A DNA stretch of 64,000 bases. Source: Streptomyces venezuelae (GTDB taxonomy: Bacteria > Actinomycetota > Actinomycetes > Streptomycetales > Streptomycetaceae). Below, piece after piece: positions 1-64,000 of the stretch (position 1 is its first letter; the number at the start of each line of letters is the position of its first letter). The position numbers were made by a program, and so were the translations under genes. The notes beneath the pieces were generated by a model, which was given only the letters and a program-made list of their open reading frames with translations, was not told the DNA's origin and made no database searches. The DNA is taken from positions 5,759,001-5,823,000 of the forward strand of contig NZ_CP029194.1 in NCBI RefSeq assembly GCF_008642375.1, written 5' to 3'.

Positions 1-267
1 GTCGTCCGCGAGTGCCTGACGAACGCCGCCAAGCACGCCCCGGGCCTGCCGGTGACGGTCGTGATCACGGTGGAGGGGCCCGATCTGCGGACGGAGGTGC
101 GCAACCCGCTGCCGAAGACCCCGCCGGACCCTTCGCCCGTCTCGACGGGCACCGGGCTGTTCTCCATGGAGGAGCGGGTCGCCAGCATGGGCGGCACGCT
201 GAAGGCCCGCACGGAGGACGGCGCCTACGTGGTGACGGCGCTGCTCCCGGCGGGCCTGGACCGATAG
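1..267 (+). CDS. Two-component sensor histidine kinase, C-terminal end (partial)
   Basis: The 5' part lies outside the window; 88 residues of the C-terminus remain. They show the N-box of a HATPase_c domain (ECLTNAAKHAPG, residues 4-15 of the visible part) and the late ATP-lid motif GTGLFSMEERV. The N-box spacing and the GLFSMEERV form are typical of HisKA_3 (NarX/DesK-type) kinases, which phosphorylate LuxR-type response regulators. The kinase would act at the membrane, but the sensor part is not visible. The gene converges on the MreB-like gene with a gap of only 25 nt. Family is fairly sure; the signal is unknown. Confidence 0.85.
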   Translation, partial: VVRECLTNAAKHAPGLPVTVVITVEGPDLRTEVRNPLPKTPPDPSPVSTGTGLFSMEERVASMGGTLKARTEDGAYVVTALLPAGLDR

Positions 268-292
268 CGGCCGGAGGGCCCGCCCCGAACCT

Positions 293-1315
293 TCAGCGGG
301 CCCGCTCCGCCTTTCCCATGACCCGCTGGAGGCTGTCGAAGTCCTCCACGCACCGCCCCGAGCCCAGGGCCACGCAGTCCAGCGGCCGGTCCGCGACGAA
401 GACCGGGATCAGGGTCGCCGAGGAGAGCCGCAGGTCGAGCCCCGGCAGCAGCGCCCCGCCGCCGGTCAGGACGATGCCGTGCTCCATCACGTCGCCGGAC
501 AGCTCCGGCGGGCACTCCTCCAGGGTCGCCCGCACCGCCGCGATGATCGCCTCCACCGGCTCGTCGAGCGCCGCCCGCACCTCCGGCACCGTCAGCTCCA
601 CCGTCCGGGGCAGCCCGCTGACCTTCTCCCGCCCCCGCACGGTGAAGGTGGCCCGCTCCCGCTCCTCCTCGCCCGGCACCGGCCACGCCGAGCCGATCGC
701 GACCTTGACGTCCTCGGCCGTCCGCTCGCCGATCAGGAGCGAGTGCTCCTTGCGGACGAAGTCGGTGACGGCCGCGTCGAGGCGGTCGCCGCCGACCCGC
801 AGGGACCGGGCCGTGACGATCCCGCCCAGCGAGATGACCGCGACCTCCGTCGTCCCGCCGCCGATGTCGACGACCATCGAGCCGCGCGGGTCGGAGACCG
901 GGAGTCCCGCCCCGATCGCCGCCGCCATCGGCTCCTCGACGAGGTGCACCGCCCGCGCCCCCGCCGAGAGCGAGGCGTGCACGATCGCCCGCCGCTCGAC
1001 CGGCGTCACCCCGCTCGGCACGCAGACCACCATCCGGGTGCGGGGCCTGCGGCGGCCCGGGACGGCCTTGCGCACGAAGTGCCGGATCATCTCCTCGGCC
1101 GCCTCGTAGTCGCTGATCACCCCGTCCTTGAGGGGGCGGATCGCGCTGATCGACCCCGGTGTGCGGCCGATCGTCTCCTTCGCCTCGGTGCCGACCGCGA
1201 GCGCCTGTCGCGAGCCCTCCTGGACCGCCACCACGGACGGCTCGTTGAGCACGATGCCCTGGCCGCGGGCGTAGAGGAGCGTGTTGGCCGTGCCGAGGTC
1301 GATCCCTATGTCCAT
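293..1315 (-). CDS. MreB-like actin homologue (Mbl-type)
   Basis: A 340-residue bacterial actin. The phosphate-1 loop DLGTANTL (residues 5-12), the phosphate-2 motif [13 protein letters not shown] and the adenosine-binding segment [14 protein letters not shown] are intact, so nucleotide binding is expected. It is strikingly similar to the canonical MreB encoded at 4012-5031 but carries a longer, charged insertion (around PGEEERER) and a shorter N-terminus. Streptomyces have an accessory MreB paralogue (Mbl) that cooperates with MreB in spore-wall synthesis; this gene is probably that paralogue or another close one. The start is the ATG whose complement is at 1313-1315, immediately before the conserved MDIGIDLGTAN. 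It is divergent from folC, with 100 nt between them. Confidence 0.88.
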   Translation of the reverse strand: MDIGIDLGTANTLLYARGQGIVLNEPSVVAVQEGSRQALAVGTEAKETIGRTPGSISAIRPLKDGVISDYEAAEEMIRHFVRKAVPGRRRPRTRMVVCVPSGVTPVERRAIVHASLSAGARAVHLVEEPMAAAIGAGLPVSDPRGSMVVDIGGGTTEVAVISLGGIVTARSLRVGGDRLDAAVTDFVRKEHSLLIGERTAEDVKVAIGSAWPVPGEEERERATFTVRGREKVSGLPRTVELTVPEVRAALDEPVEAIIAAVRATLEECPPELSGDVMEHGIVLTGGGALLPGLDLRLSSATLIPVFVADRPLDCVALGSGRCVEDFDSLQRVMGKAERAR

Positions 1316-1403
1316 GATCGCCAAGTTTGCCCGGCCGATACGGCGGGCGGTGGACCGAAAGTCCCGAAAGGGGTGGGTCCATGGTCCTGTCGGTGCCCCT
1401 CCG

Positions 1404-1409
1404 TAGACT
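1404..1409 (+). promoter_or_regulatory. -10 box of folC (leaderless type)
   Basis: TAGACT fits TANNNT and lies 6 nt before the GTG start of folC, so the transcript would begin at or next to the start codon. No good -35 hexamer is visible. Confidence 0.5.
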
Positions 1410-1415
1410 GGCCCC

Positions 1416-2915
1416 GTGAGCGAGCCGAGCGACCCGAATGACCAGTTCGACGACATCGTCGACACCGAGACGAACCGCGACCCCGACCTGGCGGTGATCG
1501 AGGCCGGCAGCCGTACCCTGCGCACGCAGGGCGGTCCGCCGCAGGGCGACCCCGTGCCGAGCCGTCCCGAGGACCCGGAGCTCGACAAGGCGCTGCGCGA
1601 GGTCGAGACCGAGCTGTCCACCCGCTGGGGCGAGACCAAGCTGGAGCCCTCGGTGACCCGGATCGCGGCCCTGATGGACGTGCTCGGCGAGCCGCAGCGC
1701 GCGTACCCCTCGATCCACGTCACCGGCACCAACGGCAAGACGTCGACGGCCCGCATGATCGAGGCGCTGCTCGGCGCCTTCGAGCTGCGCACCGGGCGGT
1801 ACACCTCGCCGCACGTGCAGACGATCACCGAGCGGATCAGCCTGGACGGCGCCCCGATCTCCGCCGAGCGGTTCGTCGAGACGTACCAGGACGTCAAGCC
1901 GTACGTGGAGCTGGTCGACGCCCGCGAGGAGTACCGCCTCTCCTTCTTCGAGGTCCTCACCGGAATGGCGTACGCGGCCTTCGCCGACGCCCCGGTCGAC
2001 GTGGCCGTCGTCGAGGTCGGCATGGGCGGCACCTGGGACGCGACGAACGTGATCGACGCCTCGGTCGCCGTCGTCACCCCGATCGACCTCGACCACACCG
2101 ACCGGCTCGGCGGGACCACCGGCGAGATCGCCGGCGAGAAGTCCGGGATCATCAAGCAGGGCGCGACCGTCATCCTGGCCCAGCAGCCGGTGGACGCCGC
2201 CCAGGTCCTGCTGAAGAAGGCCGTCGAGGCGGACGCCACCGTCGCCCGCGAGGGCATGGAGTTCGGCATCGTCTCCCGCGAGGTCGCGGTCGGCGGGCAG
2301 CTCCTCACCCTGCGCGGTCTCGGCGGCGAGTACGACGGCGTGTTCCTGCCGCTGCACGGCGCCTACCAGGCGCACAACGCGGCCGTGGCGCTCGCCGCGG
2401 TCGAGGCCTTCTTCGGGATCGGCGCGGACCACGCGCGGACCCTGGACGCGGACACGGTCCGCCGGGCCTTCGCCCAGGTCGCCTCGCCCGGCCGCCTGGA
2501 GATCGTCCGCTCCTCCCCGACGGTGATCCTCGACGCCGCGCACAACCCGCACGGCGCGCGGGCCACGGCGGAGGGCGTCAGTGAGGCCTTCGGCTTCTCG
2601 CGGCTCGTCGGCGTCGTCTCCACGAGCGCGGAGAAGGATGCCCGGGGTCTCCTGGAGGCCTTCGAGCCGATCTTCGCGGAGGTCGTGATCACCACGAACT
2701 CCAACCCGCGGGCCACGGACGTCGACGCGCTCGCCGCGATCGCGGTCGAGGTCTTCGGCGAGGACCGGGTCGTCGTCGAGCCGCGGCTCGACGACGCCAT
2801 CGAGGCCGCGATCACCCTCGCGGAGGAAGAAGCCGAGTACGGCGGTGCGGGAGTCCTCGTGACCGGTTCGATCTTCACGGTCGGCGACGCCCGGCTGCTG
2901 CTGCGAAGGGGCTGA
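1416..2915 (+). CDS. folC: Bifunctional folylpolyglutamate synthase / dihydrofolate synthase
   Basis: A 499-residue Mur-ligase-family enzyme that adds L-glutamate to dihydropteroate and to folates using ATP, in the cytoplasm. The P-loop is TGTNGKTST (from residue 103). The downstream motif TERISLDG and the C-terminal Mur-ligase domain with LDAAHNPHG are also present. The N-terminal 60 residues are acidic and not conserved in the family, as is common in Streptomyces. The GTG start lies 6 nt after a TAGACT -10 box, which supports a leaderless message. The stop is followed after 5 nt by the DUF4233 gene, so the two are almost certainly co-transcribed. In S. coelicolor, as I recall it, valS precedes folC; it is not seen here. 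Confidence 0.96.
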   Translation: MSEPSDPNDQFDDIVDTETNRDPDLAVIEAGSRTLRTQGGPPQGDPVPSRPEDPELDKALREVETELSTRWGETKLEPSVTRIAALMDVLGEPQRAYPSIHVTGTNGKTSTARMIEALLGAFELRTGRYTSPHVQTITERISLDGAPISAERFVETYQDVKPYVELVDAREEYRLSFFEVLTGMAYAAFADAPVDVAVVEVGMGGTWDATNVIDASVAVVTPIDLDHTDRLGGTTGEIAGEKSGIIKQGATVILAQQPVDAAQVLLKKAVEADATVAREGMEFGIVSREVAVGGQLLTLRGLGGEYDGVFLPLHGAYQAHNAAVALAAVEAFFGIGADHARTLDADTVRRAFAQVASPGRLEIVRSSPTVILDAAHNPHGARATAEGVSEAFGFSRLVGVVSTSAEKDARGLLEAFEPIFAEVVITTNSNPRATDVDALAAIAVEVFGEDRVVVEPRLDDAIEAAITLAEEEAEYGGAGVLVTGSIFTVGDARLLLRRG

Positions 2916-2920
2916 AACCG

Positions 2921-3295
2921 ATGCGCATGCTCTGCTCCTCGACGCTCATCGGCGAGTTCTTCGTCATCGGCTTCGCCGGTCTCGTCGCCATGAAGGACGA
3001 CAGCCTGGAGATGTCGACCGTCTGGACCGTCTGCGGCGTCGCGATGCTCCTGTCGGTACTGCTGTGCGGGATGGTCACCCGCCCCGGCGGCGTACAGCTC
3101 GGCTGGGCGCTCCAGATCGGCCTGATCGCCAGCGGTTTCTTCGTGCCGGTCATGTTCGTCCTCGGCGCCGCCTTCGCCGTCCTGTGGTGGGCCTCGGTGC
3201 ACTACGGCCGGAAGGTCGACGACATCAAGGCCCGTTGGGCCGAGTCGCAGGCCGGCCAGGGCGCGCAGGCCACGGCAGGGCCTGACGCTGCGTAA
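2921..3295 (+). CDS. DUF4233 small integral membrane protein
   Basis: A 124-residue protein with about four hydrophobic segments (roughly residues 8-22, 34-52, 60-75 and 78-92) and a short charged C-terminus rich in Gln and Ala. Length, topology and the place between folC and ndk match the actinobacterial DUF4233 family, whose function is unknown. The ATG start is preceded by GAAGGGG inside the end of folC, giving tight translational linkage. It is probably an operon partner of folC rather than of ndk, because a hairpin at 3305-3336 separates it from ndk. Confidence 0.85.
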   Translation: MRMLCSSTLIGEFFVIGFAGLVAMKDDSLEMSTVWTVCGVAMLLSVLLCGMVTRPGGVQLGWALQIGLIASGFFVPVMFVLGAAFAVLWWASVHYGRKVDDIKARWAESQAGQGAQATAGPDAA

Positions 3296-3304
3296 TCGAG
3301 GGCC

Positions 3305-3336
3305 GTGCGGGACCTGTAGCCTCGGAGGTCCCGCAC
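3305..3336 (+). terminator. Hairpin between DUF4233 gene and ndk
   Basis: An 11-bp perfect stem (GTGCGGGACCT / AGGTCCCGCAC) with a 10-nt loop, followed a few bases later by CTTTTCC. It probably ends the folC-DUF4233 transcript. The loop contains TAGCCT, which could be a -10 box for ndk. Confidence 0.6.
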
Positions 3337-3361
3337 ACCGCTTTTCCGAAGGAGTCCCCCC

Positions 3362-3775
3362 GTGAGCCAGCGCACGCTCGTCCTGCTCAAGCCCGACGCC
3401 GTCCGCCGCGGCCTGATCGGCGAGATCATCGGCCGTATCGAGCGCAAGGCCGGCTGGACCCTGGCGGCCCTGGAGCTGCGCGAGCTGGACCAGGACACGC
3501 TGGAGCAGCACTACGGCGAGCACAAGGGCAAGCCCTTCTACGAGCCGCTGATGGGCTTCATGTCCTCCGGTCCCGTTGTCGCGCTCGTCGTCGAGGGCGA
3601 GCGGGTCATCGAGGGCGTCCGCCAGCTCGCCGGCCCGACCGACCCGATCGCCGCCGCGCCCGGCTCCATCCGGGGCGACTTCGGCACCATCGTCCGTGAG
3701 AACCTGATCCACGCCTCGGACTCCGAGGAGTCGGCGCTCCGCGAGCTGAAGATCTTCTTCCCGGGTCTCGTCTGA
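3362..3775 (+). CDS. ndk: Nucleoside diphosphate kinase
   Basis: A 137-residue enzyme of full family length that transfers the gamma-phosphate between nucleoside tri- and diphosphates through a phosphohistidine. The catalytic histidine is His117 in the motif NLIHASDS, and the N-terminal TLVLLKPDAVRRGLIGEII is diagnostic. The GTG start is preceded by GAAGGAG. It is followed by a strong terminator pair before mreB, so it is probably monocistronic. Confidence 0.98.
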   Translation: MSQRTLVLLKPDAVRRGLIGEIIGRIERKAGWTLAALELRELDQDTLEQHYGEHKGKPFYEPLMGFMSSGPVVALVVEGERVIEGVRQLAGPTDPIAAAPGSIRGDFGTIVRENLIHASDSEESALRELKIFFPGLV

Positions 3776-3829
3776 TCCGGTGTGCCGATCCGTCGCTGAC
3801 CCGGCGTCAGCCGATCGGCACAACCCTGT

Positions 3830-3858
3830 GGGGCGACCGAAGGAATTTCGGTCGCCCC
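3830..3858 (+). terminator. Terminator between ndk and mreB
   Basis: A perfect 12-bp stem (GGGGCGACCGAA / TTCGGTCGCCCC) with a 5-nt loop. It is preceded by another inverted repeat (TGTGCCGATC at 3781-3790 with GATCGGCACA at 3813-3822), so transcription of ndk is doubly insulated from mreB. Confidence 0.75.
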
Positions 3859-3953
3859 CAGGCATATGAACGCCAATCCCGGGAACGGATCGCCGCGTCC
3901 TGCCGTCACCAGTACTGAGGTGGACCAACGCGCGGCATCCGCGCGGGCGGCAC

Positions 3954-3959
3954 TACGAT
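3954..3959 (+). promoter_or_regulatory. Candidate -10 box of the mre operon
   Basis: TACGAT lies 52 nt upstream of the mreB ATG and downstream of the ndk terminator. No convincing -35 hexamer is visible at 17-18 nt. Confidence 0.4.
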
Positions 3960-4011
3960 GGAAAACTCCACGCCGCACCACTCTCAGCCATGGGAAATCA
4001 AGGGGAACTCA

Positions 4012-5031
4012 ATGTCGTTCATCGGCCGTGACATGGCTGTCGACCTCGGGACCGCCAACACGCTGGTGTACGTCAGGGGCCGAGGCATCGTTCTGAACGA
4101 GCCGTCCGTCGTCGCCATCAACACCAACACCGGCGGCATCCTGGCGGTCGGCGCCGAAGCGAAGAAGATGATCGGCCGGACGCCCGGCAACATCGTCGCC
4201 GTCCGCCCGCTCAAGGACGGCGTGATCGCCGACTTCGAGATCACGGAGCGGATGCTCCGCTACTTCATCCTCAAGATCCACAAGCGTCGCTACCTCGCGC
4301 GCCCCCGGGTCGTCGTCTGCGTGCCCTCCGGCATCACCGGCGTGGAGCGCCGCGCCGTCATCGAGGCCTCGACGCAGGCCGGTGCCCGCCAGGTGCACAT
4401 CATCGAGGAGCCCATGGCGGCGGCCATCGGCTCGGGCCTCCCCGTCCACGAGGCCACCGGCAACATGGTCGTCGACATCGGCGGCGGCACCACCGAGGTC
4501 GCCGTCATCTCGCTCGGCGGAATCGTCACGGCACAGTCGATCCGGGTCGCCGGCGACGAGCTGGACAACGCGATCATCCAGCACATCAAGAAGGAGTACT
4601 CGCTCCTCCTCGGTGAGCGGACCGCCGAGCAGATCAAGATCACCATCGGTTCGGCCTACGACCTCGACAACGACGAGCACACCGAGATCCGCGGCCGCGA
4701 CCTCGTCTCCGGTCTGCCCAAGACGGTGGTCATCTCCGCCGCAGAGGTCCGCAAGGCCATCGAGGAGCCGGTCAACTCGATCGTCGACGCCGTGAAGACG
4801 ACCCTCGACAAGTGCCCGCCGGAGCTCTCCGGTGACGTCATGGACCGCGGGATCGTTCTCACCGGTGGAGGCGCCCTGCTCCGCGGCCTCGACGAGCGGC
4901 TCCGCCGCGAGACCGGCATGCCGATCCACATCGCCGAGGACCCGCTGGACTCGGTGGCGCTCGGCGCCGGCAAGTGTGTGGAGGAGTTCGAGGCCCTCCA
5001 GCAGGTCCTGGACGCCCAGCCGCGCCGCTAG
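4012..5031 (+). CDS. mreB: Rod-shape-determining actin MreB
   Basis: A 339-residue actin-like ATPase that forms membrane-associated filaments. In Streptomyces it guides spore-wall thickening rather than hyphal elongation. The motifs [25 protein letters not shown] and [14 protein letters not shown] are intact. The start is ATG 4012, chosen because conservation begins there ([16 protein letters not shown]) and AAGGGGA lies just upstream; an in-frame upstream ATG at 3958 would sit inside the -10 region. It heads the mreB-mreC-mreD-PBP2-rodA cluster; the 92-nt gap to mreC could hold an internal promoter. Confidence 0.97.
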
Positions 5032-5123
5032 GCGCGTACCGCACCCGCACCACACGAGCAGTACCCACAAGAGAACAAGCACAGCCGAACAACGAACCAC
5101 GAGGAAAGGCACGGCCGCCGCAC

Positions 5124-6107
5124 GTGAGGGACACACGAGAGAGCCGGCTGCTCCTGGTGCTGCTGATCGCCATCGCGTTCGCACTGATCACGGTGGACAT
5201 CCGCGGAGGCCAGGAGTCACCCGTCGACGGTGCCCGGCAGGCCGCCGCCGCGGTCTTCGGGCCCGTCGAGAACGGTGTGGCGGCGGCCGTCGACCCCATC
5301 GGGAACGCCATAGGCGCGGTACGCGACTCCGGTGAGCGGCACACCCGGATCGCCGCCCTGGAGAAGGAGAACGCCGAGCTGAAGGCCGAGCTCGGCAGCG
5401 ACGACCGCAACCGCAACAGGCTGCGCGAGCTCGACTCCATCCTCAGGACGGCCGGCGCCGGGCAGTACGGCATCAAGGGCGCGCAGGTCATCGCCATAGG
5501 AGCGGCCCAAGGCTTCTCCTGGACCGTCACCGTCGACATCGGCGCCCGCGACGGCGTCAAGCGGGACATGACCGTCCTCAACGGCTCCGGACTCGTCGGC
5601 CGGGTCACCACCGTCGGCCCGTCCACCTCCACGGTCCTCCTCGCCAACGACCCCGACTTCACCGTCGGCACGCGCATGGAGAAGAGCAACGAGCTCGGCT
5701 TCGCCACCGGCCAGGGCGACGGCCCCCTGCTCGTCCAGCTCCTCAACGGCAAGGCCAAGGTGAAGCCGGGCGACCGTCTCGTCACCTTCGGCTCCAGCGG
5801 CGACAAGCCCTTCGTGCCCGGCGTCCCGGTCGGCGAGATCGTCCGCATCGACCCCGCGGGCGGCGGCCTGACCCGGAACGTCTACGTCCGCCCGTACGTC
5901 GGCTTCACCAAGCTCGACATCGTCGGCGTCGTCGTCCAGGCCCCCCGCTCCAACCCGCGCGACACGGTCCTGCCGCCGAAGCCCAAGCCCGCCCCGACCG
6001 TCACCGTCACGGTCACGCCGCCGCCACCGGACGGACAGCAGGCAGCCGACGGACAGAAGCCGAACGAGAACCAGCAGGGCCAGGACCAGGGGGACGCGAC
6101 ACCGTGA
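5124..6107 (+). CDS. mreC: Rod-shape-determining protein MreC
   Basis: A 327-residue bitopic membrane protein: an N-terminal membrane segment (about residues 8-24), a coiled coil (about 60-95, containing LEKENAELKAEL), and two extracytoplasmic beta-barrel subdomains. The C-terminus is Pro/Lys/Gln-rich and disordered. MreC scaffolds the elongation complex with MreD and PBP2. The start is GTG 5124 because the transmembrane segment follows directly; AGGAAAGG lies upstream at a long distance. The stop overlaps the mreD start as GTGA. Regulatory phosphorylation of Streptomyces MreC has been reported, but nothing in the sequence shows it. Confidence 0.93.
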   Translation: MRDTRESRLLLVLLIAIAFALITVDIRGGQESPVDGARQAAAAVFGPVENGVAAAVDPIGNAIGAVRDSGERHTRIAALEKENAELKAELGSDDRNRNRLRELDSILRTAGAGQYGIKGAQVIAIGAAQGFSWTVTVDIGARDGVKRDMTVLNGSGLVGRVTTVGPSTSTVLLANDPDFTVGTRMEKSNELGFATGQGDGPLLVQLLNGKAKVKPGDRLVTFGSSGDKPFVPGVPVGEIVRIDPAGGGLTRNVYVRPYVGFTKLDIVGVVVQAPRSNPRDTVLPPKPKPAPTVTVTVTPPPPDGQQAADGQKPNENQQGQDQGDATP

Positions 6108-6772
6108 AGTTCAACCGCATCCTCCTCTCCGCGACCCTGATCGTGGTCGCCCTCGTCGTCCAGGTCTCCGTCCTCGCCCGCCTGCAACTCCCCGGCGCCG
6201 TCCCCGACCTGGTCCTCCTCACCGTGGTCGCCCTCGCCCTGGTGTACGGCCCCGTCAGCGGCTCCCTCATCGGCTTCACCGCCGGCCTCCTCGCCGACCT
6301 CGCCCCGCCCGCCGACCACGCCGCCGGCCGCTACGCCCTCGTGCTCTGCGTCATCGGCTACCTCGTCGGCCTCGCCAAGCCCGAGAACGGCCGGCTCACC
6401 TCCGCGACCGGCCCCATGGCCGTCGTCGTCGCCGCGGCCGTCGGCTCCACGCTGCTCTACGCGGGCGTGGGCGCCCTCGTCGGCGACACCGCCGCCCGCC
6501 ATGTGGGCCTCGGCTACCTGCTCTTCACCGCGGCGGTCTACGACCTGCTCCTCGCGCCCTTCACCGTGCCGCTCATCATGGCGCTGGCCCGGCGCGCCGA
6601 GAACGATCCACTCGCCGACGCCACCGGGGCGAACGGCGCCGACGTCGCCTCCGGCTGGCTGTCCTCCGGCACGGGCCTGCGGATCGGCAACCAGCGAGGC
6701 GGCCTGCGCGTGAAGGCCGCCCGCGGCCGCGCCTCAAAGGCCGGACGCATCAAGGGAGTCAAGCGACTGTGA
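6104..6772 (+). CDS. mreD: Rod-shape-determining membrane protein MreD
   Basis: A 222-residue polytopic protein with five or six hydrophobic helices in the first 165 residues and a basic, Arg/Lys-rich C-terminal tail of about 50 residues. MreD usually ends soon after the last helix, so this tail is a Streptomyces-type extension. The GTG start overlaps the mreC stop by 4 nt (GTGA), so translation is coupled. It works with MreC and PBP2 in the elongasome. Confidence 0.92.
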   Translation: MKFNRILLSATLIVVALVVQVSVLARLQLPGAVPDLVLLTVVALALVYGPVSGSLIGFTAGLLADLAPPADHAAGRYALVLCVIGYLVGLAKPENGRLTSATGPMAVVVAAAVGSTLLYAGVGALVGDTAARHVGLGYLLFTAAVYDLLLAPFTVPLIMALARRAENDPLADATGANGADVASGWLSSGTGLRIGNQRGGLRVKAARGRASKAGRIKGVKRL

Positions 6773-6791
6773 CCGAGGGGGTCCCGGCAGT

Positions 6792-8978
6792 ATGAGCAAC
6801 ATCCCCGAGACCGGGCGGACCCCGCGGGTCCAGATCCGGCTCGTCGTCATCCAGATCCTCGTCTTCTCGCTGCTCCTGACCCTGGGAGGCCGCCTCTGGT
6901 ACCTCCAGATCCGGAACGGCAAGGAGTACACGGACGAGGCGAAGAACAACCACGTCCAGCAGGTCGTCCAGCCCGCCGTCCGCGGCTCCATCCTGGACGC
7001 CCGCGGCGTCCCGCTCGCCGACAACGAGACCCGCCTGGTCGTCTCGGCGTCCCGTACCGAGCTGATGAAGATAAAGGACAAGGGCAAGGACGTCCTCACC
7101 CGGCTCGCCGGCGTCCTGGAGATGAAGCCCGAGGACGTCATCAACAAGATCCGCCTCTGCGACTCCCAGACCCCCAAGCCCTGCTGGAACGGTTCGCCCT
7201 ACCAGCCGATCCCCGTCACCGACGAGGCCACCACCCAGCAGGCGCTGACGATCCGCGAGGCCTCCGAGGACTTCCCCGGCATCACCGCCGAACCCGCCGC
7301 CGTACGCCGCTACCCCGCGCCCGGCAAGGCCCGCACCGCGCAGGTCCTCGGCTACCTCTCGCCCGTCACCGACGCCGAGATCGAGAAGGCCAAGGACAGC
7401 GACTCGCCGTTCCTCCGCTCCGACCAGGCCGGCCGCTCCGGCATCGAGCGCACGTACGACAAGGAGCTGCGCGGCAAGGCGGGCGTGACCCGCTACGAGG
7501 TCGACAACCTCGGCCGGGTCATGGGCCAGACCGAGTCCGACCCCGGGGTCGCCGGCTCCACCCTCGTCACCAGCATCGACGCCCGGGTCCAGGCCGTCGC
7601 CGAGTACGAGCTCAACCAGGCCATGAAGGCCGTCCGCGGCGAGACCGACAAGATCACCAACCGCAAGTACGAGGCCGACGCGGGCGCCGTCGTCGTCATG
7701 GAGACGAAGACCGGTCGCATCGTCGCGATGGCCTCCCAGCCCGACTACGACCCGAACGCCTGGGTCGGCGGCATCTCCGCCAAGGACTACGCCGCGCTCA
7801 CCAGCAAGAACTCCAACTACCCGCTGCTCAACCGGGCCATCCAGGGCCAGGCCCCGGCGGGCTCCATCTTCAAGGTCGTGTCGGCGAGCGCCGTCGTACG
7901 GGCCGGCCACGACTTCAACGACAAGTACAACTGCAGCGCCTCCTACAGCCTCGGCAACCGCAGCTTCGCCAACTTCGAGTCCAAGGGCCACGGCCCCATC
8001 ACCCTGGGCGAGGCACTCAAGTACTCCTGCAACACCGTCTTCTACGCCCTGGGGCACCAGGAGTGGCAGCGCGACGGCGGGATCAAGCCCAAGCAGGGCG
8101 CCAACGACTGGTTCTACCGCACCGCCCGGGACTTCGGACTCGGCTCCGAGACCGGCATCGACCTGCCCAACGAGGTCACGGGCCGCATCCCCGACCGCCA
8201 GTGGAAGCAGAACTTCTGGGCGGCCAACAAGGACGCCTGGTGCAAGCAGGGCAAGAAGGGCGGCACCTACGTCGAGCAGATCGCCTACGAGAGCTGCCTC
8301 GAAGGCAATCAGCTCAAGGCCTACGACAGCATCAACTTCGCCATCGGCCAGGGCGACGTCCTCGTCACCCCCATCCAGATGGCCACGGCCTACTCCGCCA
8401 TCAGCAACGGCGGCACCCTCTTCAACCCCACCGTCGGCAAGGCCGTCATCAGCCCCGACGGCAAGAGCGTCCGGGAGATCAAGCCGAAGGCCCACGGCAA
8501 GCTGCCGATCAGCGCCGAGACCGTCCGCGACCTCGACAAGGGCCTGCGCTCGGTCGTCGAGCCCGGCGGCACCGCCGCCTGGCGGTTCGGTGGCTGGCCC
8601 CAGGACAAGATCCCGCTGCGGGCCAAGACCGGCACCGCCCAGGTCTACGGCAAGCAGACCACCTCCTGGCTGGCGACCTACTCCGACGACTTCACCATCG
8701 TCATGACGATCTCCCAGGGCGGCACCGGCTCCGGAGCCTCCGGCCCCGCCGTGCGCAACATCTACGACGCCCTCTACGGCCTCGACGACGCGGGCAACCA
8801 GGACCTCAAGCGGGCCCTGCTCCCCGAGCCGCAGAAGGCCCTGCCGAAGGTCAACGCCGACGGCACCATCGACGCCCCCGACATCAAGCCGTACGACCCG
8901 AAGTCCCAGCTGGTCGACCCCGCCGAGAACGGCGCACCGCCGCCGCTCGCAGGCCCGCCCGCCCACCTGAGGGACTGA
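6792..8978 (+). CDS. mrdA: Class B penicillin-binding protein 2 (transpeptidase)
   Basis: A 728-residue membrane-anchored D,D-transpeptidase that cross-links peptidoglycan. An N-terminal membrane segment (about residues 18-36) is followed by a dimerisation/pedestal domain and a transpeptidase domain with all three active-site motifs: SIFK with nucleophile Ser358, SCN at 412-414, and KTG at 612-614. The position between mreD and rodA is that of PBP2 in the mre cluster, where it partners the RodA polymerase. Only 4 nt separate it from rodA. Confidence 0.95.
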   Translation: MSNIPETGRTPRVQIRLVVIQILVFSLLLTLGGRLWYLQIRNGKEYTDEAKNNHVQQVVQPAVRGSILDARGVPLADNETRLVVSASRTELMKIKDKGKDVLTRLAGVLEMKPEDVINKIRLCDSQTPKPCWNGSPYQPIPVTDEATTQQALTIREASEDFPGITAEPAAVRRYPAPGKARTAQVLGYLSPVTDAEIEKAKDSDSPFLRSDQAGRSGIERTYDKELRGKAGVTRYEVDNLGRVMGQTESDPGVAGSTLVTSIDARVQAVAEYELNQAMKAVRGETDKITNRKYEADAGAVVVMETKTGRIVAMASQPDYDPNAWVGGISAKDYAALTSKNSNYPLLNRAIQGQAPAGSIFKVVSASAVVRAGHDFNDKYNCSASYSLGNRSFANFESKGHGPITLGEALKYSCNTVFYALGHQEWQRDGGIKPKQGANDWFYRTARDFGLGSETGIDLPNEVTGRIPDRQWKQNFWAANKDAWCKQGKKGGTYVEQIAYESCLEGNQLKAYDSINFAIGQGDVLVTPIQMATAYSAISNGGTLFNPTVGKAVISPDGKSVREIKPKAHGKLPISAETVRDLDKGLRSVVEPGGTAAWRFGGWPQDKIPLRAKTGTAQVYGKQTTSWLATYSDDFTIVMTISQGGTGSGASGPAVRNIYDALYGLDDAGNQDLKRALLPEPQKALPKVNADGTIDAPDIKPYDPKSQLVDPAENGAPPPLAGPPAHLRD

Positions 8979-8982
8979 CCCG

Positions 8983-10182
8983 ATGACGACACGTACGAGC
9001 TTCTCCGTCTCCCGTTACGCACCCGAGCGCGGGCCGCTGGCGAAACTCACCGCCCGCGACTCGCTGCTCCGGCGCCTCGACTGGCCCATGCTGCTCTCGG
9101 CGCTCGCGCTCTCCTTCATCGGGTCGCTGCTCGTCTGGTCCGCGACCCGGAACCGCACCGAGCTGAACCAGGGCGACCCGTACTACTTCCTCTTCCGGCA
9201 CGTGCTCAACACCGGCATCGGGGTCGCCCTGATGATCGGCACGATCTGGCTCGGCCACCGCACCCTGCGCGGCGCGGTCCCGATCCTCTACACGCTGTCG
9301 ATCGTGCTGATCCTCGCCGTCCTCACCCCGCTCGGCGCCACCATCAACGGCGCCCACGCGTGGATCGTCGTCGGCGGCGGCTTCTCCCTCCAGCCCAGCG
9401 AGTTCGTGAAGATCACGATCATCCTGGTCATGGCGATGCTGCTGGCCGCCAAGGTCGACGCGGGCGACCAGCTCTATCCCGACCACCGGACCGTCGCCAA
9501 GGCCCTCACGCTGGCCGCCCTCCCCATGGGCATCGTGATGCTGATGCCCGACCTCGGCTCGGTCATGGTCATGGCCGTCATCGTGCTCGGCGTGCTGCTC
9601 GCCTCCGGCGCCTCCAACCGCTGGGTCCTCGGCCTGATCGGCGCGGGCATCGGGGGCGCGGTCCTCGTCACGGCGCTCGGCATGCTGGACGAGTACCAGA
9701 TCAACCGCTTCGCCGCCTTCGCCAACCCCGACCTCGACCCCGCGGGCGTCGGCTACAACACCAACCAGGCCCGCATCGCGATCGGCTCCGGCGGCCTCCT
9801 CGGCGCCGGACTCTTCAAGGGCTCCCAGACCACCGGCCAGTTCGTGCCCGAGCAGCAGACGGACTTCGTCTTCACGGTCGCGGGGGAGGAGCTCGGCTTT
9901 GTCGGCGCGGGCCTGATCCTGCTGCTCCTCGGCGTCGTCCTCTGGCGGGCCTGCCGGATCGCCCGCGAGACCACCGAGCTCTACGGCACGGTCGTCGCGG
10001 GCGGCATCATCGCCTGGTTCGCCTTCCAGTCCTTCGAGAACATCGGCATGACGCTCGGCATCATGCCGGTCGCGGGTCTGCCGCTGCCGTTCGTCTCGTA
10101 CGGCGGCTCGTCGATGTTCGCCGTGTGGGTGGCGATCGGGCTGCTGCAGTCGATCCGGGTGCAGCGCCCGATGACGGCATAG
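8983..10182 (+). CDS. rodA: RodA/FtsW/SpoVE-family peptidoglycan polymerase
   Basis: A 399-residue SEDS protein with about ten membrane helices that polymerises lipid II into glycan strands. Diagnostic segments are GGFSLQPSEFVKI, the extracellular loop with QTDFVFTVAGEELGFVG, and the near-C-terminal GLPLPFVSYGGSSM. The catalytic Asp of SEDS proteins lies in the QTDF region. It is paired with the class B PBP upstream, as in other elongasomes; Streptomyces literature calls this gene sfr. It is the last gene of the mre cluster. Confidence 0.95.
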   Translation: MTTRTSFSVSRYAPERGPLAKLTARDSLLRRLDWPMLLSALALSFIGSLLVWSATRNRTELNQGDPYYFLFRHVLNTGIGVALMIGTIWLGHRTLRGAVPILYTLSIVLILAVLTPLGATINGAHAWIVVGGGFSLQPSEFVKITIILVMAMLLAAKVDAGDQLYPDHRTVAKALTLAALPMGIVMLMPDLGSVMVMAVIVLGVLLASGASNRWVLGLIGAGIGGAVLVTALGMLDEYQINRFAAFANPDLDPAGVGYNTNQARIAIGSGGLLGAGLFKGSQTTGQFVPEQQTDFVFTVAGEELGFVGAGLILLLLGVVLWRACRIARETTELYGTVVAGGIIAWFAFQSFENIGMTLGIMPVAGLPLPFVSYGGSSMFAVWVAIGLLQSIRVQRPMTA

Positions 10183-10208
10183 GGCCCGCCCGGCGGGGCC
10201 AGGCGTAT

Positions 10209-10214
10209 TAGATT
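10209..10214 (+). promoter_or_regulatory. -10 box of the CYTH-CHAD gene (leaderless type)
   Basis: TAGATT lies exactly 6 nt before ATG 10221, giving a predicted leaderless message separate from the mre operon. Confidence 0.5.
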
Positions 10215-10220
10215 CGTCTC

Positions 10221-11777
10221 ATGGCGGAGACGAAGCGCGAGATCGAGCGGAAGTACGAAGCCACGAGCAGGACCCGGGTCCCGGACCTCACCCGGGTCCC
10301 CGCGGTCGCGGCGATGGTGGCCGAGGGCGTCATGGAGCTCGACGCGGTCTACTACGACACCCCCGACCTGCGGCTCGCCGCCGGCGGTGTCACCCTGCGG
10401 CGCCGCACGGGCGGGAGCGACGAGGGCTGGCACCTCAAGTTCCCCGTCGCCTCCGGCATCCGCGACGAGATCAGGGCCCCGCTGGCCGACACCCTCCCGG
10501 GTGAGCTGGCGGGGCTCCTGCGCTCCCGGGTCCGGGGCGGCGAGGTCGTCCCCGTCGTACGCCTCCGCTCCGCCCGTGACGTCCGCCACCTCCAGGCCGC
10601 CGACGGCACCCTCCTGGCCGAACTCTCCGTCGACACCGTCCACGCGGAACGGCTGCCCGGGGGAGCGGAGGCCACCTGGACGGAGATCGAGGTCGAACTC
10701 GCCGACAAAGCCGACGCCGCCGAAGGCGCGGACGAAGCGCTCCTCGACGCGATCGAGAAGCGGCTGCGCAAGGCGGACATCCGCCCCTCGGCGGCGCCCT
10801 CCAAACTGTCGAGGGCCCTGGCGGAGACGGCCCCACGATCCGAGGCACCCGCCCCCGGCGAGGCACCCGCCCCCGGCGACGCCCCCGCCCCCGGCACCGC
10901 CGGGCACGCCGTCCTCGCCTATGTGCGCGAGCAGGCCGAGGCGATCGTCGCGCTCGACCCGGCCGTCCGGCGGGACCTGCCCGACGCCGTGCACCAGCTG
11001 CGGGTCGCGTGCCGCAGGCTGCGCAGCGCCTTCAAGACGTACCGGAAGGTCCTCGACAGGGACGTCACCGACCCGGTCGGCGCGGAGCTGAAGTGGCTGG
11101 CCGGCGAGCTCGGCGTCGCCCGGGACCAGGAGGTGCTGACCGAGCGGCTGCGCGGCCGGATCGACGCGCTGCCCCGGCCCCTGCGCCTCGGCCCGGTCCG
11201 CGGCCGGCTGCGCACCTGGTCAGCGGCCCGCGCCCGGAGCGGCCGGCGCCGTGCCCTCGCCGCACTGGATTCGGCCCGCTGCCTCGCCCTGCTCGACACC
11301 CTCGACGAGCTGCTCGCCGACCCGCCCCTGCGCGCGGCGGCCGACCGTGACGCCCGCGCGGTGCTCGCGCGCGCCGTCCTGAAGGACCACGACCGCCTCA
11401 CCGTCCGTGTCGACCGGGCTCTCGCCCTCGACTCCGGCCGGGAGCTCGACCTGGCCCTCCACGAGGCCCGCAAGGCCGCCAAACGCGCGAGGTACGCGGC
11501 CGACGCCGCCGCCCCCACCCTCGGGAAGCCCGCACGGAAGTTCGCGAAGCGTGTGAAGTCCGTCCAGTCCCTCCTGGGCGAACACCAGGACGGCGTGGTC
11601 GCCCGGGAGGCCCTGCGCGAGCTCGCGGACCAGGCCCACGCGGCCGGCGAGTCCGCTTTCACCTGGGGACTTCTCCACGGCCGCGAGGAAGCCACGGCGG
11701 CTGGCGTGGAGGGCGAGCTCCCCGCTGCCTGGGCCCGGGCGTCGGCCCCGGGAATCCGCGCGGCGCTGAGTCGCTGA
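10221..11777 (+). CDS. CYTH and CHAD domain protein (inorganic polyphosphate-binding/triphosphatase-like)
   Basis: A 518-residue protein. The N-terminal CYTH triphosphate-tunnel domain (about residues 1-200) carries the signature EIERK at 7-11. A flexible linker with repeated APAPGE/APAPGD (about 213-230) leads to a C-terminal CHAD helical domain (about 230-518) containing VHQLRVACRRLRSAF and conserved basic helices. CYTH enzymes cleave triphosphates in a metal-filled tunnel, and CHAD domains bind polyphosphate, so a role in polyphosphate metabolism is likely. The substrate cannot be read from the sequence. Confidence 0.88.
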   Translation: MAETKREIERKYEATSRTRVPDLTRVPAVAAMVAEGVMELDAVYYDTPDLRLAAGGVTLRRRTGGSDEGWHLKFPVASGIRDEIRAPLADTLPGELAGLLRSRVRGGEVVPVVRLRSARDVRHLQAADGTLLAELSVDTVHAERLPGGAEATWTEIEVELADKADAAEGADEALLDAIEKRLRKADIRPSAAPSKLSRALAETAPRSEAPAPGEAPAPGDAPAPGTAGHAVLAYVREQAEAIVALDPAVRRDLPDAVHQLRVACRRLRSAFKTYRKVLDRDVTDPVGAELKWLAGELGVARDQEVLTERLRGRIDALPRPLRLGPVRGRLRTWSAARARSGRRRALAALDSARCLALLDTLDELLADPPLRAAADRDARAVLARAVLKDHDRLTVRVDRALALDSGRELDLALHEARKAAKRARYAADAAAPTLGKPARKFAKRVKSVQSLLGEHQDGVVAREALRELADQAHAAGESAFTWGLLHGREEATAAGVEGELPAAWARASAPGIRAALSR

Positions 11778-11786
11778 GCACCGGGG

Positions 11787-11792
11787 TACGCT
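11787..11792 (+). promoter_or_regulatory. -10 box of the radical SAM gene
   Basis: TACGCT lies 37 nt upstream of ATG 11830, leaving a short leader that carries GAAGG as ribosome binding site. Confidence 0.4.
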
Positions 11793-11829
11793 TGAGAGTC
11801 GCCCCCCTGCCAGCTCACGAAGGTTCGAG

Positions 11830-13758
11830 ATGTCTGCTGCCGAGTCTGTCTTCCCGCAGCTCGAAGCTCTGCTCCCGCACGTGCAGAAGCCGATTCAGTA
11901 CGTCGGTGGAGAGCTGAACTCCACGGTGAAGCCGTGGGAGTCCGCCGACGTCCGCTGGGCGCTGATGTACCCGGACGCGTACGAGGTCGGTCTGCCCAAC
12001 CAGGGCGTCATGATCCTGTACGAGGTGCTCAACGAGCGCGAGGGCGTCCTCGCCGAGCGCACGTACAGCGTGTGGCCGGACCTCGAAGAGCTCATGCGTG
12101 AGCACAAGGTCCCGCAGTTCACGGTCGACTCCCACCGTCCCGTCGGCGCCTTCGACGTCTTCGGCCTGAGCTTCTCCACGGAGCTCGGCTACACGAACAT
12201 GCTGACCGCCCTCGACCTCGCCGGCATCCCGCTGGAGTCGAAGGACCGGACCGTCGACCACCCGATCGTGCTCGCCGGCGGCCACGCCGCCTTCAACCCC
12301 GAGCCGATCGCGGACTTCATCGACGCGGCGATCATCGGCGACGGCGAGCAGGCCGTCCTCGACATGACCGAGATCATCCGCGCCTGGAAGGCTGAGGGCA
12401 GGCCGGGCGGCCGCGAGGAGGTCCTCCTCCGTCTCGCGAAGACGGGCTCGGTCTACATCCCGGGCTTCTACGACGTCGAGTACCTGCCGGACGGCCGTAT
12501 CGGGCGTGTCGTGCCCAACAGGTCCGGCGTGCCGTGGCGTGTCTCCAAGCACACCGTCATGGACCTCGACGAGTGGCCGTACCCCAAGCAGCCCCTCGTC
12601 CCGCTCGCGGAGACCGTCCACGAGCGCATGTCCGTCGAGATCTTCCGCGGCTGTACCCGCGGCTGCCGTTTCTGCCAGGCCGGCATGATCACGCGCCCCG
12701 TGCGGGAGCGAAGCATCACCGGCATCGGCGAGATGGTCGAGAAGGGTCTCAAGGCGACCGGCTTCGAGGAGGTCGGCCTCCTCTCGCTGTCCTCCGCCGA
12801 CCACAGCGAGATCGGTGACATCGCGAAGGGCCTCGCCGACCGGTACACGGAGGACAAGGTCGGCCTGTCCCTCCCGTCGACCCGGGTGGACGCCTTCAAC
12901 GTCGACCTGGCCAACGAGCTCACGAGGAACGGCCGCCGGTCCGGCCTCACCTTCGCCCCCGAGGGCGGCTCCGAGCGCATGCGCAAGGTCATCAACAAGA
13001 TGGTCTCGGAGGAGGACCTGATCCGGACCGTCTCCACGGCGTACGGCAACGGCTGGCGCCAGGTGAAGCTGTACTTCATGTGCGGCCTGCCGACGGAGAC
13101 CGACGAGGACGTCCTCCAGATCGGCGACATGGCCGTCAAGGTCATCGCCGAGGGCCGCCAGGTCTCCGGGCAGAACGACATCCGCTGCACCGTCTCCATC
13201 GGCGGTTTCGTCCCGAAGCCGCACACCCCGTTCCAGTGGGCGCCGCAGCTGTCGGCCGAGGAGACGGACGCGCGGCTCGCGAAGCTCCGCGACAAGATCC
13301 GCGGCGACAAGAAGTACGGCCGCTCGATCGGCTTCCGCTACCACGACGGCAAGCCCGGCATCGTCGAGGGCCTCCTCTCGCGCGGCGACCGCCGCGTCGG
13401 CTCGGTCATCCGCGCCGTGTACGAGGACGGCGGCCGCTTCGACGGCTGGCGCGAGCACTTCTCGTACGACCGCTGGATGGCGTGCGCCGAGAAGACGCTG
13501 CCCGGCTTCGGCGTGGACGTCGCCTGGTACACGACCCGCGAGCGCACCTACGAGGAGGTCCTGCCCTGGGACCACCTGGACTCCGGTCTCGACAAGGACT
13601 GGCTCTGGGAGGACTGGCAGGACGCGCTCGACGAGACCGAGGTCGAGGACTGCCGCTGGACGCCGTGCTTCGACTGCGGTGTCTGCCCCGCGATGCAGAC
13701 CGAGATCCAGGTCGGCCCGACGGGCAAGAAGCTGCTGCCGCTGTCGGTCGTGAAGTAG
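11830..13758 (+). CDS. B12-binding-domain radical SAM protein (TIGR03960-like)
   Basis: A 642-residue protein. The N-terminal half resembles a cobalamin-binding Rossmann domain (DVFGLSFSTELGYTNM region). The radical SAM barrel carries the cluster motif CTRGCRFC with Cys275, Cys279 and Cys282, and GGF followed by PFQWAPQ is typical of the family. A Cys-rich C-terminus (CFDCGVCPAM) could bind a second metal centre. In many bacteria this module is fused to a DUF2344 (TIGR03936) domain; here that partner is separate at 23936-24769. The two probably act together, possibly in RNA or protein modification; the substrate is unknown. Confidence 0.88.
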   Translation: MSAAESVFPQLEALLPHVQKPIQYVGGELNSTVKPWESADVRWALMYPDAYEVGLPNQGVMILYEVLNEREGVLAERTYSVWPDLEELMREHKVPQFTVDSHRPVGAFDVFGLSFSTELGYTNMLTALDLAGIPLESKDRTVDHPIVLAGGHAAFNPEPIADFIDAAIIGDGEQAVLDMTEIIRAWKAEGRPGGREEVLLRLAKTGSVYIPGFYDVEYLPDGRIGRVVPNRSGVPWRVSKHTVMDLDEWPYPKQPLVPLAETVHERMSVEIFRGCTRGCRFCQAGMITRPVRERSITGIGEMVEKGLKATGFEEVGLLSLSSADHSEIGDIAKGLADRYTEDKVGLSLPSTRVDAFNVDLANELTRNGRRSGLTFAPEGGSERMRKVINKMVSEEDLIRTVSTAYGNGWRQVKLYFMCGLPTETDEDVLQIGDMAVKVIAEGRQVSGQNDIRCTVSIGGFVPKPHTPFQWAPQLSAEETDARLAKLRDKIRGDKKYGRSIGFRYHDGKPGIVEGLLSRGDRRVGSVIRAVYEDGGRFDGWREHFSYDRWMACAEKTLPGFGVDVAWYTTRERTYEEVLPWDHLDSGLDKDWLWEDWQDALDETEVEDCRWTPCFDCGVCPAMQTEIQVGPTGKKLLPLSVVK

Positions 13759-13777
13759 CACGCGGCAGGCACAGCGA

Positions 13778-13829
13778 GAACGGGCGAGGGCCCGGTCGCG
13801 GATTCCCGCGGCCGGGCCCTCGCCCGTTC
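13778..13829 (+). terminator. Terminator after the radical SAM gene
   Basis: An 18-bp perfect stem (GAACGGGCGAGGGCCCGG and its complement) with a 16-nt loop that itself folds (CGCGG/CCGCG). It lies 20 nt after the stop codon. Confidence 0.8.
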
Positions 13830-13855
13830 CCCCCACCGGTCTCCCCCGACACGAA

Positions 13856-13888
13856 GAGGCGCCCGGAGCATCCTGCTCCGGGCGCCTC
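13856..13888 (-). terminator. Second hairpin between convergent genes
   Basis: A 15-bp perfect stem (GAGGCGCCCGGAGCA and its complement) with a 3-nt loop, 20 nt beyond the stop of the minus-strand glycosyltransferase. It can act in both directions. Confidence 0.7.
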
Positions 13889-13908
13889 GCCGTGACGTCG
13901 GTCAGGTC

Positions 13909-16224
13909 CTAGTGGTCGGACCCCGCCGAGGTGAGCTCGTCCTGGTCCGCGGCCCGGGGGCGGGGCGTCGCGAGGCCCTCGGCCGCCCGCGGCGACGGGG
14001 CCGGGCGGCGCTCGGCCACCGGGACGACGGGCGGCCGCAGCGACTCCTCGCCGAGGAAGACCTGCCGGGCGACCCGCTCGGCCGCGAAGCCGTCGTCCCA
14101 GGTGCAGAACCGCTCCCGGAAGGCCTGGCGCAGCGTGGCCGCCTGCTCGCCCTCCCAGGCGCCGCTGCGGAAGGCCTCGATCAGCTCGTCCTCGCTGGTG
14201 GTCAGCACGCCGGGGGACTCGCCGGGCTCGCCGGAGAGCAGGTCGAAGGTGACGCCGCGGCAGGTCCGGTAGGCCTCCCAGTCGTCGGCGTACGTGACGA
14301 TCGGCCGGTCGAGGTTGGCGTAGTCGAACATGATCGACGAGTAGTCCGTGACCAGCGCGTCCGCCGCCAGGCAGAGGTCCTCGACGGACGGGTGCCGCGA
14401 CACGTCGACGAGCGCGCCCCGGTCGGCGAGCGAGCTCAACTCCTTGTCGCCGCCGTAGAAGTAGTGTGCGCGGACCAACAGCACGAAGTCCGGGCCGAGT
14501 TCGCGGGCGACGCGGGCCAGGTCCAGCCGGGAGACGAAGGCGTCCTTCTGGTGGTCGCGCACGGTGGGGGCGTACAGGATCGCCGTCTTGTCGTGCGCGA
14601 TGCCGAGTTCGGCGCGGATCCGGCGGACGTCCGCGGCGGTGGCGCGGTAGTAGACGTCGTTGCGGGGGTAGCCGGTGTTCAGGGTGCGGAAGGCGGCCGG
14701 GTAGACCCGCTCCCAGTTCTCGGTGGAGTGCTGGTTCGAGGAGACGCTCCAGTCCCAGCGGTCGACGCGCTCAAGCAGCTTCTCGAAGTCCATGCTGCGG
14801 GAGACGGCCGGGTAGAACTGCTGGTCCAGGCCCATCCGCTTGAGCGGGGTGCCGTGGTGCGTCTGCAGGTGGATCTGGCCGGGCCGCTTGATCACGGCGT
14901 CCGGGAAGTTGACGTTGTTGACCAGGTACTTGGCCCGGGCCAGCGCCTTCCAGTAGCCGAAGGTGGCCGGGGCGATCCGCTTGAGGCCGGGCTGCAGGCT
15001 GCCGGCGTACTCCTGGTTCACGACCCACACGGCGCGGATGCCGGGCGCGACCCGCTTGGCCGCCTCGTGCACGGCGAGCGGGTTGCAGCTGGGGGTGCGG
15101 CCCCAATAGGCCGAGTACACGGCGAGGTTGTCGTCCAGGGGGAGGCGGCGCTGCACGGCGTAGTAGGCGCGCAGGGCCTTGCGGCCGCCCCAGCGCTTGG
15201 ACCGGCCGAGGGAGCGGATGCTCGCCTCGCGGGTGCCGTTGACGACCTTGAGGCCTTCGAATCCGGTGTACGAACCGCTTCGCAGCACCTTGAACTTGAG
15301 GCCGAGGATGCCGGGCGGCGGCGTGTAGCCGGCCGGTTCGAGGTCGCGGTAGACCTTGGAGGCCTGCTTCAGGTACGCGCGACGGTGGCCCTTCGGTATG
15401 CGGAAGTCCCGGGCGAAGGTGAAGAGGAAGTGGGAGATCATCCGCGTGAAGACGGTGCTGCGGTACTCGTCGAGGCCGGGGCGGCCGTCGAGGTACGCGA
15501 AGACCCTGCGGTACTGCTCGAAGATCACGAAGTGCTTGCGCGGGGTGCTGCTGCGCATCGAGCTGCCGACCCGGCGCTGGCGGTACTCGACGACCACGTA
15601 CTCCAGGCCCGCGACGCGCCGGGCCGCGGCCATGGACGTGTAGACCATGAGCGCGTCCTCGTAGAGGCCGTCGGTGAAGGCGTAGCCCTCGCCGGTGAAG
15701 AAGTCGCGGCGGTAGAGTCGGTTCCAGACCACGGCGAACATCCGCAGCAGTTCGAGGCGGTCGGCGGGGCGGACGACCTGGCCGCGGATGCCGGCCAGGT
15801 ACGGGCCGGAGTTGCTGGGCTCGACGGCGCCGTCGAAGTGGGTGCGGACGTGGTCGAAGAGGAGGACCTCGGGGTCCTGGGCCTCGGCGAGCCGGTCCGC
15901 CATGGCCTGCAGGGAGCCGGGGCGGATCGAGTCGTCGCCGTCGATGAAGAGCAGGTAGTCGCCGCGGGCGTGTTCGACGCCGGTGTTGCGCGCGGCGCCT
16001 ATGCCGCCGTTCTCGGCGCGGTGGACGGCGCGCACGCGGGGGTCGCGTGCGGCGATCTCGTCGATGATGGCGCCGCTGCCGTCGAGGGAGCAGTCGTCGA
16101 CCGCGATGACCTCGAAATCTCGGTAACTCTGCGTAGTCACCGACTCGAGGCACTCGCGGATGTAGCCCTCGACCCCGTACACCGGGATGATCACGCTGAA
16201 TCGGGGATTGGCTGCAGCCGGCAT
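13909..16224 (-). CDS. GT2 glycosyltransferase fused to CDP-glycerol-type glycerophosphotransferase
   Basis: A 771-residue cytoplasmic or membrane-associated enzyme. The N-terminal GT-A domain (about residues 8-300) has SVIIPVYG, VDD at 42-44 and the metal-binding DGDD at 95-98. The C-terminal TagF-type domain (about 370-720) has HHGTPLKRMG (from His456) and VTDYSSIMFDY (from 625), the marks of CDP-glycerol:poly(glycerophosphate) transferases. It probably adds sugar and glycerophosphate units to a teichoic-acid-like wall polymer. The start is the ATG at 16222-16224, because GAGGAG lies 9 nt upstream; an upstream TTG is less likely. The disordered Pro/Ala-rich tail has no known role. Confidence 0.88.
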   Translation of the reverse strand: MPAAANPRFSVIIPVYGVEGYIRECLESVTTQSYRDFEVIAVDDCSLDGSGAIIDEIAARDPRVRAVHRAENGGIGAARNTGVEHARGDYLLFIDGDDSIRPGSLQAMADRLAEAQDPEVLLFDHVRTHFDGAVEPSNSGPYLAGIRGQVVRPADRLELLRMFAVVWNRLYRRDFFTGEGYAFTDGLYEDALMVYTSMAAARRVAGLEYVVVEYRQRRVGSSMRSSTPRKHFVIFEQYRRVFAYLDGRPGLDEYRSTVFTRMISHFLFTFARDFRIPKGHRRAYLKQASKVYRDLEPAGYTPPPGILGLKFKVLRSGSYTGFEGLKVVNGTREASIRSLGRSKRWGGRKALRAYYAVQRRLPLDDNLAVYSAYWGRTPSCNPLAVHEAAKRVAPGIRAVWVVNQEYAGSLQPGLKRIAPATFGYWKALARAKYLVNNVNFPDAVIKRPGQIHLQTHHGTPLKRMGLDQQFYPAVSRSMDFEKLLERVDRWDWSVSSNQHSTENWERVYPAAFRTLNTGYPRNDVYYRATAADVRRIRAELGIAHDKTAILYAPTVRDHQKDAFVSRLDLARVARELGPDFVLLVRAHYFYGGDKELSSLADRGALVDVSRHPSVEDLCLAADALVTDYSSIMFDYANLDRPIVTYADDWEAYRTCRGVTFDLLSGEPGESPGVLTTSEDELIEAFRSGAWEGEQAATLRQAFRERFCTWDDGFAAERVARQVFLGEESLRPPVVPVAERRPAPSPRAAEGLATPRPRAADQDELTSAGSDH

Positions 16225-16807
16225 GGCTTGTGTCTCCTCAGTCGAACCGCTCAAACGCAGTATGACAGGAGGCTTTCCGCACCCCGGAGGCCGCGGGCGC
16301 CCGCGTACGCGGTTAACGCACCCTTCCCCAGGGGTGAGGAGGGGGTCAACGAGGAGCGAACGGCCGAATTGCGCATCGTCTACCCTGGAGTGCTGCGGCG
16401 GTCGGGGGCCGCCGCACAGTCATGCAGGCAGATGGACCGGTGAAGAATGTCCCGAGTGGCCCTGGTGGTCCACGTACGTCACGCGCGCTCCCGCATGCAG
16501 GGACGCGCGGAAACGGTCCTGCGCTCTTCTGTGTCTCTGGTCACGAATCCCCCCGTCACGGGGCGGGGCCAGGTCCGCTTCTCTCCAGGGCGGGCCGGAG
16601 ACCGGCAGCTAAGCTGCGGACCGGGTACCGGGACAAGTACTGCAGTTCGACGGCGGGCGTGCGGCCCAGCACGTCGCCCGGCGGCTCTTTCTCGGAGGGT
16701 GGAGACGCCTCCCGACGATCCGCCGGAAAACCCCTAGCACGCCCCGTCACCCCTCAGGCGCTCGAGCTCGTCGAGCGGGTCTGAACCAGAAAGGAACGCA
16801 GAACTTC
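16225..16807. other. 583-bp divergent intergenic region
   Basis: This region separates two divergently transcribed GT-glycerophosphotransferase genes and must hold both promoters. A TACCCT box (16381-16386) and a GCGGCGG/CCGCCGC hairpin (16395-16415) can be seen. Short open frames here have no ribosome binding sites or recognisable motifs, and I see no gene. Confidence 0.5.
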
Positions 16808-19800
16808 ATGGCACCCCGGCTCAGCGTCATCGTCCCGATCTACAACGTGGCGGAGTACCTCCCAGCCTGCCTCAACTCCTTGGCCGTGCAGACCTTCCAG
16901 GACCTGGAAGTTCTCATGATCGACGACGGCTCCACCGACGACTCCAACGCCATCGCGGCGGAGTTCGCGGAGCAGGACGCCCGGTTCAGGCTGATACGCA
17001 AGGAGAACGCCGGCCTGGGTGCGGCCCGCAACACGGGACTCGACAGCCTGGCGCCGGAGAGCGAGTTCGTCACCTACGTCGACAGCGACGACATGATCCC
17101 GCCGGACGCCTTCCGGCTCATGATCAGCAGCCTGGACGAGACCGGCTCCTCCTTCGCCACGGGCAACGTGGAGCACATCAACTCCACCAGGATCTGGCAG
17201 TCCCCGATGCACCGGTTCCTGTCCCGGGGCGCGGTGAAGAAGACGCACGTCCGGAAGAACAAGAACCTCCTGACGGACCGCCTCGCCTGCAACAAGGTCT
17301 TCCGCCGTGACTTCTGGGAGCAGCACGGACTGCGCTTCCCCGAGGGCGTGCTGTACGAGGACACCCCGGTCATCGTGCCGGCCCAGTTCCTCGCCGAGTC
17401 CGTCGACATCATCAGCGAGCCCTGCTACTACTGGCGCCTGCGCGAGGGCGAGGCCAACCCCTCGATCACCCAGCGCCGCAACGAGCCCAAGGCCGCCCGT
17501 GACCGGGCCACCGGCTGCGAGCACGTCAGCCGCTTCCTCGCCGAGCAGAACAACCCCGACGCCGAAGCGCTGAAGCTCGCGTACGACAAGACCGTCCTCA
17601 CCGGCGACCTGCGCATCTTCCTCAACGTGATGCCCGACGGTGACGAGGAGTACCGCGCCGAGTTCCTGCGCGTGGCGAACAAGTTCCTCGACCAGATCGA
17701 CTTCAAGCTGATCAACACGCTGCCCACGGCGCTCCGCGTCAAGTGGCTGCTGGTCCGCAAGCACGCCGCGAACGAGCTGGTCGACTTCATCGAGGCCGAG
17801 CGCCTCGGCGAGCCCGTCGGACTCGACGGCGTCGTCCGCAAGTACGCCAAGTACTCCGCGCTGGAAGACCGCGGCGACCTCGTGCCCAAGAAGCTCCTGC
17901 GCGTCGACAAGGACCTCCAGCTCCGCTCCCCGCTGGACGAGCTGACCTGGGAGGACGGCAAGCTGAAGCTGTCCGGCCACGCCTGGATCGACCGCGTCGA
18001 CCAGACGGGCAAGCGCAGCGTCGTCAAGCTGCTCCAGCTGAAGAAGGACGGCACCCAGCGCCGCGTCCTCGTCCCGCTGGGCAACATCTTCGCCCCCGAG
18101 GCCACCACCGCCTCCGGCCACAAGGGCCGCGGCCACAGCTTCGACTGGGCCGGCTGGGAGACCGTCATCGACCCCGCCCGGTTCCGCAAGGGCGGCAAGT
18201 GGCAGGAGGGCCTCTGGCACGTGGGCATGCGTGTCATGTCCGGCGGCCTCGTGCGCTCCCGCTCCGTGCACTCGTACGGCACGGACCGCCTGACCTACCC
18301 GCCGTACCAGTGGCTCGACGACGACTACCGGATGGTCCCGGAGATCCGGCGCGCCGCGCTCAAGCTGCGCATCGAGAAGGTGCCGGTCGTCGTCACCGAC
18401 TTCAAGGCCTCCGGCGACGAGATCGTCGTCGAGGCCGTCTTCCGCGAGACCTTCGCGATGGGCACCGAGATCATCCTCCGGGTCGCCAACCAGAACAGCG
18501 GCGAGGTGCTCACCTACCCGGCCGAGGTCCTCGGCGTCAGCGGCGGGCACACCCGGCTGCGGATCAGCGTCCCGCTGCGCGACATAGCCCTGCTCCCCGA
18601 GCACCAGGACAGCGCCGACGCCGCGGCCGGCGGCGGTTCCGACGCCGCGAAGACGATGCGCCGCAACTGGAGCAGCCAGATCCGGGTCACGGAGCCGGGC
18701 CAGAAGCAGCGCTCCGTCAAGGTCGTCGTCAAGGACGGCCTGGCCGACCTCCAGGTCCGCCTGCCCGCCGAGTTCGGCGAGGAGGCCATGCAGAACGAGG
18801 TGGCCGTCCTCTCCGGAGCCAACGGCTACCTGAAGTTCTCCGGCCGCCCGCTGCGCGCCCGGATCACCGGCATCGCCTTCGCCGACGGAACGTTCCTCAT
18901 CCGCGGCGCCGCCCCCGTCGAGCTGTCCGACCACCACCTGGTCATCAGCGCCAAGGGCCGCTTCGACGAGCGGAAGGTCCCGCTCAACGTCCTGCCCGAC
19001 GGCTCCTTCGAGGCCTCCTTCCGCCCCGCCACCATGACGGGCACCAACAACAGGCTGCCGCTCAAGGCCGGCCGCTGGGTGCTCCGCCTGGAGTCCTCCG
19101 ACGAGGAGCAGTCCCTGCCGCTCGTCGTGGACCGCCTCGCCGTGTCCCAGTTCCCGCTGGAGGGCTCGCACAGCGGCCGCGACTACCGCATGGAGGTCCA
19201 CTGGCAGGACCACCCGCAGCTCAACTGCCTGCCCGACCTCAACGACATGGAGCGCGGCGCCAACCGCCAGTACCAGCTGCGCACCGAGGTCTACGAGCGC
19301 GGCCGTGAGCTGCCGCTGCGCGACGAGGTCCTGTACATCAGCTACAACGGCAAGCAGTTCTCGGACAGCCCGCGCGCCGTCCACGAGGAGCTGCTGCGCC
19401 GCGGTGCCGACGTGAAGCACCGCTGGCTGGTCCGTGACGGCCAGGTCGAGCTCCCGGACACGCTCGAAGCGGTCCGCTTCCAGGGCGCCGACTGGTACGA
19501 CGCCCTGGCTCGCTCGCGCTACATCATCACCAACGCCCACCTCCCGCACTGGATCAAGCGGCGGCCGGGACAGGTGATCGTGCAGGCCTGGCACGGCACG
19601 ATGCTCAAGAAGATCGGCCTCGACATCGAGGCGCCGAAGTTCGACCCGAACTACCACGAGCGCCTGGTCCAGGAAGCGGCGAACTGGAACATCCTCGTCT
19701 CGTCGAACCGTTTCAGCACGCCCATCCTCAAGCGGGCGATGGGCTACAACGGCCTGATCGCCGAGACGGGCTACCCGCGCAACGACTACCTGTACGCCGA

Positions 19801-20416
19801 GGACCGCGACGAGCGGGCCAAGGAGGTCAAGGCGCGCCTCGGACTGCCCGAGGGCAAGAAGGTCGTGCTGTACGCGCCGACCTGGCGCGACGACCTCTCC
19901 CACGCCCGTGGCCAGTTCAAGTTCGACCTCCGGGTCGACCTGGAGGACGCCCGCCGCCGTCTCGGGGACGACCACGTCTTCCTCGTCCGGCGCCACTCGA
20001 ACATCGTGGACAGCATCCCGGGCGCCGGGAACGGCTTCGTCTTCGACGTCTCCGAGTACCCGGACATCGCGGACCTCTACCTGGCCGCCGACATCATGAT
20101 CACGGACTACTCGTCGGTCATGTTCGACTACGCGCACCTGCGCCGGCCGATGCTCTTCTTCACGTACGACCTCGAGCACTACCGTGACCGGCTGCGCGGG
20201 TTCTACTTCGACTTCGAGCAGGACGCCCCGGGCCCGCTGGTGGAGACCTCGGACGACCTGATCCAGGCCATCCGGGAGATCGACGAGGTGGCGGTCGCGT
20301 ACCAGGAGAAGTACGACGAGTTCCACCACCAGTTCTGCGACCTCGACGACGGCTACGCGGCCGGCCGGGTCGCCGACCTGATGTTCAAGATCGCCAAGGA
20401 GGGCGCGCCGCTGTAG
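16808..20416 (+). CDS. Large GT2 glycosyltransferase - glycerophosphotransferase fusion (1202 aa)
   Basis: A 1202-residue protein. The N-terminal GT-A domain (about 1-300) has SVIVPIYN and DSDD (Asp92-Asp95). A long middle region of about 480 residues (roughly 350-830) is predicted to be beta-rich, with several repeated-looking Ig-like or carbohydrate-handling segments and no motif I can name. The C-terminal TagF-type domain (about 840-1190) has WHGTMLKKIG with His929 and ITDYSSVMFDY (Thr1099-Ser1103). Known relatives polymerise or prime glycerophosphate or ribitol-phosphate wall polymers. ATG 16808 is preceded by AAAGGAA. It is divergent from 13909-16224, and a terminator follows at 20441-20478. 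Confidence 0.87.
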   Translation: MAPRLSVIVPIYNVAEYLPACLNSLAVQTFQDLEVLMIDDGSTDDSNAIAAEFAEQDARFRLIRKENAGLGAARNTGLDSLAPESEFVTYVDSDDMIPPDAFRLMISSLDETGSSFATGNVEHINSTRIWQSPMHRFLSRGAVKKTHVRKNKNLLTDRLACNKVFRRDFWEQHGLRFPEGVLYEDTPVIVPAQFLAESVDIISEPCYYWRLREGEANPSITQRRNEPKAARDRATGCEHVSRFLAEQNNPDAEALKLAYDKTVLTGDLRIFLNVMPDGDEEYRAEFLRVANKFLDQIDFKLINTLPTALRVKWLLVRKHAANELVDFIEAERLGEPVGLDGVVRKYAKYSALEDRGDLVPKKLLRVDKDLQLRSPLDELTWEDGKLKLSGHAWIDRVDQTGKRSVVKLLQLKKDGTQRRVLVPLGNIFAPEATTASGHKGRGHSFDWAGWETVIDPARFRKGGKWQEGLWHVGMRVMSGGLVRSRSVHSYGTDRLTYPPYQWLDDDYRMVPEIRRAALKLRIEKVPVVVTDFKASGDEIVVEAVFRETFAMGTEIILRVANQNSGEVLTYPAEVLGVSGGHTRLRISVPLRDIALLPEHQDSADAAAGGGSDAAKTMRRNWSSQIRVTEPGQKQRSVKVVVKDGLADLQVRLPAEFGEEAMQNEVAVLSGANGYLKFSGRPLRARITGIAFADGTFLIRGAAPVELSDHHLVISAKGRFDERKVPLNVLPDGSFEASFRPATMTGTNNRLPLKAGRWVLRLESSDEEQSLPLVVDRLAVSQFPLEGSHSGRDYRMEVHWQDHPQLNCLPDLNDMERGANRQYQLRTEVYERGRELPLRDEVLYISYNGKQFSDSPRAVHEELLRRGADVKHRWLVRDGQVELPDTLEAVRFQGADWYDALARSRYIITNAHLPHWIKRRPGQVIVQAWHGTMLKKIGLDIEAPKFDPNYHERLVQEAANWNILVSSNRFSTPILKRAMGYNGLIAETGYPRNDYLYAEDRDERAKEVKARLGLPEGKKVVLYAPTWRDDLSHARGQFKFDLRVDLEDARRRLGDDHVFLVRRHSNIVDSIPGAGNGFVFDVSEYPDIADLYLAADIMITDYSSVMFDYAHLRRPMLFFTYDLEHYRDRLRGFYFDFEQDAPGPLVETSDDLIQAIREIDEVAVAYQEKYDEFHHQFCDLDDGYAAGRVADLMFKIAKEGAPL

Positions 20417-20440
20417 GCGGTGCCCCCGGGCGTACGACAA

Positions 20441-20478
20441 GAGCCCCGGTCCGCAGGTCTCCCTGCGGGCCGGGGCTC
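20441..20478 (+). terminator. Bidirectional terminator between convergent glycosyltransferase genes
   Basis: A 17-bp stem (GAGCCCCGGTCCGCAGG against its complement with one G-U pair) with a 4-nt loop, midway between the stops at 20416 and 20532. Confidence 0.75.
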
Positions 20479-20531
20479 CGTCGTGCGGGCCGGGCCGGGC
20501 TCGGTCGTGCGGACCGGGCCCGGCTACCGGG

Positions 20532-22553
20532 TCACTTCTTGTCGATGATCTTCAGCGAGAGCTGGCCGTTGCTGGAGAAGTACGGGCGCAGCTCGTTCCG
20601 GACGCCGGTGACGGCGGTGGGAACGGCGGCCAGCCGGTTGCGCCAGCCGCTCTTCGGCTTGGTGTCCACCGCGGCCGGAGCCGGGGCGCCGGACTGCTTC
20701 ACCACCGGGTACGGGAAGGTGAAGACGTCCATCGGGACGAGCACGTCGGTGGCCAGCTTGCAGACGCGGATCCGGGCGGACTCCTGGTCCGGCAGCAGCC
20801 AGAGGTCCCAGACGTCCTCGGCGCCGGCCTCGTGGAGGCGGGCCGCGGCGGCGTTGTCCAGGGAGGCCGTGAAGCGTCCGTCGGCGCCGGGCTTCACCGG
20901 GAAGGTGAAGTTCCTGTCGGCCTCCTTGCGGTGGACGGCCTCGATGACGCTGTCCTTGCCGGGCTCGACGCCCCAGGCCGCCGCGTCGATGACGATCGCG
21001 GTGGCGCCGGCGTGCAGGGCGGCGACCTCGACGTGCTGGGCGCGCACCCGGCTCTGCACCCGCAGGGTGCCGTCCGTGTGGGCGTGCGGCAGCAGCAGGG
21101 ACAGGGCGGGGCCCTCGGTGCGGGGCAGCTTCAGCGACAGGATCTGCAGGGTGTCGCAGCCGGCCGACCGCAGCGGCAGGTCGAAGCCGGCGGCGCGGAT
21201 CTCCAGCTGCCAGTCGCCCTCGACGAGCTTGCCGAGCGCGGGGACCAGTGCCTCGTCGCCGACGAAGGGGACGACGACCTCGTCGGCCTTCTTGCGGATG
21301 TCCTTGCAGACCAGCTGGGCGTCGCTGTCGGCGGGCAGGCCGGCGATCCGCACCCGGACGTCGCCCTGCGGGGTGACCACGGCGGCGGCCGAGCGGGGGA
21401 TGGCCCGGCGGGCCCGCATGGTCTCGACGAGCTGCTCGAAGCGGGCGGCGGTCTCGGCCTCCTGGAAGCGGACCACGTTGGCCACCGCGGCGGCGGCCAT
21501 CTTCCGGCGCAGGTCCTCGTCGGAGATCAGCTTCTCGATGTGCTCGGCGAGCGCCTGCTTGTCGCCGAGCGGCACGACGTAGCCGTCCTCGCCCTGCTTG
21601 ATGATGTTGCGCGGGCCGTGCGGCGCGTCGTAGCAGATCGCCGGCAGTCCGGCCGCCATCGCCTCGACGGTGACGTTGCCGAAGGCCTCCAGGTGGGAGG
21701 GGAGGACGAACACGGACGCCTTGGCGAACTCCGGGGTGACCGGGGTGGCGGGGCCCATCAGGAAGATCTGGTTGTTGCTGTCCGTCTCGTCGATCTTCTT
21801 GCGCAGGTTGGCACGCTCGGGGCCGGAGCCGTAGATCCGCAGGCTCCAGTCCGGGTGGCGCGGTGCCACGGTGGAGAACGCCTCGATGAGGTCGCCGAAG
21901 CCCTTGTGGGTCTTCAGCAGGCCCGCGGTGACGACGATCTTGTTGTCCCCGGTGGACATCTGGCCCTCGTGGGCCGGGATGCAGTTGGGCATCGGGGAGA
22001 GCAGGTGGCTCACGGCGGGGACGACCCCGGCGATGGTCTTGCACTCGTCCGGCGTCGGCGCGGTGATCGCGTCCATCTTCGGGTACGCGTCCCGGAAGAG
22101 GGCGTCCCGGATGTGCGGGCCGTACCGCGCGGGCCGCGAGTGCTCCATCGCGACCTTGAGGAAGTCGCGGTCCGAGTAGGCCAGCATGATGGTGATCTTG
22201 GGGTTGTTGCTGACCACGACGTCGGCGTCGGTCGTGGCCAGGTACTCCATCAGCCGCTTCTCGGCCAGCCGGCTGATCCAGGGCTTCTTGTCCGTGGGCT
22301 CGTTCGGATAGATGTGCGGGAAGACCTCGATCGACGGGTCGTCGCCGTCGTACGTGTGGGAGTGCTTCCGCATGTCGCTGAGGGCCAGCGTCTTCACCCG
22401 GGGGTCGAGCGGGAAGTACGCCTGGTCGCGGTTGCGGCGGAGGGAGACGAGCTCGACCTCGTGGTCATCCGCGAGCGCCTTCGCCAGGTTGTGGATGGCG
22501 CTGACCACGCCGCCGATGTGACAGCGGTCAACCAGCAGGAAGGATATTTTCAT
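20532..22553 (-). CDS. GT4-family glycosyltransferase with C-terminal extension
   Basis: A 673-residue protein. Residues 1-390 form a GT-B fold: the N-terminus KISFLLVDRCHIGGV carries the acceptor-side glycine loop, and the donor site contains SHLEAFGNVTVEAMAAGLP (E-x7-E motif). The remaining 280 residues resemble the beta-rich middle region of the neighbouring 1202-residue protein in style, but carry no motif I recognise. The start is the ATG at 22551-22553 with GAGG 6 nt upstream; an earlier in-frame start would lack a ribosome binding site. With the two flanking transferases it forms a three-gene wall-glycan island. Confidence 0.85.
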   Translation of the reverse strand: MKISFLLVDRCHIGGVVSAIHNLAKALADDHEVELVSLRRNRDQAYFPLDPRVKTLALSDMRKHSHTYDGDDPSIEVFPHIYPNEPTDKKPWISRLAEKRLMEYLATTDADVVVSNNPKITIMLAYSDRDFLKVAMEHSRPARYGPHIRDALFRDAYPKMDAITAPTPDECKTIAGVVPAVSHLLSPMPNCIPAHEGQMSTGDNKIVVTAGLLKTHKGFGDLIEAFSTVAPRHPDWSLRIYGSGPERANLRKKIDETDSNNQIFLMGPATPVTPEFAKASVFVLPSHLEAFGNVTVEAMAAGLPAICYDAPHGPRNIIKQGEDGYVVPLGDKQALAEHIEKLISDEDLRRKMAAAAVANVVRFQEAETAARFEQLVETMRARRAIPRSAAAVVTPQGDVRVRIAGLPADSDAQLVCKDIRKKADEVVVPFVGDEALVPALGKLVEGDWQLEIRAAGFDLPLRSAGCDTLQILSLKLPRTEGPALSLLLPHAHTDGTLRVQSRVRAQHVEVAALHAGATAIVIDAAAWGVEPGKDSVIEAVHRKEADRNFTFPVKPGADGRFTASLDNAAAARLHEAGAEDVWDLWLLPDQESARIRVCKLATDVLVPMDVFTFPYPVVKQSGAPAPAAVDTKPKSGWRNRLAAVPTAVTGVRNELRPYFSSNGQLSLKIIDKK

Positions 22554-22650
22554 ACCGAGCCTCAACGTGTCCTGGGTTAGGTGGGGGGATGCGCAACGTG
22601 TGTGGGGAGCGGGCGTCGGCACCTAGGCTACGGGGCCTCTCAAGGAGGCG

Positions 22651-23853
22651 GTGCCGAACAGTCCGGATCCGGCGGCCGAGGTGAACCGTGAGCGGGACTT
22701 TTGCGTCTCCCGGGACATGTACCTGGAGAAAGCGGCCCCCGGCCCGGCGCCCGAAGGCTGCCTGACCGCGGCGATCAGGATCCCCGTACGGATCGTGGTG
22801 CTGGTCGTCGTCGTCCCCGTACGCCTCGTCTGGGACGCGCTCGCCCTGTCCGGCGCCTTCCTGGGCCGCGTGCTGCTGCACCCGCTCGGCCGGGCCTACG
22901 GCTGGTTCCACGAGAACGTGCTCGCGCCCGTCGGCCGCGCCGTCGCCCGGACGGCCGAAGCCCTCGCCGCGGTGACGTGGTGGCTGCTCAGAGCCGTCTT
23001 CTACTGGCCCTGGCTCGGCCTGTGGCGCCACGTCCTCGTACCGCTCGCCGTCCATCTGATCGCCGCCCCCGCGGCCTGGCTGTACCGCGCCGTCCTCGCA
23101 CCGCTCGGGCGCGGCCTCGCCCATGCGTCGGCCTGGGTGTACGCCCGGCTGCTCGCACCGCTCGGCCGCGGCGTCGGCCTCGCGCTGTGGGCGGTGCTGG
23201 TCTGGCTGTGGACCGCCCTGTGGCGGTACGTGGCCGTGCCGCTGGCCTCGGCGGCGTACCGGTACGTCCTCACACCGCTCGGCCACGGTCTCGTCCTGCT
23301 CGGAAGGGGCGTCGCCTGGCTCCTGAAGGGCCTCGCGACCGGCCTGATGTGGCTCGGGAAGGTCCTCGTCGTCGTCCCCGCCGCCTTCCTGTACCGCTGG
23401 GTGCTCACCCCCGTCGGACGGGTCCTCGCGGTGATCGGCCGCGAGATCGCCGCCGCCCTCGCCATCGGCTGGCGCATGGCCGGGTACATCTCCCTGGCGG
23501 TCGGCCGCGCCCTGAAGTGGCTCGCGTGGAACCTGCTCGGCCGCCCCGTGAGCTGGTTCTACCGGAGCGTGTGCACCCCGGTCGGCCACTTCGTCCGCGA
23601 CGCCGTGTGGCGGCCCGCGAAGGAGGCCGCCGTGGAGACCGGCCGGGCGGTCCGCGGAGCCCTCGCCTCGGCACGGGAGACCGTGCGCCGGGCGCGCCGC
23701 GACGCGTGGCACGCCCTGGTCGGCGGGGAGCGGCGGCCCGAGCCTGTGAACGCTCCACAGGGTCAGGCGCGTAACCTGGGAGATGCTGCACCACGACAGA
23801 CCGTTCCCGGCATGGTGGCCGAGGCCGAGATCTCCCTGCACAAGCGGGGGTGA
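22651..23853 (+). CDS. Repetitive membrane-associated protein with PLGR/PVGR motifs
   Basis: A 400-residue protein of unknown function. Between residues about 45 and 315 it is almost continuously hydrophobic and aromatic (Trp, Leu, Val). It is punctuated by seven copies of P[LV]G[RH] at residues 78, 93, 151, 170, 209, 254 and 310, usually preceded by VL[AT] and an aromatic-Arg pair such as WLYRAV or YRYV. The C-terminal 85 residues are charged. GTG 22651 follows AAGGAGG by only 2 nt, so a later start (GTG 22681 or ATG 22714) is possible. The product could be polytopic or lie as amphipathic helices on the membrane. It sits just upstream of the DUF2344 gene. Confidence 0.7.
   Translation: MPNSPDPAAEVNRERDFCVSRDMYLEKAAPGPAPEGCLTAAIRIPVRIVVLVVVVPVRLVWDALALSGAFLGRVLLHPLGRAYGWFHENVLAPVGRAVARTAEALAAVTWWLLRAVFYWPWLGLWRHVLVPLAVHLIAAPAAWLYRAVLAPLGRGLAHASAWVYARLLAPLGRGVGLALWAVLVWLWTALWRYVAVPLASAAYRYVLTPLGHGLVLLGRGVAWLLKGLATGLMWLGKVLVVVPAAFLYRWVLTPVGRVLAVIGREIAAALAIGWRMAGYISLAVGRALKWLAWNLLGRPVSWFYRSVCTPVGHFVRDAVWRPAKEAAVETGRAVRGALASARETVRRARRDAWHALVGGERRPEPVNAPQGQARNLGDAAPRQTVPGMVAEAEISLHKRG
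23772..23777 (+). promoter_or_regulatory. Candidate -10 box inside the end of the repetitive membrane protein gene
   Basis: TAACCT lies 5 nt before ATG 23783, which is in frame with the DUF2344 gene. It could give a leaderless, N-terminally extended product, or a 5' leader for the CTG start at 23936. Confidence 0.35.
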
Positions 23854-23935
23854 GCCGGCCGGGCCCCGAGGGAACCCCCGTACACCTGTGGGCGGCGCGC
23901 CCCCCGCGCCCGCCCCGCACCGAGGAGAAGAACCA

Positions 23936-24769
23936 CTGGGCAAGCGACAGCCCGAAGGCCCGCCGCCCGCACCGGCGGTGCAGCGCATCCGACTGCGCTA
24001 CACCAAGCGCGGCCGCCTCCGGTTCACCAGCCACCGTGACTTCCAGCGCGCCTTCGAGCGTGCGCTGCGCCGTGCCGAGGTGCCCATGGCGTACTCGGCC
24101 GGCTTCACCCCGCACCCCAAGGTGTCGTACGCCAACGCCGCCCCGACGGGTGTGGGCTCCGAGGCCGAGTACCTGGAGATCGCGCTCACCCAGACGCGCG
24201 ACCCGGAGATGCTGCGGGCCCTGCTCGACGAGTCCCTCCCCGCGGGCCTCGACATCACCGACGCCGTCGAGGCCCGGACCTCGGGTCTCGCCGACCGCCT
24301 CACCGCCTCCGTGTGGGAGCTGCGGCTCGAAGGCGTCACCGTCGAGGACGCGAAGAAGGCCGCCGACGCGTTTCTCGCGGCCGAGACCGTGGAAGTACAG
24401 CGCAAGACCAAGAACGGCATCCGCACCTTCGACGCCCGCTCCGCGGTCACCGAGCTGACGGTTTCCTCTCCCCAGGGCGATCCCCAGGGTGATAGGCCGC
24501 TGGACAGCGCCTGTGCGATACTGCGGCTGGTTGTTCGGCACGTGACACCTGCCGTACGACCCGACGACGTCCTGTCCGGTCTCCGAGCTGTGGCCGACCT
24601 GGCGCCGCCGGTCCCCGCTGCGGTGACCAGGCTGGCGCAGGGGCTCTTCGACGAGGAGTCCGGCACGGTGACCGACCCGCTCGCGCCCGACCGCGAGGCA
24701 GTCACGGCCGCTTCAACCACGGCCGCCGGGACCGCCTCAGCGACGGCGCCGGGTGCAGGTACCGCGTAG
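23936..24769 (+). CDS. DUF2344 / TIGR03936 protein, partner of the radical SAM protein
   Basis: A 277-residue protein with the family N-terminus RIRLRYTKRGRLRFTSHRDF and the segment YSAGFTPHPKVSYANA. In many bacteria this domain is fused C-terminally to the radical SAM module encoded here at 11830-13758. The start is uncertain. I prefer CTG 23936, because GAGGAG (23922-23927) lies 8 nt upstream and the next residues GKRQPEGP are family-like. Alternatives are GTG 23978 without a ribosome binding site, or the leaderless ATG 23783, which would add 51 Pro-rich residues. The function is unknown; RNA or ribosome-related modification is a guess from the partner. Confidence 0.82.
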   Translation: MGKRQPEGPPPAPAVQRIRLRYTKRGRLRFTSHRDFQRAFERALRRAEVPMAYSAGFTPHPKVSYANAAPTGVGSEAEYLEIALTQTRDPEMLRALLDESLPAGLDITDAVEARTSGLADRLTASVWELRLEGVTVEDAKKAADAFLAAETVEVQRKTKNGIRTFDARSAVTELTVSSPQGDPQGDRPLDSACAILRLVVRHVTPAVRPDDVLSGLRAVADLAPPVPAAVTRLAQGLFDEESGTVTDPLAPDREAVTAASTTAAGTASATAPGAGTA

Positions 24770-25003
24770 GGAGCGGTCGTTGTAGCGCCGCCCTGGTACT
24801 CGGGAGCCACCTGGGTCGGGCAGCGCACAGACCAGGAGACTTTCGCCAGGCCGTACGCACAGGGCGTACGGAACCGGCGAGCCAGACATCAGCTCCCGTG
24901 CGGCGCCCGCGCCCCGGACGGCGGCACCGCGCCACAGGCGTGATCGTGCCGCCGGACCGGAACCAGACGCGGCGCCCGGGAGCGTGACGGGAGAACCGCC
25001 CGC
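24770..25003 (+). other. Structured 5' region of rne
   Basis: This 234-bp stretch holds two clear hairpins: CCGTACGC/GCGTACGG (24851-24871) and CGGCGGCAC/GTGCCGCCG (24919-24954). No gene is seen. If transcribed with rne it would form a long structured leader, as in enterobacteria where the rne leader mediates autoregulation; that parallel is inference. Confidence 0.4.
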
Positions 25004-28000
25004 ATGCTCGAGTCCAACGAAGACACCAACGCCCCCGGTGACAAGCTGCCGCCGCGCCGCCGGCGCCGCGCCGCTTCCCGCCCCGCCGGTCCGCCGGTGA
25101 CGGAGGGCACCCAGGCCACCGAGAACACGGCGCCCGCCGAGACCCCGGCCGTCGAGGCCGCACCGGTCGAGGCCGAGGCCGCCCCCGCGCCGCGCACCCG
25201 CCGCCGCGCCACCCGCAAGGCCACCGCACCGGCCGTCGAGACCGTCGAGGTCGGCGCCCCCCTCGCAGAGGTCCCCGCCGCTGCCGAGCCGGTCGCCGAG
25301 ACCGCCGCCGCTCCGGCCGCCGACGAGACCGCCGAGGCCGCTCCGGCCCGCCCGGCCCGCCGTCGTGCCACCCGTAAGGCCACGTCGCCGGTGACGTCCA
25401 CGGCCGCCGTGGAGGAGCCCGCGGTTGAGTCCGCGCCGGTCGCCGCCGCCCCGGTCGAGGAGGCCCCCGAGGCCGCTCCGGCCCGCCCGGCCCGCCGTCG
25501 TGCCACCCGTAAGGCCACGTCGCCGGTGACGTCCACGGCCGCCGTGGAGGAGCCCGCGGCCGAGGCCGCGCCGGTCGCCGCCGCCCCGGTCGAGGAAACC
25601 CCCGAGGCCGCGCCCGCCCCCCGTACCCGCCGCCGCGCCACCCGCAGGGCCACCTCGCCCGAGGCCGCCCCCGAGGCGCCCGCCGAGACCGCCGCCGCGG
25701 AGACCGCCACCGGCGAGTCCCTGCCGCAGGCCGTCGTCGCGCAGATCGCCGCCGACGAGACCGAGGTCGCCGCCGCCGAGACCGCCGCCACCCGCGGCCG
25801 CGGCCGTCGCCGCGCCACCTCGCCGCAGTTCACCTCCGAGCCCGTCGCGAAGCCGGAGACGTCCCGCGCCCGCCGCGCCGAGCGTCCCGCCGTCGCCGTC
25901 TTCCAGGCCCCGGTCTTCGCCGAGCCGATGTTCCAGACCCCGGAGACGGCCGCGATGGCAGCCGCCGGGATCGTGGAGCCGGAGGAGCTGGAGGAGGACG
26001 AGACCGACGAGACCGTCGAGACCGTCGAGGCCGAGGTCGTCGAGACGGCCGGGCCCATCGAGATCCCCGAGGCCACGGAGCGGGCCGAGTCCGGCTCCCG
26101 CCGCCGTCGCCGCCGCCGTGGCGAGCCCGTCGCCGTCGAGCCCGTCCCGGCCACCGTCGCCGACGAGCCCGAGGTCGAGGCCGCCGCCGACGAGCTCGAC
26201 GAGGCCGACGAGACCGAGGAAGCCGACGAGTACGGGGACCGACCGTCCCGCCGTCGCCGCCGTGGCGGCCGTCGCCGTCGCCGCGGTGAGCTCACCGAGG
26301 TCGAGGACTCGGAGGAGTCCGACGAGGTCCGCGCCGAGGACGAGGGCGAGACCGAGGAGGGCGAAGAGGAGCAGGACGAGACCGAGGCGTACGCCGGCGG
26401 CTCCAGCAGCTCCCGCCGTCGCCGTCGCCGTCGCCGCCGCAGCGGGGACGCCGCCGCCGACGTCGAGGGCACCGACGAGGAAGGCGTCCGCACGGTCGTC
26501 AAGGTCCGCGAGCCCCGCCCGGCCCGCGAGAAGGCCGAGGCCGGCACGAGCGCCGACGAGGTCCAGTCCATCAAGGGCTCGACCCGCCTGGAGGCCAAGA
26601 AGCAGCGGCGCCGCGAGGGCCGCGAGCAGGGCCGCCGCCGCGTCCCGATCATCACCGAGGCCGAGTTCCTGGCCCGCCGCGAGGCCGTCGAGCGCGTCAT
26701 GGTCGTCCGCCAGAGCGGCGAGCGCACCCAGATCGGCGTCCTGGAAGACAACGTGCTCGTCGAGCACTACGTCAACAAGGAGCAGGCCACCTCGTACGTC
26801 GGCAACGTCTACCTGGGCAAGGTCCAGAACGTCCTGCCGTCGATGGAGGCCGCGTTCGTCGACATCGGCAAGGGCCGCAACGCCGTCCTGTACGCCGGTG
26901 AGGTCAACTTCGAGGCGCTCGGCATGGCCAACGGGCCGCGCCGCATCGAGACCGCCCTCAAGTCCGGCCAGTCGGTCCTCGTGCAGGTCACGAAGGACCC
27001 GATCGGCCACAAGGGCGCCCGCCTGACCAGCCAGGTCTCCCTGCCCGGCCGCTACCTCGTGTACGTGCCCGAGGGCTCGATGACCGGCATCAGCCGCAAG
27101 CTCCCGGACACCGAGCGCGCCCGACTGAAGACCATCCTCAAGAAGATCGTCCCCGAGGACGCGGGCGTCATCGTGCGCACCGCCGCCGAGGGCGCGAGCG
27201 AGGACGAGCTGCGCCGCGACGTCGAGCGTCTGCAGGCGCAGTGGGAGGACATCCAGAAGAAGGCGAAGCAGATCTCGACGAGCGCGCCGAGCCTGCTGTA
27301 CGGCGAGCCGGACATGACCGTCCGGGTCGTCCGCGACATCTTCAACGAGGACTTCTCCAAGGTCATCGTCAGCGGTGACGAGGCGTGGGAGACCATCCAC
27401 GGCTACGTCTCGCACGTCGCCCCGGACCTGGCCGACCGCCTGTCCAAGTGGACGAGCGAGGTCGACGTCTTCGCGACGTACCGGATCGACGAGCAGCTCA
27501 TGAAGGCGCTCGACCGCAAGGTCTGGCTGCCGTCCGGCGGCTCGCTGGTGATCGACAAGACCGAGGCGATGATCGTCGTCGACGTCAACACCGGCAAGTT
27601 CACCGGCCAGGGCGGCAACCTCGAAGAGACCGTGACGAGGAACAACCTCGAAGCGGCCGAGGAGATCGTGCGCCAGCTCCGGCTGCGCGACCTCGGCGGC
27701 ATCGTCGTCATCGACTTCATCGACATGGTCCTGGAGTCCAACCGCGACCTGGTGCTGCGCCGCCTCCTGGAGTGCCTGGGCCGTGACCGGACCAAGCACC
27801 AGGTGGCCGAGGTCACCTCGCTCGGCCTGGTCCAGATGACCCGTAAGCGGGTCGGCCAGGGCCTCCTCGAGTCCTTCTCCGAGACCTGCGTCCACTGCAA
27901 CGGCCGCGGTGTCATCGTCCACATGGAGCAGCCGGCGGTCACCGGCGGCGGTGGCAAGCGGGCGAAGAAGCGCGGCCGCGGCGGCGCCGAGCACGTCCAT

Positions 28001-28873
28001 GAGCACGAGCACGAGCACGAGACCGCCGAGTCCGGTGCCGAGGTGGAGACCGAGGCCGAGGTCGCGGCGGAGCTGGCCGAGCCGGTCGCCCTGCCCGAGC
28101 CGATCGCCCCGGACGAGGAGCTGTACGGCAGCATCGCCGAGGCCGAGGCCGCCGCCACGCGCGGTCGTGGCCGCCGCCGCGCCACCCGCCGGGTGTCCGC
28201 GCCGGCCGCCCCGGTCACCCCGGCCCGTGTCGTGGAGACCGAGACCTACGTGGTGGAGCCGGAGCCCGTCGCCGAGGCCGTCACGGTCGTCGAGCCGGTG
28301 GCCGAACCGGTCGTCGAGCCGGTCGTCGAGGCCGTGGTCGAGGAGACCCCGGCCCCGCGCGCCCGTCGCCGCGCCACGCGCCGGGTGACGTCCCCGGTCG
28401 TGTCGACCACGGAGGCCGCCGAGCCCGCCGTCGTCGAGCCGGTGGCCGCGCCCGTCGCCGAGGAGGCCCCCGTGGCCGCCCCGGAGCCGGAGCCCGTCGT
28501 GGAGACCGCGCCCGAGCCTGCCGTCGAGGAGGCCCCCGTGGCCGCCCCGCCGCGTGCCCGTCGCCGGGTGGTCCGTAAGGCCACCGCTCCCGCCGGTTCC
28601 CCCGCGGGTGCCGAGGAGGCCGCCGTCCTGGTGGTCGCCACGGCCCCGGCTGAGACCGAGGCCGCCACCGCGGAGCCCGAGGCGGAGGCCGAGACCGAGG
28701 CCGCGCCGGCCAAGAAGACGGCCGCGCGCAAGACCGCGAAGAAGGCCACGGCCAAGAAGGCCGCCACCAAGAAGACGGCGGCGACCAAGAAGACGGCCGC
28801 GAAGAAGACCACCGCCAAGAAGGCCCCGGCCAAGAAGGCGGCGGAGAAGACCCCGGCTCCGGCCCAGGACTGA
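25004..28873 (+). CDS. rne: Ribonuclease E/G family endoribonuclease (RNase ES type)
   Basis: A 1289-residue endoribonuclease whose catalytic core lies in the middle, as known for Streptomyces RNase ES. Residues 1-540 are disordered, Ala/Glu/Pro/Arg-rich, with repeats of RRRATRKATSP. The core (about 555-985) has the S1 domain, the metal-binding aspartates Asp860 (VVDVNTGKF) and Asp904 (VIDFIDM), and the zinc-link CVHC (Cys962, Cys965). After it come a His-rich stretch (HVHEHEHEHE), more RRRATRR repeats and a Lys/Ala/Thr tail like histone H1. It processes rRNA and degrades mRNA. The flanks probably bind RNA and degradosome partners. A hairpin ends the transcript at 28879. Confidence 0.96.
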   Translation: MLESNEDTNAPGDKLPPRRRRRAASRPAGPPVTEGTQATENTAPAETPAVEAAPVEAEAAPAPRTRRRATRKATAPAVETVEVGAPLAEVPAAAEPVAETAAAPAADETAEAAPARPARRRATRKATSPVTSTAAVEEPAVESAPVAAAPVEEAPEAAPARPARRRATRKATSPVTSTAAVEEPAAEAAPVAAAPVEETPEAAPAPRTRRRATRRATSPEAAPEAPAETAAAETATGESLPQAVVAQIAADETEVAAAETAATRGRGRRRATSPQFTSEPVAKPETSRARRAERPAVAVFQAPVFAEPMFQTPETAAMAAAGIVEPEELEEDETDETVETVEAEVVETAGPIEIPEATERAESGSRRRRRRRGEPVAVEPVPATVADEPEVEAAADELDEADETEEADEYGDRPSRRRRRGGRRRRRGELTEVEDSEESDEVRAEDEGETEEGEEEQDETEAYAGGSSSSRRRRRRRRRSGDAAADVEGTDEEGVRTVVKVREPRPAREKAEAGTSADEVQSIKGSTRLEAKKQRRREGREQGRRRVPIITEAEFLARREAVERVMVVRQSGERTQIGVLEDNVLVEHYVNKEQATSYVGNVYLGKVQNVLPSMEAAFVDIGKGRNAVLYAGEVNFEALGMANGPRRIETALKSGQSVLVQVTKDPIGHKGARLTSQVSLPGRYLVYVPEGSMTGISRKLPDTERARLKTILKKIVPEDAGVIVRTAAEGASEDELRRDVERLQAQWEDIQKKAKQISTSAPSLLYGEPDMTVRVVRDIFNEDFSKVIVSGDEAWETIHGYVSHVAPDLADRLSKWTSEVDVFATYRIDEQLMKALDRKVWLPSGGSLVIDKTEAMIVVDVNTGKFTGQGGNLEETVTRNNLEAAEEIVRQLRLRDLGGIVVIDFIDMVLESNRDLVLRRLLECLGRDRTKHQVAEVTSLGLVQMTRKRVGQGLLESFSETCVHCNGRGVIVHMEQPAVTGGGGKRAKKRGRGGAEHVHEHEHEHETAESGAEVETEAEVAAELAEPVALPEPIAPDEELYGSIAEAEAAATRGRGRRRATRRVSAPAAPVTPARVVETETYVVEPEPVAEAVTVVEPVAEPVVEPVVEAVVEETPAPRARRRATRRVTSPVVSTTEAAEPAVVEPVAAPVAEEAPVAAPEPEPVVETAPEPAVEEAPVAAPPRARRRVVRKATAPAGSPAGAEEAAVLVVATAPAETEAATAEPEAEAETEAAPAKKTAARKTAKKATAKKAATKKTAATKKTAAKKTTAKKAPAKKAAEKTPAPAQD
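25334..25424 (+). repeat. 91-bp direct repeat, copy 1, inside rne
   Basis: This is identical base for base to 25469-25559. The period is 135 bp (45 codons), encoding the unit that contains RPARRRATRKATSPVTSTAA. Confidence 0.9.
25469..25559 (+). repeat. 91-bp direct repeat, copy 2, inside rne
   Basis: Second copy of the 25334-25424 repeat. Perfect identity at the DNA level suggests recent duplication or gene conversion and makes the length of the N-terminal arm prone to change. Confidence 0.9.
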
Positions 28874-28878
28874 TCCAC

Positions 28879-28916
28879 CGGGTGCGGGCCGTCCCCAAGG
28901 GGGCGGCCCGCACCCG
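28879..28916 (+). terminator. Terminator after rne
   Basis: A perfect 13-bp stem (CGGGTGCGGGCCG and its complement) with a 12-nt loop, 5 nt after the stop codon. Confidence 0.75.
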
Positions 28917-28917
28917 T

Positions 28918-28973
28918 TAGGGGTGCCTCGCCGATCAGGCCGGGCTCGGGCTCGCGGCGGCGAGGCACCCCTA
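28918..28973. repeat. CTAG-ended interspersed palindrome, copy A
   Basis: A 16-bp perfect stem (TAGGGGTGCCTCGCCG and its complement) around a 24-nt loop containing the end of GATCAGGCCGGGCTCG. It aligns with the palindrome at 38339-38398 read on the other strand. The stems differ at three paired positions by compensatory changes. Confidence 0.75.
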
Positions 28974-28981
28974 GGGCGAAT

Positions 28982-29011
28982 TTGACCCCTTGTGGCAGCC
29001 GCCCGTAACCT
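28982..29011 (+). promoter_or_regulatory. Promoter of rplU-rpmA
   Basis: TTGACC (28982-28987), an 18-nt spacer and TAACCT (29006-29011) closely match the principal-sigma consensus and form the best promoter in the window. Transcription would start near 29018, leaving a leader of about 150 nt. Confidence 0.7.
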
Positions 29012-29044
29012 AGACCGTCGGCGTGTCTGACTGGACGCGTCGCG

Positions 29045-29142
29045 CCTCTGAGCACCTCCCTCCCGCTCGTCGGGAGAGGCCGCTCGTCCGATTCCGGAAC
29101 GCCGCGGGCCCTCGGGCCCGTGTGAGCGGCTGGCTTCAGAGG
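29045..29142 (+). ncRNA. Structured leader of rplU (candidate cis-regulatory RNA)
   Basis: The closing stem CCTCTGA (29045-29051) / TCAGAGG (29136-29142) encloses two hairpins. One is CCTC..TCCCG/CGGGA.GAGG (29055-29079). The other is GCCGCTC (29079-29085)/GAGCGGC (29124-29130) with an inner GGGCCC/GGGCCC. Leaders of L21 operons are autoregulatory in Firmicutes; here this is inference from structure and position. Confidence 0.45.
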
Positions 29143-29170
29143 TTTCATCCCGAGTGAGAGAGAGATCCGC

Positions 29171-29491
29171 GTGTACGCCATCGTGCGCAGCGGTGGTCGC
29201 CAGCACAAGGTTGCTGTCGGCGACATCGTTGAGGTTGACAAGATTTCCACTGCCAAGGTTGGCGACACGGTCGAGCTCTCGACCCTGCTCGTTGTCGACG
29301 GCGACGCCGTGACCAGCGACCCGTGGGTCCTGGCCGGTATCAAGGTCACGGCCGAGGTCGTGGACCACCACAAGGGCGCCAAGATCGACATCCTGCGCTA
29401 CAAGAACAAGACCGGCTACCGCCGTCGCCAGGGTCACCGTCAGCAGTACACGGCGATCAAGGTCACCGGTATCCCCGCGGCTGCGAAGTAA
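29171..29491 (+). CDS. rplU: 50S ribosomal protein L21
   Basis: A 106-residue protein that binds 23S r[22 protein letters not shown] at the start and [14 protein letters not shown] near the end are diagnostic. The GTG start is preceded by a purine-rich GAGAGAGA stretch. It is the first gene of the rplU-rpmA operon, with rpmA 13 nt downstream. It has its own strong promoter and a structured leader, so it is expressed independently of rne. Confidence 0.98.
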
Positions 29492-29504
29492 GAGGGACTG
29501 AGAC

Positions 29505-29759
29505 ATGGCACACAAGAAGGGCGCATCGTCCACCCGGAACGGGCGCGATTCCAACGCTCAGCGGCTCGGCGTGAAGCGCTTCGGCGGTCAGGTCGTTTCC
29601 GCTGGTGAGATCCTCGTCCGCCAGCGCGGCACCCACTTCCACCCCGGCGCGGGCGTCGGCCGTGGCGGCGACGACACGCTGTTCGCCCTGCTGCCCGGCT
29701 CGGTGCAGTTCGGCACCCACCGTGGCCGCAAGGTCGTGAACATCGTTCCGGTCGCCTGA
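29505..29759 (+). CDS. rpmA: 50S ribosomal protein L27
   Basis: An 84-residue protein whose N-terminus reaches the peptidyl-transferase centre. [20 protein letters not shown] is the typical unprocessed N-terminus, without the cleavable extension of Firmicutes. AGAGGGAC precedes the ATG. It is co-transcribed with rplU; a terminator at 29774-29812 ends the unit. Confidence 0.98.
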
Positions 29760-29773
29760 TCGGATCTTTGCGG

Positions 29774-29812
29774 AGGCGGACCTCACTTCCCGTACGGGAA
29801 GCGGGTCCGCCT
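29774..29812 (+). terminator. Terminator after rpmA
   Basis: Nested stems AGGCGGACC/GGTCCGCCT and CTTCCCGTACGGGAAG, followed by TTCGCG. It separates the ribosomal protein operon from obgE. Confidence 0.75.
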
Positions 29813-29885
29813 TTCGCGTGTTACTAGATAGACATTCCGTACTTCCCCCGCCATCGGCCGGGGACCCCCCAATGGAGGCACCACC

Positions 29886-31325
29886 ATGACCACCTTCGTG
29901 GACCGCGTCGAGCTGCACGTCGCCGCGGGTAACGGAGGCCACGGCTGCGCCTCCGTTCACCGGGAGAAGTTCAAGCCGCTCGGCGGACCCGACGGCGGCA
30001 ACGGCGGTCGCGGCGGCGACGTGACCCTGGTCGTCGACCAGTCGGTCACCACCCTGCTCGAGTACCACCACTCGCCGCACCGCAAGGCCACCAACGGCCA
30101 GCCCGGCGCCGGCGACAACCGCTCCGGCAAGGAGGGCCAGGACCTCGTCCTGACCGTGCCGGACGGCACCGTCGTCCTGGACAAGCAGGGCAACGTCCTC
30201 GCGGACCTCGTCGGCGAGGGCACCACCTTCGTCGCGGGCCAGGGCGGCCGCGGCGGCCTCGGCAACGCCGCGCTGGCCTCCGCCCGCCGCAAGGCCCCCG
30301 GCTTCGCCCTCCTCGGCGAGCCCGGCGAGTCGCGGGACATCGTCCTGGAGCTCAAGACCGTCGCGGACGTGGCCCTCGTCGGCTACCCGAGCGCGGGCAA
30401 GTCCTCGCTCATCTCCGTCCTGTCGGCCGCCAAGCCGAAGATCGCGGACTACCCCTTCACGACCCTCGTCCCGAACCTGGGCGTCGTCACCGCCGGCTCG
30501 ACCGTCTACACGATCGCCGACGTGCCGGGCCTGATCCCGGGCGCCAGCCAGGGCCGCGGCCTGGGCCTGGAGTTCCTGCGCCACGTCGAGCGCTGCTCGG
30601 TCCTCGTGCACGTCCTGGACACGGCGACGCTGGAGTCCGACCGCGACCCCGTCTCCGACCTCGACATCATCGAGGAGGAGCTCCGGCAGTACGGCGGCCT
30701 CGAGGACCGTCCCCGGATCGTCGTCCTCAACAAGATCGACATCCCGGACGGCCAGGACCTCGCGGACATGATCCGCCCGGACCTGGAGGCCCGCGGCTAC
30801 CAGGTGTACGAGGTCTCCGCCGTCGCCCGTACGGGACTCAAGGAGCTCTCCTTCGCCCTCGCCGGCATCGTCGCCGAAGCGCGCGCGGCCAAGCCGAAGG
30901 AGGAGGCGACCCGGATCGTCATCACCCCCAAGGCCGTCGACGACGCGGGCTTCACCGTCACGTACGACGAGGCCGAGGACGTCTACCGGGTGCGCGGCGA
31001 CAAGCCCGAGCGCTGGGTCCGCCAGACCGACTTCAACAACGACGAGGCCGTGGGCTACCTGGCCGACCGCCTCAACCGCCTCGGCGTCGAGGACAGGCTG
31101 ATGAAGGCGGGTGCCCGCGCCGGCGACGGTGTGGCGATCGGCACAGAGGACAACGCGGTCGTCTTCGACTGGGAGCCCTCGATGATGGCGGGCGCCGAGA
31201 TGCTCGGCCGCCGTGGCGAGGACCACCGTCTGGAGGCCCCGCGTCCGGCGGCGCAGCGCCGCCGCGACCGGGACGCGCAGCGGGACGACGCACAGCGCGA
31301 GTACGACGAGTTCGACCCCTTCTAG
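29886..31325 (+). CDS. obgE: Obg/CgtA GTPase
   Basis: A 479-residue GTPase in ribosome assembly and, in Streptomyces, control of aerial growth. The glycine-rich Obg fold occupies residues 1-158. The G domain has GYPSAGKSS (166-174), DVPGL (from Asp212) and NKID (282-285). A C-terminal OCT domain and an acidic-basic tail follow. The ATG start is preceded by GGAGG. In many actinobacteria obgE is followed directly by proB; here a 10-kb wall-glycan block lies between. Confidence 0.97.
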
Positions 31326-31338
31326 CATGTCCGCCGTC

Positions 31339-31375
31339 AAGGGAGTGTCGCCGACGCGCTCGGCGGCCCTCCCTT
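31339..31375 (+). terminator. Terminator after obgE
   Basis: Nested stems AAGGGAG/CTCCCTT and CGCCGA/TCGGCG around a 5-nt loop, 13 nt after the stop codon. Confidence 0.7.
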
Positions 31376-31410
31376 CCGGTTCTCCGGTCGGGGGTCCGGT
31401 TTGCTCCCGC

Positions 31411-31416
31411 TACGAT
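31411..31416 (+). promoter_or_regulatory. -10 box of the GT2 gene (leaderless type)
   Basis: TACGAT lies exactly 6 nt before ATG 31423. Confidence 0.5.
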
Positions 31417-31422
31417 GCTCGG

Positions 31423-33054
31423 ATGGTCGAGCCACCCCACGCGGCACGGGTCAGTGTCGTCGTCATCGCGTACAACGACGCCGAGCACGTGGGCGACGCG
31501 ATCCGGTCCGCCCTCGCGCAGGGCGAGGCCGTCGGTGAGGTCGTCGTCGTCGACGACGCCTCCGTGGACGCGACGCCCGACGTGCTGGCCGGCTTCGCCG
31601 ACGAGCCGCGCGTGAAGCCGCTGGTCCGCGAGGACAACAGCGGCGGCTGCGGCACCCCCCGCAACGACGGCATCGCCGCCGCCGTCCACCCGTGGGTCCT
31701 GTTCCTCGACAGCGACGACGTGCTGGTCCCCGGCGCAGTCGACCGGCTCCTCGCCGTCGCGGCCGAGGAGCGCGCGGACGTCGTCACCGGCCTCTGCGTG
31801 CGGCGCGAGCTCCCCGAGGGCCGCGAGACCGTCTGGGCGCCCTCGCTGTACGACGTCTCCCGGGGCGCCACCCTCCCCGGCACCGTCCTCGACGGCGTCG
31901 AGGACCACCCCGAGCTGGTCCTCGACACCCTCTCCGTCAACAAGCTCTACCGCCGTGACTTCCTGAACGGGCATGCGATCCGCTTCCCCGAGGGCGCCTT
32001 CCACTACGAGGACTTCGTCTTCAGCGCCCGCGTCCAGGCCGCGGCCCCCCGGCTCGCCGTCACCGACGTCCCCCTGTACGTCTGGCACGTACGGCGCCAG
32101 GCCGCGAACCTGTCGATCTCGCTGCGCCAGGGCTCCGTGGCGAACTGGGAGCACCGGGTCGCCGCGCACCGCGCCGTCGTCGAGGTCTTCCGCAAGGCCG
32201 GGCGTCCCGCGCTCGCGGTCCCCGCGCAGACGAAGTTCCTCGACTACGACCTCCCCATGTACCTCCGCGAGCTGCCGCGCCGGCCCGCCGCCTACCGCGC
32301 CGACTGGTGGACGGTCACCCGTGACCACGTCGCCGGTTTCGACGACGCGGCGGTCGCCGCCGCCCGGGCGCCGCACCGCTGGCTGCACGCCGGGATCACG
32401 GCCCTCGCCGCCGTACCCGAGGGCCGTGAGCTCACCCGCTTCGCGGAGCTCGCCGCCGGCCGGCCGCGGCTCGTCCCTCCGTACCCCCGCTCTGAGGACG
32501 GCGCCCCGGTGCTGGCCGCCGCCCCCGCCGACGTACCGCTGGACGGTCTCGAAGAGCTGTCCCCGGCCGGGCTGCCCGTGGCCGTGGACGGTGTCGCCGC
32601 CGTCGGCGGCAGCGCCCGGGTGACCCTGACCGTGCACGAGCTGTACGGCCGGGTCGGCGCGCTGCACCCCGTCTCCGTCCGGGTCGAGTGCACCGAGCGC
32701 GTCTCGGGCGCGAAGCTCCTCGCCGAGGCCGCCCCGCTGGTCCCCGCCGGCGACGGCTGGACCGCCACCGCGCGGATCCCCAGCGGCCGGCTTGTCCGGG
32801 CCGGCCGGCTCGCCTCCTGGTCGTTCGTCGCCGTGCTGCGCTACGCGGACGGCTCGACCGGCCGCGCCGAGATCCGGACCCCGGACGGCTTCGCCGGCCG
32901 GCGAGGCGTGGCCCTCGGAAGGTTCGGCCGCATCCTGCTCGTCCAGGTCGTGGCCTCGCCGCGCCGGGCCCTGACCCTCCGGCTCACGGGCGGAATGGCG
33001 GGCGCCCGCCAGGTGCTGTCCGGACGTATCAGGAGGATCCTGGCGAGACGCTGA
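31423..33054 (+). CDS. GT2 family glycosyltransferase
   Basis: A 543-residue protein. The GT-A domain covers about residues 8-300: RVSVVVIAYNDAE at the N-terminus, VVVDDAS, NSGGCGTPRND and the metal-binding DSDD (Asp96-Asp99). Residues 300-543 form a second, beta-rich region without a recognisable motif, ending in a basic tail. The first 300 residues parallel the N-terminal half of the next gene (same NSGGC.xPRN and HYED motifs at the same spacing), so the two arose by duplication. Only the downstream copy has a glycerophosphotransferase domain. The role is probably sugar transfer in wall-polymer synthesis. ATG 31423 is supported by the -10 box 6 nt upstream. Confidence 0.87.
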   Translation: MVEPPHAARVSVVVIAYNDAEHVGDAIRSALAQGEAVGEVVVVDDASVDATPDVLAGFADEPRVKPLVREDNSGGCGTPRNDGIAAAVHPWVLFLDSDDVLVPGAVDRLLAVAAEERADVVTGLCVRRELPEGRETVWAPSLYDVSRGATLPGTVLDGVEDHPELVLDTLSVNKLYRRDFLNGHAIRFPEGAFHYEDFVFSARVQAAAPRLAVTDVPLYVWHVRRQAANLSISLRQGSVANWEHRVAAHRAVVEVFRKAGRPALAVPAQTKFLDYDLPMYLRELPRRPAAYRADWWTVTRDHVAGFDDAAVAAARAPHRWLHAGITALAAVPEGRELTRFAELAAGRPRLVPPYPRSEDGAPVLAAAPADVPLDGLEELSPAGLPVAVDGVAAVGGSARVTLTVHELYGRVGALHPVSVRVECTERVSGAKLLAEAAPLVPAGDGWTATARIPSGRLVRAGRLASWSFVAVLRYADGSTGRAEIRTPDGFAGRRGVALGRFGRILLVQVVASPRRALTLRLTGGMAGARQVLSGRIRRILARR

Positions 33055-33188
33055 ACACCCCCCGATGAGCGGGAAACCAATTTCGGAACAATTCCCCCCG
33101 GGGGAGTGACTTGGCGGTCGCCGAGGGCGTTCATCAGTCAACTGTGAACGCGCTTTGTACTACCGCATGCCTGTGTGAGAGGACTTGG

Positions 33189-35972
33189 ATGCCGACCACC
33201 GACGTCCCCGATGTGAGCGTCGTCGTCATCGTCTACAACGATGAGGAACGGCTCCCGCGAGCGGTTCGGTCCGTACTCGACCAGACCCTGAACAACATCG
33301 AAGTGATCATCGCCGACGACTGCTCGACCGATGACACGGAGCGTGTGGCGCGGGCACTCGAAGCCGCCGACCCGCGCGTGCGGTACGCGCGCCTGGAGCA
33401 GAACAGCGGCGGCTGCAGCGCCCCCCGCAACCACGGGATCGCGCTCGCCCGCGCCCCGTTCGTCATGTTCCTCGACAGCGACGACGAACTGCCGCGGCAC
33501 GCCTGCAAGAGCATGCTGCTCGTCGCCGAGGAGACCGGCGTCGACTTCGTCACCGGTGAGGTGACCCGCTTCTACGAGGCGACCGACACGACGGGCCTGT
33601 GGTACCCGCACCTCTTCACCGAGCAGCGGGTCGTGGCCGGCATCGCCGAGGCGCCCGAGTACTTCTTCGACCACCTGTCGACGAACAAGCTCTACCGGAC
33701 CGCCTTCATCCGGGACCACGGCCTCGTCTTCCCCGAGGGCATCCACTACGAGGACCAGCTGTTCTCCGCGCAGGCGTACACGCTCGCGGAGAGCTTCGCC
33801 GTCGTGCCGTGGTCGGTCTACACCTGGCGCCTCGCGCCGGAGAGCGTCTCCATCTCGTCGAGCCGGCACAAGATCCAGAACGTTCGCGACCGCATCGGCG
33901 TGGCCCGGCTGATCGACGCCTGGCTGGAGGAGCGCGGCGCGGCCGGGCTCCGGGCGGAGAAGGACTACAAGTTCCTCCGCCACGACTTCCGCCTGTACCT
34001 GGGCGATCTTCCCTTCCGCGACGGTGAATGGATCGCGGAGTTCGCCGCCGAGGTCACCCCGTACCTCGACGAGATCTCCGACGAGACCTACGAGCGGCTC
34101 TCGCGCGAGGAGCGCGTCTGCCTCCACCTGCTGCGCACCGGCAGGCTGGAGGACGTCGCCGTGGCCGCCCGCCACTTCGGCCGGCCGCAGCTCGCGCCCC
34201 GCGCCGTGACCGAGGTGGACGGAGTCTTCTACTGGGGCGACGTCGCCCCGGCCGACGACGCGAGCCGCGCCGAGCTGGACCTCAGCGAGTGGCACCTCCA
34301 CGACCAGGCCCTCGGCAGCGGCCGCCTGCGGCACGAGCTGACCTCCGTGTCGATGCTCGGCCCGGTCCTGCGCCTGGAGATCCGGACGTACGACCCCGTC
34401 GGCCTGATCACCTCGGACACCGAGGCGTCGGTCAAGCTGGCCGCCCACAAGACGCCGCTGAGCGTGCCGCTCACGCTCGTCGCGGACGGCGCGGGACAGT
34501 ACGTGTCCAAGGCCGAGGTCGACCTCCGCAAGGTCCCCGTCGGCAAGGTCGGGGTGGCGACCTGCCGCCACCCGGTGATCGCCCTGGAGCGCGAGGGCGC
34601 CCGGCGCACGGACATCCTGCTGGCCCAGCACGACCAGCCCGACTTCCGCGCCACCCTCCGGTACCACCAGTTCGGCATCCACCACCTGCGCGTCCAGGCC
34701 GAGCAGAAGGGCGCGGGGCGTCTCGAGGTGACCTGGCAGCGCTCCGGCGTCCTGAAGTCCCTCGAACCGCTCGGCCCCTACGCCCGCAAGACCAAGGCCA
34801 AGGTCGGCAAGGTCAAGAAGATCCTCGTCGGCAACGAGGGCAAGGCGACCGCCTACGACGCCGTCGCCAGGCTCCCGCGCAAGCGCGGCCTGGCCGTCTT
34901 CGAGGCGGTGGAGGGCCGCGGCTACGCGGACAACCCCCGCTACGTCTACGAGGAGCTCAAGCGCCGCAACCTCCCGATCGACGTGATCTGGGCCTACTCG
35001 GGCAGCCGGGACTCCTTCCCCGACGACGTCAAGCTCGTGAAGCGCGGCAGCTTCGCCTACGGCAGCGCGCTGGCCCGGGCCACGTACTGGGTCGACTCGC
35101 ACAACCTGCCGTACCTGTACACGAAGCCCAAGGGCACCCGGTACCTCCAGACCTGGCACGGTCAGACCTTCAAGGCCATGGGCTTCGACGTCCCGTCGCT
35201 GCGCGGTGCCTCGGAGATCGAGAAGGGGCGCTTCCGTGCCGCCGTCGGCCGCTGGGACGCGCTCGTCTGCCCGAGCGCCGAGTTCGAGCGGACCTTCGTC
35301 CCCGCCTTCGAGGTCGGGGCCGAGCTGATCCGCTCCGGCTACCCGCGCAACGACGTGCTCGTGCGCTGGGCCGAGCCGGAGCAGCGGGCCAGGGCGGCCG
35401 CCGCCCGTGAGGCCCTGGACATCCCGGACGGCCGCAAGGTGCTGCTCTACGCGCCGACCTTCCGCGACGCGGCCCGCCGCACCGGCCAGTCGATCCGGGT
35501 GGACTTCGAGGCGCTGGCCCCGTACCTGGCCGACGAGTGGACGATCGTCGTGCGCGCCCACCCGTACGACCGGTTCAAGGTCGATCCGGCGCTCGGCCAC
35601 TTCCTCCGCGACGGTTCGGGGTTCGCCGACGTCAACGACCTGATGCTGGCCTCGGACGCGGTCCTCACGGACTACTCGTCACTGATGTTCGACTACGCGA
35701 ACACCGGTCGCCCGATACTGCTGTACACGGACGACTACGAGGACTACAAGGGCGGTGACCGGGGCACGTACTACGACCTCGAGGACATCGCACCGGGTCC
35801 GATGCTGACGACCACCGAGGACCTCGCCGCCGCCGTGCGCGACCTGGAGGGCGTGCGCGAGCGGCACGCCCAGCGCTACACGCGCTTCCAGGAGATGTTC
35901 TGCTCGTACGAGACCGGCCAGGCGAGCAAGCTGGTGGTCGATGCTTTTTTCGAAGGCGGCACCCATGACTGA
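33189..35972 (+). CDS. GT2 glycosyltransferase fused to CDP-glycerol-type glycerophosphotransferase
   Basis: A 927-residue protein. The GT-A domain (1-310) has VSVVVIVYNDEE, NSGGCSAPRN and DSDD (Asp96-Asp99). A middle region (310-560) follows. The C-terminal TagF-like domain (about 570-915) has TWHGQTFKAMG with His657, SGYPRND and LTDYSSLMFDY (from 826). It probably builds the repeating unit of a glycerol-phosphate wall polymer; Streptomyces make a polydiglycosylphosphate with such genes, and this region is the right neighbourhood. ATG 33189 is the first start with a purine-rich upstream stretch (GAGAGGA). The stop overlaps the next start by 8 nt. Confidence 0.88.
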   Translation: MPTTDVPDVSVVVIVYNDEERLPRAVRSVLDQTLNNIEVIIADDCSTDDTERVARALEAADPRVRYARLEQNSGGCSAPRNHGIALARAPFVMFLDSDDELPRHACKSMLLVAEETGVDFVTGEVTRFYEATDTTGLWYPHLFTEQRVVAGIAEAPEYFFDHLSTNKLYRTAFIRDHGLVFPEGIHYEDQLFSAQAYTLAESFAVVPWSVYTWRLAPESVSISSSRHKIQNVRDRIGVARLIDAWLEERGAAGLRAEKDYKFLRHDFRLYLGDLPFRDGEWIAEFAAEVTPYLDEISDETYERLSREERVCLHLLRTGRLEDVAVAARHFGRPQLAPRAVTEVDGVFYWGDVAPADDASRAELDLSEWHLHDQALGSGRLRHELTSVSMLGPVLRLEIRTYDPVGLITSDTEASVKLAAHKTPLSVPLTLVADGAGQYVSKAEVDLRKVPVGKVGVATCRHPVIALEREGARRTDILLAQHDQPDFRATLRYHQFGIHHLRVQAEQKGAGRLEVTWQRSGVLKSLEPLGPYARKTKAKVGKVKKILVGNEGKATAYDAVARLPRKRGLAVFEAVEGRGYADNPRYVYEELKRRNLPIDVIWAYSGSRDSFPDDVKLVKRGSFAYGSALARATYWVDSHNLPYLYTKPKGTRYLQTWHGQTFKAMGFDVPSLRGASEIEKGRFRAAVGRWDALVCPSAEFERTFVPAFEVGAELIRSGYPRNDVLVRWAEPEQRARAAAAREALDIPDGRKVLLYAPTFRDAARRTGQSIRVDFEALAPYLADEWTIVVRAHPYDRFKVDPALGHFLRDGSGFADVNDLMLASDAVLTDYSSLMFDYANTGRPILLYTDDYEDYKGGDRGTYYDLEDIAPGPMLTTTEDLAAAVRDLEGVRERHAQRYTRFQEMFCSYETGQASKLVVDAFFEGGTHD

Positions 35973-37119
35973 GGCCTCCCCTGCCCGCAACGTGTTCTTC
36001 GTCGGCGTCGACGTCGACTCGATGGGCGGCTCCCAGCGGGTGCTGCACACCCTCGCCCAGGGCATGGGCGAGCGCGGCCACCGCGTCGAGCTGATCGGCA
36101 TCCGGCCGAGCGCGGAGCCGTTCCCGTACAACTCCACGCGCGCGTACCGCCACGCGACGCTCTACCCGCCGAGCCCCGAGCCCAAGCCGCCGGTGCGGAC
36201 GGTCGGCGACCGGCTCAGCCTGGCGCGGCGCGCCGACGCCCGCCGGGCGCGGGCCGCCCGCGAGCACGCCCGCGCGGAGATGCAGCGCAGGCTGTCGTCG
36301 GTCCAGGACGGCTACATCGTCTTCGGCTCGCCGTGGGCGGCGGACTGGGTCATGCCGCTGGAGTGGCAGCACCTGAAGGGCATCGGGCAGTACCACGAGT
36401 CCTTCGCGCAGGCCCGGCGCAGCGCCAACCTCGGGCTGATCCGCCGGCACTATCCGGCTCTGGAGCAGACCCTGGTCCTCTCCCAGGGCGACGCGGTCGA
36501 GTTCGTCAACCAGCGCGTGCCGAACGTCCGGGTCATGCCGAACCCGCTGCCGTTCTACCCGGACGAGCCGGCTCCGCTCGACACCCGCAAGATCGGCGCG
36601 GTCGGCCGGCTCGACCCGATCAAGCGGTACGACCGGATGATCGAGGCCTTCGCGCGGGCCCGTGAGGGGCGCGCGGGCTGGGAGCTGCACCTCTTCGGCG
36701 ACGGCCCGCTGGAGCAGGAGCTGCGGATGAAGGCCGAGGACCTCGGCGTCGCCGACCAGGTCGTCCTGCGCGGCACGGTCAAGGACATGGCGGCCGCCTA
36801 CCGCGAGCTGTCGGTCGTCGCGATCAGCAGCGAGCGCGAGGGCCGTCCGATGGCCCTGGCCGAGGCCGCCGCGTGCGGCGTGCCGTGCGTGAGCTTCGAC
36901 GTCTCGGGCGGTGTCCGGGAGCTCGTCGACGACGGTGTCACGGGCACCCTGGTGCCGCCGGCCGACGTGCCCGGGCTGGCCGCCGCGTTCGGCGAGCTCA
37001 TGGACGACGCCGGGATGCGGCGGCGGTACGGCGCCGCGGGGCGGGAGCACGTCGCGCGGCTGTCGCTGCCGAGCGTCCTCGACCGGTGGGACTCCGTCTT
37101 CGCGGAGATAGAGCGCTAG
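35965..37119 (+). CDS. GT4 family glycosyltransferase
   Basis: A 384-residue GT-B enzyme. The N-terminal VFFVGVDVDSMGGSQRVLH has the GGS glycine loop. The C-terminal Rossmann domain has GRLDPIKRYDRMIEAFA and the donor-binding segment SSEREGRPMALAEAAACG. The start ATG 35965 overlaps the previous gene by 8 nt, with GAAGG upstream, so translation is coupled and the enzyme probably acts in the same polymer pathway. A hairpin follows before galE. Confidence 0.9.
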   Translation: MTEASPARNVFFVGVDVDSMGGSQRVLHTLAQGMGERGHRVELIGIRPSAEPFPYNSTRAYRHATLYPPSPEPKPPVRTVGDRLSLARRADARRARAAREHARAEMQRRLSSVQDGYIVFGSPWAADWVMPLEWQHLKGIGQYHESFAQARRSANLGLIRRHYPALEQTLVLSQGDAVEFVNQRVPNVRVMPNPLPFYPDEPAPLDTRKIGAVGRLDPIKRYDRMIEAFARAREGRAGWELHLFGDGPLEQELRMKAEDLGVADQVVLRGTVKDMAAAYRELSVVAISSEREGRPMALAEAAACGVPCVSFDVSGGVRELVDDGVTGTLVPPADVPGLAAAFGELMDDAGMRRRYGAAGREHVARLSLPSVLDRWDSVFAEIER

Positions 37120-37176
37120 GGACTTCCCGGACACCCCCTAGGGCCGGACAGGCTCCGGAACCCCCTGGTGGACCTC

Positions 37177-37221
37177 GATGGCCTCCCTTCGGACCCCTGT
37201 GCGGCCCGAAGGGGGGCCATC
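37177..37221 (+). terminator. Hairpin between the GT4 gene and galE
   Basis: GATGGCCTCCCTTCGG pairs with CCGAAGGGGGGCCATC over 16 bp with one G-U pair and a 13-nt loop. It ends 10 nt before the galE -10 box. Confidence 0.6.
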
Positions 37222-37231
37222 GGTCTGTGGC

Positions 37232-37237
37232 TAAACT
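37232..37237 (+). promoter_or_regulatory. -10 box of galE (leaderless type)
   Basis: TAAACT lies exactly 6 nt before ATG 37244, directly downstream of the hairpin. Confidence 0.55.
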
Positions 37238-37243
37238 GTCGGA

Positions 37244-38236
37244 ATGACCTGGCTCATCACCGGCGGCGCCGGATACATCGGTTCCCACGTCGTCAAAGCA
37301 ATGACCGAGGCCGGCGAGCGTGTCGTCGTGGTCGACGACCTCAGCACGGGCAACCCGGCGCGCGTCCCCGAGGGCGTCGCGCTCGAGAAGGGCTCGGTCC
37401 TGGACCGGGATTTCCTGGACGGGGTGCTGCGCGAGCACGCGGTCAAGGGCATCGTCCACCTGGCGGCCAAGAAGCAGGTCGGCGAGTCGGTCGAGCAGCC
37501 GCTGTTCTACTACCGCGAGAACGTGACGGGGCTCCAGACCATCCTGGAGGCCGCCGCCGGCGCCGGGGTGAAGAGCTTCCTCTTCTCCTCCTCCGCCTCC
37601 GTCTACGGCATGCCCGACGTGGACCTCGTCACCGAGGACACCGAGTGCCTGCCGCTCAGCCCGTACGGCGAGACCAAGCTCGTCGGCGAGTGGATGGCCC
37701 GCGCGGTCGGCCAGGCCCACGGCATCTCCACCGCCTGCCTGCGCTACTTCAACGTGGCGGGCGCCGCGGCCCCCGAGCTCGCCGACACCGGTGTCTTCAA
37801 CCTGGTGCCGATGGTCTTCGAGCGGCTCGACGCCGGCGAGTCCCCGCGCATCTTCGGTGACGACTACCCGACGCCCGACGGCACCTGCATCCGCGACTAC
37901 ATCCACGTCGCCGACATCGCCTCCGCCCACCTCGCGGCGGCCCGCACGCTCGCCGCGGCGGGCGAGGCCGGCGAGACGGCCACGCTGACCCTGAACATCG
38001 GGCGAGGCGAGGGCGTGTCGGTGCGCGAGATGGTCGACCTCATCAACGAGATCACCGGTCACAGCGCCGAGCCCCTGGTCACCCCGCGCCGGCCGGGCGA
38101 CCCGGCCCGCGTGGTCGCCTCCGCGGAGCGCATCGAGTCGGAGCTCGGCTGGAAGGCGCAGCACGACGTCCGCTCCATGATCAGCTCCGCCTGGGAGGGC
38201 TGGGGCGCGAACCGGGCGGCCCGCACGGCCGGCTGA
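37244..38236 (+). CDS. galE: UDP-glucose 4-epimerase
   Basis: A 330-residue extended short-chain dehydrogenase/reductase that interconverts UDP-glucose and UDP-galactose. The NAD-binding GGAGYIGSH (from Gly7), the catalytic YGETK pair Tyr141/Lys145, and CLRYFNVAGA followed by DGTCIRDYIHV are typical of GalE. It lies among wall glycosyltransferases and probably supplies UDP-galactose (or an N-acetyl sugar) for their polymer. The leaderless-type promoter supports ATG 37244. Confidence 0.93.
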   Translation: MTWLITGGAGYIGSHVVKAMTEAGERVVVVDDLSTGNPARVPEGVALEKGSVLDRDFLDGVLREHAVKGIVHLAAKKQVGESVEQPLFYYRENVTGLQTILEAAAGAGVKSFLFSSSASVYGMPDVDLVTEDTECLPLSPYGETKLVGEWMARAVGQAHGISTACLRYFNVAGAAAPELADTGVFNLVPMVFERLDAGESPRIFGDDYPTPDGTCIRDYIHVADIASAHLAAARTLAAAGEAGETATLTLNIGRGEGVSVREMVDLINEITGHSAEPLVTPRRPGDPARVVASAERIESELGWKAQHDVRSMISSAWEGWGANRAARTAG

Positions 38237-38260
38237 CGTCGGCGCAGCGATAAGCGGTAC

Positions 38261-38301
38261 GGAGTGGGGTGTCCCGGGTTCGGCCCGGGGCGCCCCACTC
38301 C
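38261..38301 (+). terminator. Terminator after galE
   Basis: An 18-bp stem (GGAGTGGGGTGTCCCGGG against its complement with two G-U pairs) and a 5-nt loop, followed by TCGTTTCG. Confidence 0.75.
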
Positions 38302-38338
38302 GTCGTTTCGCGGGGGGGTGACGTGGGCCGGGAGGGGT

Positions 38339-38398
38339 CTAGGGGGTGTCTTGTCGATCAGCCCGCGAGCCCGGCCTGATCGACAAGACACCCCCTAG
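38339..38398. repeat. CTAG-ended interspersed palindrome, copy B
   Basis: A perfect 23-bp stem beginning CTAGGGGGTGTCTTGTCGAT and a 14-nt loop. It shares the 16-nt core GATCAGGCCGGGCTCG and the CTAG ends with the element at 28918-28973. The terminal CTAG provides the TAG stop of the minus-strand gene that begins here. Confidence 0.8.
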
Positions 38399-39960
38399 GG
38401 GCGGTGGATGCGGTCCACGCCGTAGTACGTGGCCGTGCACCGCGCCGCCCAGTCCCGCTCGTACGTGCGGGCGAACAGCGGCTCGGTCAGCCCGCCGATG
38501 AGGAGCGGCCGGTACGCGACCTCGCGGGCGCCCGCCGCGACCTCCGCCCGGATCCGCGCGTTCTGCCGGTCCCAGGCGGTCGCGCGCACCACCGTGCTCG
38601 TGGTCAGGTCGTACACCGGCCGCACGAGGGCGGCCGTGCTCCCGACGGCGACCGCGCCCGCCGCGACCAGCACCGCGGCACGGGCGGCGGGCCGTCCGGC
38701 CGTCCGGAGCAGGAGCCCCAGCCGGTACCCGCCCCACGTGCCGTACGCGCACAGGGCGAGGAGCAGCGGGAGCAGGAAGCTCGTCCAGGTGCGTCCGTAG
38801 GTCCAGCCCACGTCCCCGTACCCGGTGCGCAGCCCGTACGTGACGGCCAGGCTCGCGAGGGCGATCAGCGGCAGCGGCAGCAGCACCGCGATCCGGAACA
38901 GCCGGCGCGGGGGGAGCCCGGCGACGGGGGCGGGTTTCCGCGTCGTGCGGGAGAGCCACAGGCCCAGCAGCACCCCGGCGGCGGCTGCACCCGCGTACGC
39001 CCACTGGCCGCCGATCGTCTCCCACACGCGCCACCAGTCGCGGAACGTTTCTCTCAGGAGCGAGAACGACAACGGCTCCGGGGGATGCTGGGCGCGCCGC
39101 CACCGCGCCCCCGGTGACGTGGAGAGCAGGACGAGGCCGACGGCGAGGCCCAGGCAGGCCGCCGCGCACCAGGTCGAGGCGTACCGGTCCTTCGTCCAGC
39201 CGAGCCGGGGCAGGCAGAGGAGACCGGCCGCGACCGCGAACACCCCGGCCACCAGGGCGAAGGGCTCGCTGAGCATGCCGAGCGCCGTCCCGAGGAGCAG
39301 CGCCGCGCCGACCGCCGCCGACCGCTCCCACCCGCGCCCGCCGCGGGCCGCGCGGACGGCGCCGAGCACGGCCCAGAGGGCGATCACGCTCGGCAGGGTG
39401 TGGGAGATGGTCGCCGGGGCCCAGAGCAGTACCTGGTACGAGCGGGTGCCCGCGAAGAACAGCAGCGCGGAGAGGAGCGCGGCGGCGGCGGCGAGCAGGA
39501 CCCGGGAGGGCGGGGGCACGCGCAGGGCGCGCAGCGCCGCGCGGGCGAGGAGGAAGAGCGCGGCGCCGAGCGCGACCACGAGGAGGGCGGGCAGCAGCTT
39601 CGGCCCCCGCATGTCGTCGGAGTAGACCAGGCCGGTCAGGAAGGCGTTGGTGACGCGTCCGTTCTGGGTGCGGTAGAAGTCCGCGGTGATCCCCAGGACG
39701 CCCATGTCCCGGGCCTTCCACAGGGCGCACCAGTCGTCCGAGGTGGGGCGGACGTAGAGCCCGAGGAAGGCACCGACCGAGAGGAGCGCGCCGGCGCCGG
39801 CGGCGACGACGAGCCCGGTCCAGGACAGTGCCCGCCCCATGCCGTCGGCGCGCTCCGTGGGCCCGCTCTCGTCCTCGTCCTCGCTCTTGCCTGTCAGTGC
39901 GCTGCCGTGCTCCGGGGTGGTCGTCCTGCTCACCGGTTCTTCGCTCCAGGGGGTCAACAT
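38395..39960 (-). CDS. Polytopic membrane protein, DUF6056-like
   Basis: A 521-residue protein with a disordered 40-residue N-terminus and about ten hydrophobic helices. The first extracytoplasmic loop, RPTSDDWCALWKARDMG followed by NGRVTNAF, resembles the acidic-loop region of membrane glycosyltransferase-like DUF6056 proteins; the assignment rests on that resemblance only. It is divergent from the DPM-like GT2 and GtrA genes and may take part in wall-glycan assembly. The start is uncertain between ATG (39958-39960) and GTG (39931-39933). Its TAG stop is formed by the end of a palindromic repeat, so the original C-terminus may have been altered. Confidence 0.75.
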   Translation of the reverse strand: MLTPWSEEPVSRTTTPEHGSALTGKSEDEDESGPTERADGMGRALSWTGLVVAAGAGALLSVGAFLGLYVRPTSDDWCALWKARDMGVLGITADFYRTQNGRVTNAFLTGLVYSDDMRGPKLLPALLVVALGAALFLLARAALRALRVPPPSRVLLAAAAALLSALLFFAGTRSYQVLLWAPATISHTLPSVIALWAVLGAVRAARGGRGWERSAAVGAALLLGTALGMLSEPFALVAGVFAVAAGLLCLPRLGWTKDRYASTWCAAACLGLAVGLVLLSTSPGARWRRAQHPPEPLSFSLLRETFRDWWRVWETIGGQWAYAGAAAAGVLLGLWLSRTTRKPAPVAGLPPRRLFRIAVLLPLPLIALASLAVTYGLRTGYGDVGWTYGRTWTSFLLPLLLALCAYGTWGGYRLGLLLRTAGRPAARAAVLVAAGAVAVGSTAALVRPVYDLTTSTVVRATAWDRQNARIRAEVAAGAREVAYRPLLIGGLTEPLFARTYERDWAARCTATYYGVDRIHRP

Positions 39961-40185
39961 GCGTGGCACGGCGTCTCTATGGGTGACAAATGGGTAAGGA
40001 TGCCCCGTATATGAATATCTTCCCCGCATGCTTTGCAGCATGGACGACATGCCGACCAGGGGAGGCCACCCGGGCGACGCCCAGCGGTCACCGCCGCTCA
40101 GTACCGTGGCCGCGCTGCTCGAAGGAGAGTTCGGTGGCGGTCCCTCAGGACGTAATCTCGCTCATCCCTCTGGAGTGACCGTTCC

Positions 40186-41181
40186 ATGACCAGGCTTTCC
40201 GTCGTCGTCCCCTGCTACAACGAGGAGGACGTCGTCGAGCGGTTCGACGCGCGCATGCGACAGGTGCTCGACGGGCTCCCGGTCGGCTACGAGATCTGTT
40301 ACGTGGACGACGGCAGCTCCGACGGCACCCTCGGCAAGCTGCGCGCGATCGCCGCCCGGCACCCGCACCGCACCCAGTACGCCTCCTTCAGCCGCAACTT
40401 CGGCAAGGAGGCCGCCATGCTCGCGGGCCTGCGCAAGTCCACCGGCGACGCCGTGGTGATCATGGACGCCGACCTCCAGCACCCGCCCGAGCTCCTCGCG
40501 CGCATGCTGGACCTCTTCCACCAGGGCCACGACCAGGTCATGGCGCGGCGGACCCGCGAAGGGGACAAGAAGCTCCGCTCGGCGCTCAGCCGTGTGTACT
40601 ACCGGGCCGTCAACCGCTGGGTCGACGTGGAACTCACCGACGGGGTCGGGGACTTCCGTCTGCTCTCCCGCGCCGCCGTCGACGCGCTGCTCTCGCTGCC
40701 CGAGTACAACCGCTTCTCCAAGGGTCTCTTCTCCTGGATCGGCTTCGACACCGTCACCTTCGACTACCAGAACGCCGCGCGTGAGGGCGGCGAGACGAAG
40801 TGGAAGTTCAGCTCCCTGCTCAACTACGGCATGGACGGACTGATCTCCTTCAACAACCGACCGCTGCGCATCGCCCTGTGGCTGGGAATGATGCTCAGCG
40901 GCCTCGCCGTCCTGTACGCGGCCTGGGTGGCCGTCGCCGCGATCACCCAGGGCGTCACCGCACCCGGATACGTCACCCTGGTCGCGATCATCGTGGGGCT
41001 CGGGGGAGTGCAGATGGTGATGCTCGGGCTGATCGGCGAGTACATCGGCCGGATCTACTACGAGACGAAACGGCGGCCGCACTTCCTCGTGAAGGAGACC
41101 CACCGCTCCTTCGGGCGCGGGGCCGCCGAGCTGGCCTCCGCCGAGCGCATCCGCGTCGCGGCCAACGACCGGGAGCACTGA
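40186..41181 (+). CDS. DPM1/GtrB-like membrane glycosyltransferase (GT2)
   Basis: A 331-residue protein. The GT-A domain has LSVVVPCYNEEDVV, VDDGSSDGT and MDADLQHP (Asp94, Asp96). Two C-terminal membrane helices (about 228-252 and 262-285) are followed by GEYIGRIYYETKRRP. Such enzymes transfer a sugar from a nucleotide donor to polyprenyl phosphate on the cytoplasmic face. The next gene, overlapping by 1 nt (TGATG), encodes a GtrA-type protein, the usual partner that may flip the lipid-linked sugar. GGAG precedes the ATG at about 10 nt. Confidence 0.92.
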   Translation: MTRLSVVVPCYNEEDVVERFDARMRQVLDGLPVGYEICYVDDGSSDGTLGKLRAIAARHPHRTQYASFSRNFGKEAAMLAGLRKSTGDAVVIMDADLQHPPELLARMLDLFHQGHDQVMARRTREGDKKLRSALSRVYYRAVNRWVDVELTDGVGDFRLLSRAAVDALLSLPEYNRFSKGLFSWIGFDTVTFDYQNAAREGGETKWKFSSLLNYGMDGLISFNNRPLRIALWLGMMLSGLAVLYAAWVAVAAITQGVTAPGYVTLVAIIVGLGGVQMVMLGLIGEYIGRIYYETKRRPHFLVKETHRSFGRGAAELASAERIRVAANDREH

Positions 41182-41690
41182 TGGCGCCGGGCGGCGAGGG
41201 AGGCGAGGGCAACGCGCGGCGGTCACGCCGGGCACGGTTGGCCGAGATCTTCCGGTTCGCGCTCGTCGGCGGCGTCAACACCTGCACGTTCTTCGGGTGT
41301 TACCTGCTGCTCCACCCCTGGATGCCCTACTTCGCCGCGTACTCCCTCGCCTTCGTCCTCAGCATGGTCGGCTCCTTCTTCCTCAACACCTACTTCACCT
41401 ACCGCACCCGGCCGACCTGGAAGAAGTTCGCCCTCTTCCCCCTCACCAACGTCACCAACTACCTCGTGCAGAGCGTCGGTCTGTACGCGCTCGTCACCTG
41501 GGCCGGCATGGACGACAGGATCGCGCCCCTCGTCGCGGCCGTCGTCGCGATCCCGTTCACCTATCTGATCTCCCAGCGGATCCTGGTGCCCCGCGGCAAG
41601 GCGACCGGGGGATCGGACGGTCCCGACGGCCCGGACGGGCCCGGTCCAGAGAACGGAATGGACGAGCGGCAGCCCTCCCGCCTCGCGTAG
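41181..41690 (+). CDS. GtrA family membrane protein
   Basis: A 169-residue protein with four membrane helices between residues 22 and 145 and the GtrA signature FALVGGVNTCTFFGCYLLL, then SFFLNTYFTYR. The C-terminus is Gly/Asp/Pro-rich. GtrA proteins are thought to translocate polyprenyl-phosphate-linked sugars. The start overlaps the stop of the GT2 gene by 1 nt (TGATG), so the pair forms a unit. Confidence 0.9.
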   Translation: MAPGGEGGEGNARRSRRARLAEIFRFALVGGVNTCTFFGCYLLLHPWMPYFAAYSLAFVLSMVGSFFLNTYFTYRTRPTWKKFALFPLTNVTNYLVQSVGLYALVTWAGMDDRIAPLVAAVVAIPFTYLISQRILVPRGKATGGSDGPDGPDGPGPENGMDERQPSRLA

Positions 41691-41753
41691 ATTGCCTGGC
41701 AGCCGCGGCGGGGCACGCGCGGCGCGTGGGACAGCCGAGTGAGGACGACGCAG

Positions 41754-42902
41754 GTGACGACGCAGGTGACGGGACAGACGGACGTGGCAAGGCAGTACGT
41801 GACGGAGGCCCGCAGGATCGTCGTCAAGGTCGGCTCCTCCTCGCTCACCACCGCATCCGGAGGCCTCGACGCCGACCGCGTCGACGCCCTCGTGGACGTC
41901 CTCGCCAAGGTCCGCAGCGGCGGCGAGAAGGAGATCGTCCTCGTCTCCTCCGGCGCCATCGCGGCGGGACTCGCACCGCTCGGCCTCACCCGGCGGCCCA
42001 AGGACCTCGCCCGCCAGCAGGCCGCCGCCAGCGTCGGCCAGGGCCTGCTCGTCGCCCGCTACACCGCCTCCTTCGCCCGCTACGGCGTCCGCGTCGGCCA
42101 GGTCCTCCTCACCACGGACGACACCAGCCGCCGTGCCCACTACCGCAACGCCTACCGGACGCTCGACCAGCTCCTCGCCATGGGCGCGCTGCCGGTCGTC
42201 AACGAGAACGACACCGTCGCCACCGACGAGATCCGCTTCGGCGACAACGACCGGCTCGCCGCTCTCGTCGCCCACCTCGTCCGGGCGGACCTGCTCGTCC
42301 TGCTCTCCGACGTCGACGGGCTGTACGACGGCGACCCGGCCAAGCCCGGCACGTCGAGGATCGCGCAGGTCACCGGCCCCCAGGACATCGCCCACGTCGA
42401 GATCGGCGCGGCCGGCAAGGCCGGCGTCGGCACCGGCGGCATGGTCACCAAGGTCGAGGCCGCCCGGATCGCCGCCGCCGCCGGCGTCCCCGTGGTCCTC
42501 ACCTCCGCGAGCCGCGCCGCCGACGCCCTCACGGGCCGCGACACCGGAACCTACTTCCACCCCACCGGCCGCCGCTCCGCCGACCGGCTCCTCTGGCTCG
42601 CCCACGCCTCCACCCCGCAGGGCTCCCTGACCCTGGACGACGGAGCCGTACGAGCCGTCGTCGAGGGCAAGAAATCCCTGCTCGCGGCCGGTATCGCGGG
42701 TGTCGAGGGCGAATTCGTGGCCGGTGACCCCGTCGAGCTCCGCGACGCGGAGGGCCGGGCCGTCGCCCGGGGCCTCGTCAACTTCGACGCCAAGGAGATC
42801 CCCCAGCTCCTCGGCCGCTCCACCCCCGAGCTCGCCAGGGAACTCGGCCCTGAGTACGAGCGTGAGGTCGTCCACCGCGACGACCTGGTCGTCATCCGCT
42901 GA
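41754..42902 (+). CDS. proB: Glutamate 5-kinase
   Basis: A 382-residue enzyme for the first step of proline synthesis. The amino-acid-kinase domain has [41 protein letters not shown] and [15 protein letters not shown]. The C-terminal PUA domain covers about residues 285-370. The start is uncertain among four in-frame GTG codons (41739, 41754, 41766, 41784); GTG 41754 is chosen because GAGGA lies 8 nt upstream. proA follows after one intervening gene. Confidence 0.95.
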
Positions 42903-43040
42903 AACGGCTGAAAGTACGGCCATCCGGAAGGGACGTTTACCAAAACCGCCCCATCTGCCGCCTCGGGCTGGTCAACTTTGTCTCGGGGGTAAGTAGCAAG
43001 GCGGGGTACAGCACCAGACGCATCACACAGGAGGCCGCCG

Positions 43041-43544
43041 GTGAGACGAGCGCGCCCTGGGGCACCGCCCCGCGGGACTGCCGAACGCGCCCTGACCAGT
43101 GTCGAGGCCGGAGCCGACTTCGACGAGGCACGGGACAGGTCCACGGACAGGAAGACCGAGACCACCACCGAGACACGGGAATCACGCGCCGAGGAGCGGC
43201 CCCTGTCCAAACTCTGGCACATCACCCTCAGCGTCTCCGGGGCGGAGTCACCGCTGAAGGAGGTGCGACGCGGGCTCGAACAGCTGGCCCACGACCACCC
43301 CTTCCTGCTGACCAGCCGCTATGCCAACGACCACGCCGAGATCCGGTACTGGGAAGAGGCCCGCGACCTGCACGACGCCGCGGCCGTCGCCTTGCGCCTG
43401 TGGGGCGAGCACCGGCAGACCGCGAAGCTGCCGCCCTGGGAGATCGTCGGCCTCGAGGTCATCGACCGCGAGACCTACCACCAGCGGATCGCGGAGGGCT
43501 ACGGCCCGCCCCCGGCGGCCCCGGTCGGTGTCCACCCCTACTGA
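43041..43544 (+). CDS. Conserved hypothetical protein between proB and proA
   Basis: A 167-residue soluble protein. The first 55 residues are charged, Arg/Thr/Glu-rich and probably disordered. Residues 56-167 look like a compact fold ([52 protein letters not shown]). I do not recognise the family. GTG 43041 has a near-perfect ribosome binding site (AGGAGG, 6 nt spacing), so it is a real, well-translated gene. A link to proline synthesis is suggested only by position. Confidence 0.82.
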
Positions 43545-43594
43545 GGGGTGTCTCGGAGTGCGGGATACGTGAGGGATGTCCGCGGGGGTGCCAG

Positions 43595-43600
43595 TACCCT
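43595..43600 (+). promoter_or_regulatory. -10 box of proA (leaderless type)
   Basis: TACCCT lies exactly 6 nt before ATG 43607. Confidence 0.5.
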
Positions 43601-43606
43601 GCGGAC

Positions 43607-44890
43607 ATGACCTCGCTCACGCCCCTCGACAACCTCTCCCCGGTCACCCGGGCCGCCTACCGGGCCCGTGGCGCCGCCGCCGAAATCGCGCCACTCCCGC
43701 GCTCGGCCAAGGACGACGCCCTGCTGGCGATCGCGGACGCCCTCGAAGTCCGTACCGCCGAGATCGTCGAGGCCAACGCCGAGGACATCGCCAAGGCCCG
43801 CGAGGCCGGCACCGGCGAGGGCATCATCGACCGCCTCACCCTCACCCCGGAGCGCGTCCGGGCCATCGCCGCCGACGTCCGCCACGTCGCCGCGCTGCCC
43901 GACCCCGTCGGCGAGGTCGTCCGCGGCTCGACCCTCCCCAACGGCATCGACCTCCGCCAGGTCCGCGTCCCCCTCGGCGTCGTCGGCATCATCTACGAGG
44001 CCCGCCCCAACGTCACCGTCGACGCCGCCGCCCTCTGCCTCAAGTCCGGCAACGCCGTCCTGCTCCGCGGCTCGTCCTCCGCGTACGCCTCCAACAACGC
44101 CCTCGTGAAGGTCCTGCGCGACGCCGTCGGCGGCGCCGGACTGCCCGCCGACGCCATCCAGCTCGTCCCCGGCGAGTCCCGCGAATCGGTCCGCGAGCTG
44201 ATGCGCGCCCGCGGCCTCGTCGACGTCCTCATCCCGCGCGGCGGCGCCTCCCTTATCCGCACCGTCGTCGAGGAGTCCACCGTCCCGGTCATCGAGACCG
44301 GCACCGGCAACTGCCACGTCTACGTCGACGCCAACGCCGACCTCGACATGGCCGTGGACATCCTGATCAACTCCAAGGCCCAGCGGCCCAGCGTCTGCAA
44401 CGCCGCCGAGACCCTCCTCGTCCACCAGGACATCGCCGAGGCCTTCCTGCCCCGGGCCCTCGACGCCCTCGCCGACGCCGGCGTCACCGTCCACGCCGAC
44501 GAGCGGGTCCTCACCCACGCCCCGGCCTCCAAGGCCACCGTCGTCCCGGCCACGCCCGAGGACTGGGAGACCGAGTACCTCTCGTACGACATCGCCGCCG
44601 CCGTCGTCGACTCCCTCGACAAGGCCGTGGAGCACATCCGCACCTGGTCCTCCGGTCACACCGAGGCGATCGTCACCACCTCGCAGGCCGCGGCGCGCCG
44701 TTTCACCCAGCTGGTCGACTCCACCACGGTGGCCGTGAACGCCTCCACCCGGTTCACGGACGGCGGCCAGTTCGGATTCGGCGCCGAGATCGGCATCTCC
44801 ACGCAGAAGCTCCACGCCCGGGGCCCCATGGGCCTTCCCGAGCTGACCTCGACCAAGTACATCGTCACCGGCGACGGCCACGTTCGATAA
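43607..44890 (+). CDS. proA: Gamma-glutamyl phosphate reductase
   Basis: A 427-residue NADPH-dependent reductase of the aldehyde dehydrogenase superfamily that makes glutamate semialdehyde in proline synthesis. The catalytic cysteine is Cys264 in [31 protein letters not shown] and the C-terminal GRGPMGL-like segment ([15 protein letters not shown]) are typical. The leaderless-type -10 box supports ATG 43607. Confidence 0.97.
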
Positions 44891-44955
44891 CCGGCTCCTT
44901 TCGGTACGGGCGGGGAGAGTTCGCACTCTCCCTGCCCAAAACCACCTACCGGGTC

Positions 44956-44961
44956 TACTCT
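44956..44961 (+). promoter_or_regulatory. -10 box of the 44968 gene (leaderless type)
   Basis: TACTCT lies exactly 6 nt before GTG 44968. Confidence 0.5.
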
Positions 44962-44967
44962 GAATCC

Positions 44968-45534
44968 GTGCCGGACGACGTGGGGGGCACGCCGTTCCCG
45001 GACGGCGGGGACCCTGAGGACTCTGTCGACCGCGGAGGCGCAGACGAGGACTACGCCACCGTGGTGTTCGACGAGGCCTTCGTACGGGCCGCCACGGTGC
45101 ACGAGCCGAGCGCGGTCGAGCGACTACTCGCAGCCGCCCAGGCCCGCGCAGAGGCCGAATCGGCCCGGACCCGCGCCGCTGTCGGATCCGGGGACGACGA
45201 CCCCTACGAGGACGGCTACGACCCCGTAGGCCTCACCTACGAGCCCGACGACGTCGGGGACGACGCCAGCCCCTACGGCCGCCACGGAGGCGCCCTGCGC
45301 CCCTACCGGGGCAGCGCCCGCTGGCACCGTCCCGTCGCCTGGATCCTGGCCCTCCTGATGGGCATCGGCATGGTCGCCCTCGCCTTCAGCGCCGTCTACC
45401 GCGGCGCCGTCGCCAACCGCCAGGACCAGATCCCGCCGCCGGCCACGACCGGAGTGGACACCCCGAATCCGGCCCCGGCCCCGCCCGCCGCATACGCACC
45501 GCCGCGGGTCTCCGTCGCCCCCCGTACACCCTGA
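44968..45534 (+). CDS. Single-pass membrane protein with VVFDEAFVRAA motif
   Basis: A 188-residue protein of unknown function. It has an acidic cytoplasmic N-terminus with VVFDEAFVRAA at residues 32-42, an Asp/Tyr-rich linker, one membrane helix (about 122-144) and a short Pro/Ala-rich outer tail. The next gene has the same motif ahead of its own membrane helix, so the two are related in design. Streptomyces two-hybrid work on spore-wall proteins involved genes from this neighbourhood, as I recall. The start rests on the leaderless -10 box. Confidence 0.75.
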   Translation: MPDDVGGTPFPDGGDPEDSVDRGGADEDYATVVFDEAFVRAATVHEPSAVERLLAAAQARAEAESARTRAAVGSGDDDPYEDGYDPVGLTYEPDDVGDDASPYGRHGGALRPYRGSARWHRPVAWILALLMGIGMVALAFSAVYRGAVANRQDQIPPPATTGVDTPNPAPAPPAAYAPPRVSVAPRTP

Positions 45535-45593
45535 CGGCCGCACCCTTCCGAAGTTGTCGTACATCTCGGCGTTTACCGGAGCCCCCGCCGACC

Positions 45594-45599
45594 TACCCT
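45594..45599 (+). promoter_or_regulatory. -10 box of the 45606 gene (leaderless type)
   Basis: TACCCT lies exactly 6 nt before ATG 45606. Confidence 0.5.
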
Positions 45600-45605
45600 G
45601 AAGGT

Positions 45606-46688
45606 ATGGCAGGGCGTGGCGACCCGCCTGAGGGGACACCCGAGGGTCTCCCCGGCGGTGGTGAGGACGAGTACCGATCCGTCGTCTTCGACGAGTCGTT
45701 CGTCCGTGCTGCCCGCCTCCAGGAGTTCTCCGCCCAGGAGCGGATGGGGGAGTACGCCCAGCCCGTGCGGTCCCGGACCGCCCGGGAGGGCGGAACCGGA
45801 TCCCGGCAGGCCGTCCTGCTGGTCCTGCTGATCCTCCTCGCCTTCGGCACCGCCATCTACCTCGGCGTCCGCAACCCGTACCAGCCCCCCGCCGACCAGC
45901 GGGCCGAACCGCTGCGGACCACCGTGGTCCCGCTCGCCCCGCAGGGCACCGTCCCGGGCGGGCAGCCCGAGCAGCTCTTCGCCCGCAGCCCCGTCGCCGA
46001 GTACCGCACGGGAGCCGCCGGCATCAACCTGCCCGTCGTCGGACGCACCTCCCACTTCGCGGAGAGCCAGGTCGTCACCGCCCTCAGCATCGCCAAGGAC
46101 TACCTCGTCGCCTCGTCCCTGGAGCCCGACACGCTCTCCGGAACGACCGTGCGGCCCGTCCGGCTGCTGCTCGACCCCGACCAGCTGGAGCAGTTCGACC
46201 GAAGCGTCGAGTCACCGGCCGACGACGGACGGCACGCCCTCGCCGCCTGGCTCGTCCGCTTCGACCCGCGGCAGGTCGTGCTTGCCGACCCCGGCACCCG
46301 CGTCCAGGGCACGCTCCGTTTCGAGGAGTCCGGCCCGGACACGCTGGACGTCACCGCCGACCACACGTTCACCTACGCCCTGCGTCCGGCCGCCGGCGGC
46401 GTGGGACCGGCCGCCGAGGCCTCGCTGTTCACCGTCCACCGCGTGATGCACTTCCGCTTCGACCGCGAGGACCTGCGCATGCACCGGGCCGAGCTGCTGG
46501 CCAGCACGGTGGAGGCCGGACCGCAGGCCTGCGGCCCCGGCTCCACCGGCGCCCTGAAGCCGCTCCTCGCCGGAGCGCGGGCCCCGGAGGCGGGCGGGCC
46601 GGCGGTCACCGACCCGTACGCCACGACCAGGCCCGCGGCCCCGTCCCTGTGCGGTGCGCTGGCGCCGAGCGCTCAGCCCTCGCTCTGA
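45606..46688 (+). CDS. Single-pass membrane protein with VVFDESFVRAA motif
   Basis: A 360-residue protein. The cytoplasmic N-terminus has VVFDESFVRAA at 26-36 and one membrane helix lies at about 68-88. The large extracytoplasmic domain (about 90-330) contains VVTALSIAKDYLVASSL and LDVTADHTFTYALRP, with a Pro/Ala-rich end. The outer domain resembles conserved Streptomyces proteins of unknown function. The motif is shared with the preceding gene, and both have leaderless-type promoters. The 3' end overlaps the convergent protease gene by 16 nt. Confidence 0.8.
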   Translation: MAGRGDPPEGTPEGLPGGGEDEYRSVVFDESFVRAARLQEFSAQERMGEYAQPVRSRTAREGGTGSRQAVLLVLLILLAFGTAIYLGVRNPYQPPADQRAEPLRTTVVPLAPQGTVPGGQPEQLFARSPVAEYRTGAAGINLPVVGRTSHFAESQVVTALSIAKDYLVASSLEPDTLSGTTVRPVRLLLDPDQLEQFDRSVESPADDGRHALAAWLVRFDPRQVVLADPGTRVQGTLRFEESGPDTLDVTADHTFTYALRPAAGGVGPAAEASLFTVHRVMHFRFDREDLRMHRAELLASTVEAGPQACGPGSTGALKPLLAGARAPEAGGPAVTDPYATTRPAAPSLCGALAPSAQPSL

Positions 46689-47794
46689 CCGTCCTTGGTC
46701 TCGCCGTCCCCGGTCCGGCCGTCGGCCTCCTTGGTGCTCTGAGCGCCGCCCTGGCCGGTGCTCTGTCCGCCGAAGCGGTTGCGCAGCCGTCCGCCCAGGT
46801 CGCCCGCGAGGTCACCGGCGCCCCCGGCTATGTCCCCGACCAGCTTGATCAGCGGGTCCTTGCTGGTCCGCACCGTATCGGCGTAGTGCCCGGCCGACTC
46901 GCGGAAGGCGTCCGTGACCGAGGTGTCCTTGTCCTCGGAGCGCCGGGGGTAGTGCCCGTCCATGATCCGCTGGTGGTCGCGGCTCTCCGACCACTTCTTC
47001 AGCTCCGCGGCCCGCACCGTGGCGAAGGGGTGCGAGCGGGGCAGCACATTCAGGATCTTCAGGACCGAGTCGCGCAGGTCACCGGCCTTCTCGTACTCGT
47101 CGGCCTGAGCGAGGAACGCGTCGACGTTCATCTCGTGGAGGTGGTTGCCGCCGGCGATCTTCATCAGACCGCGCATCGAGGCCTGCACGTCCTGCCCGAC
47201 GAGGAGCCCGGCCCGGTCGGCGGAGAGCTCCGACTTGCGGAACCACTCGCGCAGCGCCGTCACGATGGCCGTGATCGCCACGGTCCCCAGCGGCACCCAG
47301 GCGATCTTGAGCGCGAGATTGGTGAGGAAGAGAAGAATGGTGCGGTACACGGCGTGGCCGGAGAGCGCGTGGCCCACCTCGTGGCCGATGACCGCCCGCA
47401 TCTCCTCCTCGTCGAGCAGCTCCACCAGCCCGGTGGTCACCACGATGATCGGCTCGTCCATGCCGATGCACATGGCGTTGGGCTTGGGGTCCTGCGTGAC
47501 GTACATCGACGGGACCTTCTCCAGGTCCAGGATGTAACAGGCGTCCCTCAGCATGTCGTTGAGCTGGCTGAACTGCGCGTCGCTCACCCGGACGGAGTCC
47601 GAGAGGAACAGCAGTCTCAGGCTGCGCTCGGGGAGAAGGCCGCTGAGTGCCTTGAAAGCGGTGTCGAAGCCGCTGAGCTTGCGCAGCGCGACCAGCGCCG
47701 AGCGGTCGGCCGGATGTTCGTAGGCCCGCGAGGAGATGCCGGGGAACCGCTTTCGCTGCCTGCTCGGCACGTTCCCCTGGTGGTTCTCGGTCAT
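46673..47794 (-). CDS. M48 family zinc metalloprotease (HtpX-like)
   Basis: A 373-residue protein. The zinc motif HEVGH is at residues 138-142, followed by a membrane segment (TILLFLTNLALKIAW and VPLGTVAITAIV) and ELSADRAG, which supplies the third ligand. The C-terminus is Gly/Asp/Lys-rich and disordered. M48 proteases degrade misfolded membrane proteins or process other substrates. The ATG at 47792-47794 follows AGGGGGC on the minus strand. It converges on 45606-46688 with a 16-nt overlap, so the two transcripts must interfere or share a terminator. Confidence 0.9.
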   Translation of the reverse strand: MTENHQGNVPSRQRKRFPGISSRAYEHPADRSALVALRKLSGFDTAFKALSGLLPERSLRLLFLSDSVRVSDAQFSQLNDMLRDACYILDLEKVPSMYVTQDPKPNAMCIGMDEPIIVVTTGLVELLDEEEMRAVIGHEVGHALSGHAVYRTILLFLTNLALKIAWVPLGTVAITAIVTALREWFRKSELSADRAGLLVGQDVQASMRGLMKIAGGNHLHEMNVDAFLAQADEYEKAGDLRDSVLKILNVLPRSHPFATVRAAELKKWSESRDHQRIMDGHYPRRSEDKDTSVTDAFRESAGHYADTVRTSKDPLIKLVGDIAGGAGDLAGDLGGRLRNRFGGQSTGQGGAQSTKEADGRTGDGETKDGQSEG

Positions 47795-47922
47795 GGATGC
47801 CCCCTGTTCGTACGAGTCGGTGCTCGTCCCCCTGACGGAACCCACCCTAGGCGTTGGCGCTACCGTGTGCCGGGGCCTGTGGATAACTCGGGCACAGCGG
47901 ACCACCGAGGAGCACGACGGAC

Positions 47923-48150
47923 ATGCCGGACACCATCGACGCGGCCGCGGCCCTGCTCGCGGCCGCCGCACAGGAAGGCCCGGGGGACACCCTCCGGATC
48001 GTGCTGCTCGGCTCGATCGTGGGAGCCGTCCTGCTCGCCTGGTTCCTGCTGCGCGGCTACCGCGCCGACGACGCCGCCACGCGTACCGACGGCGATGCCG
48101 GCACCGACGACAACTCCGACGCCAACACCGACGACAACGCCAACGCCTGA
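47923..48150 (+). CDS. Small membrane protein with Asp/Asn-rich tail
   Basis: A 75-residue protein with an Ala-rich N-terminal helix, one membrane helix (IVLLGSIVGAVLLAWFLL, about 26-43) and a cytoplasmic tail of Asp, Asn and Thr (TDDNSDANTDDNANA). The ATG has GAGGAG 10 nt upstream. The function is unknown. It is divergent from the M48 protease and lies just before another tiny membrane protein gene and nadD. Confidence 0.72.
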   Translation: MPDTIDAAAALLAAAAQEGPGDTLRIVLLGSIVGAVLLAWFLLRGYRADDAATRTDGDAGTDDNSDANTDDNANA

Positions 48151-48234
48151 GTCGGCGTGAGAGTGTCCGGACGGCCCGCATACGATGTGCGCGAAGTCTC
48201 CGCTCCCATCCCCGATCGATAGGTTTTGCTGACG

Positions 48235-48399
48235 ATGAGCCTCCACAGCACCGCCGCCAACCTGGTCACGCTCGCCGAGGGTGCCACCGAGCACGGTGGC
48301 AACCACGAAAGCCTCAGCCCCTACCTCACCGGCTTCGGCGCCCTCGGTGCGCTGCTCCTGCTGCTGTGGATCACCACGCGCTTCAACCGCGACCGCTGA
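48235..48399 (+). CDS. 54-residue membrane protein
   Basis: A protein beginning [16 protein letters not shown], with a His/Glu-rich stretch, one membrane helix ([20 protein letters not shown], about 31-50) and a basic end (NRDR). The helix followed by positive charges and the GC3-rich codon use support a real gene. The ribosome binding site is weak (GATAGG at about 12 nt). A TACGAT box lies at 48181-48186. A homologue at this position, between a small membrane protein and nadD, is usual in Streptomyces. Function unknown. Confidence 0.7.
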
Positions 48400-48437
48400 T
48401 CCGACGACCGCCGAACCGGCGTCCGCCGCGGTGCCAG

Positions 48438-48443
48438 TAGGCT
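48438..48443 (+). promoter_or_regulatory. -10 box of nadD (leaderless type)
   Basis: TAGGCT lies 8 nt before ATG 48452; the spacing favours this ATG over the later GTG 48467. Confidence 0.45.
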
Positions 48444-48451
48444 CTGCACGC

Positions 48452-49072
48452 ATGGGAGAGCAGGAAGTGTCTACCGGCGGCCGCGGCAAACGCCGACTCG
48501 GCGTGATGGGCGGAACGTTCGACCCGATCCACCACGGTCACCTGGTGGCCGCCAGCGAGGTGGCCGCTCTGTTCCACCTCGACGAGGTGGTGTTCGTGCC
48601 GACCGGGCAGCCGTGGCAGAAGGGGCACAAGGCCGTGTCGGCGGCGGAGGACCGCTATCTGATGACGGTCATCGCCACCGCGTCCAACCCGCAGTTCTCG
48701 GTCAGCCGGATCGACATCGACCGGCCCGGCGCGACCTACACCATCGACACGCTGAGGGACCTGCGCTCTCTCAACAGCGACTCGGACCTGTTCTTCATCA
48801 CCGGGGCCGACGCGCTGTCGCAGATCCTCACCTGGCGCGACGCCGAGGAGCTCTTCTCGCTCGCGCACTTCATCGGCGTCACCCGACCGGGCCACGACCT
48901 CACCGACGACGGACTGCCCAAGGGCGGTGTCTCGCTGGTCGAGGTTCCCGCGCTCGCGATCTCGTCCACCGACTGCCGGGCGAGGGTCGCCCAGGGCGAT
49001 CCCGTCTGGTATCTCGTCCCGGACGGTGTGGTGCGCTACATCGACAAGCGCCAGTTGTACCGCGGCGAGTGA
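48452..49072 (+). CDS. nadD: Nicotinate-nucleotide adenylyltransferase
   Basis: A 206-residue nucleotidyltransferase that makes deamido-NAD from nicotinate mononucleotide and ATP. The HxGH-type motif is [12 protein letters not shown], and the adenosine-binding ISSTDCRAR is near the C-terminus. ATG 48452 fits a leaderless message; GTG 48467 with GGGAG upstream is an alternative. It is followed after 19 nt by the LCP gene and then rsfS, the usual Streptomyces order. Confidence 0.96.
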
Positions 49073-49091
49073 GCTTCGGGGAGGGCCACCG

Positions 49092-50795
49092 GTGAACGAC
49101 CAGCAGAATCCGTACGATCCGTACTATCCGCAGCCGCAGATCATCGGCTACGACGAGTACGGACAGCCGGTGTACCAGCCGACGCCGCAGCAGCCCGGTC
49201 AGCAGCACTACGACCCGTACGGCGGTCAGCCGCAGCAGCAGGCGCAGCAGGCGTACGGCTACGACCCCTACGCGCAGCAGCAGCCCGTCCAGCAGCAGCC
49301 GCAGTACGACCCTTATGGGCAGCAGGGCTACGCGTACCCCTCGTACGACACGGACACCGGGCAGCAGTGGGCCGCGCAGGCCGAGCCCGCCCCCGTACAG
49401 GCCACGCAGGCGATGCCGGCCGCGCAGGCGGCGCAGGCGGCACCCGCGGCTCCCGTGGCGGCCCCGGCCGGTGTACCCGGCCAGCGGCCCGCGTCCGAGC
49501 AGCCCGCCCCGGCCCGGCAGGGCGACGACGACCGGGAGTACCGCACCGAGCAGTTCTCGTTCATCGAGGAGCCCGACGAGGACTCCGAGGACGTCATCGA
49601 CTGGCTCAAGTTCACCGAGAGCCGCTCGGAGCGGCGCGAGGAGGCCAGGCGGCGCGGCCGCAACCGGGTCGTCGCGCTCGTCGTCGTCCTCGTACTCGCC
49701 GCCGTGGGCGGTGTCGGCTACCTCTGGTCCGCCGGGATGCTCCCCGGTGCCTCCGCCCCGGAGCAGCGGCAGGACACGGCGACCGGGCCGCAGAAGCGCG
49801 ACACGATCGTCGTCCACCTCCACAACACGAGGGGCGGGGGGACCTCCACCGTCCTGCTCGTCGACAACACCACCACCAAGCAGGGCACCACGGTCCTGCT
49901 CCCCAACAACCTCACCGTCGCCGACGGCGAGGGTTCCGCGACCACCCTCGGCAAGTCGGTCGAGGACGACGGCTCGGGCGGCACCCGCGAGGCGATCGGC
50001 AACCTCTTCGGCACGAAGATCACCGGCACGTGGCGGCTCGACACCCCGTTCCTGGAGAACCTGGTCGAGCTGGTCAGCGGCATCGAGGTCGACACGGACA
50101 CGGCCGTGCCCGACACGAAGAAGGGCGCGGGACCGCTCGTCGAGAAGGGCGAGAAGCAGAGCCTGAGCGGCCGCGCGGCCGTCGCCTACGCGACGTACCG
50201 GGCTCCCGGCGAGGCCGAGGTCAAGCAGCTCCAGCGCTTCGGCCAGGTCATGTACGGGGTGCTGCGGAAGATCTCCGACGACCCGAAGGCCGCGACGGTC
50301 ACCGTCGAGTCCCTGGTGCAGATCCTCGACCCGTCGCTCCCCGAGAAGGACCTCGGCGCCTCCCTCGCGAAGCTCGCCGAGCACGCCAAGATCGGCGACC
50401 ACAAGACGGCCCTGCTGCCGGTCGGCCAGGACGGCACGCTCAGTGAGGGCGCCAGCGACAGCGTGGTGAAGGACATCCTCGGCGGCAAGGTCTCCGCGCC
50501 CGACGCCGGCGACGTGCCGCGGGTCTCCGTGCGGGACGGATCCGGCAAGGACGCGACCGAGGCGGCCCGGGTGGTCCTGATCAACGGCGGCTACGTCTTC
50601 ATCGGCGGCGCCGAGGCGGAAACCCAGGAGAAGTCGCAGGTCATCTACGGTGACGAAGCCCAGAAGGTGACGGCGGCCGAGGTCGCCAAGACCCTGGGGC
50701 TCCCGGCCGGCTCGGTCGAGAAGGGCAAGCCCTCGGGAACGGCCGCGGTGACCGTCGTCCTGGGCCAGGACTACAAGGCCCCGAGGGCCCGGTAG
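49092..50795 (+). CDS. Divergent LytR-CpsA-Psr (LCP) family protein, PdtA-like
   Basis: A 567-residue protein. The cytoplasmic N-terminus (1-190) is disordered, Gln/Tyr/Pro-rich with repeated YDPY, then one membrane helix (about 192-212). The extracytoplasmic LCP-like domain (about 235-410) starts KRDTIVVHLHNT, and a LytR_C-like domain ends the protein (about 465-560: VSVRDGSGKDATEAARVVL). The usual LCP motif ending in PRD is replaced by LLPNNLTV, so it is a divergent member. The gene between nadD and rsfS in S. coelicolor is, as I recall, the polydiglycosylphosphate transferase PdtA, which attaches a wall polymer to peptidoglycan. The GTG start follows GGGGAGGG. Confidence 0.82.
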   Translation: MNDQQNPYDPYYPQPQIIGYDEYGQPVYQPTPQQPGQQHYDPYGGQPQQQAQQAYGYDPYAQQQPVQQQPQYDPYGQQGYAYPSYDTDTGQQWAAQAEPAPVQATQAMPAAQAAQAAPAAPVAAPAGVPGQRPASEQPAPARQGDDDREYRTEQFSFIEEPDEDSEDVIDWLKFTESRSERREEARRRGRNRVVALVVVLVLAAVGGVGYLWSAGMLPGASAPEQRQDTATGPQKRDTIVVHLHNTRGGGTSTVLLVDNTTTKQGTTVLLPNNLTVADGEGSATTLGKSVEDDGSGGTREAIGNLFGTKITGTWRLDTPFLENLVELVSGIEVDTDTAVPDTKKGAGPLVEKGEKQSLSGRAAVAYATYRAPGEAEVKQLQRFGQVMYGVLRKISDDPKAATVTVESLVQILDPSLPEKDLGASLAKLAEHAKIGDHKTALLPVGQDGTLSEGASDSVVKDILGGKVSAPDAGDVPRVSVRDGSGKDATEAARVVLINGGYVFIGGAEAETQEKSQVIYGDEAQKVTAAEVAKTLGLPAGSVEKGKPSGTAAVTVVLGQDYKAPRAR

Positions 50796-50878
50796 AGGCC
50801 CCGGGATAAACGTTGGCGGCGGCGTCGGCGGTCCGTGAGACCCTGGAGGGGTACTGGACCGCCGACGAAAGCCCACTT

Positions 50879-51343
50879 GTGACCGCCACGGATCGCTCCA
50901 TCGAGCTCGTCAACGCCGCCGCTCTGGCTGCCGCCGACCGGCTCGCTCACGACATCATCGCGTACGACGTCAGCGATGTGCTGTCGATCACCGACGCCTT
51001 CCTGCTCGCCTCCGCCCCCAACGACCGCCAGGTCAAGTCGATCGTCGACGAGATCGAGGAGCGGCTCAACAAGGACCTCGGCGCCAAGCCGGTCCGCCGC
51101 GAGGGCGACCGCGACGCCCGCTGGATCCTCCTGGACTACGTCGACATCGTCGTCCACGTCCAGCACAGCGAGGAGCGCGTCTTCTACGCCCTCGAGCGCC
51201 TCTGGAAGGACTGCCCCGAGCTTCCGCTGCCCGAGGAAGCCCTGAAGACCCGCGGCAAGGCGGCCGAGCACGCCGCCCTGACCGGTGTCGACCTGGAGGC
51301 CGGCTCCGGCCTGCCCGACGGACCGGACGGTGAGCTCAGCTGA
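50879..51343 (+). CDS. rsfS: Ribosome silencing factor
   Basis: A 154-residue protein that binds L14 and blocks subunit joining. ELVNAAALAAADRLAHDIIAYD, then DAFLLASAPNDRQVKSI, DARWILLDYVDIVVHV and FYALERLWKD are diagnostic. GTG 50879 is chosen because conservation begins with TATDRSIEL; an upstream in-frame start would add 22 residues not typical of the family. The last bases CTGA overlap the start of the histidine phosphatase gene. Confidence 0.95.
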   Translation: MTATDRSIELVNAAALAAADRLAHDIIAYDVSDVLSITDAFLLASAPNDRQVKSIVDEIEERLNKDLGAKPVRREGDRDARWILLDYVDIVVHVQHSEERVFYALERLWKDCPELPLPEEALKTRGKAAEHAALTGVDLEAGSGLPDGPDGELS

Positions 51344-51993
51344 GCACCACCAAGGGCGGCAGTGGCCGCCGCATCGTCCTCTGGCGTCACGGCCAGACCT
51401 CCTGGAACCTGGAGCGCCGGTTCCAGGGGTCCACGGACATCGAGCTGACCGAGACCGGCGTCGCCCAGGCGCGCCGGGCCGCCCGGCTGCTCGCCGCGCT
51501 GAAGCCGGACGCCGTCGTGGCCTCCGACCTGAAGCGGGCAGCGGCCACCGCCGCCGAGCTGGCCGCGCTCACCGGACACACCGTCGCCCACGACTCCGCG
51601 CTGCGCGAGACGTACGCGGGGGAGTGGCAGGGACTCACCCACGACGAGATCGTCGCCCGCTACGGCGAGCAGTACGCCGCCTGGAAGCGCGGCGAGCCCG
51701 TGCGTCGGGGCGGCGGCGAACTGGAGACCGAGGTGGCCGACCGGGCCGCTCCGGTCGTCCTGGAACACGCCGAGAAGCTTCCCGAGGACGGCACGCTCGT
51801 CGTCGTGAGCCACGGCGGCACGATCCGCACCACCATCGGCCGGCTCCTGGGCCTGGAGGCCCAGCACTGGGAGAGCCTGGGCGGGCTCTCCAACTGCTGC
51901 TGGTCCGTCCTCGGAGAGGGCGCCCGTGGCTGGCGCCTGATGGAGCACAACGCCGGCACGCTGCCCGAGCCGGTCCTCGGCGACGACGACTGA
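51340..51993 (+). CDS. Histidine phosphatase (phosphoglycerate mutase family), CTG start
   Basis: A 217-residue protein. The phosphohistidine motif LWRHGQT (His17) and the second histidine in VVSHGGT (His158) are intact. Its start is unusual: in this frame a TGA stands at 51331-51333, and the catalytic RHG lies before any ATG or GTG. The only start-like codon ahead of it is CTG 51340, which overlaps the rsfS stop as CTGA. That gives MSTTKGGSGRRIVLWRHG, the natural N-terminus. Translation is probably coupled to rsfS. The substrate is unknown; cofactor-independent mutase activity is unlikely. Confidence 0.88.
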   Translation: MSTTKGGSGRRIVLWRHGQTSWNLERRFQGSTDIELTETGVAQARRAARLLAALKPDAVVASDLKRAAATAAELAALTGHTVAHDSALRETYAGEWQGLTHDEIVARYGEQYAAWKRGEPVRRGGGELETEVADRAAPVVLEHAEKLPEDGTLVVVSHGGTIRTTIGRLLGLEAQHWESLGGLSNCCWSVLGEGARGWRLMEHNAGTLPEPVLGDDD

Positions 51994-52022
51994 GGCGCGT
52001 GAGCGGCCTGCCGGACCCGGAT

Positions 52023-52052
52023 TTCACTTTCCGGCAGGTCACAGGCTAAAGT
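52023..52052 (+). promoter_or_regulatory. Promoter of the first tRNA-Ala
   Basis: TTCACT (52023-52028), an 18-nt spacer and TAAAGT (52047-52052). A direct repeat of GCGCAGAGA follows before the tRNA. Confidence 0.5.
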
Positions 52053-52090
52053 TCATCTTGTTCGCAGCGCAGAGAGCGCAGAGAACACGA

Positions 52091-52163
52091 GGGGCTATAG
52101 CTCAGTTGGTAGAGCGCCTGCATGGCATGCAGGAGGTCAGGAGTTCAATTCTCCTTAGCTCCA
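52091..52163 (+). tRNA. tRNA-Ala (anticodon GGC), copy 1
   Basis: A 73-nt cloverleaf. The acceptor stem GGGGCTA/TAGCTCC contains the G3-U70 pair that identifies alanine tRNAs. The anticodon stem CCTGC/GCAGG has loop ATGGCAT (anticodon GGC, reads GCC), and the T-arm has GTTCAAT. CCA is not encoded. It is identical to the tRNA at 56296-56368. Confidence 0.97.
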
Positions 52164-53065
52164 CAGTCACCGAATCCCGTCCCCAACAGGGGGCGGGATT
52201 CGTCGTTTCCGCCCAGTGCCCGGATCGCGCGGCGGCTCTCCTCGTCGTTCGGCGTGTACGTCACGATCCGGCACTCCGGCATCCCGTTGACGGAGAGGGA
52301 GACCGAGGTCATCCGCATCTCGCCGACCGCCTCGTGACGGAAGGTCTTCACCCGGGTCCCCGGCGGCACGACGTCGCCGCTCTGCCAGAGCCGCGCGAAA
52401 ACGGGGCTGGCCTCCGCCAGACGCCGCACGAACGCCTCCCAGGCAGGCTCGCCCACATGGCGTCCGTACGCCCCCCGCAGCTGGGCCACCATCAGCGGCA
52501 GCTCCTGCTCCCGGTCGACCAGGGGGCACGTCGGCTCCGGCGCGGTGAAGAGCGCCCACAGCACGTTGCGTAAACCGAACGGGCCCGTGTCCAGGCCGTT
52601 GCCTTCCCACAGGAAGAGCCGCTCGTAGGTGGTGTTGGTCGCCAGCACGTCGTACCGCGCGTTGTAGAGCACCGCCGGGTGCGGGTCCAGGGCGTCGAGG
52701 ATTCCCTGGATCTCCGGGCTGACGACCTCGACGTCCGGGGCGGCGCGCTCCGGCGTGTACGGCACCTCGGCCAGGTGATAGAGGTGCTCCCGCTCGGGCC
52801 GGTCGAGGCGGAGCGTGCGGGCGACGGCGTCGAGCACCTGCGCCGAGGCGTTGATCGGCCGGCCCTGCTCCAACCACGTGTACCAGGTCACACCCACCCC
52901 GGAGAGCTGGGCGACCTCCTCGCGGCGCAGCCCCGGTGTGCGGCGGCGCAGCCCCGGCGGCATGCCGACGTCCTCCGGGGTCACCCGGGCTCTGCGGCCG
53001 CGCAGGAAGGCGGCCAGCTCAGGCCGTCGGCGCGGCTGGATCGGTACAGCTGCCACAGTCGTCAC
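52145..53065 (-). CDS. MmyB-type helix-turn-helix transcriptional regulator
   Basis: A 306-residue protein with an N-terminal HTH (about 40-95: RRRTPGLRREEVAQLSGVGVTWYTWLEQGR) and a C-terminal MmyB ligand-binding domain (PAVLYNARYDVLATN, VLWALF, GEMRMTSVSLSVNG). It is divergent from an MFS exporter gene, the usual arrangement for a regulator of that exporter. The last residues are odd: the frame runs through the tRNA terminator and 19 nt into the antisense strand of tRNA-Ala, ending CGAKEN, so the natural stop seems lost or displaced. The start is the GTG at 53063-53065. Confidence 0.87.
   Translation of the reverse strand: MTTVAAVPIQPRRRPELAAFLRGRRARVTPEDVGMPPGLRRRTPGLRREEVAQLSGVGVTWYTWLEQGRPINASAQVLDAVARTLRLDRPEREHLYHLAEVPYTPERAAPDVEVVSPEIQGILDALDPHPAVLYNARYDVLATNTTYERLFLWEGNGLDTGPFGLRNVLWALFTAPEPTCPLVDREQELPLMVAQLRGAYGRHVGEPAWEAFVRRLAEASPVFARLWQSGDVVPPGTRVKTFRHEAVGEMRMTSVSLSVNGMPECRIVTYTPNDEESRRAIRALGGNDESRPLLGTGFGDCGAKEN
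52171..52202 (+). terminator. Terminator of the first tRNA-Ala
   Basis: A 14-bp stem CGAATCCCGTCCCC/GGGGGCGGGATTCG with one G-U pair and a 4-nt loop, followed by TCGTTTCC. It lies inside the 3' end of the minus-strand regulator frame. Confidence 0.75.
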
Positions 53066-53166
53066 ACCCCCATGGTCGAGTCCCCGTGCCGCCGTTGCCA
53101 GGTGGTGTCAGTACCAGCATCAGCGGGCTCTCGTTACCCGTATCGGACCGCGGGCACGCTCCTTGC

Positions 53167-54600
53167 ATGCCCTCGACCACAACACGTCCCGTACTCAGTA
53201 AAGACCGTGGCACCGACAATCGACCCGGAACGCTGCTCGGCGTGGTGCTGGCCGCCCAGTTCATGGCGCTCCTCGACGTCTTCATCGTCAACGTCGCCGC
53301 CCCCACCATCCGCGCCGAACTCTCCGCCTCCGGAGCCGGACTCCAACTCGTCGTCGCCGGATACACCGTCACCTACGCGGTGCTGCTGATCACCGGGGCC
53401 CGACTCGGTGACCTGCTCGGCCACCGCCGGATGTACCTCGGGGGCCTCGCCCTCTTCACCGCGGCCTCCCTCGCCTGCGGACTCGCCGCCGGAACCGGCC
53501 AGTTGATCGCCTTCCGGATGGTCCAGGGGGCCGGCTCCGCCCTGATGATCCCGCAGGTGCTGAGCCTCATCCAGCGGAACTTCACCGGAGAGCACCGGGT
53601 CCGGGCGCTCGGCGCGTACTCCGCCGTCCTGGCCACCGGCGCCGCCGCGGGCCAGGTCGCCGGCGGCGTCCTCGTCAGCGCCGACCTCTTCGGCACGGGC
53701 TGGCGGCCGGTCTTCCTGGTCAACGTCCCGATCGGGCTCGCCCTGCTCGCCCTCGGCGCCCGCGTCCTGCCGCGCGACGCCCGCACCGGGCCCGAGCGGA
53801 CCCGCGGCCTCGACCTGCCAGGACTGCTCCTCCTCGCGGCCGCCGTGTGCCTGCTGACCGTCCCCCTGGTCCTTGGAGAGGAACAGGGCTGGCCGCTGTG
53901 GGCGTGGCTCTCGCTCGGCGGCTCCCTGCTGTTCCTCGCCGTGTTCGGCGCGTACGAGTCGAGACTCGCCAGGCGCGGTGGCGCGCCCCTCATCGCCCCG
54001 CGCGTCCTGCGGGTTCCCGGCATGGGGCGGGCGGTCGTCCGGATCGCCGTGGCGATGGGCGTCAACGCCGGGTTCCTGTTCACCCTCACCCTGCACCTGC
54101 AGGGCGGGCTCGGGCTCAGCGCCCTGCGCGCCGGACTCACCTTCGGCCCCGCCGCCGTCGCGTTCGGTGTGGTCGGACTGACCTGGCGGCGCTGGCCGGC
54201 CCGTACGCAACGCGCGCTGATCCCGGGCGGATTCCTGCTCGCGGCGGGCGCCTCGCTCGCCCTCGGCCGGTCCCTCGCGGACGGGGGAACGGGCGGCTGG
54301 GGTCTCTACCCGGCCCTGTGCGGCGTGGGTGTCGGCATCGCACTGGCCTTCAGTCCCGCCCTGACCGGCGCGCTGGCCACCGTACGGCCCGAGGACGCCG
54401 CCGACGCCAGCGGACTGCTCGCCACCGTCACCCAGCTCGGCCAGCTCATCGGAGTCGCTGCCTTCGGCGCCCTCTTCCTGGGCCGCCTGACGGCCGGCGG
54501 AGCACAAGCGTCCGCCGACGCGTTCTGGGCGACCGGCCTCGCCCTGGCCGCCACGGCGGTCGTCGGGGCCGTGGCAGGGCTGCCCCGGCGAGCGCGCTGA
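53167..54600 (+). CDS. MFS efflux transporter, DHA2 (14-helix) family
   Basis: A 477-residue polytopic protein. QFMALLDVFIVNVAAPTI in the first helix, GARLGDLLGHRRMYLGG (loop 2-3 motif A) and the segment AYSAVLATGAAAGQVAGGVL mark a proton-driven drug exporter of the DHA2 type. It is divergent from the MmyB-type regulator, which probably controls it. The ATG at 53167 is chosen because the hydrophobic part starts soon after; no clear ribosome binding site is seen. The drug cannot be predicted. Confidence 0.9.
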   Translation: MPSTTTRPVLSKDRGTDNRPGTLLGVVLAAQFMALLDVFIVNVAAPTIRAELSASGAGLQLVVAGYTVTYAVLLITGARLGDLLGHRRMYLGGLALFTAASLACGLAAGTGQLIAFRMVQGAGSALMIPQVLSLIQRNFTGEHRVRALGAYSAVLATGAAAGQVAGGVLVSADLFGTGWRPVFLVNVPIGLALLALGARVLPRDARTGPERTRGLDLPGLLLLAAAVCLLTVPLVLGEEQGWPLWAWLSLGGSLLFLAVFGAYESRLARRGGAPLIAPRVLRVPGMGRAVVRIAVAMGVNAGFLFTLTLHLQGGLGLSALRAGLTFGPAAVAFGVVGLTWRRWPARTQRALIPGGFLLAAGASLALGRSLADGGTGGWGLYPALCGVGVGIALAFSPALTGALATVRPEDAADASGLLATVTQLGQLIGVAAFGALFLGRLTAGGAQASADAFWATGLALAATAVVGAVAGLPRRAR

Positions 54601-54671
54601 CCCTCTTGCGGGGCCATGGCAGAATCGGACGGCCGGAGGGGGACGAGAATCCGGACGGGAGGGTGACCCAA

Positions 54672-54734
54672 GTGCTCGGCGAAAACGGCAGGGTGTCCTA
54701 TGGGTGCGCGGCCTGCGGCCACAGCTGGAGCTGA
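54672..54734 (+). CDS. 20-residue CxxC microprotein
   Basis: A short frame from GTG 54672 to TGA encodes MLGENGRVSYGCAACGHSWS, with Cys12 and Cys15 in a CAACGH zinc-knuckle-like motif. GGGAGGG ends 8 nt upstream, an ideal ribosome binding site. The stop is 3 nt before the ATG of the 77-residue zinc protein, whose own GGAG lies inside this frame. The coupling and the paired cysteines argue for a real gene, but at 20 codons chance cannot be excluded. Confidence 0.5.
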   Translation: MLGENGRVSYGCAACGHSWS

Positions 54735-54737
54735 CTG

Positions 54738-54971
54738 ATGGGTGCACACAGGCGGAAGTGCGACTGGTGCGGCAGCGGTACGCCCATCGTGCGCGACATG
54801 GACCCCGTCAATCCCGACTTCCAGTACTGGTGCGAGGAGTGCGCGCGGGCGCTGATCATAAAAGGCGACCCCATCGAGACGTACCGCGAGCTGGAGGGGG
54901 AGCCGATCTACGGCCGGCTCCTCGACGAGCACTGCACCCTCAAGCGGTTCTACTCCTTCGCCAGAGCCTGA
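54738..54971 (+). CDS. 77-residue zinc-ribbon protein
   Basis: A small cytoplasmic protein with two CxxC pairs (Cys8/Cys11 and Cys32/Cys35), the usual four-cysteine zinc site, and a further Cys66. The rest is acidic. The ATG has GGAG 7 nt upstream. The family is common in Streptomyces at this place upstream of leuS, but its function is unknown. The last 22 nt overlap the convergent GT87-type gene. Confidence 0.78.
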   Translation: MGAHRRKCDWCGSGTPIVRDMDPVNPDFQYWCEECARALIIKGDPIETYRELEGEPIYGRLLDEHCTLKRFYSFARA

Positions 54972-56170
54972 CGCCGCTCCTTCAGCACGTACGCCACGAG
55001 CAGCGCCGTCGCCGTCAGCGGATAGACGGCGGACAGCAGCATCTGACCCGCGTTCTGGTCCAGTTCGGGACGGCCCGGGTCGTGCGGCACCCACCACAGC
55101 GCGAACGACGTGAAGGCCAGGGCCACCACACCCGTCACCGGCCACGCGCGCGTGGCGCGGTCCGCGAGCAGGATCAGCAGGGGCACGCACCAGACCCAGT
55201 GGTGGGACCAGGAGATCGGGCTGATCATCAGCGCCGTGAACGCGCAGATGATCACAGCCGCCGCCTTGTCGCCGCGGACAGCGGCCCGTACTGCGAGGTA
55301 CATCGCCGCACCGCCCATGACGGCCGCGGTCAGCAGCCACCAGATGCCCGGGGAATCCGTGTGCATCAGGCGGGCCAGGACGCCGCTGATGGACTGGTTG
55401 GCGGTCTCCTCGGCGAAGCCGACCCGGCCGGTCGCGAAGAGCGTCTCCGTCCAGAACTTCTTCGAGTCCGCCGGCAGGGCCAGCGCCACGGTCAGTGTCG
55501 TCGCCAGGAACACCCCGGTCGCCGTCACGCCCGTGCGGAGCCACTGGTTCCAGCGGTGGTCCCGGCGCCACAGGAGCAAGCCGGCGGCGAGCAGGAGGAC
55601 CACGAAGAGCCCCGGTGTGAGCTTCACCGCTGTCGCGAGACCGATCCCGAGCCCGGCCCAGCGGCTGCCCTCGCGGCGCGTGAGGTCCCAGAGGACCGCC
55701 ACCGCTATGAGCAGGTTGATCTGGCCGTACCGCAGTGTCGTCCACACCGGCTCGCACCAGACCACGGCGGCGGCGACGAACAGTGTCGTACGCCACAGGT
55801 CCGTCCGGGACAGTGCGGGGCGGACCAGTTGGAGCGACAGCTGGACCAGGGCGATCACCAGGAGCAGGTTCCCCGCGGTCGTGAGCGTCCGCATCAGCGG
55901 GACGCTCACCAGGGTCAGCGGGAGGAACAGCACCGCCGCGAACGGCGGATAGGTCATGGCGAGGTTCGCCGAGGTGGCGCGCATCGCGTAGAGGTCCCCG
56001 CCGGCCCGCAGTGTCTCGCCCTCGGCCCGGTAGACCATCACGTCGAGCATGTTCACGTGGGCGAGGCGTTGCGCCACCCAGAAGGACGCGAAGGAGAGCA
56101 GGCAGACCGCCGCGGCGGTGGCCAGGGGCCACGGCCGGGCGCGGGTTTTCGAGAGCACGGAGACGGACAC
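54950..56170 (-). CDS. DUF2029 / GT87-type polyprenyl-phosphate-sugar glycosyltransferase
   Basis: A 406-residue polytopic protein with about eleven membrane helices. The first outer loop has LDVMVYRAEGETLRAGGDLY, with the catalytic-type Asp of GT-C enzymes, then YPPFAAVLFLPL. AVKLTPGLF and SPISWSHHWVW are typical of GT87 (PimE-like) proteins, which use polyprenyl-phosphate mannose outside the membrane. It may decorate lipomannan-like glycolipids or wall polymers. The start is the GTG at 56168-56170. It is convergent with the zinc-ribbon gene. Confidence 0.88.
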   Translation of the reverse strand: MSVSVLSKTRARPWPLATAAAVCLLSFASFWVAQRLAHVNMLDVMVYRAEGETLRAGGDLYAMRATSANLAMTYPPFAAVLFLPLTLVSVPLMRTLTTAGNLLLVIALVQLSLQLVRPALSRTDLWRTTLFVAAAVVWCEPVWTTLRYGQINLLIAVAVLWDLTRREGSRWAGLGIGLATAVKLTPGLFVVLLLAAGLLLWRRDHRWNQWLRTGVTATGVFLATTLTVALALPADSKKFWTETLFATGRVGFAEETANQSISGVLARLMHTDSPGIWWLLTAAVMGGAAMYLAVRAAVRGDKAAAVIICAFTALMISPISWSHHWVWCVPLLILLADRATRAWPVTGVVALAFTSFALWWVPHDPGRPELDQNAGQMLLSAVYPLTATALLVAYVLKERRQALAKE

Positions 56171-56216
56171 AGTCGGCGACCCTACCGGGCAGGTCGGAGG
56201 GGCTCGGGGAATCGAT

Positions 56217-56246
56217 TTGGAGATCTGCCCGGGAGCCGGTTAATGT
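56217..56246 (+). promoter_or_regulatory. Promoter of the second tRNA-Ala
   Basis: TTGGAG (56217-56222), an 18-nt spacer and TAATGT (56241-56246), about 50 nt before the tRNA. Confidence 0.5.
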
Positions 56247-56295
56247 TCTGTCTGTCGCCGCGAGGGAAACCGAAACGGAGACGGGAAAGCAGCAA

Positions 56296-56368
56296 GGGGC
56301 TATAGCTCAGTTGGTAGAGCGCCTGCATGGCATGCAGGAGGTCAGGAGTTCAATTCTCCTTAGCTCCA
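56296..56368 (+). tRNA. tRNA-Ala (anticodon GGC), copy 2
   Basis: Identical in all 73 positions to the tRNA at 52091-52163, including the G3-U70 pair. Identity continues for 1 nt upstream and 3 nt downstream and then stops. Confidence 0.97.
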
Positions 56369-56375
56369 CAGAAAG

Positions 56376-56408
56376 GAAGCGGGTCACCCGGATCGGGTGG
56401 CCCGCTTC
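56376..56408 (+). terminator. Terminator of the second tRNA-Ala
   Basis: A 15-bp stem GAAGCGGGTCACCCG/CGGGTGGCCCGCTTC with one G-U pair and a 3-nt loop, followed by TTCGTTTG. Its sequence is unrelated to the terminator of copy 1. Confidence 0.75.
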
Positions 56409-56426
56409 TTCGTTTGCACATGCTCC

Positions 56427-56474
56427 TCGTGTGCTCGTACGTCTCGTGTGCCCGTACTCCTCGTGTGCCCGTAC
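56427..56474 (+). repeat. Three 17-bp tandem repeats upstream of the leuS leader
   Basis: TCGTGTGCYCGTAC occurs at 56427-56440, 56444-56457 and 56461-56474. The period is exactly 17 bp with 3-nt spacers. It lies between the tRNA terminator and the leader-peptide promoter. Confidence 0.75.
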
Positions 56475-56530
56475 GTCTTCCTCGTCCGCTCGCGCGTGGA
56501 ACGTCGGTGCGGCCCGCGCGGGCCCTGCGG

Positions 56531-56536
56531 TACCCT
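56531..56536 (+). promoter_or_regulatory. -10 box of the leuS leader transcript
   Basis: TACCCT lies exactly 6 nt before the ATG of the Leu-rich leader peptide, so the leader would be translated from the first nucleotide of the mRNA. Confidence 0.6.
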
Positions 56537-56542
56537 GGCGCC

Positions 56543-56581
56543 ATGCGTGCCGTACGCCTCCTGCTTACCGAGCCGCGCTGA
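56543..56581 (+). CDS. Leucine leader peptide of leuS (candidate)
   Basis: A 12-codon frame, MRAVRLLLTEPR, with three consecutive leucine codons CTC-CTG-CTT (56558-56566); CTT is rare in Streptomyces. The ATG lies 6 nt after a -10 box, the terminator-like hairpin at 56642-56666 follows 60 nt downstream, and then leuS. This is the layout of ribosome-mediated attenuation: when charged leucyl-tRNA is scarce, stalling at the Leu codons would allow readthrough into leuS. An antiterminator fold is not obvious to me. Confidence 0.65.
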   Translation: MRAVRLLLTEPR

Positions 56582-56641
56582 TCAGTCCCGGCGCATGACC
56601 GTCGCCCCGTCGACCGTCATCCCGCCGGAGTCGGCGCGGCG

Positions 56642-56666
56642 TCCCCTCCTGTGCGAGGGGATTTTT
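56642..56666 (+). terminator. Attenuator hairpin in the leuS leader
   Basis: A 7-bp stem TCCCCTC/GAGGGGA with loop CTGTGC is followed directly by TTTTT (56662-56666). A run of T after a GC stem is very unusual in this GC-rich DNA, which marks an intrinsic terminator 56 nt before the leuS start codon. Confidence 0.7.
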
Positions 56667-56722
56667 CATTTCGCGGCAGTTCGTGGCAGTGGGCAGAGAC
56701 GATCGATGGAGCTTCAAGGACC

Positions 56723-59608
<2,886 letters not shown>

Positions 59609-59676
59609 CGGCTACGGCTGACGTCTGCGACTGATGTCTGTCGGCTGACGGCGGAGGCATGGGGGATTTCCCCTAC

Positions 59677-59715
59677 GGGCAGGTTGGGGGTTCCGATGGA
59701 ACCCCTGGCCTGCCC
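59677..59715 (+). terminator. Terminator after leuS
   Basis: Nested stems GGGCAGG/CCTGCCC and GGGGTTCC/GGAACCCC with loop GAT, about 70 nt after the stop. Three copies of GGCTGACG lie between the leuS stop and this hairpin. Confidence 0.65.
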
Positions 59716-59776
59716 GCTCCGTTTACGGTGGAGGGACCACAGTCGTGGGGACTCGACCGATGCCGGAGGGGCGGAC

Positions 59777-60484
59777 ATGGAAGCCGCGATTATCACGATC
59801 ATGGCGCTGCTCTTCTTCGCCTTCGTGGCGTTGGGGATCTACGCCACCGTGAAGGTGGCCAAGGCGACCAAGCGTGGGGTGGACCGCACCCTGGACCAGG
59901 CCCGACGCACCGTGGAGGACACCACGCTGCGTGCCAAGAGCTTCGGTCAGGCCGGGGTCGCGGGCGAGCTGGCCCGGCTGCGGCTCTCGCTGCGCACCTC
60001 GATGAGGGCCACGCAGGAGGCGCTGCAGGCGGGTGTGGGTGAGGACGCGTCGCTGAAGGAGTCGCTCGACCTGTTCCACCGGCTCAGCGCACACGGGCTC
60101 GAACTGGACGGGGACCTCAAGCGCATGGAGCGGGAGCCGGACAAGGCGTGGGTGGCCGGACAGCTGCCGGAGCTCACGCGGCGGACCGAGCAGATCACGG
60201 GGTCGGCCGAGGCGCTGCGCCGGGCTGCCCGGGACCGGGCGCTGAAGTTCGCGGAGGATGACCTGTCCTCGCTGAGTGCTCAGATCGACGTCGAGGCGGG
60301 CGCCCTGCGTCACTGGGACGGTCCGGAGACGGCGCCGGAGTCGGGTGCGTCGGACCCGTGGGGGAGCCCCGCAGGGACGGCGGGGCTGGCGGCCGGGGAC
60401 GAGCCGCCCGCGATCACGGCGCCTGATCCCCGGCGCACTGCCTACCCGTGGGAGAAGTCGGCCCGACCGGAGACCACGACCTGA
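59777..60484 (+). CDS. Membrane-anchored coiled-coil protein
   Basis: A 235-residue protein with an N-terminal membrane helix (about 2-25, AAIITIMALLFFAFVALGIY), a long charged helical region (25-180) likely to form coiled coil, and a Pro/Gly/Ala-rich C-terminus. ATG 59777 follows GGAGGGG at the right distance. It resembles uncharacterised Streptomyces proteins located between leuS and degV. No enzymatic motif is visible, and a scaffold or stress role is only a guess. Confidence 0.78.
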   Translation: MEAAIITIMALLFFAFVALGIYATVKVAKATKRGVDRTLDQARRTVEDTTLRAKSFGQAGVAGELARLRLSLRTSMRATQEALQAGVGEDASLKESLDLFHRLSAHGLELDGDLKRMEREPDKAWVAGQLPELTRRTEQITGSAEALRRAARDRALKFAEDDLSSLSAQIDVEAGALRHWDGPETAPESGASDPWGSPAGTAGLAAGDEPPAITAPDPRRTAYPWEKSARPETTT

Positions 60485-60591
60485 CCTGGCCGAGCTTGGC
60501 TTGGCTTGGTCGGGCGGGTCGCGGGTGCCTGGTGGTGCGGGGAGGGGCCTCTGGGGCGTCCGGCGGGGGGCCGGGCTGCCGCGCCGAGGCT

Positions 60592-60610
60592 GCGGGAGGT
60601 AACCTCCCGC
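60592..60610 (+). promoter_or_regulatory. Operator-like palindrome over the degV -10 box
   Basis: GCGGGAGGT-A-ACCTCCCGC is a perfect 9-1-9 inverted repeat. It contains the TAACCT -10 box (60600-60605), which is 7 nt before ATG 60613. A regulator bound here would block the promoter. Confidence 0.5.
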
Positions 60611-60612
60611 TC

Positions 60613-61458
60613 ATGTCCCGGCATGTCGCGATCGTCACCGATTCCACGGCCTATCTGCCACCCCAGACGAGGGAGCGGCACGCTATCACGACGGTCCCGC
60701 TGACCGTCGTCATCGGTGACCGCGCGCTGGAGGAGGGCACGGAGATCTCGGCCCGGTCCCTGGCCGAGGCTCTGCAGAAGCGGCGGCCCGTCACCACCTC
60801 GCGGCCGAGTCCCGAGATCTTCGCCGCCGCCTACCGCGAGGCCGCGGAGGCGGGGGCGCGGGGAATCGTCTCGCTCCATCTGTCCGCGGAGGTCTCCGGG
60901 ACGTACGACGCCGCCGTGCTCGCGGCGAAGGACGCCCCGGTGCCGGTGCGCGTGGTGGACACCCGCATGGTGGGCATGGCGCTGGGCTTCTGCGCGCTGG
61001 CCGCGGCGGAGGTCGCGGAAGCGGGCGGATCTCTCGACGAGGTGGTCGCGGCGGCCGAGAAGCGCGTCGCGGGAACCTCCGCCTACTTCTACGTCGACAC
61101 GCTCGACTATCTGCGCCGGGGCGGGCGCATCGGTGCCGCGCAGGCGCTGCTGGGCTCCGCGCTCGCGGTGAAGCCGCTCCTCGAACTCGACGGCGGACGC
61201 ATCGAGCTGCGGGAGAAGGTGCGGACGGCCTCCAAGGCCATCGCGCGCCTGGAGGAGATCGCCGTGGAGCGGGCCGGCTCCGGCGCCGTCGACATCGCCG
61301 TGCACCATCTCTCCGCACCGGAGCGGGCCGCCGTGCTGGCCGACCGGCTCAAGGAGCGGATCCCGGGCATCGAGGAACTCCACGTCAGCGAGGTGGGGGC
61401 GGTCATCGGCGCACACACCGGCCCGGGGCTCCTCGCGGTCGTCGTCTCACCGCGCTGA
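60613..61458 (+). CDS. DegV family fatty-acid-binding protein
   Basis: A 281-residue protein. HVAIVTDSTAYLPP at the N-terminus, the TSRPSPE loop and SGTYDAA, then VDTRMVGMALGF and YLRRGGRIGAAQALLG, are the marks of DegV proteins, which bind long-chain fatty acids and can serve fatty-acid kinases. It has its own promoter overlapping a palindrome. ATG 60613 fits a leaderless message. It lies just upstream of comEA-comEC, from which a polypyrimidine stretch separates it. Confidence 0.92.
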   Translation: MSRHVAIVTDSTAYLPPQTRERHAITTVPLTVVIGDRALEEGTEISARSLAEALQKRRPVTTSRPSPEIFAAAYREAAEAGARGIVSLHLSAEVSGTYDAAVLAAKDAPVPVRVVDTRMVGMALGFCALAAAEVAEAGGSLDEVVAAAEKRVAGTSAYFYVDTLDYLRRGGRIGAAQALLGSALAVKPLLELDGGRIELREKVRTASKAIARLEEIAVERAGSGAVDIAVHHLSAPERAAVLADRLKERIPGIEELHVSEVGAVIGAHTGPGLLAVVVSPR

Positions 61459-61609
61459 GATCCGCCACCGCCACCACCCTTACCTCCCCTACCTCCCCTA
61501 CCTCCTTCTCCTCCTCGTAGGAGTGACGGAGATATCCACAACCAGAGTCTTTTCCACGGGACTTGGGTGAGTCCCGCACAGGGCCGTCGTGATCTCTACC
61601 GTCACGAGC
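61459..61609 (+). other. Polypyrimidine stretch between degV and comEA
   Basis: CTACCTCCC-type units repeat in a nearly pure pyrimidine run (about 61479-61516), then a small hairpin GGGACT/AGTCCC (61558-61575). No gene is seen. Confidence 0.4.
61597..61602 (+). promoter_or_regulatory. -10 box of comEA (leaderless type)
   Basis: TACCGT lies 7 nt before ATG 61610. Confidence 0.4.
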
Positions 61610-62593
61610 ATGGCACTTCGTACACGTATCGCATCGATCACCACCGGAGCCGCGGACAGGCCGGGCGCTCCGACGAGCGGGCCCGGCAGGGCGCCGGGTT
61701 CCGACGGGCGCAGTCGCCCGGGAGGGCGCGGCGCGCCTCCTGGGCGGGCGCGGAGGCGCACCCGGGTGCGCCGGGTCTCCGAGGTGCCCCGGACTGTCGT
61801 GCGGCGACGGGGGGACGCACTCTTCCCGCCGTCGGTGCCTGAGGCAGCGGAGACACCTGAGGCGCCGGAGCGGGGGTCTCCTGCGCGGGCGGTGCGGGGG
61901 CGGCTCGTGGCGGTGCTGCGGGAGCGGACTCCGCTGTGGGTGCAGACGCGGTGCGGGCTCGAACCTCGGGCGCTGGCCGCGCTGACCGTGATCCTGCTCG
62001 TGGCCGCCGGCCTCGCCGGCGGGTACTTCTGGACGGGGCGGCCGGAGCCGGTGCGGGCTCCCGAGATCGTCCGCGCCGCGACCGCGGCGGCCACACCCGC
62101 CGCATCCGTGGCCCGGGCCGGAGCGGGGAATGAGCAGAGCCCCGGACCCGCTGCGGGTGGGGCGAGAGTGGTCGTCGACGTCGGCGGCAAGGTGCGCAGG
62201 CCCGGAGTGCTGACGCTGCCCGGGGGCTCGCGGGTGGCGGACGCGCTGAAGGCTGCGGGCGGAGCGGAACCGGGGGCCGATCTGACCGGGATCAACCGGG
62301 CCCGTGTGCTCATGGACGGCGAGCAGGTCCTTGTCGGGCTGCCGGGGGTGCCGGTCGGCGGCTCCGGTCCCGGAGCCGGTGCCGGGACCGGCGGGCCGGC
62401 GACGCCGCTGAGTCTCAACGCGGCCACTGTGGAACAGCTCGACACCCTGCCCGGCGTCGGCCCGGTCCTCGCGCGGCACATCGTCGACCATCGCACGGAG
62501 CAGGGCGGCTTCCGGTCGGTGGCCGAGCTGCGGGAGGTCAACGGCATCGGGGAGCGCCGGTTCGCCGACCTCGAACCGCTGGTCCGGCCGTGA
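61610..62593 (+). CDS. comEA: ComEA-like helix-hairpin-helix DNA-binding protein
   Basis: A 327-residue protein. A long Arg/Pro-rich cytoplasmic N-terminus (1-118) precedes one membrane helix (about 121-141). Outside lie an SLBB domain (about 187-245, VVVDVGGKVRRPGVLTLPGG) and a C-terminal double helix-hairpin-helix (SLNAATVEQLDTLPGVGPVLA and GIGERRFADLEPL). ComEA binds incoming DNA in competent bacteria. The stop overlaps the comEC start as GTGA. The basic N-terminal arm is much longer than in Bacillus. Confidence 0.9.
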   Translation: MALRTRIASITTGAADRPGAPTSGPGRAPGSDGRSRPGGRGAPPGRARRRTRVRRVSEVPRTVVRRRGDALFPPSVPEAAETPEAPERGSPARAVRGRLVAVLRERTPLWVQTRCGLEPRALAALTVILLVAAGLAGGYFWTGRPEPVRAPEIVRAATAAATPAASVARAGAGNEQSPGPAAGGARVVVDVGGKVRRPGVLTLPGGSRVADALKAAGGAEPGADLTGINRARVLMDGEQVLVGLPGVPVGGSGPGAGAGTGGPATPLSLNAATVEQLDTLPGVGPVLARHIVDHRTEQGGFRSVAELREVNGIGERRFADLEPLVRP

Positions 62594-64000
62594 ACCGGGT
62601 CCGGAGGGTGGGCGAGGAGGGACCGGCCGACCTGAGGCTCGTTCCTCTCGCGCTGGCGGTCTGGGCGGCGGCGGCCTGTGCGGTGGGTGTCACCGGCTGG
62701 TGGACGGTGGCCGGTGTCACGGTCTGCCTGGTGGGGGCGATCGCCCTGCTGGTTCCGGTCCTGGTCCTGCGGCGGTTCGGCGGGGCGGACGAGGCCCGGG
62801 AAGCCGTGGGAGGGGGACCGGACGTGTCGGTGGCCGCTCCGGTGACGCCCGGGACCGCTCCGGTGACGTCGGGGCGGCGGTTGCGGGCGACCGCGTGCGC
62901 GGGGGTCCTGCTGTGCGCGGCGGCCGGGGCGGCCTCGGCGGGGCTGCACGCGGCGGACCTGCGGCGCGGTCCAGTGCCGGCGTTGGCGCGTGACTACGTC
63001 CGGGCGCAGATGGAGGTCACCGTCACCTCCGACCCACGGCTCACCCGGCCCCGGGTGCGGGGCAACGCGATGGCGCCGGTCTCGGTCGTCCTCGACGGGG
63101 AGGTGACCCGCGTCGAGCGGCCGGACGGATCGGCGCACAGGACGCGAGCGCCGGTGCTGCTGATCGTGCCGCCGGGGGAAGGCAGAGACGAGTGGCTGCG
63201 ACTCCTGCCCTCGACACGGCTGCGGGTCGGAGCCCGGCTGGCGCCGCCGCTGCGCTCGGGTGAGCCGTTCGCCGCGGTCCTCAAGGTCGACGGAGCGGGT
63301 CCGCCGCGGATCGTCGGTCCACCGAGCGCGCCGCAGCGCACGGCGGGCGAACTGCGCGCCGGGCTGCGGAGAGCGACCGAGGGGCTGGCTCCGGACGCGC
63401 GCGCCCTGCTGCCGGGGCTGGTCGTGGGGGACACCTCCAGGATCGGGCCCGACCTGCGGGACGCCTTCGAGGCCACCGACCTCACGCATCTCCTCGCGGT
63501 CTCCGGCAGCAACCTCTCCGTCGTCCTGCTCCTGCTCATCGGGCGTCCCGGGAGGGCGCACCAGGTGGAGCGAGGGGGGCTCGCTCCCCGGATCGGACTG
63601 TCGCTGCGGGCGACCGCGGTGGCCGGGGGAGCGCTGACGCTGGCCTTCGTGGTCGTCTGCAGGCCCGATCCGAGCGTGCTGCGCGCCGCGGCGTGCGGGC
63701 TCGTCGTCCTCCTGGCGATCGGCACCGGGCGCCGCAGATCGCTGATCCCCGCGCTGGCCGCCGCCGTCCTGCTCCTGGTGCTCTACGACCCCTGGCTGGC
63801 GCGGAGTTACGGCTTCCTGCTCTCGGTGCTCGCCACCGGGGCCCTGCTGACGGTCGCCCCGCGGTGGAGCGAGGCGCTGCGGCGGCGCCGGGTGCCGGGG
63901 CGGCTCGCGGAGGCGCTGGCGGCGGCCCTCGCGGCGCAGGCGGTGTGTGCGCCGGTCGTGGTGGTCTTCGCCGCCCGGGTGAGTCTTGTCGCCATCCCGG
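62590..64000 (+). CDS. comEC: ComEC/Rec2-family DNA channel protein (partial, runs off the window)
   Basis: The frame is open from GTG 62590 to the window end (470 codons). Hydrophobic helices near the N-terminus are followed by a DUF4131-like outer domain (about 135-235). The competence domain has the diagnostic DLTHLLAVSGSNLSVVLLL (from His300; the family form is HLLAVSG). The start overlaps the comEA stop by 4 nt (GTGA), so the two are coupled. ComEC forms the inner-membrane channel for single-stranded DNA. Streptomyces are not known to be naturally competent, so its role here is open. Confidence 0.9.
   Translation, partial: MNRVRRVGEEGPADLRLVPLALAVWAAAACAVGVTGWWTVAGVTVCLVGAIALLVPVLVLRRFGGADEAREAVGGGPDVSVAAPVTPGTAPVTSGRRLRATACAGVLLCAAAGAASAGLHAADLRRGPVPALARDYVRAQMEVTVTSDPRLTRPRVRGNAMAPVSVVLDGEVTRVERPDGSAHRTRAPVLLIVPPGEGRDEWLRLLPSTRLRVGARLAPPLRSGEPFAAVLKVDGAGPPRIVGPPSAPQRTAGELRAGLRRATEGLAPDARALLPGLVVGDTSRIGPDLRDAFEATDLTHLLAVSGSNLSVVLLLLIGRPGRAHQVERGGLAPRIGLSLRATAVAGGALTLAFVVVCRPDPSVLRAAACGLVVLLAIGTGRRRSLIPALAAAVLLLVLYDPWLARSYGFLLSVLATGALLTVAPRWSEALRRRRVPGRLAEALAAALAAQAVCAPVVVVFAARVSLVAIP

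Follow-up and report, generated by a model that had tools for sequence, protein, structure and literature searches.

A chromosomal Streptomyces protein built like the Trp/Pro helical repeat of actinophage tape measure proteins

The window analysed here, a stretch of 64,000 nucleotides of the Streptomyces venezuelae chromosome (NZ_CP029194.1, positions 5,759,001–5,823,000), encodes a 378-residue protein whose family shares its architecture with a stretch of actinophage tape measure proteins. In both, a Trp/Pro unit, [WYF]h[WYF]xxhhxP, is laid along a hydrophobic stripe in which the prolines keep a coherent phase. We favour, with a probability of about 0.4, a chromosomal stand-alone helix of the tape measure type that is basic, curved by its prolines and situated in the plane of the inner leaflet. 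Membrane binding, the in-plane topology, the curvature, the role and any phage origin are what we infer from these features.

The open reading frame reported by the initial annotation at 22651–23853 on the forward strand is present in the sequence. The GC contents of its three codon positions are 0.768, 0.541 and 0.915, the last value being normal for a gene in this genome, and pairwise dN/dS values against four relatives are 0.66, 0.55, 0.39 and 0.44. The frame is therefore coding, and the protein is real but fast-evolving; the DUF2344 gene, used as a comparator for dN/dS, gave 33 identical codons and no information. Residue 23 of the reported frame is a Met that the homologues have in common (MDLEK, MELEK, MDYGK and similar), and for this reason the start is placed at ATG 22717. 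The part of the frame upstream of this codon is overlapped by a conserved promoter (Table 1).

All seven P[LV]G[RH] motifs that had been noted are found, at residues 78, 93, 151, 170, 209, 254 and 310 in the numbering from the GTG start, and the span 78–313 is exact. The maximum in 10,000 shuffles of the protein was three, and 9,202 shuffles had none. The aromatic and basic residues described ahead of the motifs are also there, with a basic residue or His at −4 to −6 in seven of seven and Tyr at −6 in five of seven, as is the richness in Trp, Leu and Val (21, 50 and 43 residues, respectively, within residues 41–330). We regard the motifs as part of a larger design of repeat and stripe that covers ∼320 residues.

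Table 1. Features of the gene and its surroundings (coordinates are those of the window).
Feature	Coordinates	Strand	Basis and remarks
ECF-type promoter (predicted): TGAACC (22682–22687), 16 nt spacer, CGTCT (22704–22708)	22682–22708	+	Conservation
Protein-coding gene, 378 residues	22717–23853	+	Start ATG from the Met common to homologues; dN/dS 0.39–0.66
Residues 15–335, approximately one long predicted helix	22759–23721	+	Two AlphaFold2 runs, stripe and units; holds the tape-measure-type units, the 11-residue proline spacing, the stripe of ∼3.75–3.8 residues per turn and the P[LV]G[RH] motifs
Residues 300–336, conserved basic helix end (PAKEAAVETGRAVRGALASARETVRRARRDAWHALVG)	23614–23724	+	Invariant residues; dN/dS
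Putative internal promoter: GTGAAC (23746–23751), TAACCT (23772–23777)	23746–23777	+	A/T codon ends; conservation
DUF2344 / TIGR03936 radical-SAM-associated protein, downstream neighbour	23783–24769	+	ORF bounds; putative start
RNase E/G family protein	25004–28873	+	Family match; 69 of 80 loci have it, and the remaining 11 are short

From a scan of named genomes, 436 places were confirmed, and the best 80 of them were kept as loci. Homologues from 67 of these 80 were used, as the start rule found no open reading frame in the other 13. Second pieces (L020–L030), a locus in which the frame was lost (L067) and one lacking the tail motif (L093) were dropped before counts were made. Alignment A1 contains 39 members including the window protein, and alignment A2 (77 sequences) combines the window protein with 58 of the 67 proteins from named loci and 18 of the 38 remaining A1 sequences.

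The hydrophobicity of the window protein has a Fourier peak at 96.2° per residue (3.74 residues per turn) with a power of 16.2, compared with a mean of 4.9 and a maximum of 10.8 in 300 shuffles. In all 77 aligned sequences, the window protein included, the peak falls at 92–98° (median 95.5°, or 3.77 residues per turn) with a minimum power of 12.1, and the repeat of ∼3.75–3.8 residues continues along ∼320 residues. Among 220 gene-like ORFs from the window and 400 kb of the same genome, the window protein ranks third in stripe power (15.7). The two ORFs that outrank it peak at 101.7 and 103.5°, in the range of heptad coiled coils, and the fourth is almost level with it (15.6 at 102.8°). A local-window version of the calculation gives at most 2.2 for eight other proteins of the window, compared with 5.4. 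Four distant homologues (28–33% identity) have the stripe as well, three of them at 94–95.5° and the fourth, L201, at 98° (3.67 residues per turn).

The prolines follow this stripe. A second Pro is found at +11 from 38% of prolines, compared with 6% in the background, and charged or His residues are concentrated at +3 and +6 from Pro. Phases were taken from the local centre of hydrophobicity, computed without residues of the type in question; on this measure 1,292 prolines lie at −57° with a coherence of 0.80, and Arg, Lys, His, Asp, Thr and Trp are all no more than 32° from the side opposite the centre. Trp is found mostly on the polar side, which is unusual for a plain surface helix. Residues 17–300 contain 9.9% Lys and Arg and 1.8% Asp and Glu, and the composition is ∼40% Leu, Val, Ile, Met and Phe, 7.5% Trp and ∼2% Asp and Glu. 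Residues 300–336 (36 codons) have dN/dS values of 0.27, 0.54, 0.13 and 0.22, compared with 0.73, 0.62, 0.38 and 0.39 for the repeats, and Arg310, Arg327 and Gly336 are invariant in alignment A1.

AlphaFold2 predicts helices 15–194 and 199–335 from 39 sequences (mean pLDDT 75.4, pTM 0.32) and helices 16–149 and 151–335 from 77 sequences (mean pLDDT 74.3, pTM 0.33), and no strands in either run. With moderate confidence, the predicted fold is approximately one long helix in which the position of the break is unstable and no global arrangement is confident. A PDB sequence search with the protein gave no match, and the 30 matches found with profile A2, the best of which was a cysteine-biosynthesis protein at E = 0.083, were taken as chance. 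Foldseek found nothing in the PDB at E up to 10. For model 1 VIA-align had nothing to compare, and its match of model 2 to a myosin rod (Z = 5.1, r.m.s.d. 130 Å) is meaningless. BFVD yielded 12 matches with E values of up to 10, of which five are named tape measure and two minor tail; the best (E = 0.0032) has a TM score of 0.15.

Two membrane arrangements had been proposed by the initial annotation. The curved membrane-surface helix array is the better supported, given the stripe in 77 of 77 sequences, prolines on one flank and a helix in both AlphaFold2 runs; one long helix takes the place of the array, and its curvature and membrane location we only infer. The other proposal, a multi-span protein, is disfavoured; in the form of a multi-span or pore-forming protein with proline-kinked helices that cross the membrane, we consider it somewhat unlikely. 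Windows of 19 residues with favourable octanol sums do occur at 26–44, 85–103, 155–173, 210–228 and 268–286, and some of them, with sums of −14.4 (residues 85–103) and −12.6 (155–173), are hydrophobic enough to span; a permissive rule finds eight TM-like windows in the window protein and 5–11 in the 67 homologues. A membrane crossing during DNA entry has been proposed for the hydrophobic part of phage tape measure proteins, and the resemblance to these proteins described below also speaks for crossing helices. However, the TM-like windows hold 1.6–1.7 charged or His residues each, compared with 0.67 in RodA and 0.75 in the 222-residue ORF at 6104–6772, and the longest stretch free of Lys, Arg, Asp and Glu is 19 residues (homologue median 23), compared with 43 in RodA. 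RodA-type multi-span proteins of the same cluster are similar in aliphatic content but differ from the family, in which a single coherent polar stripe stays in phase across all segments, charges occur within the hydrophobic windows and acidic residues are few. A single in-phase stripe suits a helix in one interface better than alternating membrane-crossing helices, and a helix predicted to be unbroken over 134–185 residues would leave little room for a bundle. The K+R side bias of 0.26 (homologues 0.23) compares with 0.33 and 0.58 in the controls, in a test that is weak as the RodA control is also low.

The tape measure resemblance is seen in the unit. Defined after both sets had been seen, [WYF]h[WYF]xxhhxP occurs 256 times in the 77 family sequences (29,678 residues), at least once in 76 of the 77 and three times in the window protein, and 27 times in five tape measure proteins (8,294 residues) with segments that were picked from matches. 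The background is two occurrences in 219 ORFs (109,884 residues) and 1.0 per shuffled set of 77. Seven of the 39 members match phrog_971, a phage family of 1,338 positions labelled endolysin, with a best E value of 2.5e-9. An origin of these matches in the low-complexity N-terminus was considered and rejected, as the six of the seven that were located (L002, L040, L051, L052, L055 and L062) fall in the repeat region.

A set of 50,697 phage records was also searched by tblastn with homologues. With E values of up to 1, L052 matched 86 records (best among those listed 2e-4), L002 matched 77 (best among those listed 1e-3) and L032 matched 19 (best among those listed 4e-5). Among the 55 matches listed (20, 20 and 15), 52 are labelled tape measure, and the other three are a Phendrix gene labelled transglycosylase that is labelled tape measure in another Phendrix record. 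The window protein gave six records at E values of 2–8, all of them tape measure, and none at E = 0.01; no phage matches were found for L034 at E up to 1 or for L049 at E up to 0.01. The tape measure link is thus uneven across homologues. Reversed L052, in which composition and stripe are kept, had no phage match, a control made on one homologue. A further control with RodA listed only FtsW/RodA-type relatives or unannotated records, and because it found these it is silent on chance matches to tape measure proteins.

When the family was aligned with the five tape measure segments using hhalign, the probability was 92% (E = 6.6e-7) over 209 columns. The segments have stripe peaks at 94.6–96.8° with powers of 18–37, compared with shuffle maxima of 9–13.5, and this stripe is mostly stronger than in other windows of the same proteins; a stripe at 94–97° with phase-coherent prolines is common to both sets. 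Aligned on the proline, both have Trp at −8, Leu at −7, Trp or Tyr at −6, a polar residue at −5, Val or Ile at −3, Ile or Leu at −2, Val or Ala at +1 and a polar residue at +3, so that the unit W-h-[WY]-polar-x-V/I-I/L-x-P-V/A describes the family as well as the PHROG 971 stretch in phages of Gordonia, Microbacterium, Arthrobacter and Tsukamurella. The two differ at the polar face, which is basic in the family, with Arg or His where the amide/acidic face of the phage proteins has Asn, Gln, Asp or Lys. They also differ in proline pairing, which at a distance of 11 is characteristic of the family but rare in tape measure units (two of 50), and in length, the five tape measure proteins examined having 713–2,356 residues. 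Tape measure proteins belong to a phage tail module, whereas the Streptomyces gene lies outside one and has its own ECF-type promoter. The protein has the build of a tape measure repeat without being a tape measure protein, as its gene is in no tail module. The likeness may reflect descent or convergence.

A protein of this build could also be a rod in solution, as a tape measure is, with helices whose hydrophobic stripe binds other copies or a coating partner and with no main role at the membrane. Periods between 11/3 and 19/5 suit right-handed supercoils, and the unit and stripe are those of tape measure proteins. The available text of PMC3271669 reports 11-residue, Trp-marked repeats in tape measure proteins, where Trp and Phe at fixed repeat positions anchor small auxiliary proteins, which would suit a coated rod. 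The composition given above nevertheless makes an uncoated soluble rod unlikely, and there are no phage tail genes around the gene. We hold a solution rod to be very unlikely.

Our leading explanation includes the tape measure unit. The gene product would be a free-standing chromosomal protein made from this Trp/Pro helical unit, almost a single amphipathic helix of ∼320 residues punctuated by prolines that are often 11 residues apart. Its wide hydrophobic side would sink into the cytoplasmic leaflet, while the narrow side, which carries Arg, His, Lys, Thr and a large part of the Trp, would stay at the headgroups, where the basic residues would bind anionic lipid. Since the prolines lie on the same flank, each kink would bend the helix in the same direction, so that it would follow an arc or spiral within the membrane plane. 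The basic C-terminal end (residues 300–336) would dock on anionic lipid or on a partner. Produced from the ECF-type promoter, the protein would act as a scaffold, giving the inner leaflet stiffness or shape, and the variation in length among 67 homologues, from 327 to 458 residues, suits a scaffold or ruler more than an enzyme.

Exchangeable apolipoproteins of the ApoA-I type have a long amphipathic helix of proline-punctuated short repeats that is thought to bend round lipid; their repeats have mixed charges and an 11/3 period. The family resembles apolipoproteins A-I, A-IV and E in having prolines at regular boundaries, as seen in the +11 spacing and the phase coherence, but differs in its low content of Asp and Glu, in a period of 3.75–3.8 rather than 11/3 (3.67) and in having Trp on the polar side. 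Caveolins, as described in the available text of PMC12330381, form amphipathic disks of spiralling helices with a central β-barrel that remodel membranes. They share with the family long amphipathic helices and an in-plane spiral, which for the family is predicted only. Caveolins are found in animals and choanoflagellates and have a β-barrel, whereas the family has no predicted strands and no sequence relation to them. The apolipoprotein and caveolin models of Pfam were matched neither by the window protein nor by the 39 members. By analogy, the protein may work like apolipoproteins or caveolins, while being a member of neither.

The statement of the initial annotation that no described family has this architecture holds for curated cellular families, but the architecture itself is known, as it resembles the actinophage tape measure Trp/Pro repeat. 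No credible match was found in Pfam, NCBIfam or the PDB, and for the window protein Pfam gave none at E up to 1; the 39 members hit only unrelated Pfam families, with one or two members each. Literature searches on SCO2601, SCO2600 plus regulon and Streptomyces plus DUF2344 found nothing, the S. coelicolor orthologue tag being a candidate. A search by descriptive terms gave nothing relevant.

The predicted ECF-type promoter lies 13 nt before the start codon. Upstream regions were compared in 99 distinct cases (105 minus six duplicates; L014, which has no Met by the rule, was left out). CGTC is found at −13 or −19 from the ATG in 94 of the 99, 90 have a −35-like hexamer at a spacer of 16 or 17 from it, and the exact-spacer pattern is present in 71, compared with 0.25% in shuffles. 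The degenerate pattern occurs 20 times on the forward strand of the window, and only its conservation counts as evidence. From the position of the promoter, the transcript is likely to be leaderless or nearly so. A generic σ70 scan found no promoter. By eye, the spacing AAC-N17-CGTCT in the window equals that of the σE promoters printed in the available text of PMC6767563, which also gives mreB as a σE target; mreB belongs to the same cluster here. The −35 elements of the 90 homologue promoters contain AAC in 40 cases, ATC in 47 and AGC in three, and no SCO260x gene is named in the available main text of PMC6767563 or PMC10771440. About half of the promoters having ATC instead of AAC, and SCO260x being unnamed in PMC6767563, another ECF factor may be the one concerned; the promoter may be driven by σE or by such a factor.

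Within its 3′ end, the gene carries a second element. In the window its −35 part is weak, and it encodes the tail motif 'ARNLG'. In 66 loci the 'RTLG' codons are CGT (66), ACT (53), CTG or CTT (60) and GGT (59), with A or T at the third position in 100, 85, 48 and 100% of cases, compared with 6.7% in the body of the gene, and a conserved GGGAACC precedes them. A similar element was seen by eye in six of the seven loci without the gene that were extracted (L183, L189, L190, L196, L198 and L200) and is not obvious in L185; a TetR-like ORF in L197, also recognized by eye, ends in 'ARTLGRSTTALTKD'. We rejected a protein-level reading of the conserved C-terminal 'ARTLG' tail and take it for a DNA element, since its codons have A or T at the third position in genes with a GC3 of ∼93% and the element persists where the gene is absent. 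It is probably the promoter of DUF2344 and rne, which would make the apparent protein conservation of the tail a by-product.

Upstream of the gene, the window contains mreB, mreC, a PBP gene, rodA, a CYTH-CHAD gene and a radical SAM gene; DUF2344/TIGR03936, RNase E and then Obg follow downstream. The gene lies inside the mre cell-wall cluster, and it is beside a phage integration hot spot. According to the available text of PMC5311408, φJoe-like elements integrate close to the end of this radical SAM gene. This probably accounts for the variable stretch between that gene and the one studied here. An origin of the protein from φJoe-like elements at the neighbouring attB is unsupported, as no Streptomyces phage appears in the tallies of homologue matches.

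DUF2344 follows the gene in all 80 named loci, at no more than 300 nt in 78 of them, and the radical SAM gene is upstream in 63, within 400 nt in 35. This order, together with the presence of rne downstream in 69 of the 80 loci and the conserved basic C-terminal end, could point to a membrane anchor whose basic C-terminal helix recruits RNase E or the DUF2344/radical SAM pair. Against such an anchor, DUF2344 is kept in 15 of 15 sampled genomes of the genus that were chosen for absence of the gene, the distant relatives, in the stretches retrieved, adjoin neither DUF2344 nor the radical SAM gene, and the internal promoter suggests separate transcription of the downstream genes. We consider a recruiting anchor highly improbable.

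Absence of orthologues elsewhere had been named as what would refute the initial annotation; they are in fact common. Single-protein searches matched 19 of 41 relatives, 68 of the 99 genomes searched in the order and 92 of the 121 searched in the genus, leaving 29 of these 121 without a match. A profile search of 296 genomes of the class found the gene in 24, 21 of the same genus and three of one other family. One match of the single-protein search (G036, E = 1.7e-7) is absent from the results of the profile search. The three proteins from the other family and L201, from another family of the same order, are 28–33% identical by tblastn and have the same build, and '(R)ALFG' occurs near the end in two of these four. 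The nearest named relative found, in Streptomyces narbonensis, is 91% identical. In 15 of 16 genomes of the genus that gave a weak match or none, the gene has left no trace in the ∼5 kb before DUF2344, and L199 has a C-terminal remnant only.

These gaps, the spread in length and a dN/dS of 0.66 against the nearest relative (0.73 in the repeats) would fit a drifting, nearly neutral ORF that is kept only by the two promoters that flank or overlap it. To this we give a slight chance, since the amphipathic pattern is retained in all 77 sequences and in the distant relatives, Arg21, Pro23, Arg36, Asp40, Trp252 and Arg327 are invariant in the family alignments, and the promoter of the gene itself is conserved.

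A bolder version of the favoured reading, unlikely in our estimate, is that a phage tape measure repeat has been tamed by the host, recharged with Arg and His, placed under an ECF-type envelope promoter and made to line or pierce the inner membrane as a proline-curved ribbon of ∼48 nm, a length that assumes a straight helix. Bacteria would then have a counterpart of caveolin or apolipoprotein whose ancestry lies in the phage tail. Should the favoured reading itself hold, Streptomyces would have a dedicated, repeat-built membrane protein in its main cell-wall (mre) cluster, under an envelope-type promoter and built like part of a phage tail tape measure. The membrane-active part of tape measure proteins could be modelled on it in free-standing form, and it would be a case in which to ask how proline spacing sets the curvature of a helix. 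Whatever the mechanism, this is a family with no Pfam or NCBIfam model here, a likeness to the tape measure repeat and two promoters, one of which is hidden in the 3′ end of the gene and makes the tail of the protein look conserved for reasons that lie in the DNA.

The conserved promoter-like element within the 3' end of the gene takes the form GGGAACC-N16-CGTACTCT in relatives, and genomes that do not carry the gene also contain an element resembling it. In one such genome from the same genus (L197), a TetR-like ORF has this element as its C-terminal end. At two loci (L136 and L148) the distance from the gene to the downstream DUF2344 gene is about 1.1 kb, and two promoter-like GTACCCT elements are located upstream of DUF2344.

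Three of 80 loci, those of the window's lineage, carry additional ORFs in the stretch from the radical SAM gene to the gene. Its 843-amino-acid ORF has no match in Pfam. The stretch also holds a fused glycosyltransferase/CDP-glycerol glycerophosphotransferase and, on the reverse strand, a GT4 glycosyltransferase, and it adjoins a known phiJoe-type attB site (PMC5311408).

Features and their coordinates
Feature	Position	Strand	Remark
Conserved internal promoter-like element	23746-23777	+	Within the 3' end of the gene
Stretch from the radical SAM gene to the gene	13759-22650		Found in the lineage of the window, L072-L074
843-aa ORF	13912-16443	+	Part of the 13759-22650 stretch; no Pfam match
Distant relative	L201:2201-3452		Same order, different family

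The distant relative at L201 displays a very strong amphipathic periodicity at 98° (11/3; power 9.4), and its N-terminus is rich in Glu/Arg and Asp. Two further distant relatives (L212 and L213) each lie no more than a few hundred bases from a 6-O-methylguanine-DNA methyltransferase gene, a context that differs from that of the gene in Streptomyces. In the tape measure protein of Tsukamurella phage TPA2 (L237), a second stretch carries a 96.3° stripe of equal strength (power 36.5). The TPA2 tape measure thus contains several blocks of the Trp/Pro helical unit.

Follow-up and report, generated by a model that had tools for sequence, protein, structure and literature searches.

The question raised by the leuL-leuS region of Streptomyces venezuelae is what a short reading frame with a run of leucine codons is doing directly in front of a gene for leucyl-tRNA synthetase. 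We favor the answer that the region is a predicted ribosome-mediated transcription attenuator of leuS, a reading to which we give a probability of about 0.87, and judging from the sequence features set out below leuS is very probably turned up on leucine shortage. The gene predicted to be regulated, leuS, occupies 56723..59608 on the + strand of the window (the whole stretch of DNA that was analysed, 64,000 nucleotides, from an 8.56 Mb genome assembled as a single contig). It was recognised from its open frame and from 80 relatives in named Streptomyces genomes, which are 85-99% identical; the leuS genes of S. narbonensis and S. venezuelae share 99% identity.

The features of the leader lie on the same + strand. 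A -10 promoter box, TACCCT (56531..56536), which belongs to the conserved motif CTGCGGTANCCT and would give rise to a leaderless leader transcript, is separated by the six bases GGCGCC from the ATG of leuL at 56543; no -35 box is recognisable upstream of TACCCT in the leuL promoter. The predicted leader ORF itself (56543..56581) reads ATG CGT GCC GTA CGC CTC CTG CTT ACC GAG CCG CGC TGA and encodes MRAVRLLLTEPR*, with the TGA stop (56579-56581) following 12 codons. The predicted regulatory Leu codons, CTC CTG CTT, are found at 56558..56566 and are followed by a 5-nt spacer (56567..56571) and by the 5' arm of a helix that we call P1 (GCCGCGCTGAT, 56572..56582), which in the S. venezuelae genome contains the leader stop codon. 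Nested within P1 is a second hairpin, P2 (CCGGCG at 56588..56593 and CGCCGG at 56623..56628), after which come the 3' arm of P1 (GTCGGCGCGGC, 56630..56640) and an intrinsic terminator, GTCCCCTC-CTGTGC-GAGGGGAT with its T run (56641..56666). The stem-loop proper of the terminator spans 56641-56662 and the T run 56662-56666, and the hairpin was recovered in a terminator scan against 0.2 expected in shuffles. AAGGA at 56716..56720 is, from its position relative to the ATG at 56723, the probable Shine-Dalgarno sequence of leuS. Thus the coordinates given in a preliminary description for TACCCT and its 6-nt gap, for the 12-codon frame with three Leu codons and for the compact hairpin with a T run ahead of leuS proved exact.

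Further upstream is a gene for tRNA-Ala (GGC) at 56296-56369. Within 56296-56412 the tRNA is followed by a strong hairpin and a T-rich tail (GCGGGTCACCCGGATCGGGTGGCCCGC TTCTTCG), which makes readthrough into leuS from the tRNA promoter unlikely. A 17-bp unit, CTCGTGTGCCCGTACGT, occurs three times in tandem (86% matches) at 56426-56478, in the stretch that separates the tRNA-Ala terminator from the leuL promoter.

The leuL-leuS element is not new: its prediction dates from 2005, and in S. lividans its leader was given the name leuL2 in 2021. In Seliverstov et al. 2005 (PMC1262725), classical attenuators were predicted before leuS of S. coelicolor and S. avermitilis, each with a leader ORF, an antiterminator and a terminator. 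In a reannotation of S. lividans TK24 based on RNA-seq (2021; PMC8079986), leuL2, encoding MRAVRLLLSEPR, is described as leaderless and upstream of leuS, with a hairpin and uridines downstream of the leader. The S. venezuelae peptide differs from MRAVRLLLSEPR by T for S at residue 9, and its locus has the make-up of the leuL2 type: a 12-codon frame of the form MRAVRLLLxxPR, a -10 box 6 nt before the ATG, a hairpin with a U run and leuS directly downstream. A leaderless leader ORF in front of a synthetase gene, earlier described as notable, is therefore not a new find. On the other hand, the expectation that the mRNA does not begin downstream of 56543 agrees with the 5'-end RNA-seq from which the orthologous S. 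lividans leader was reported to be leaderless (PMC8079986). In the literature searched, no experiment was found that tests whether leucine controls leuS, and no paper combines leuS with Streptomyces Term-seq; the main text of the S. clavuligerus Term-seq paper names no tRNA synthetase, and a paper on attenuation in M. tuberculosis does not mention leuS.

Leu codons alone are not proof of mechanism in Streptomyces, because, in work cited in PMC1262725, altering codons of the S. coelicolor ilvB leader made no difference and the outcome of altering leuA leader codons was inconsistent with classical attenuation. Of 150 Streptomyces genomes, 148 gave a BLAST match to the region, as did 16 of the 17 Streptomycetaceae genera sampled; a covariance model, R1, added the missing genus (17/17) and also recovered other family members that were re-tested after absent or weak BLAST matches. 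Two Streptomyces genomes had no match by BLAST or R1, and one of these is 79% complete. From 220 family loci 194 distinct elements were extracted. Within the class, R1 matched 115 of 297 sampled genomes and 51 of 114 genera, in about 25 families by hand count from the table; in the sample of the phylum it matched only one genome outside the class, and this single copy, from another class, likewise precedes leuS. The model is specific, as it gave only one match in the S. venezuelae genome up to E = 1. Of 40 distant copies, 39 lie directly upstream of a LeuS-encoding frame on the same strand, the remaining one being at a contig end. One genome (G454) has two copies of the element (L241 and L264), each before a leuS-like frame of differing similarity, which would stem either from contamination or from a second leuS.

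Every one of the 194 distinct family elements has two or more Leu codons in a row, and a Leu-Leu run occurs in 39 of 40 distant leaders (predicted ORFs). The run closes with CTT in 190/194 family elements and in 36 of the 39 distant elements scored, and CTT is indeed rare, as had been stated: among the 1473 Leu codons of the 29 long coding-like frames in the window it appears 12 times (0.8%), and among the 75 of leuS itself it never does. Equally constant is the distance from this codon to P1. Counted from the first base of the final Leu codon, the P1 core, GCCGC, begins 8 nt further on in 193/194 family elements, the sole exception having one additional Leu codon after CTT, and the identical offset from CTT (CTC in two) was found in all 39 distant elements scored; the intervening 5-nt spacer is thus of fixed length in both sets. 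The start codon follows TANNNT by 6 nt in 188 and by 7 nt in 6 of the 194 family elements, and the -10 box is 6-7 nt from the start in 39/39 distant elements scored. Apart from the Leu run and the spacings nothing is constant: the N-terminal and C-terminal residues of the leader vary, and the leader stop is located anywhere from -2 to +26 nt relative to the start of P1 in the distant set. This points to codon position rather than peptide sequence as what matters; the feature conserved is the distance from Leu codon to helix and not the peptide.

Two groups of distant leaders deserve mention. In five elements (L251, L261, L267, L273 and L275) the leader stop is a TAG at the start of P1, so that P1 lies almost entirely beyond the ORF; among these predicted leaders the stop position is free and the CTT-to-P1 distance is fixed. 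In another (L276, 1-811) the leader contains QQQR and no Leu run, and its lone Leu codon is a CTT at the invariant distance from P1; the specificity of this leader is perhaps shifting, or the leader is perhaps in decay.

Three helices, P1, P2 and the terminator, have covariation support. P1, GCCGCGCUGAU paired with AUCGGCGCGGC (GUCGGCGCGGC in S. venezuelae), is present together with the terminator in all 194 distinct family elements, which, with the BLAST result, takes the observation well past what chance would give. In the family alignment of the three helices 93% of cells are paired and 59 double-sided changes were counted against 20 in shuffles, with none of 500 shuffles as high and with slid controls far lower. 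In the distant set 96% are paired and there are 91 double-sided changes against 28.5 in shuffles (0/500 as high); because this alignment was fitted to the covariance model it is biased towards the structure, although slid controls were nevertheless low. The base of P1 (GCCGC/GCGGC) is nearly constant, and covariation is seen in the distal pairs of the helix, as in GCCGCAUCGGC/GCCGAUGCGGC and GCCGUGC/GCACGGC. P2 was also found by folding, and all six of its pairs show double-sided changes in the family and class sets; its length varies, and it is missing in lineages with a linker of 21-24 nt. The upstream regions of leuS in relatives, within the family and beyond, therefore bear out the preliminary description with respect to conserved Leu codons and to hairpins with compensatory changes. 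Two other candidate structures were rejected: (i) a hairpin at the extreme 5' end of the leader (positions 3-15), whose covariation was not above that of shuffles; and (ii) a longer P1 reaching outward to the CCCC arm of the terminator by way of a GAG/GGG codon, which on inspection by eye was not conserved.

The preferred reading, that leuL-leuS is an attenuator, is supported by the conserved Leu codons, the covarying helices, the fixed geometry and the leaderless report from S. lividans. The element combines a short predicted leader ORF in which cognate codons follow one another, an intrinsic terminator between this ORF and the structural gene, and a helix, P1, whose fixed offset and covariation suggest sensitivity to ribosome position; that a ribosome would mask it is suggested by the geometry. 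From these parts and spacings we infer the following course of termination, leucine response and P1 action. RNA polymerase would start at or beside the leuL ATG, and a 70S ribosome would initiate on the leaderless message. With charged Leu-tRNA ample, the ribosome would pass CTC-CTG-CTT and arrive at the leader stop, where it would cover the 5' arm of P1 (56572-56582) and block this helix; the terminator at 56641-56666 would then fold and transcription would end before leuS. With charged Leu-tRNA scarce, the ribosome would stall on a Leu codon, leaving P1, which encloses P2, free to form. P1 could form during such a stall because it starts 5 nt past the last Leu codon, approximately at the mRNA entry of a ribosome whose A site is occupied by that codon. 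Finally, P1, being rigid and adjacent, would prevent the terminator from closing at its base within RNA polymerase, and leuS would be transcribed.

This last step differs from the textbook overlap, in that P1 ends before the terminator stem and both co-fold. P1 and the terminator have no base in common; the end of P1 is 2 nt from the CCCC arm of the terminator in 184/194 family elements and 1 or 3 nt from it in the remainder. When the S. venezuelae region was folded the two formed together, and in folding with the 5' end varied the pairing probability of the terminator was approximately 1 in every simulated ribosome state, even without P1. Folding with the 5' end at various ribosome positions revealed no base-pairing antiterminator, duplex energies showed that upstream segments of the real sequences pair worse with each terminator arm than shuffled ones do, and the textbook form, in which antiterminator and terminator are mutually exclusive through shared bases, was not seen. 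The pairing of GCCGCGC (56572-56578) with GCGCGGC (56634-56640), offered earlier as an alternative fold, is thus real in that it corresponds to P1 and is conserved and covarying, but it does not compete with the terminator by base pairing, and the doubt expressed at the time on this very point was right. The leuL-leuS element is accordingly attenuator-like in its working and non-textbook in its layout. Adjacency is proposed for P1 because the remaining geometry is that of an attenuator, and the reasoning is that a rigid upstream helix would be unable to enter the exit channel of RNA polymerase, so that the base of the terminator stem could not close. For this step alone we put the chances at slightly below even. 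The wider proposal is tentative and on balance somewhat doubtful: a class-wide, non-textbook leuS attenuator in which P1 abuts the terminator (at 1-3 nt in Streptomycetaceae) and never overlaps it, blocks closure of the stem base in the exit channel, and is coupled to leucine through the ruler CTT-N5-GCCGC.

The main alternative is that the locus is an attenuator in which the role of P1 is reversed. P1 would stack on the terminator and strengthen termination, and readthrough would come from another state, for example one in which a ribosome stalled on the last CTT holds P1 open. Stacking is favoured by the thermodynamic compatibility of the two helices and by their near contiguity, and conservation is strongest at the last CTT, the codon nearest to P1. 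With 5 nt between A-site codon and helix, the spacer falls at the lower end of the range known for frameshift stimulators, and P1 would sit at the mRNA entrance of the ribosome during decoding of CTT, where it would have to open for the next codon. Against stacking, this typical geometry would put P1 at the edge of the CTT-decoding ribosome and not inside it, and without P1 the terminator still folds at a probability near 1. We consider this arrangement unlikely; it and adjacency make opposite predictions for a mutant in the leader start codon.

Still less probable, in our view, is a constitutive premature terminator behind a translated leader, which would set a low basal level of leuS with no sensing of leucine. 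The stability of the terminator in all modelled states would fit, as would the ilvB result mentioned above, but the constant Leu run, the rare CTT in 190/194 elements and the 8-nt distance to a covarying helix, kept exactly in many families, would be left unexplained. That the leader peptide is itself active, as an arrest peptide or in trans, is very improbable despite its high identity within Streptomyces, as other families keep the Leu run only (VATHFLLLGRPR, MDLAARLLLAGPR, MRSGLLLA) and the terminal Pro-Arg is dictated by P1 bases and gone where the stop comes earlier; the arrest-peptide reading was rejected because the residues flanking the Leu run vary.

With regard to known systems, the S. 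venezuelae copy is the ortholog of the leuS attenuators of S. coelicolor and S. avermitilis (PMC1262725) and of S. lividans leuL2 (PMC8079986), with the same gene, leader ORF, and hairpin with U run. With the classical attenuators (trp and leu of E. coli, pheST for a synthetase, trp of Streptomyces and Corynebacterium) it shares a leader ORF with cognate codons, a ribosome-sensitive helix and a terminator before the structural gene. It differs from them in that leuL is leaderless, as reported for other Streptomyces leaders too, and in that its ribosome-sensitive helix is beside the terminator whereas the classical one shares the 5' arm of the terminator. The LEU element of leuA in Actinobacteria likewise has a Leu-rich leader peptide, occurs in the same organisms and is leaderless in S. 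lividans, but according to PMC1262725 and PMC8079986 it has a proposed pseudoknot and no typical terminator. T-box riboswitches also control aminoacyl-tRNA synthetase genes by tRNA charging; they bind tRNA directly, whereas leuL-leuS has a predicted translated leader instead. No T-box was matched in Rfam up to E = 5 in 55500-58000, where the upstream tRNA-Ala alone was significant and no leader family appeared.

What is added here, and is absent from the published accounts covered, is the breadth of the distribution, the fixed ruler and a helix that does not overlap the terminator, although an earlier comparative study, Lopatovskaya et al. (2010), cited in PMC8269248, may include part of the distribution. 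Because the Rfam scan yielded no matching family, R1, with its high specificity, could serve for annotation of the element. With two rigid spacings and a helix that stays clear of the terminator, the element offers a clean system in which to study how a hairpin under ribosome control might prevent termination while leaving the bases of the terminator alone. Finally, control of a synthetase by a leaderless leader peptide is indicated to be old and widespread in Actinomycetes; in Firmicutes, T-boxes would often be found at synthetase genes.
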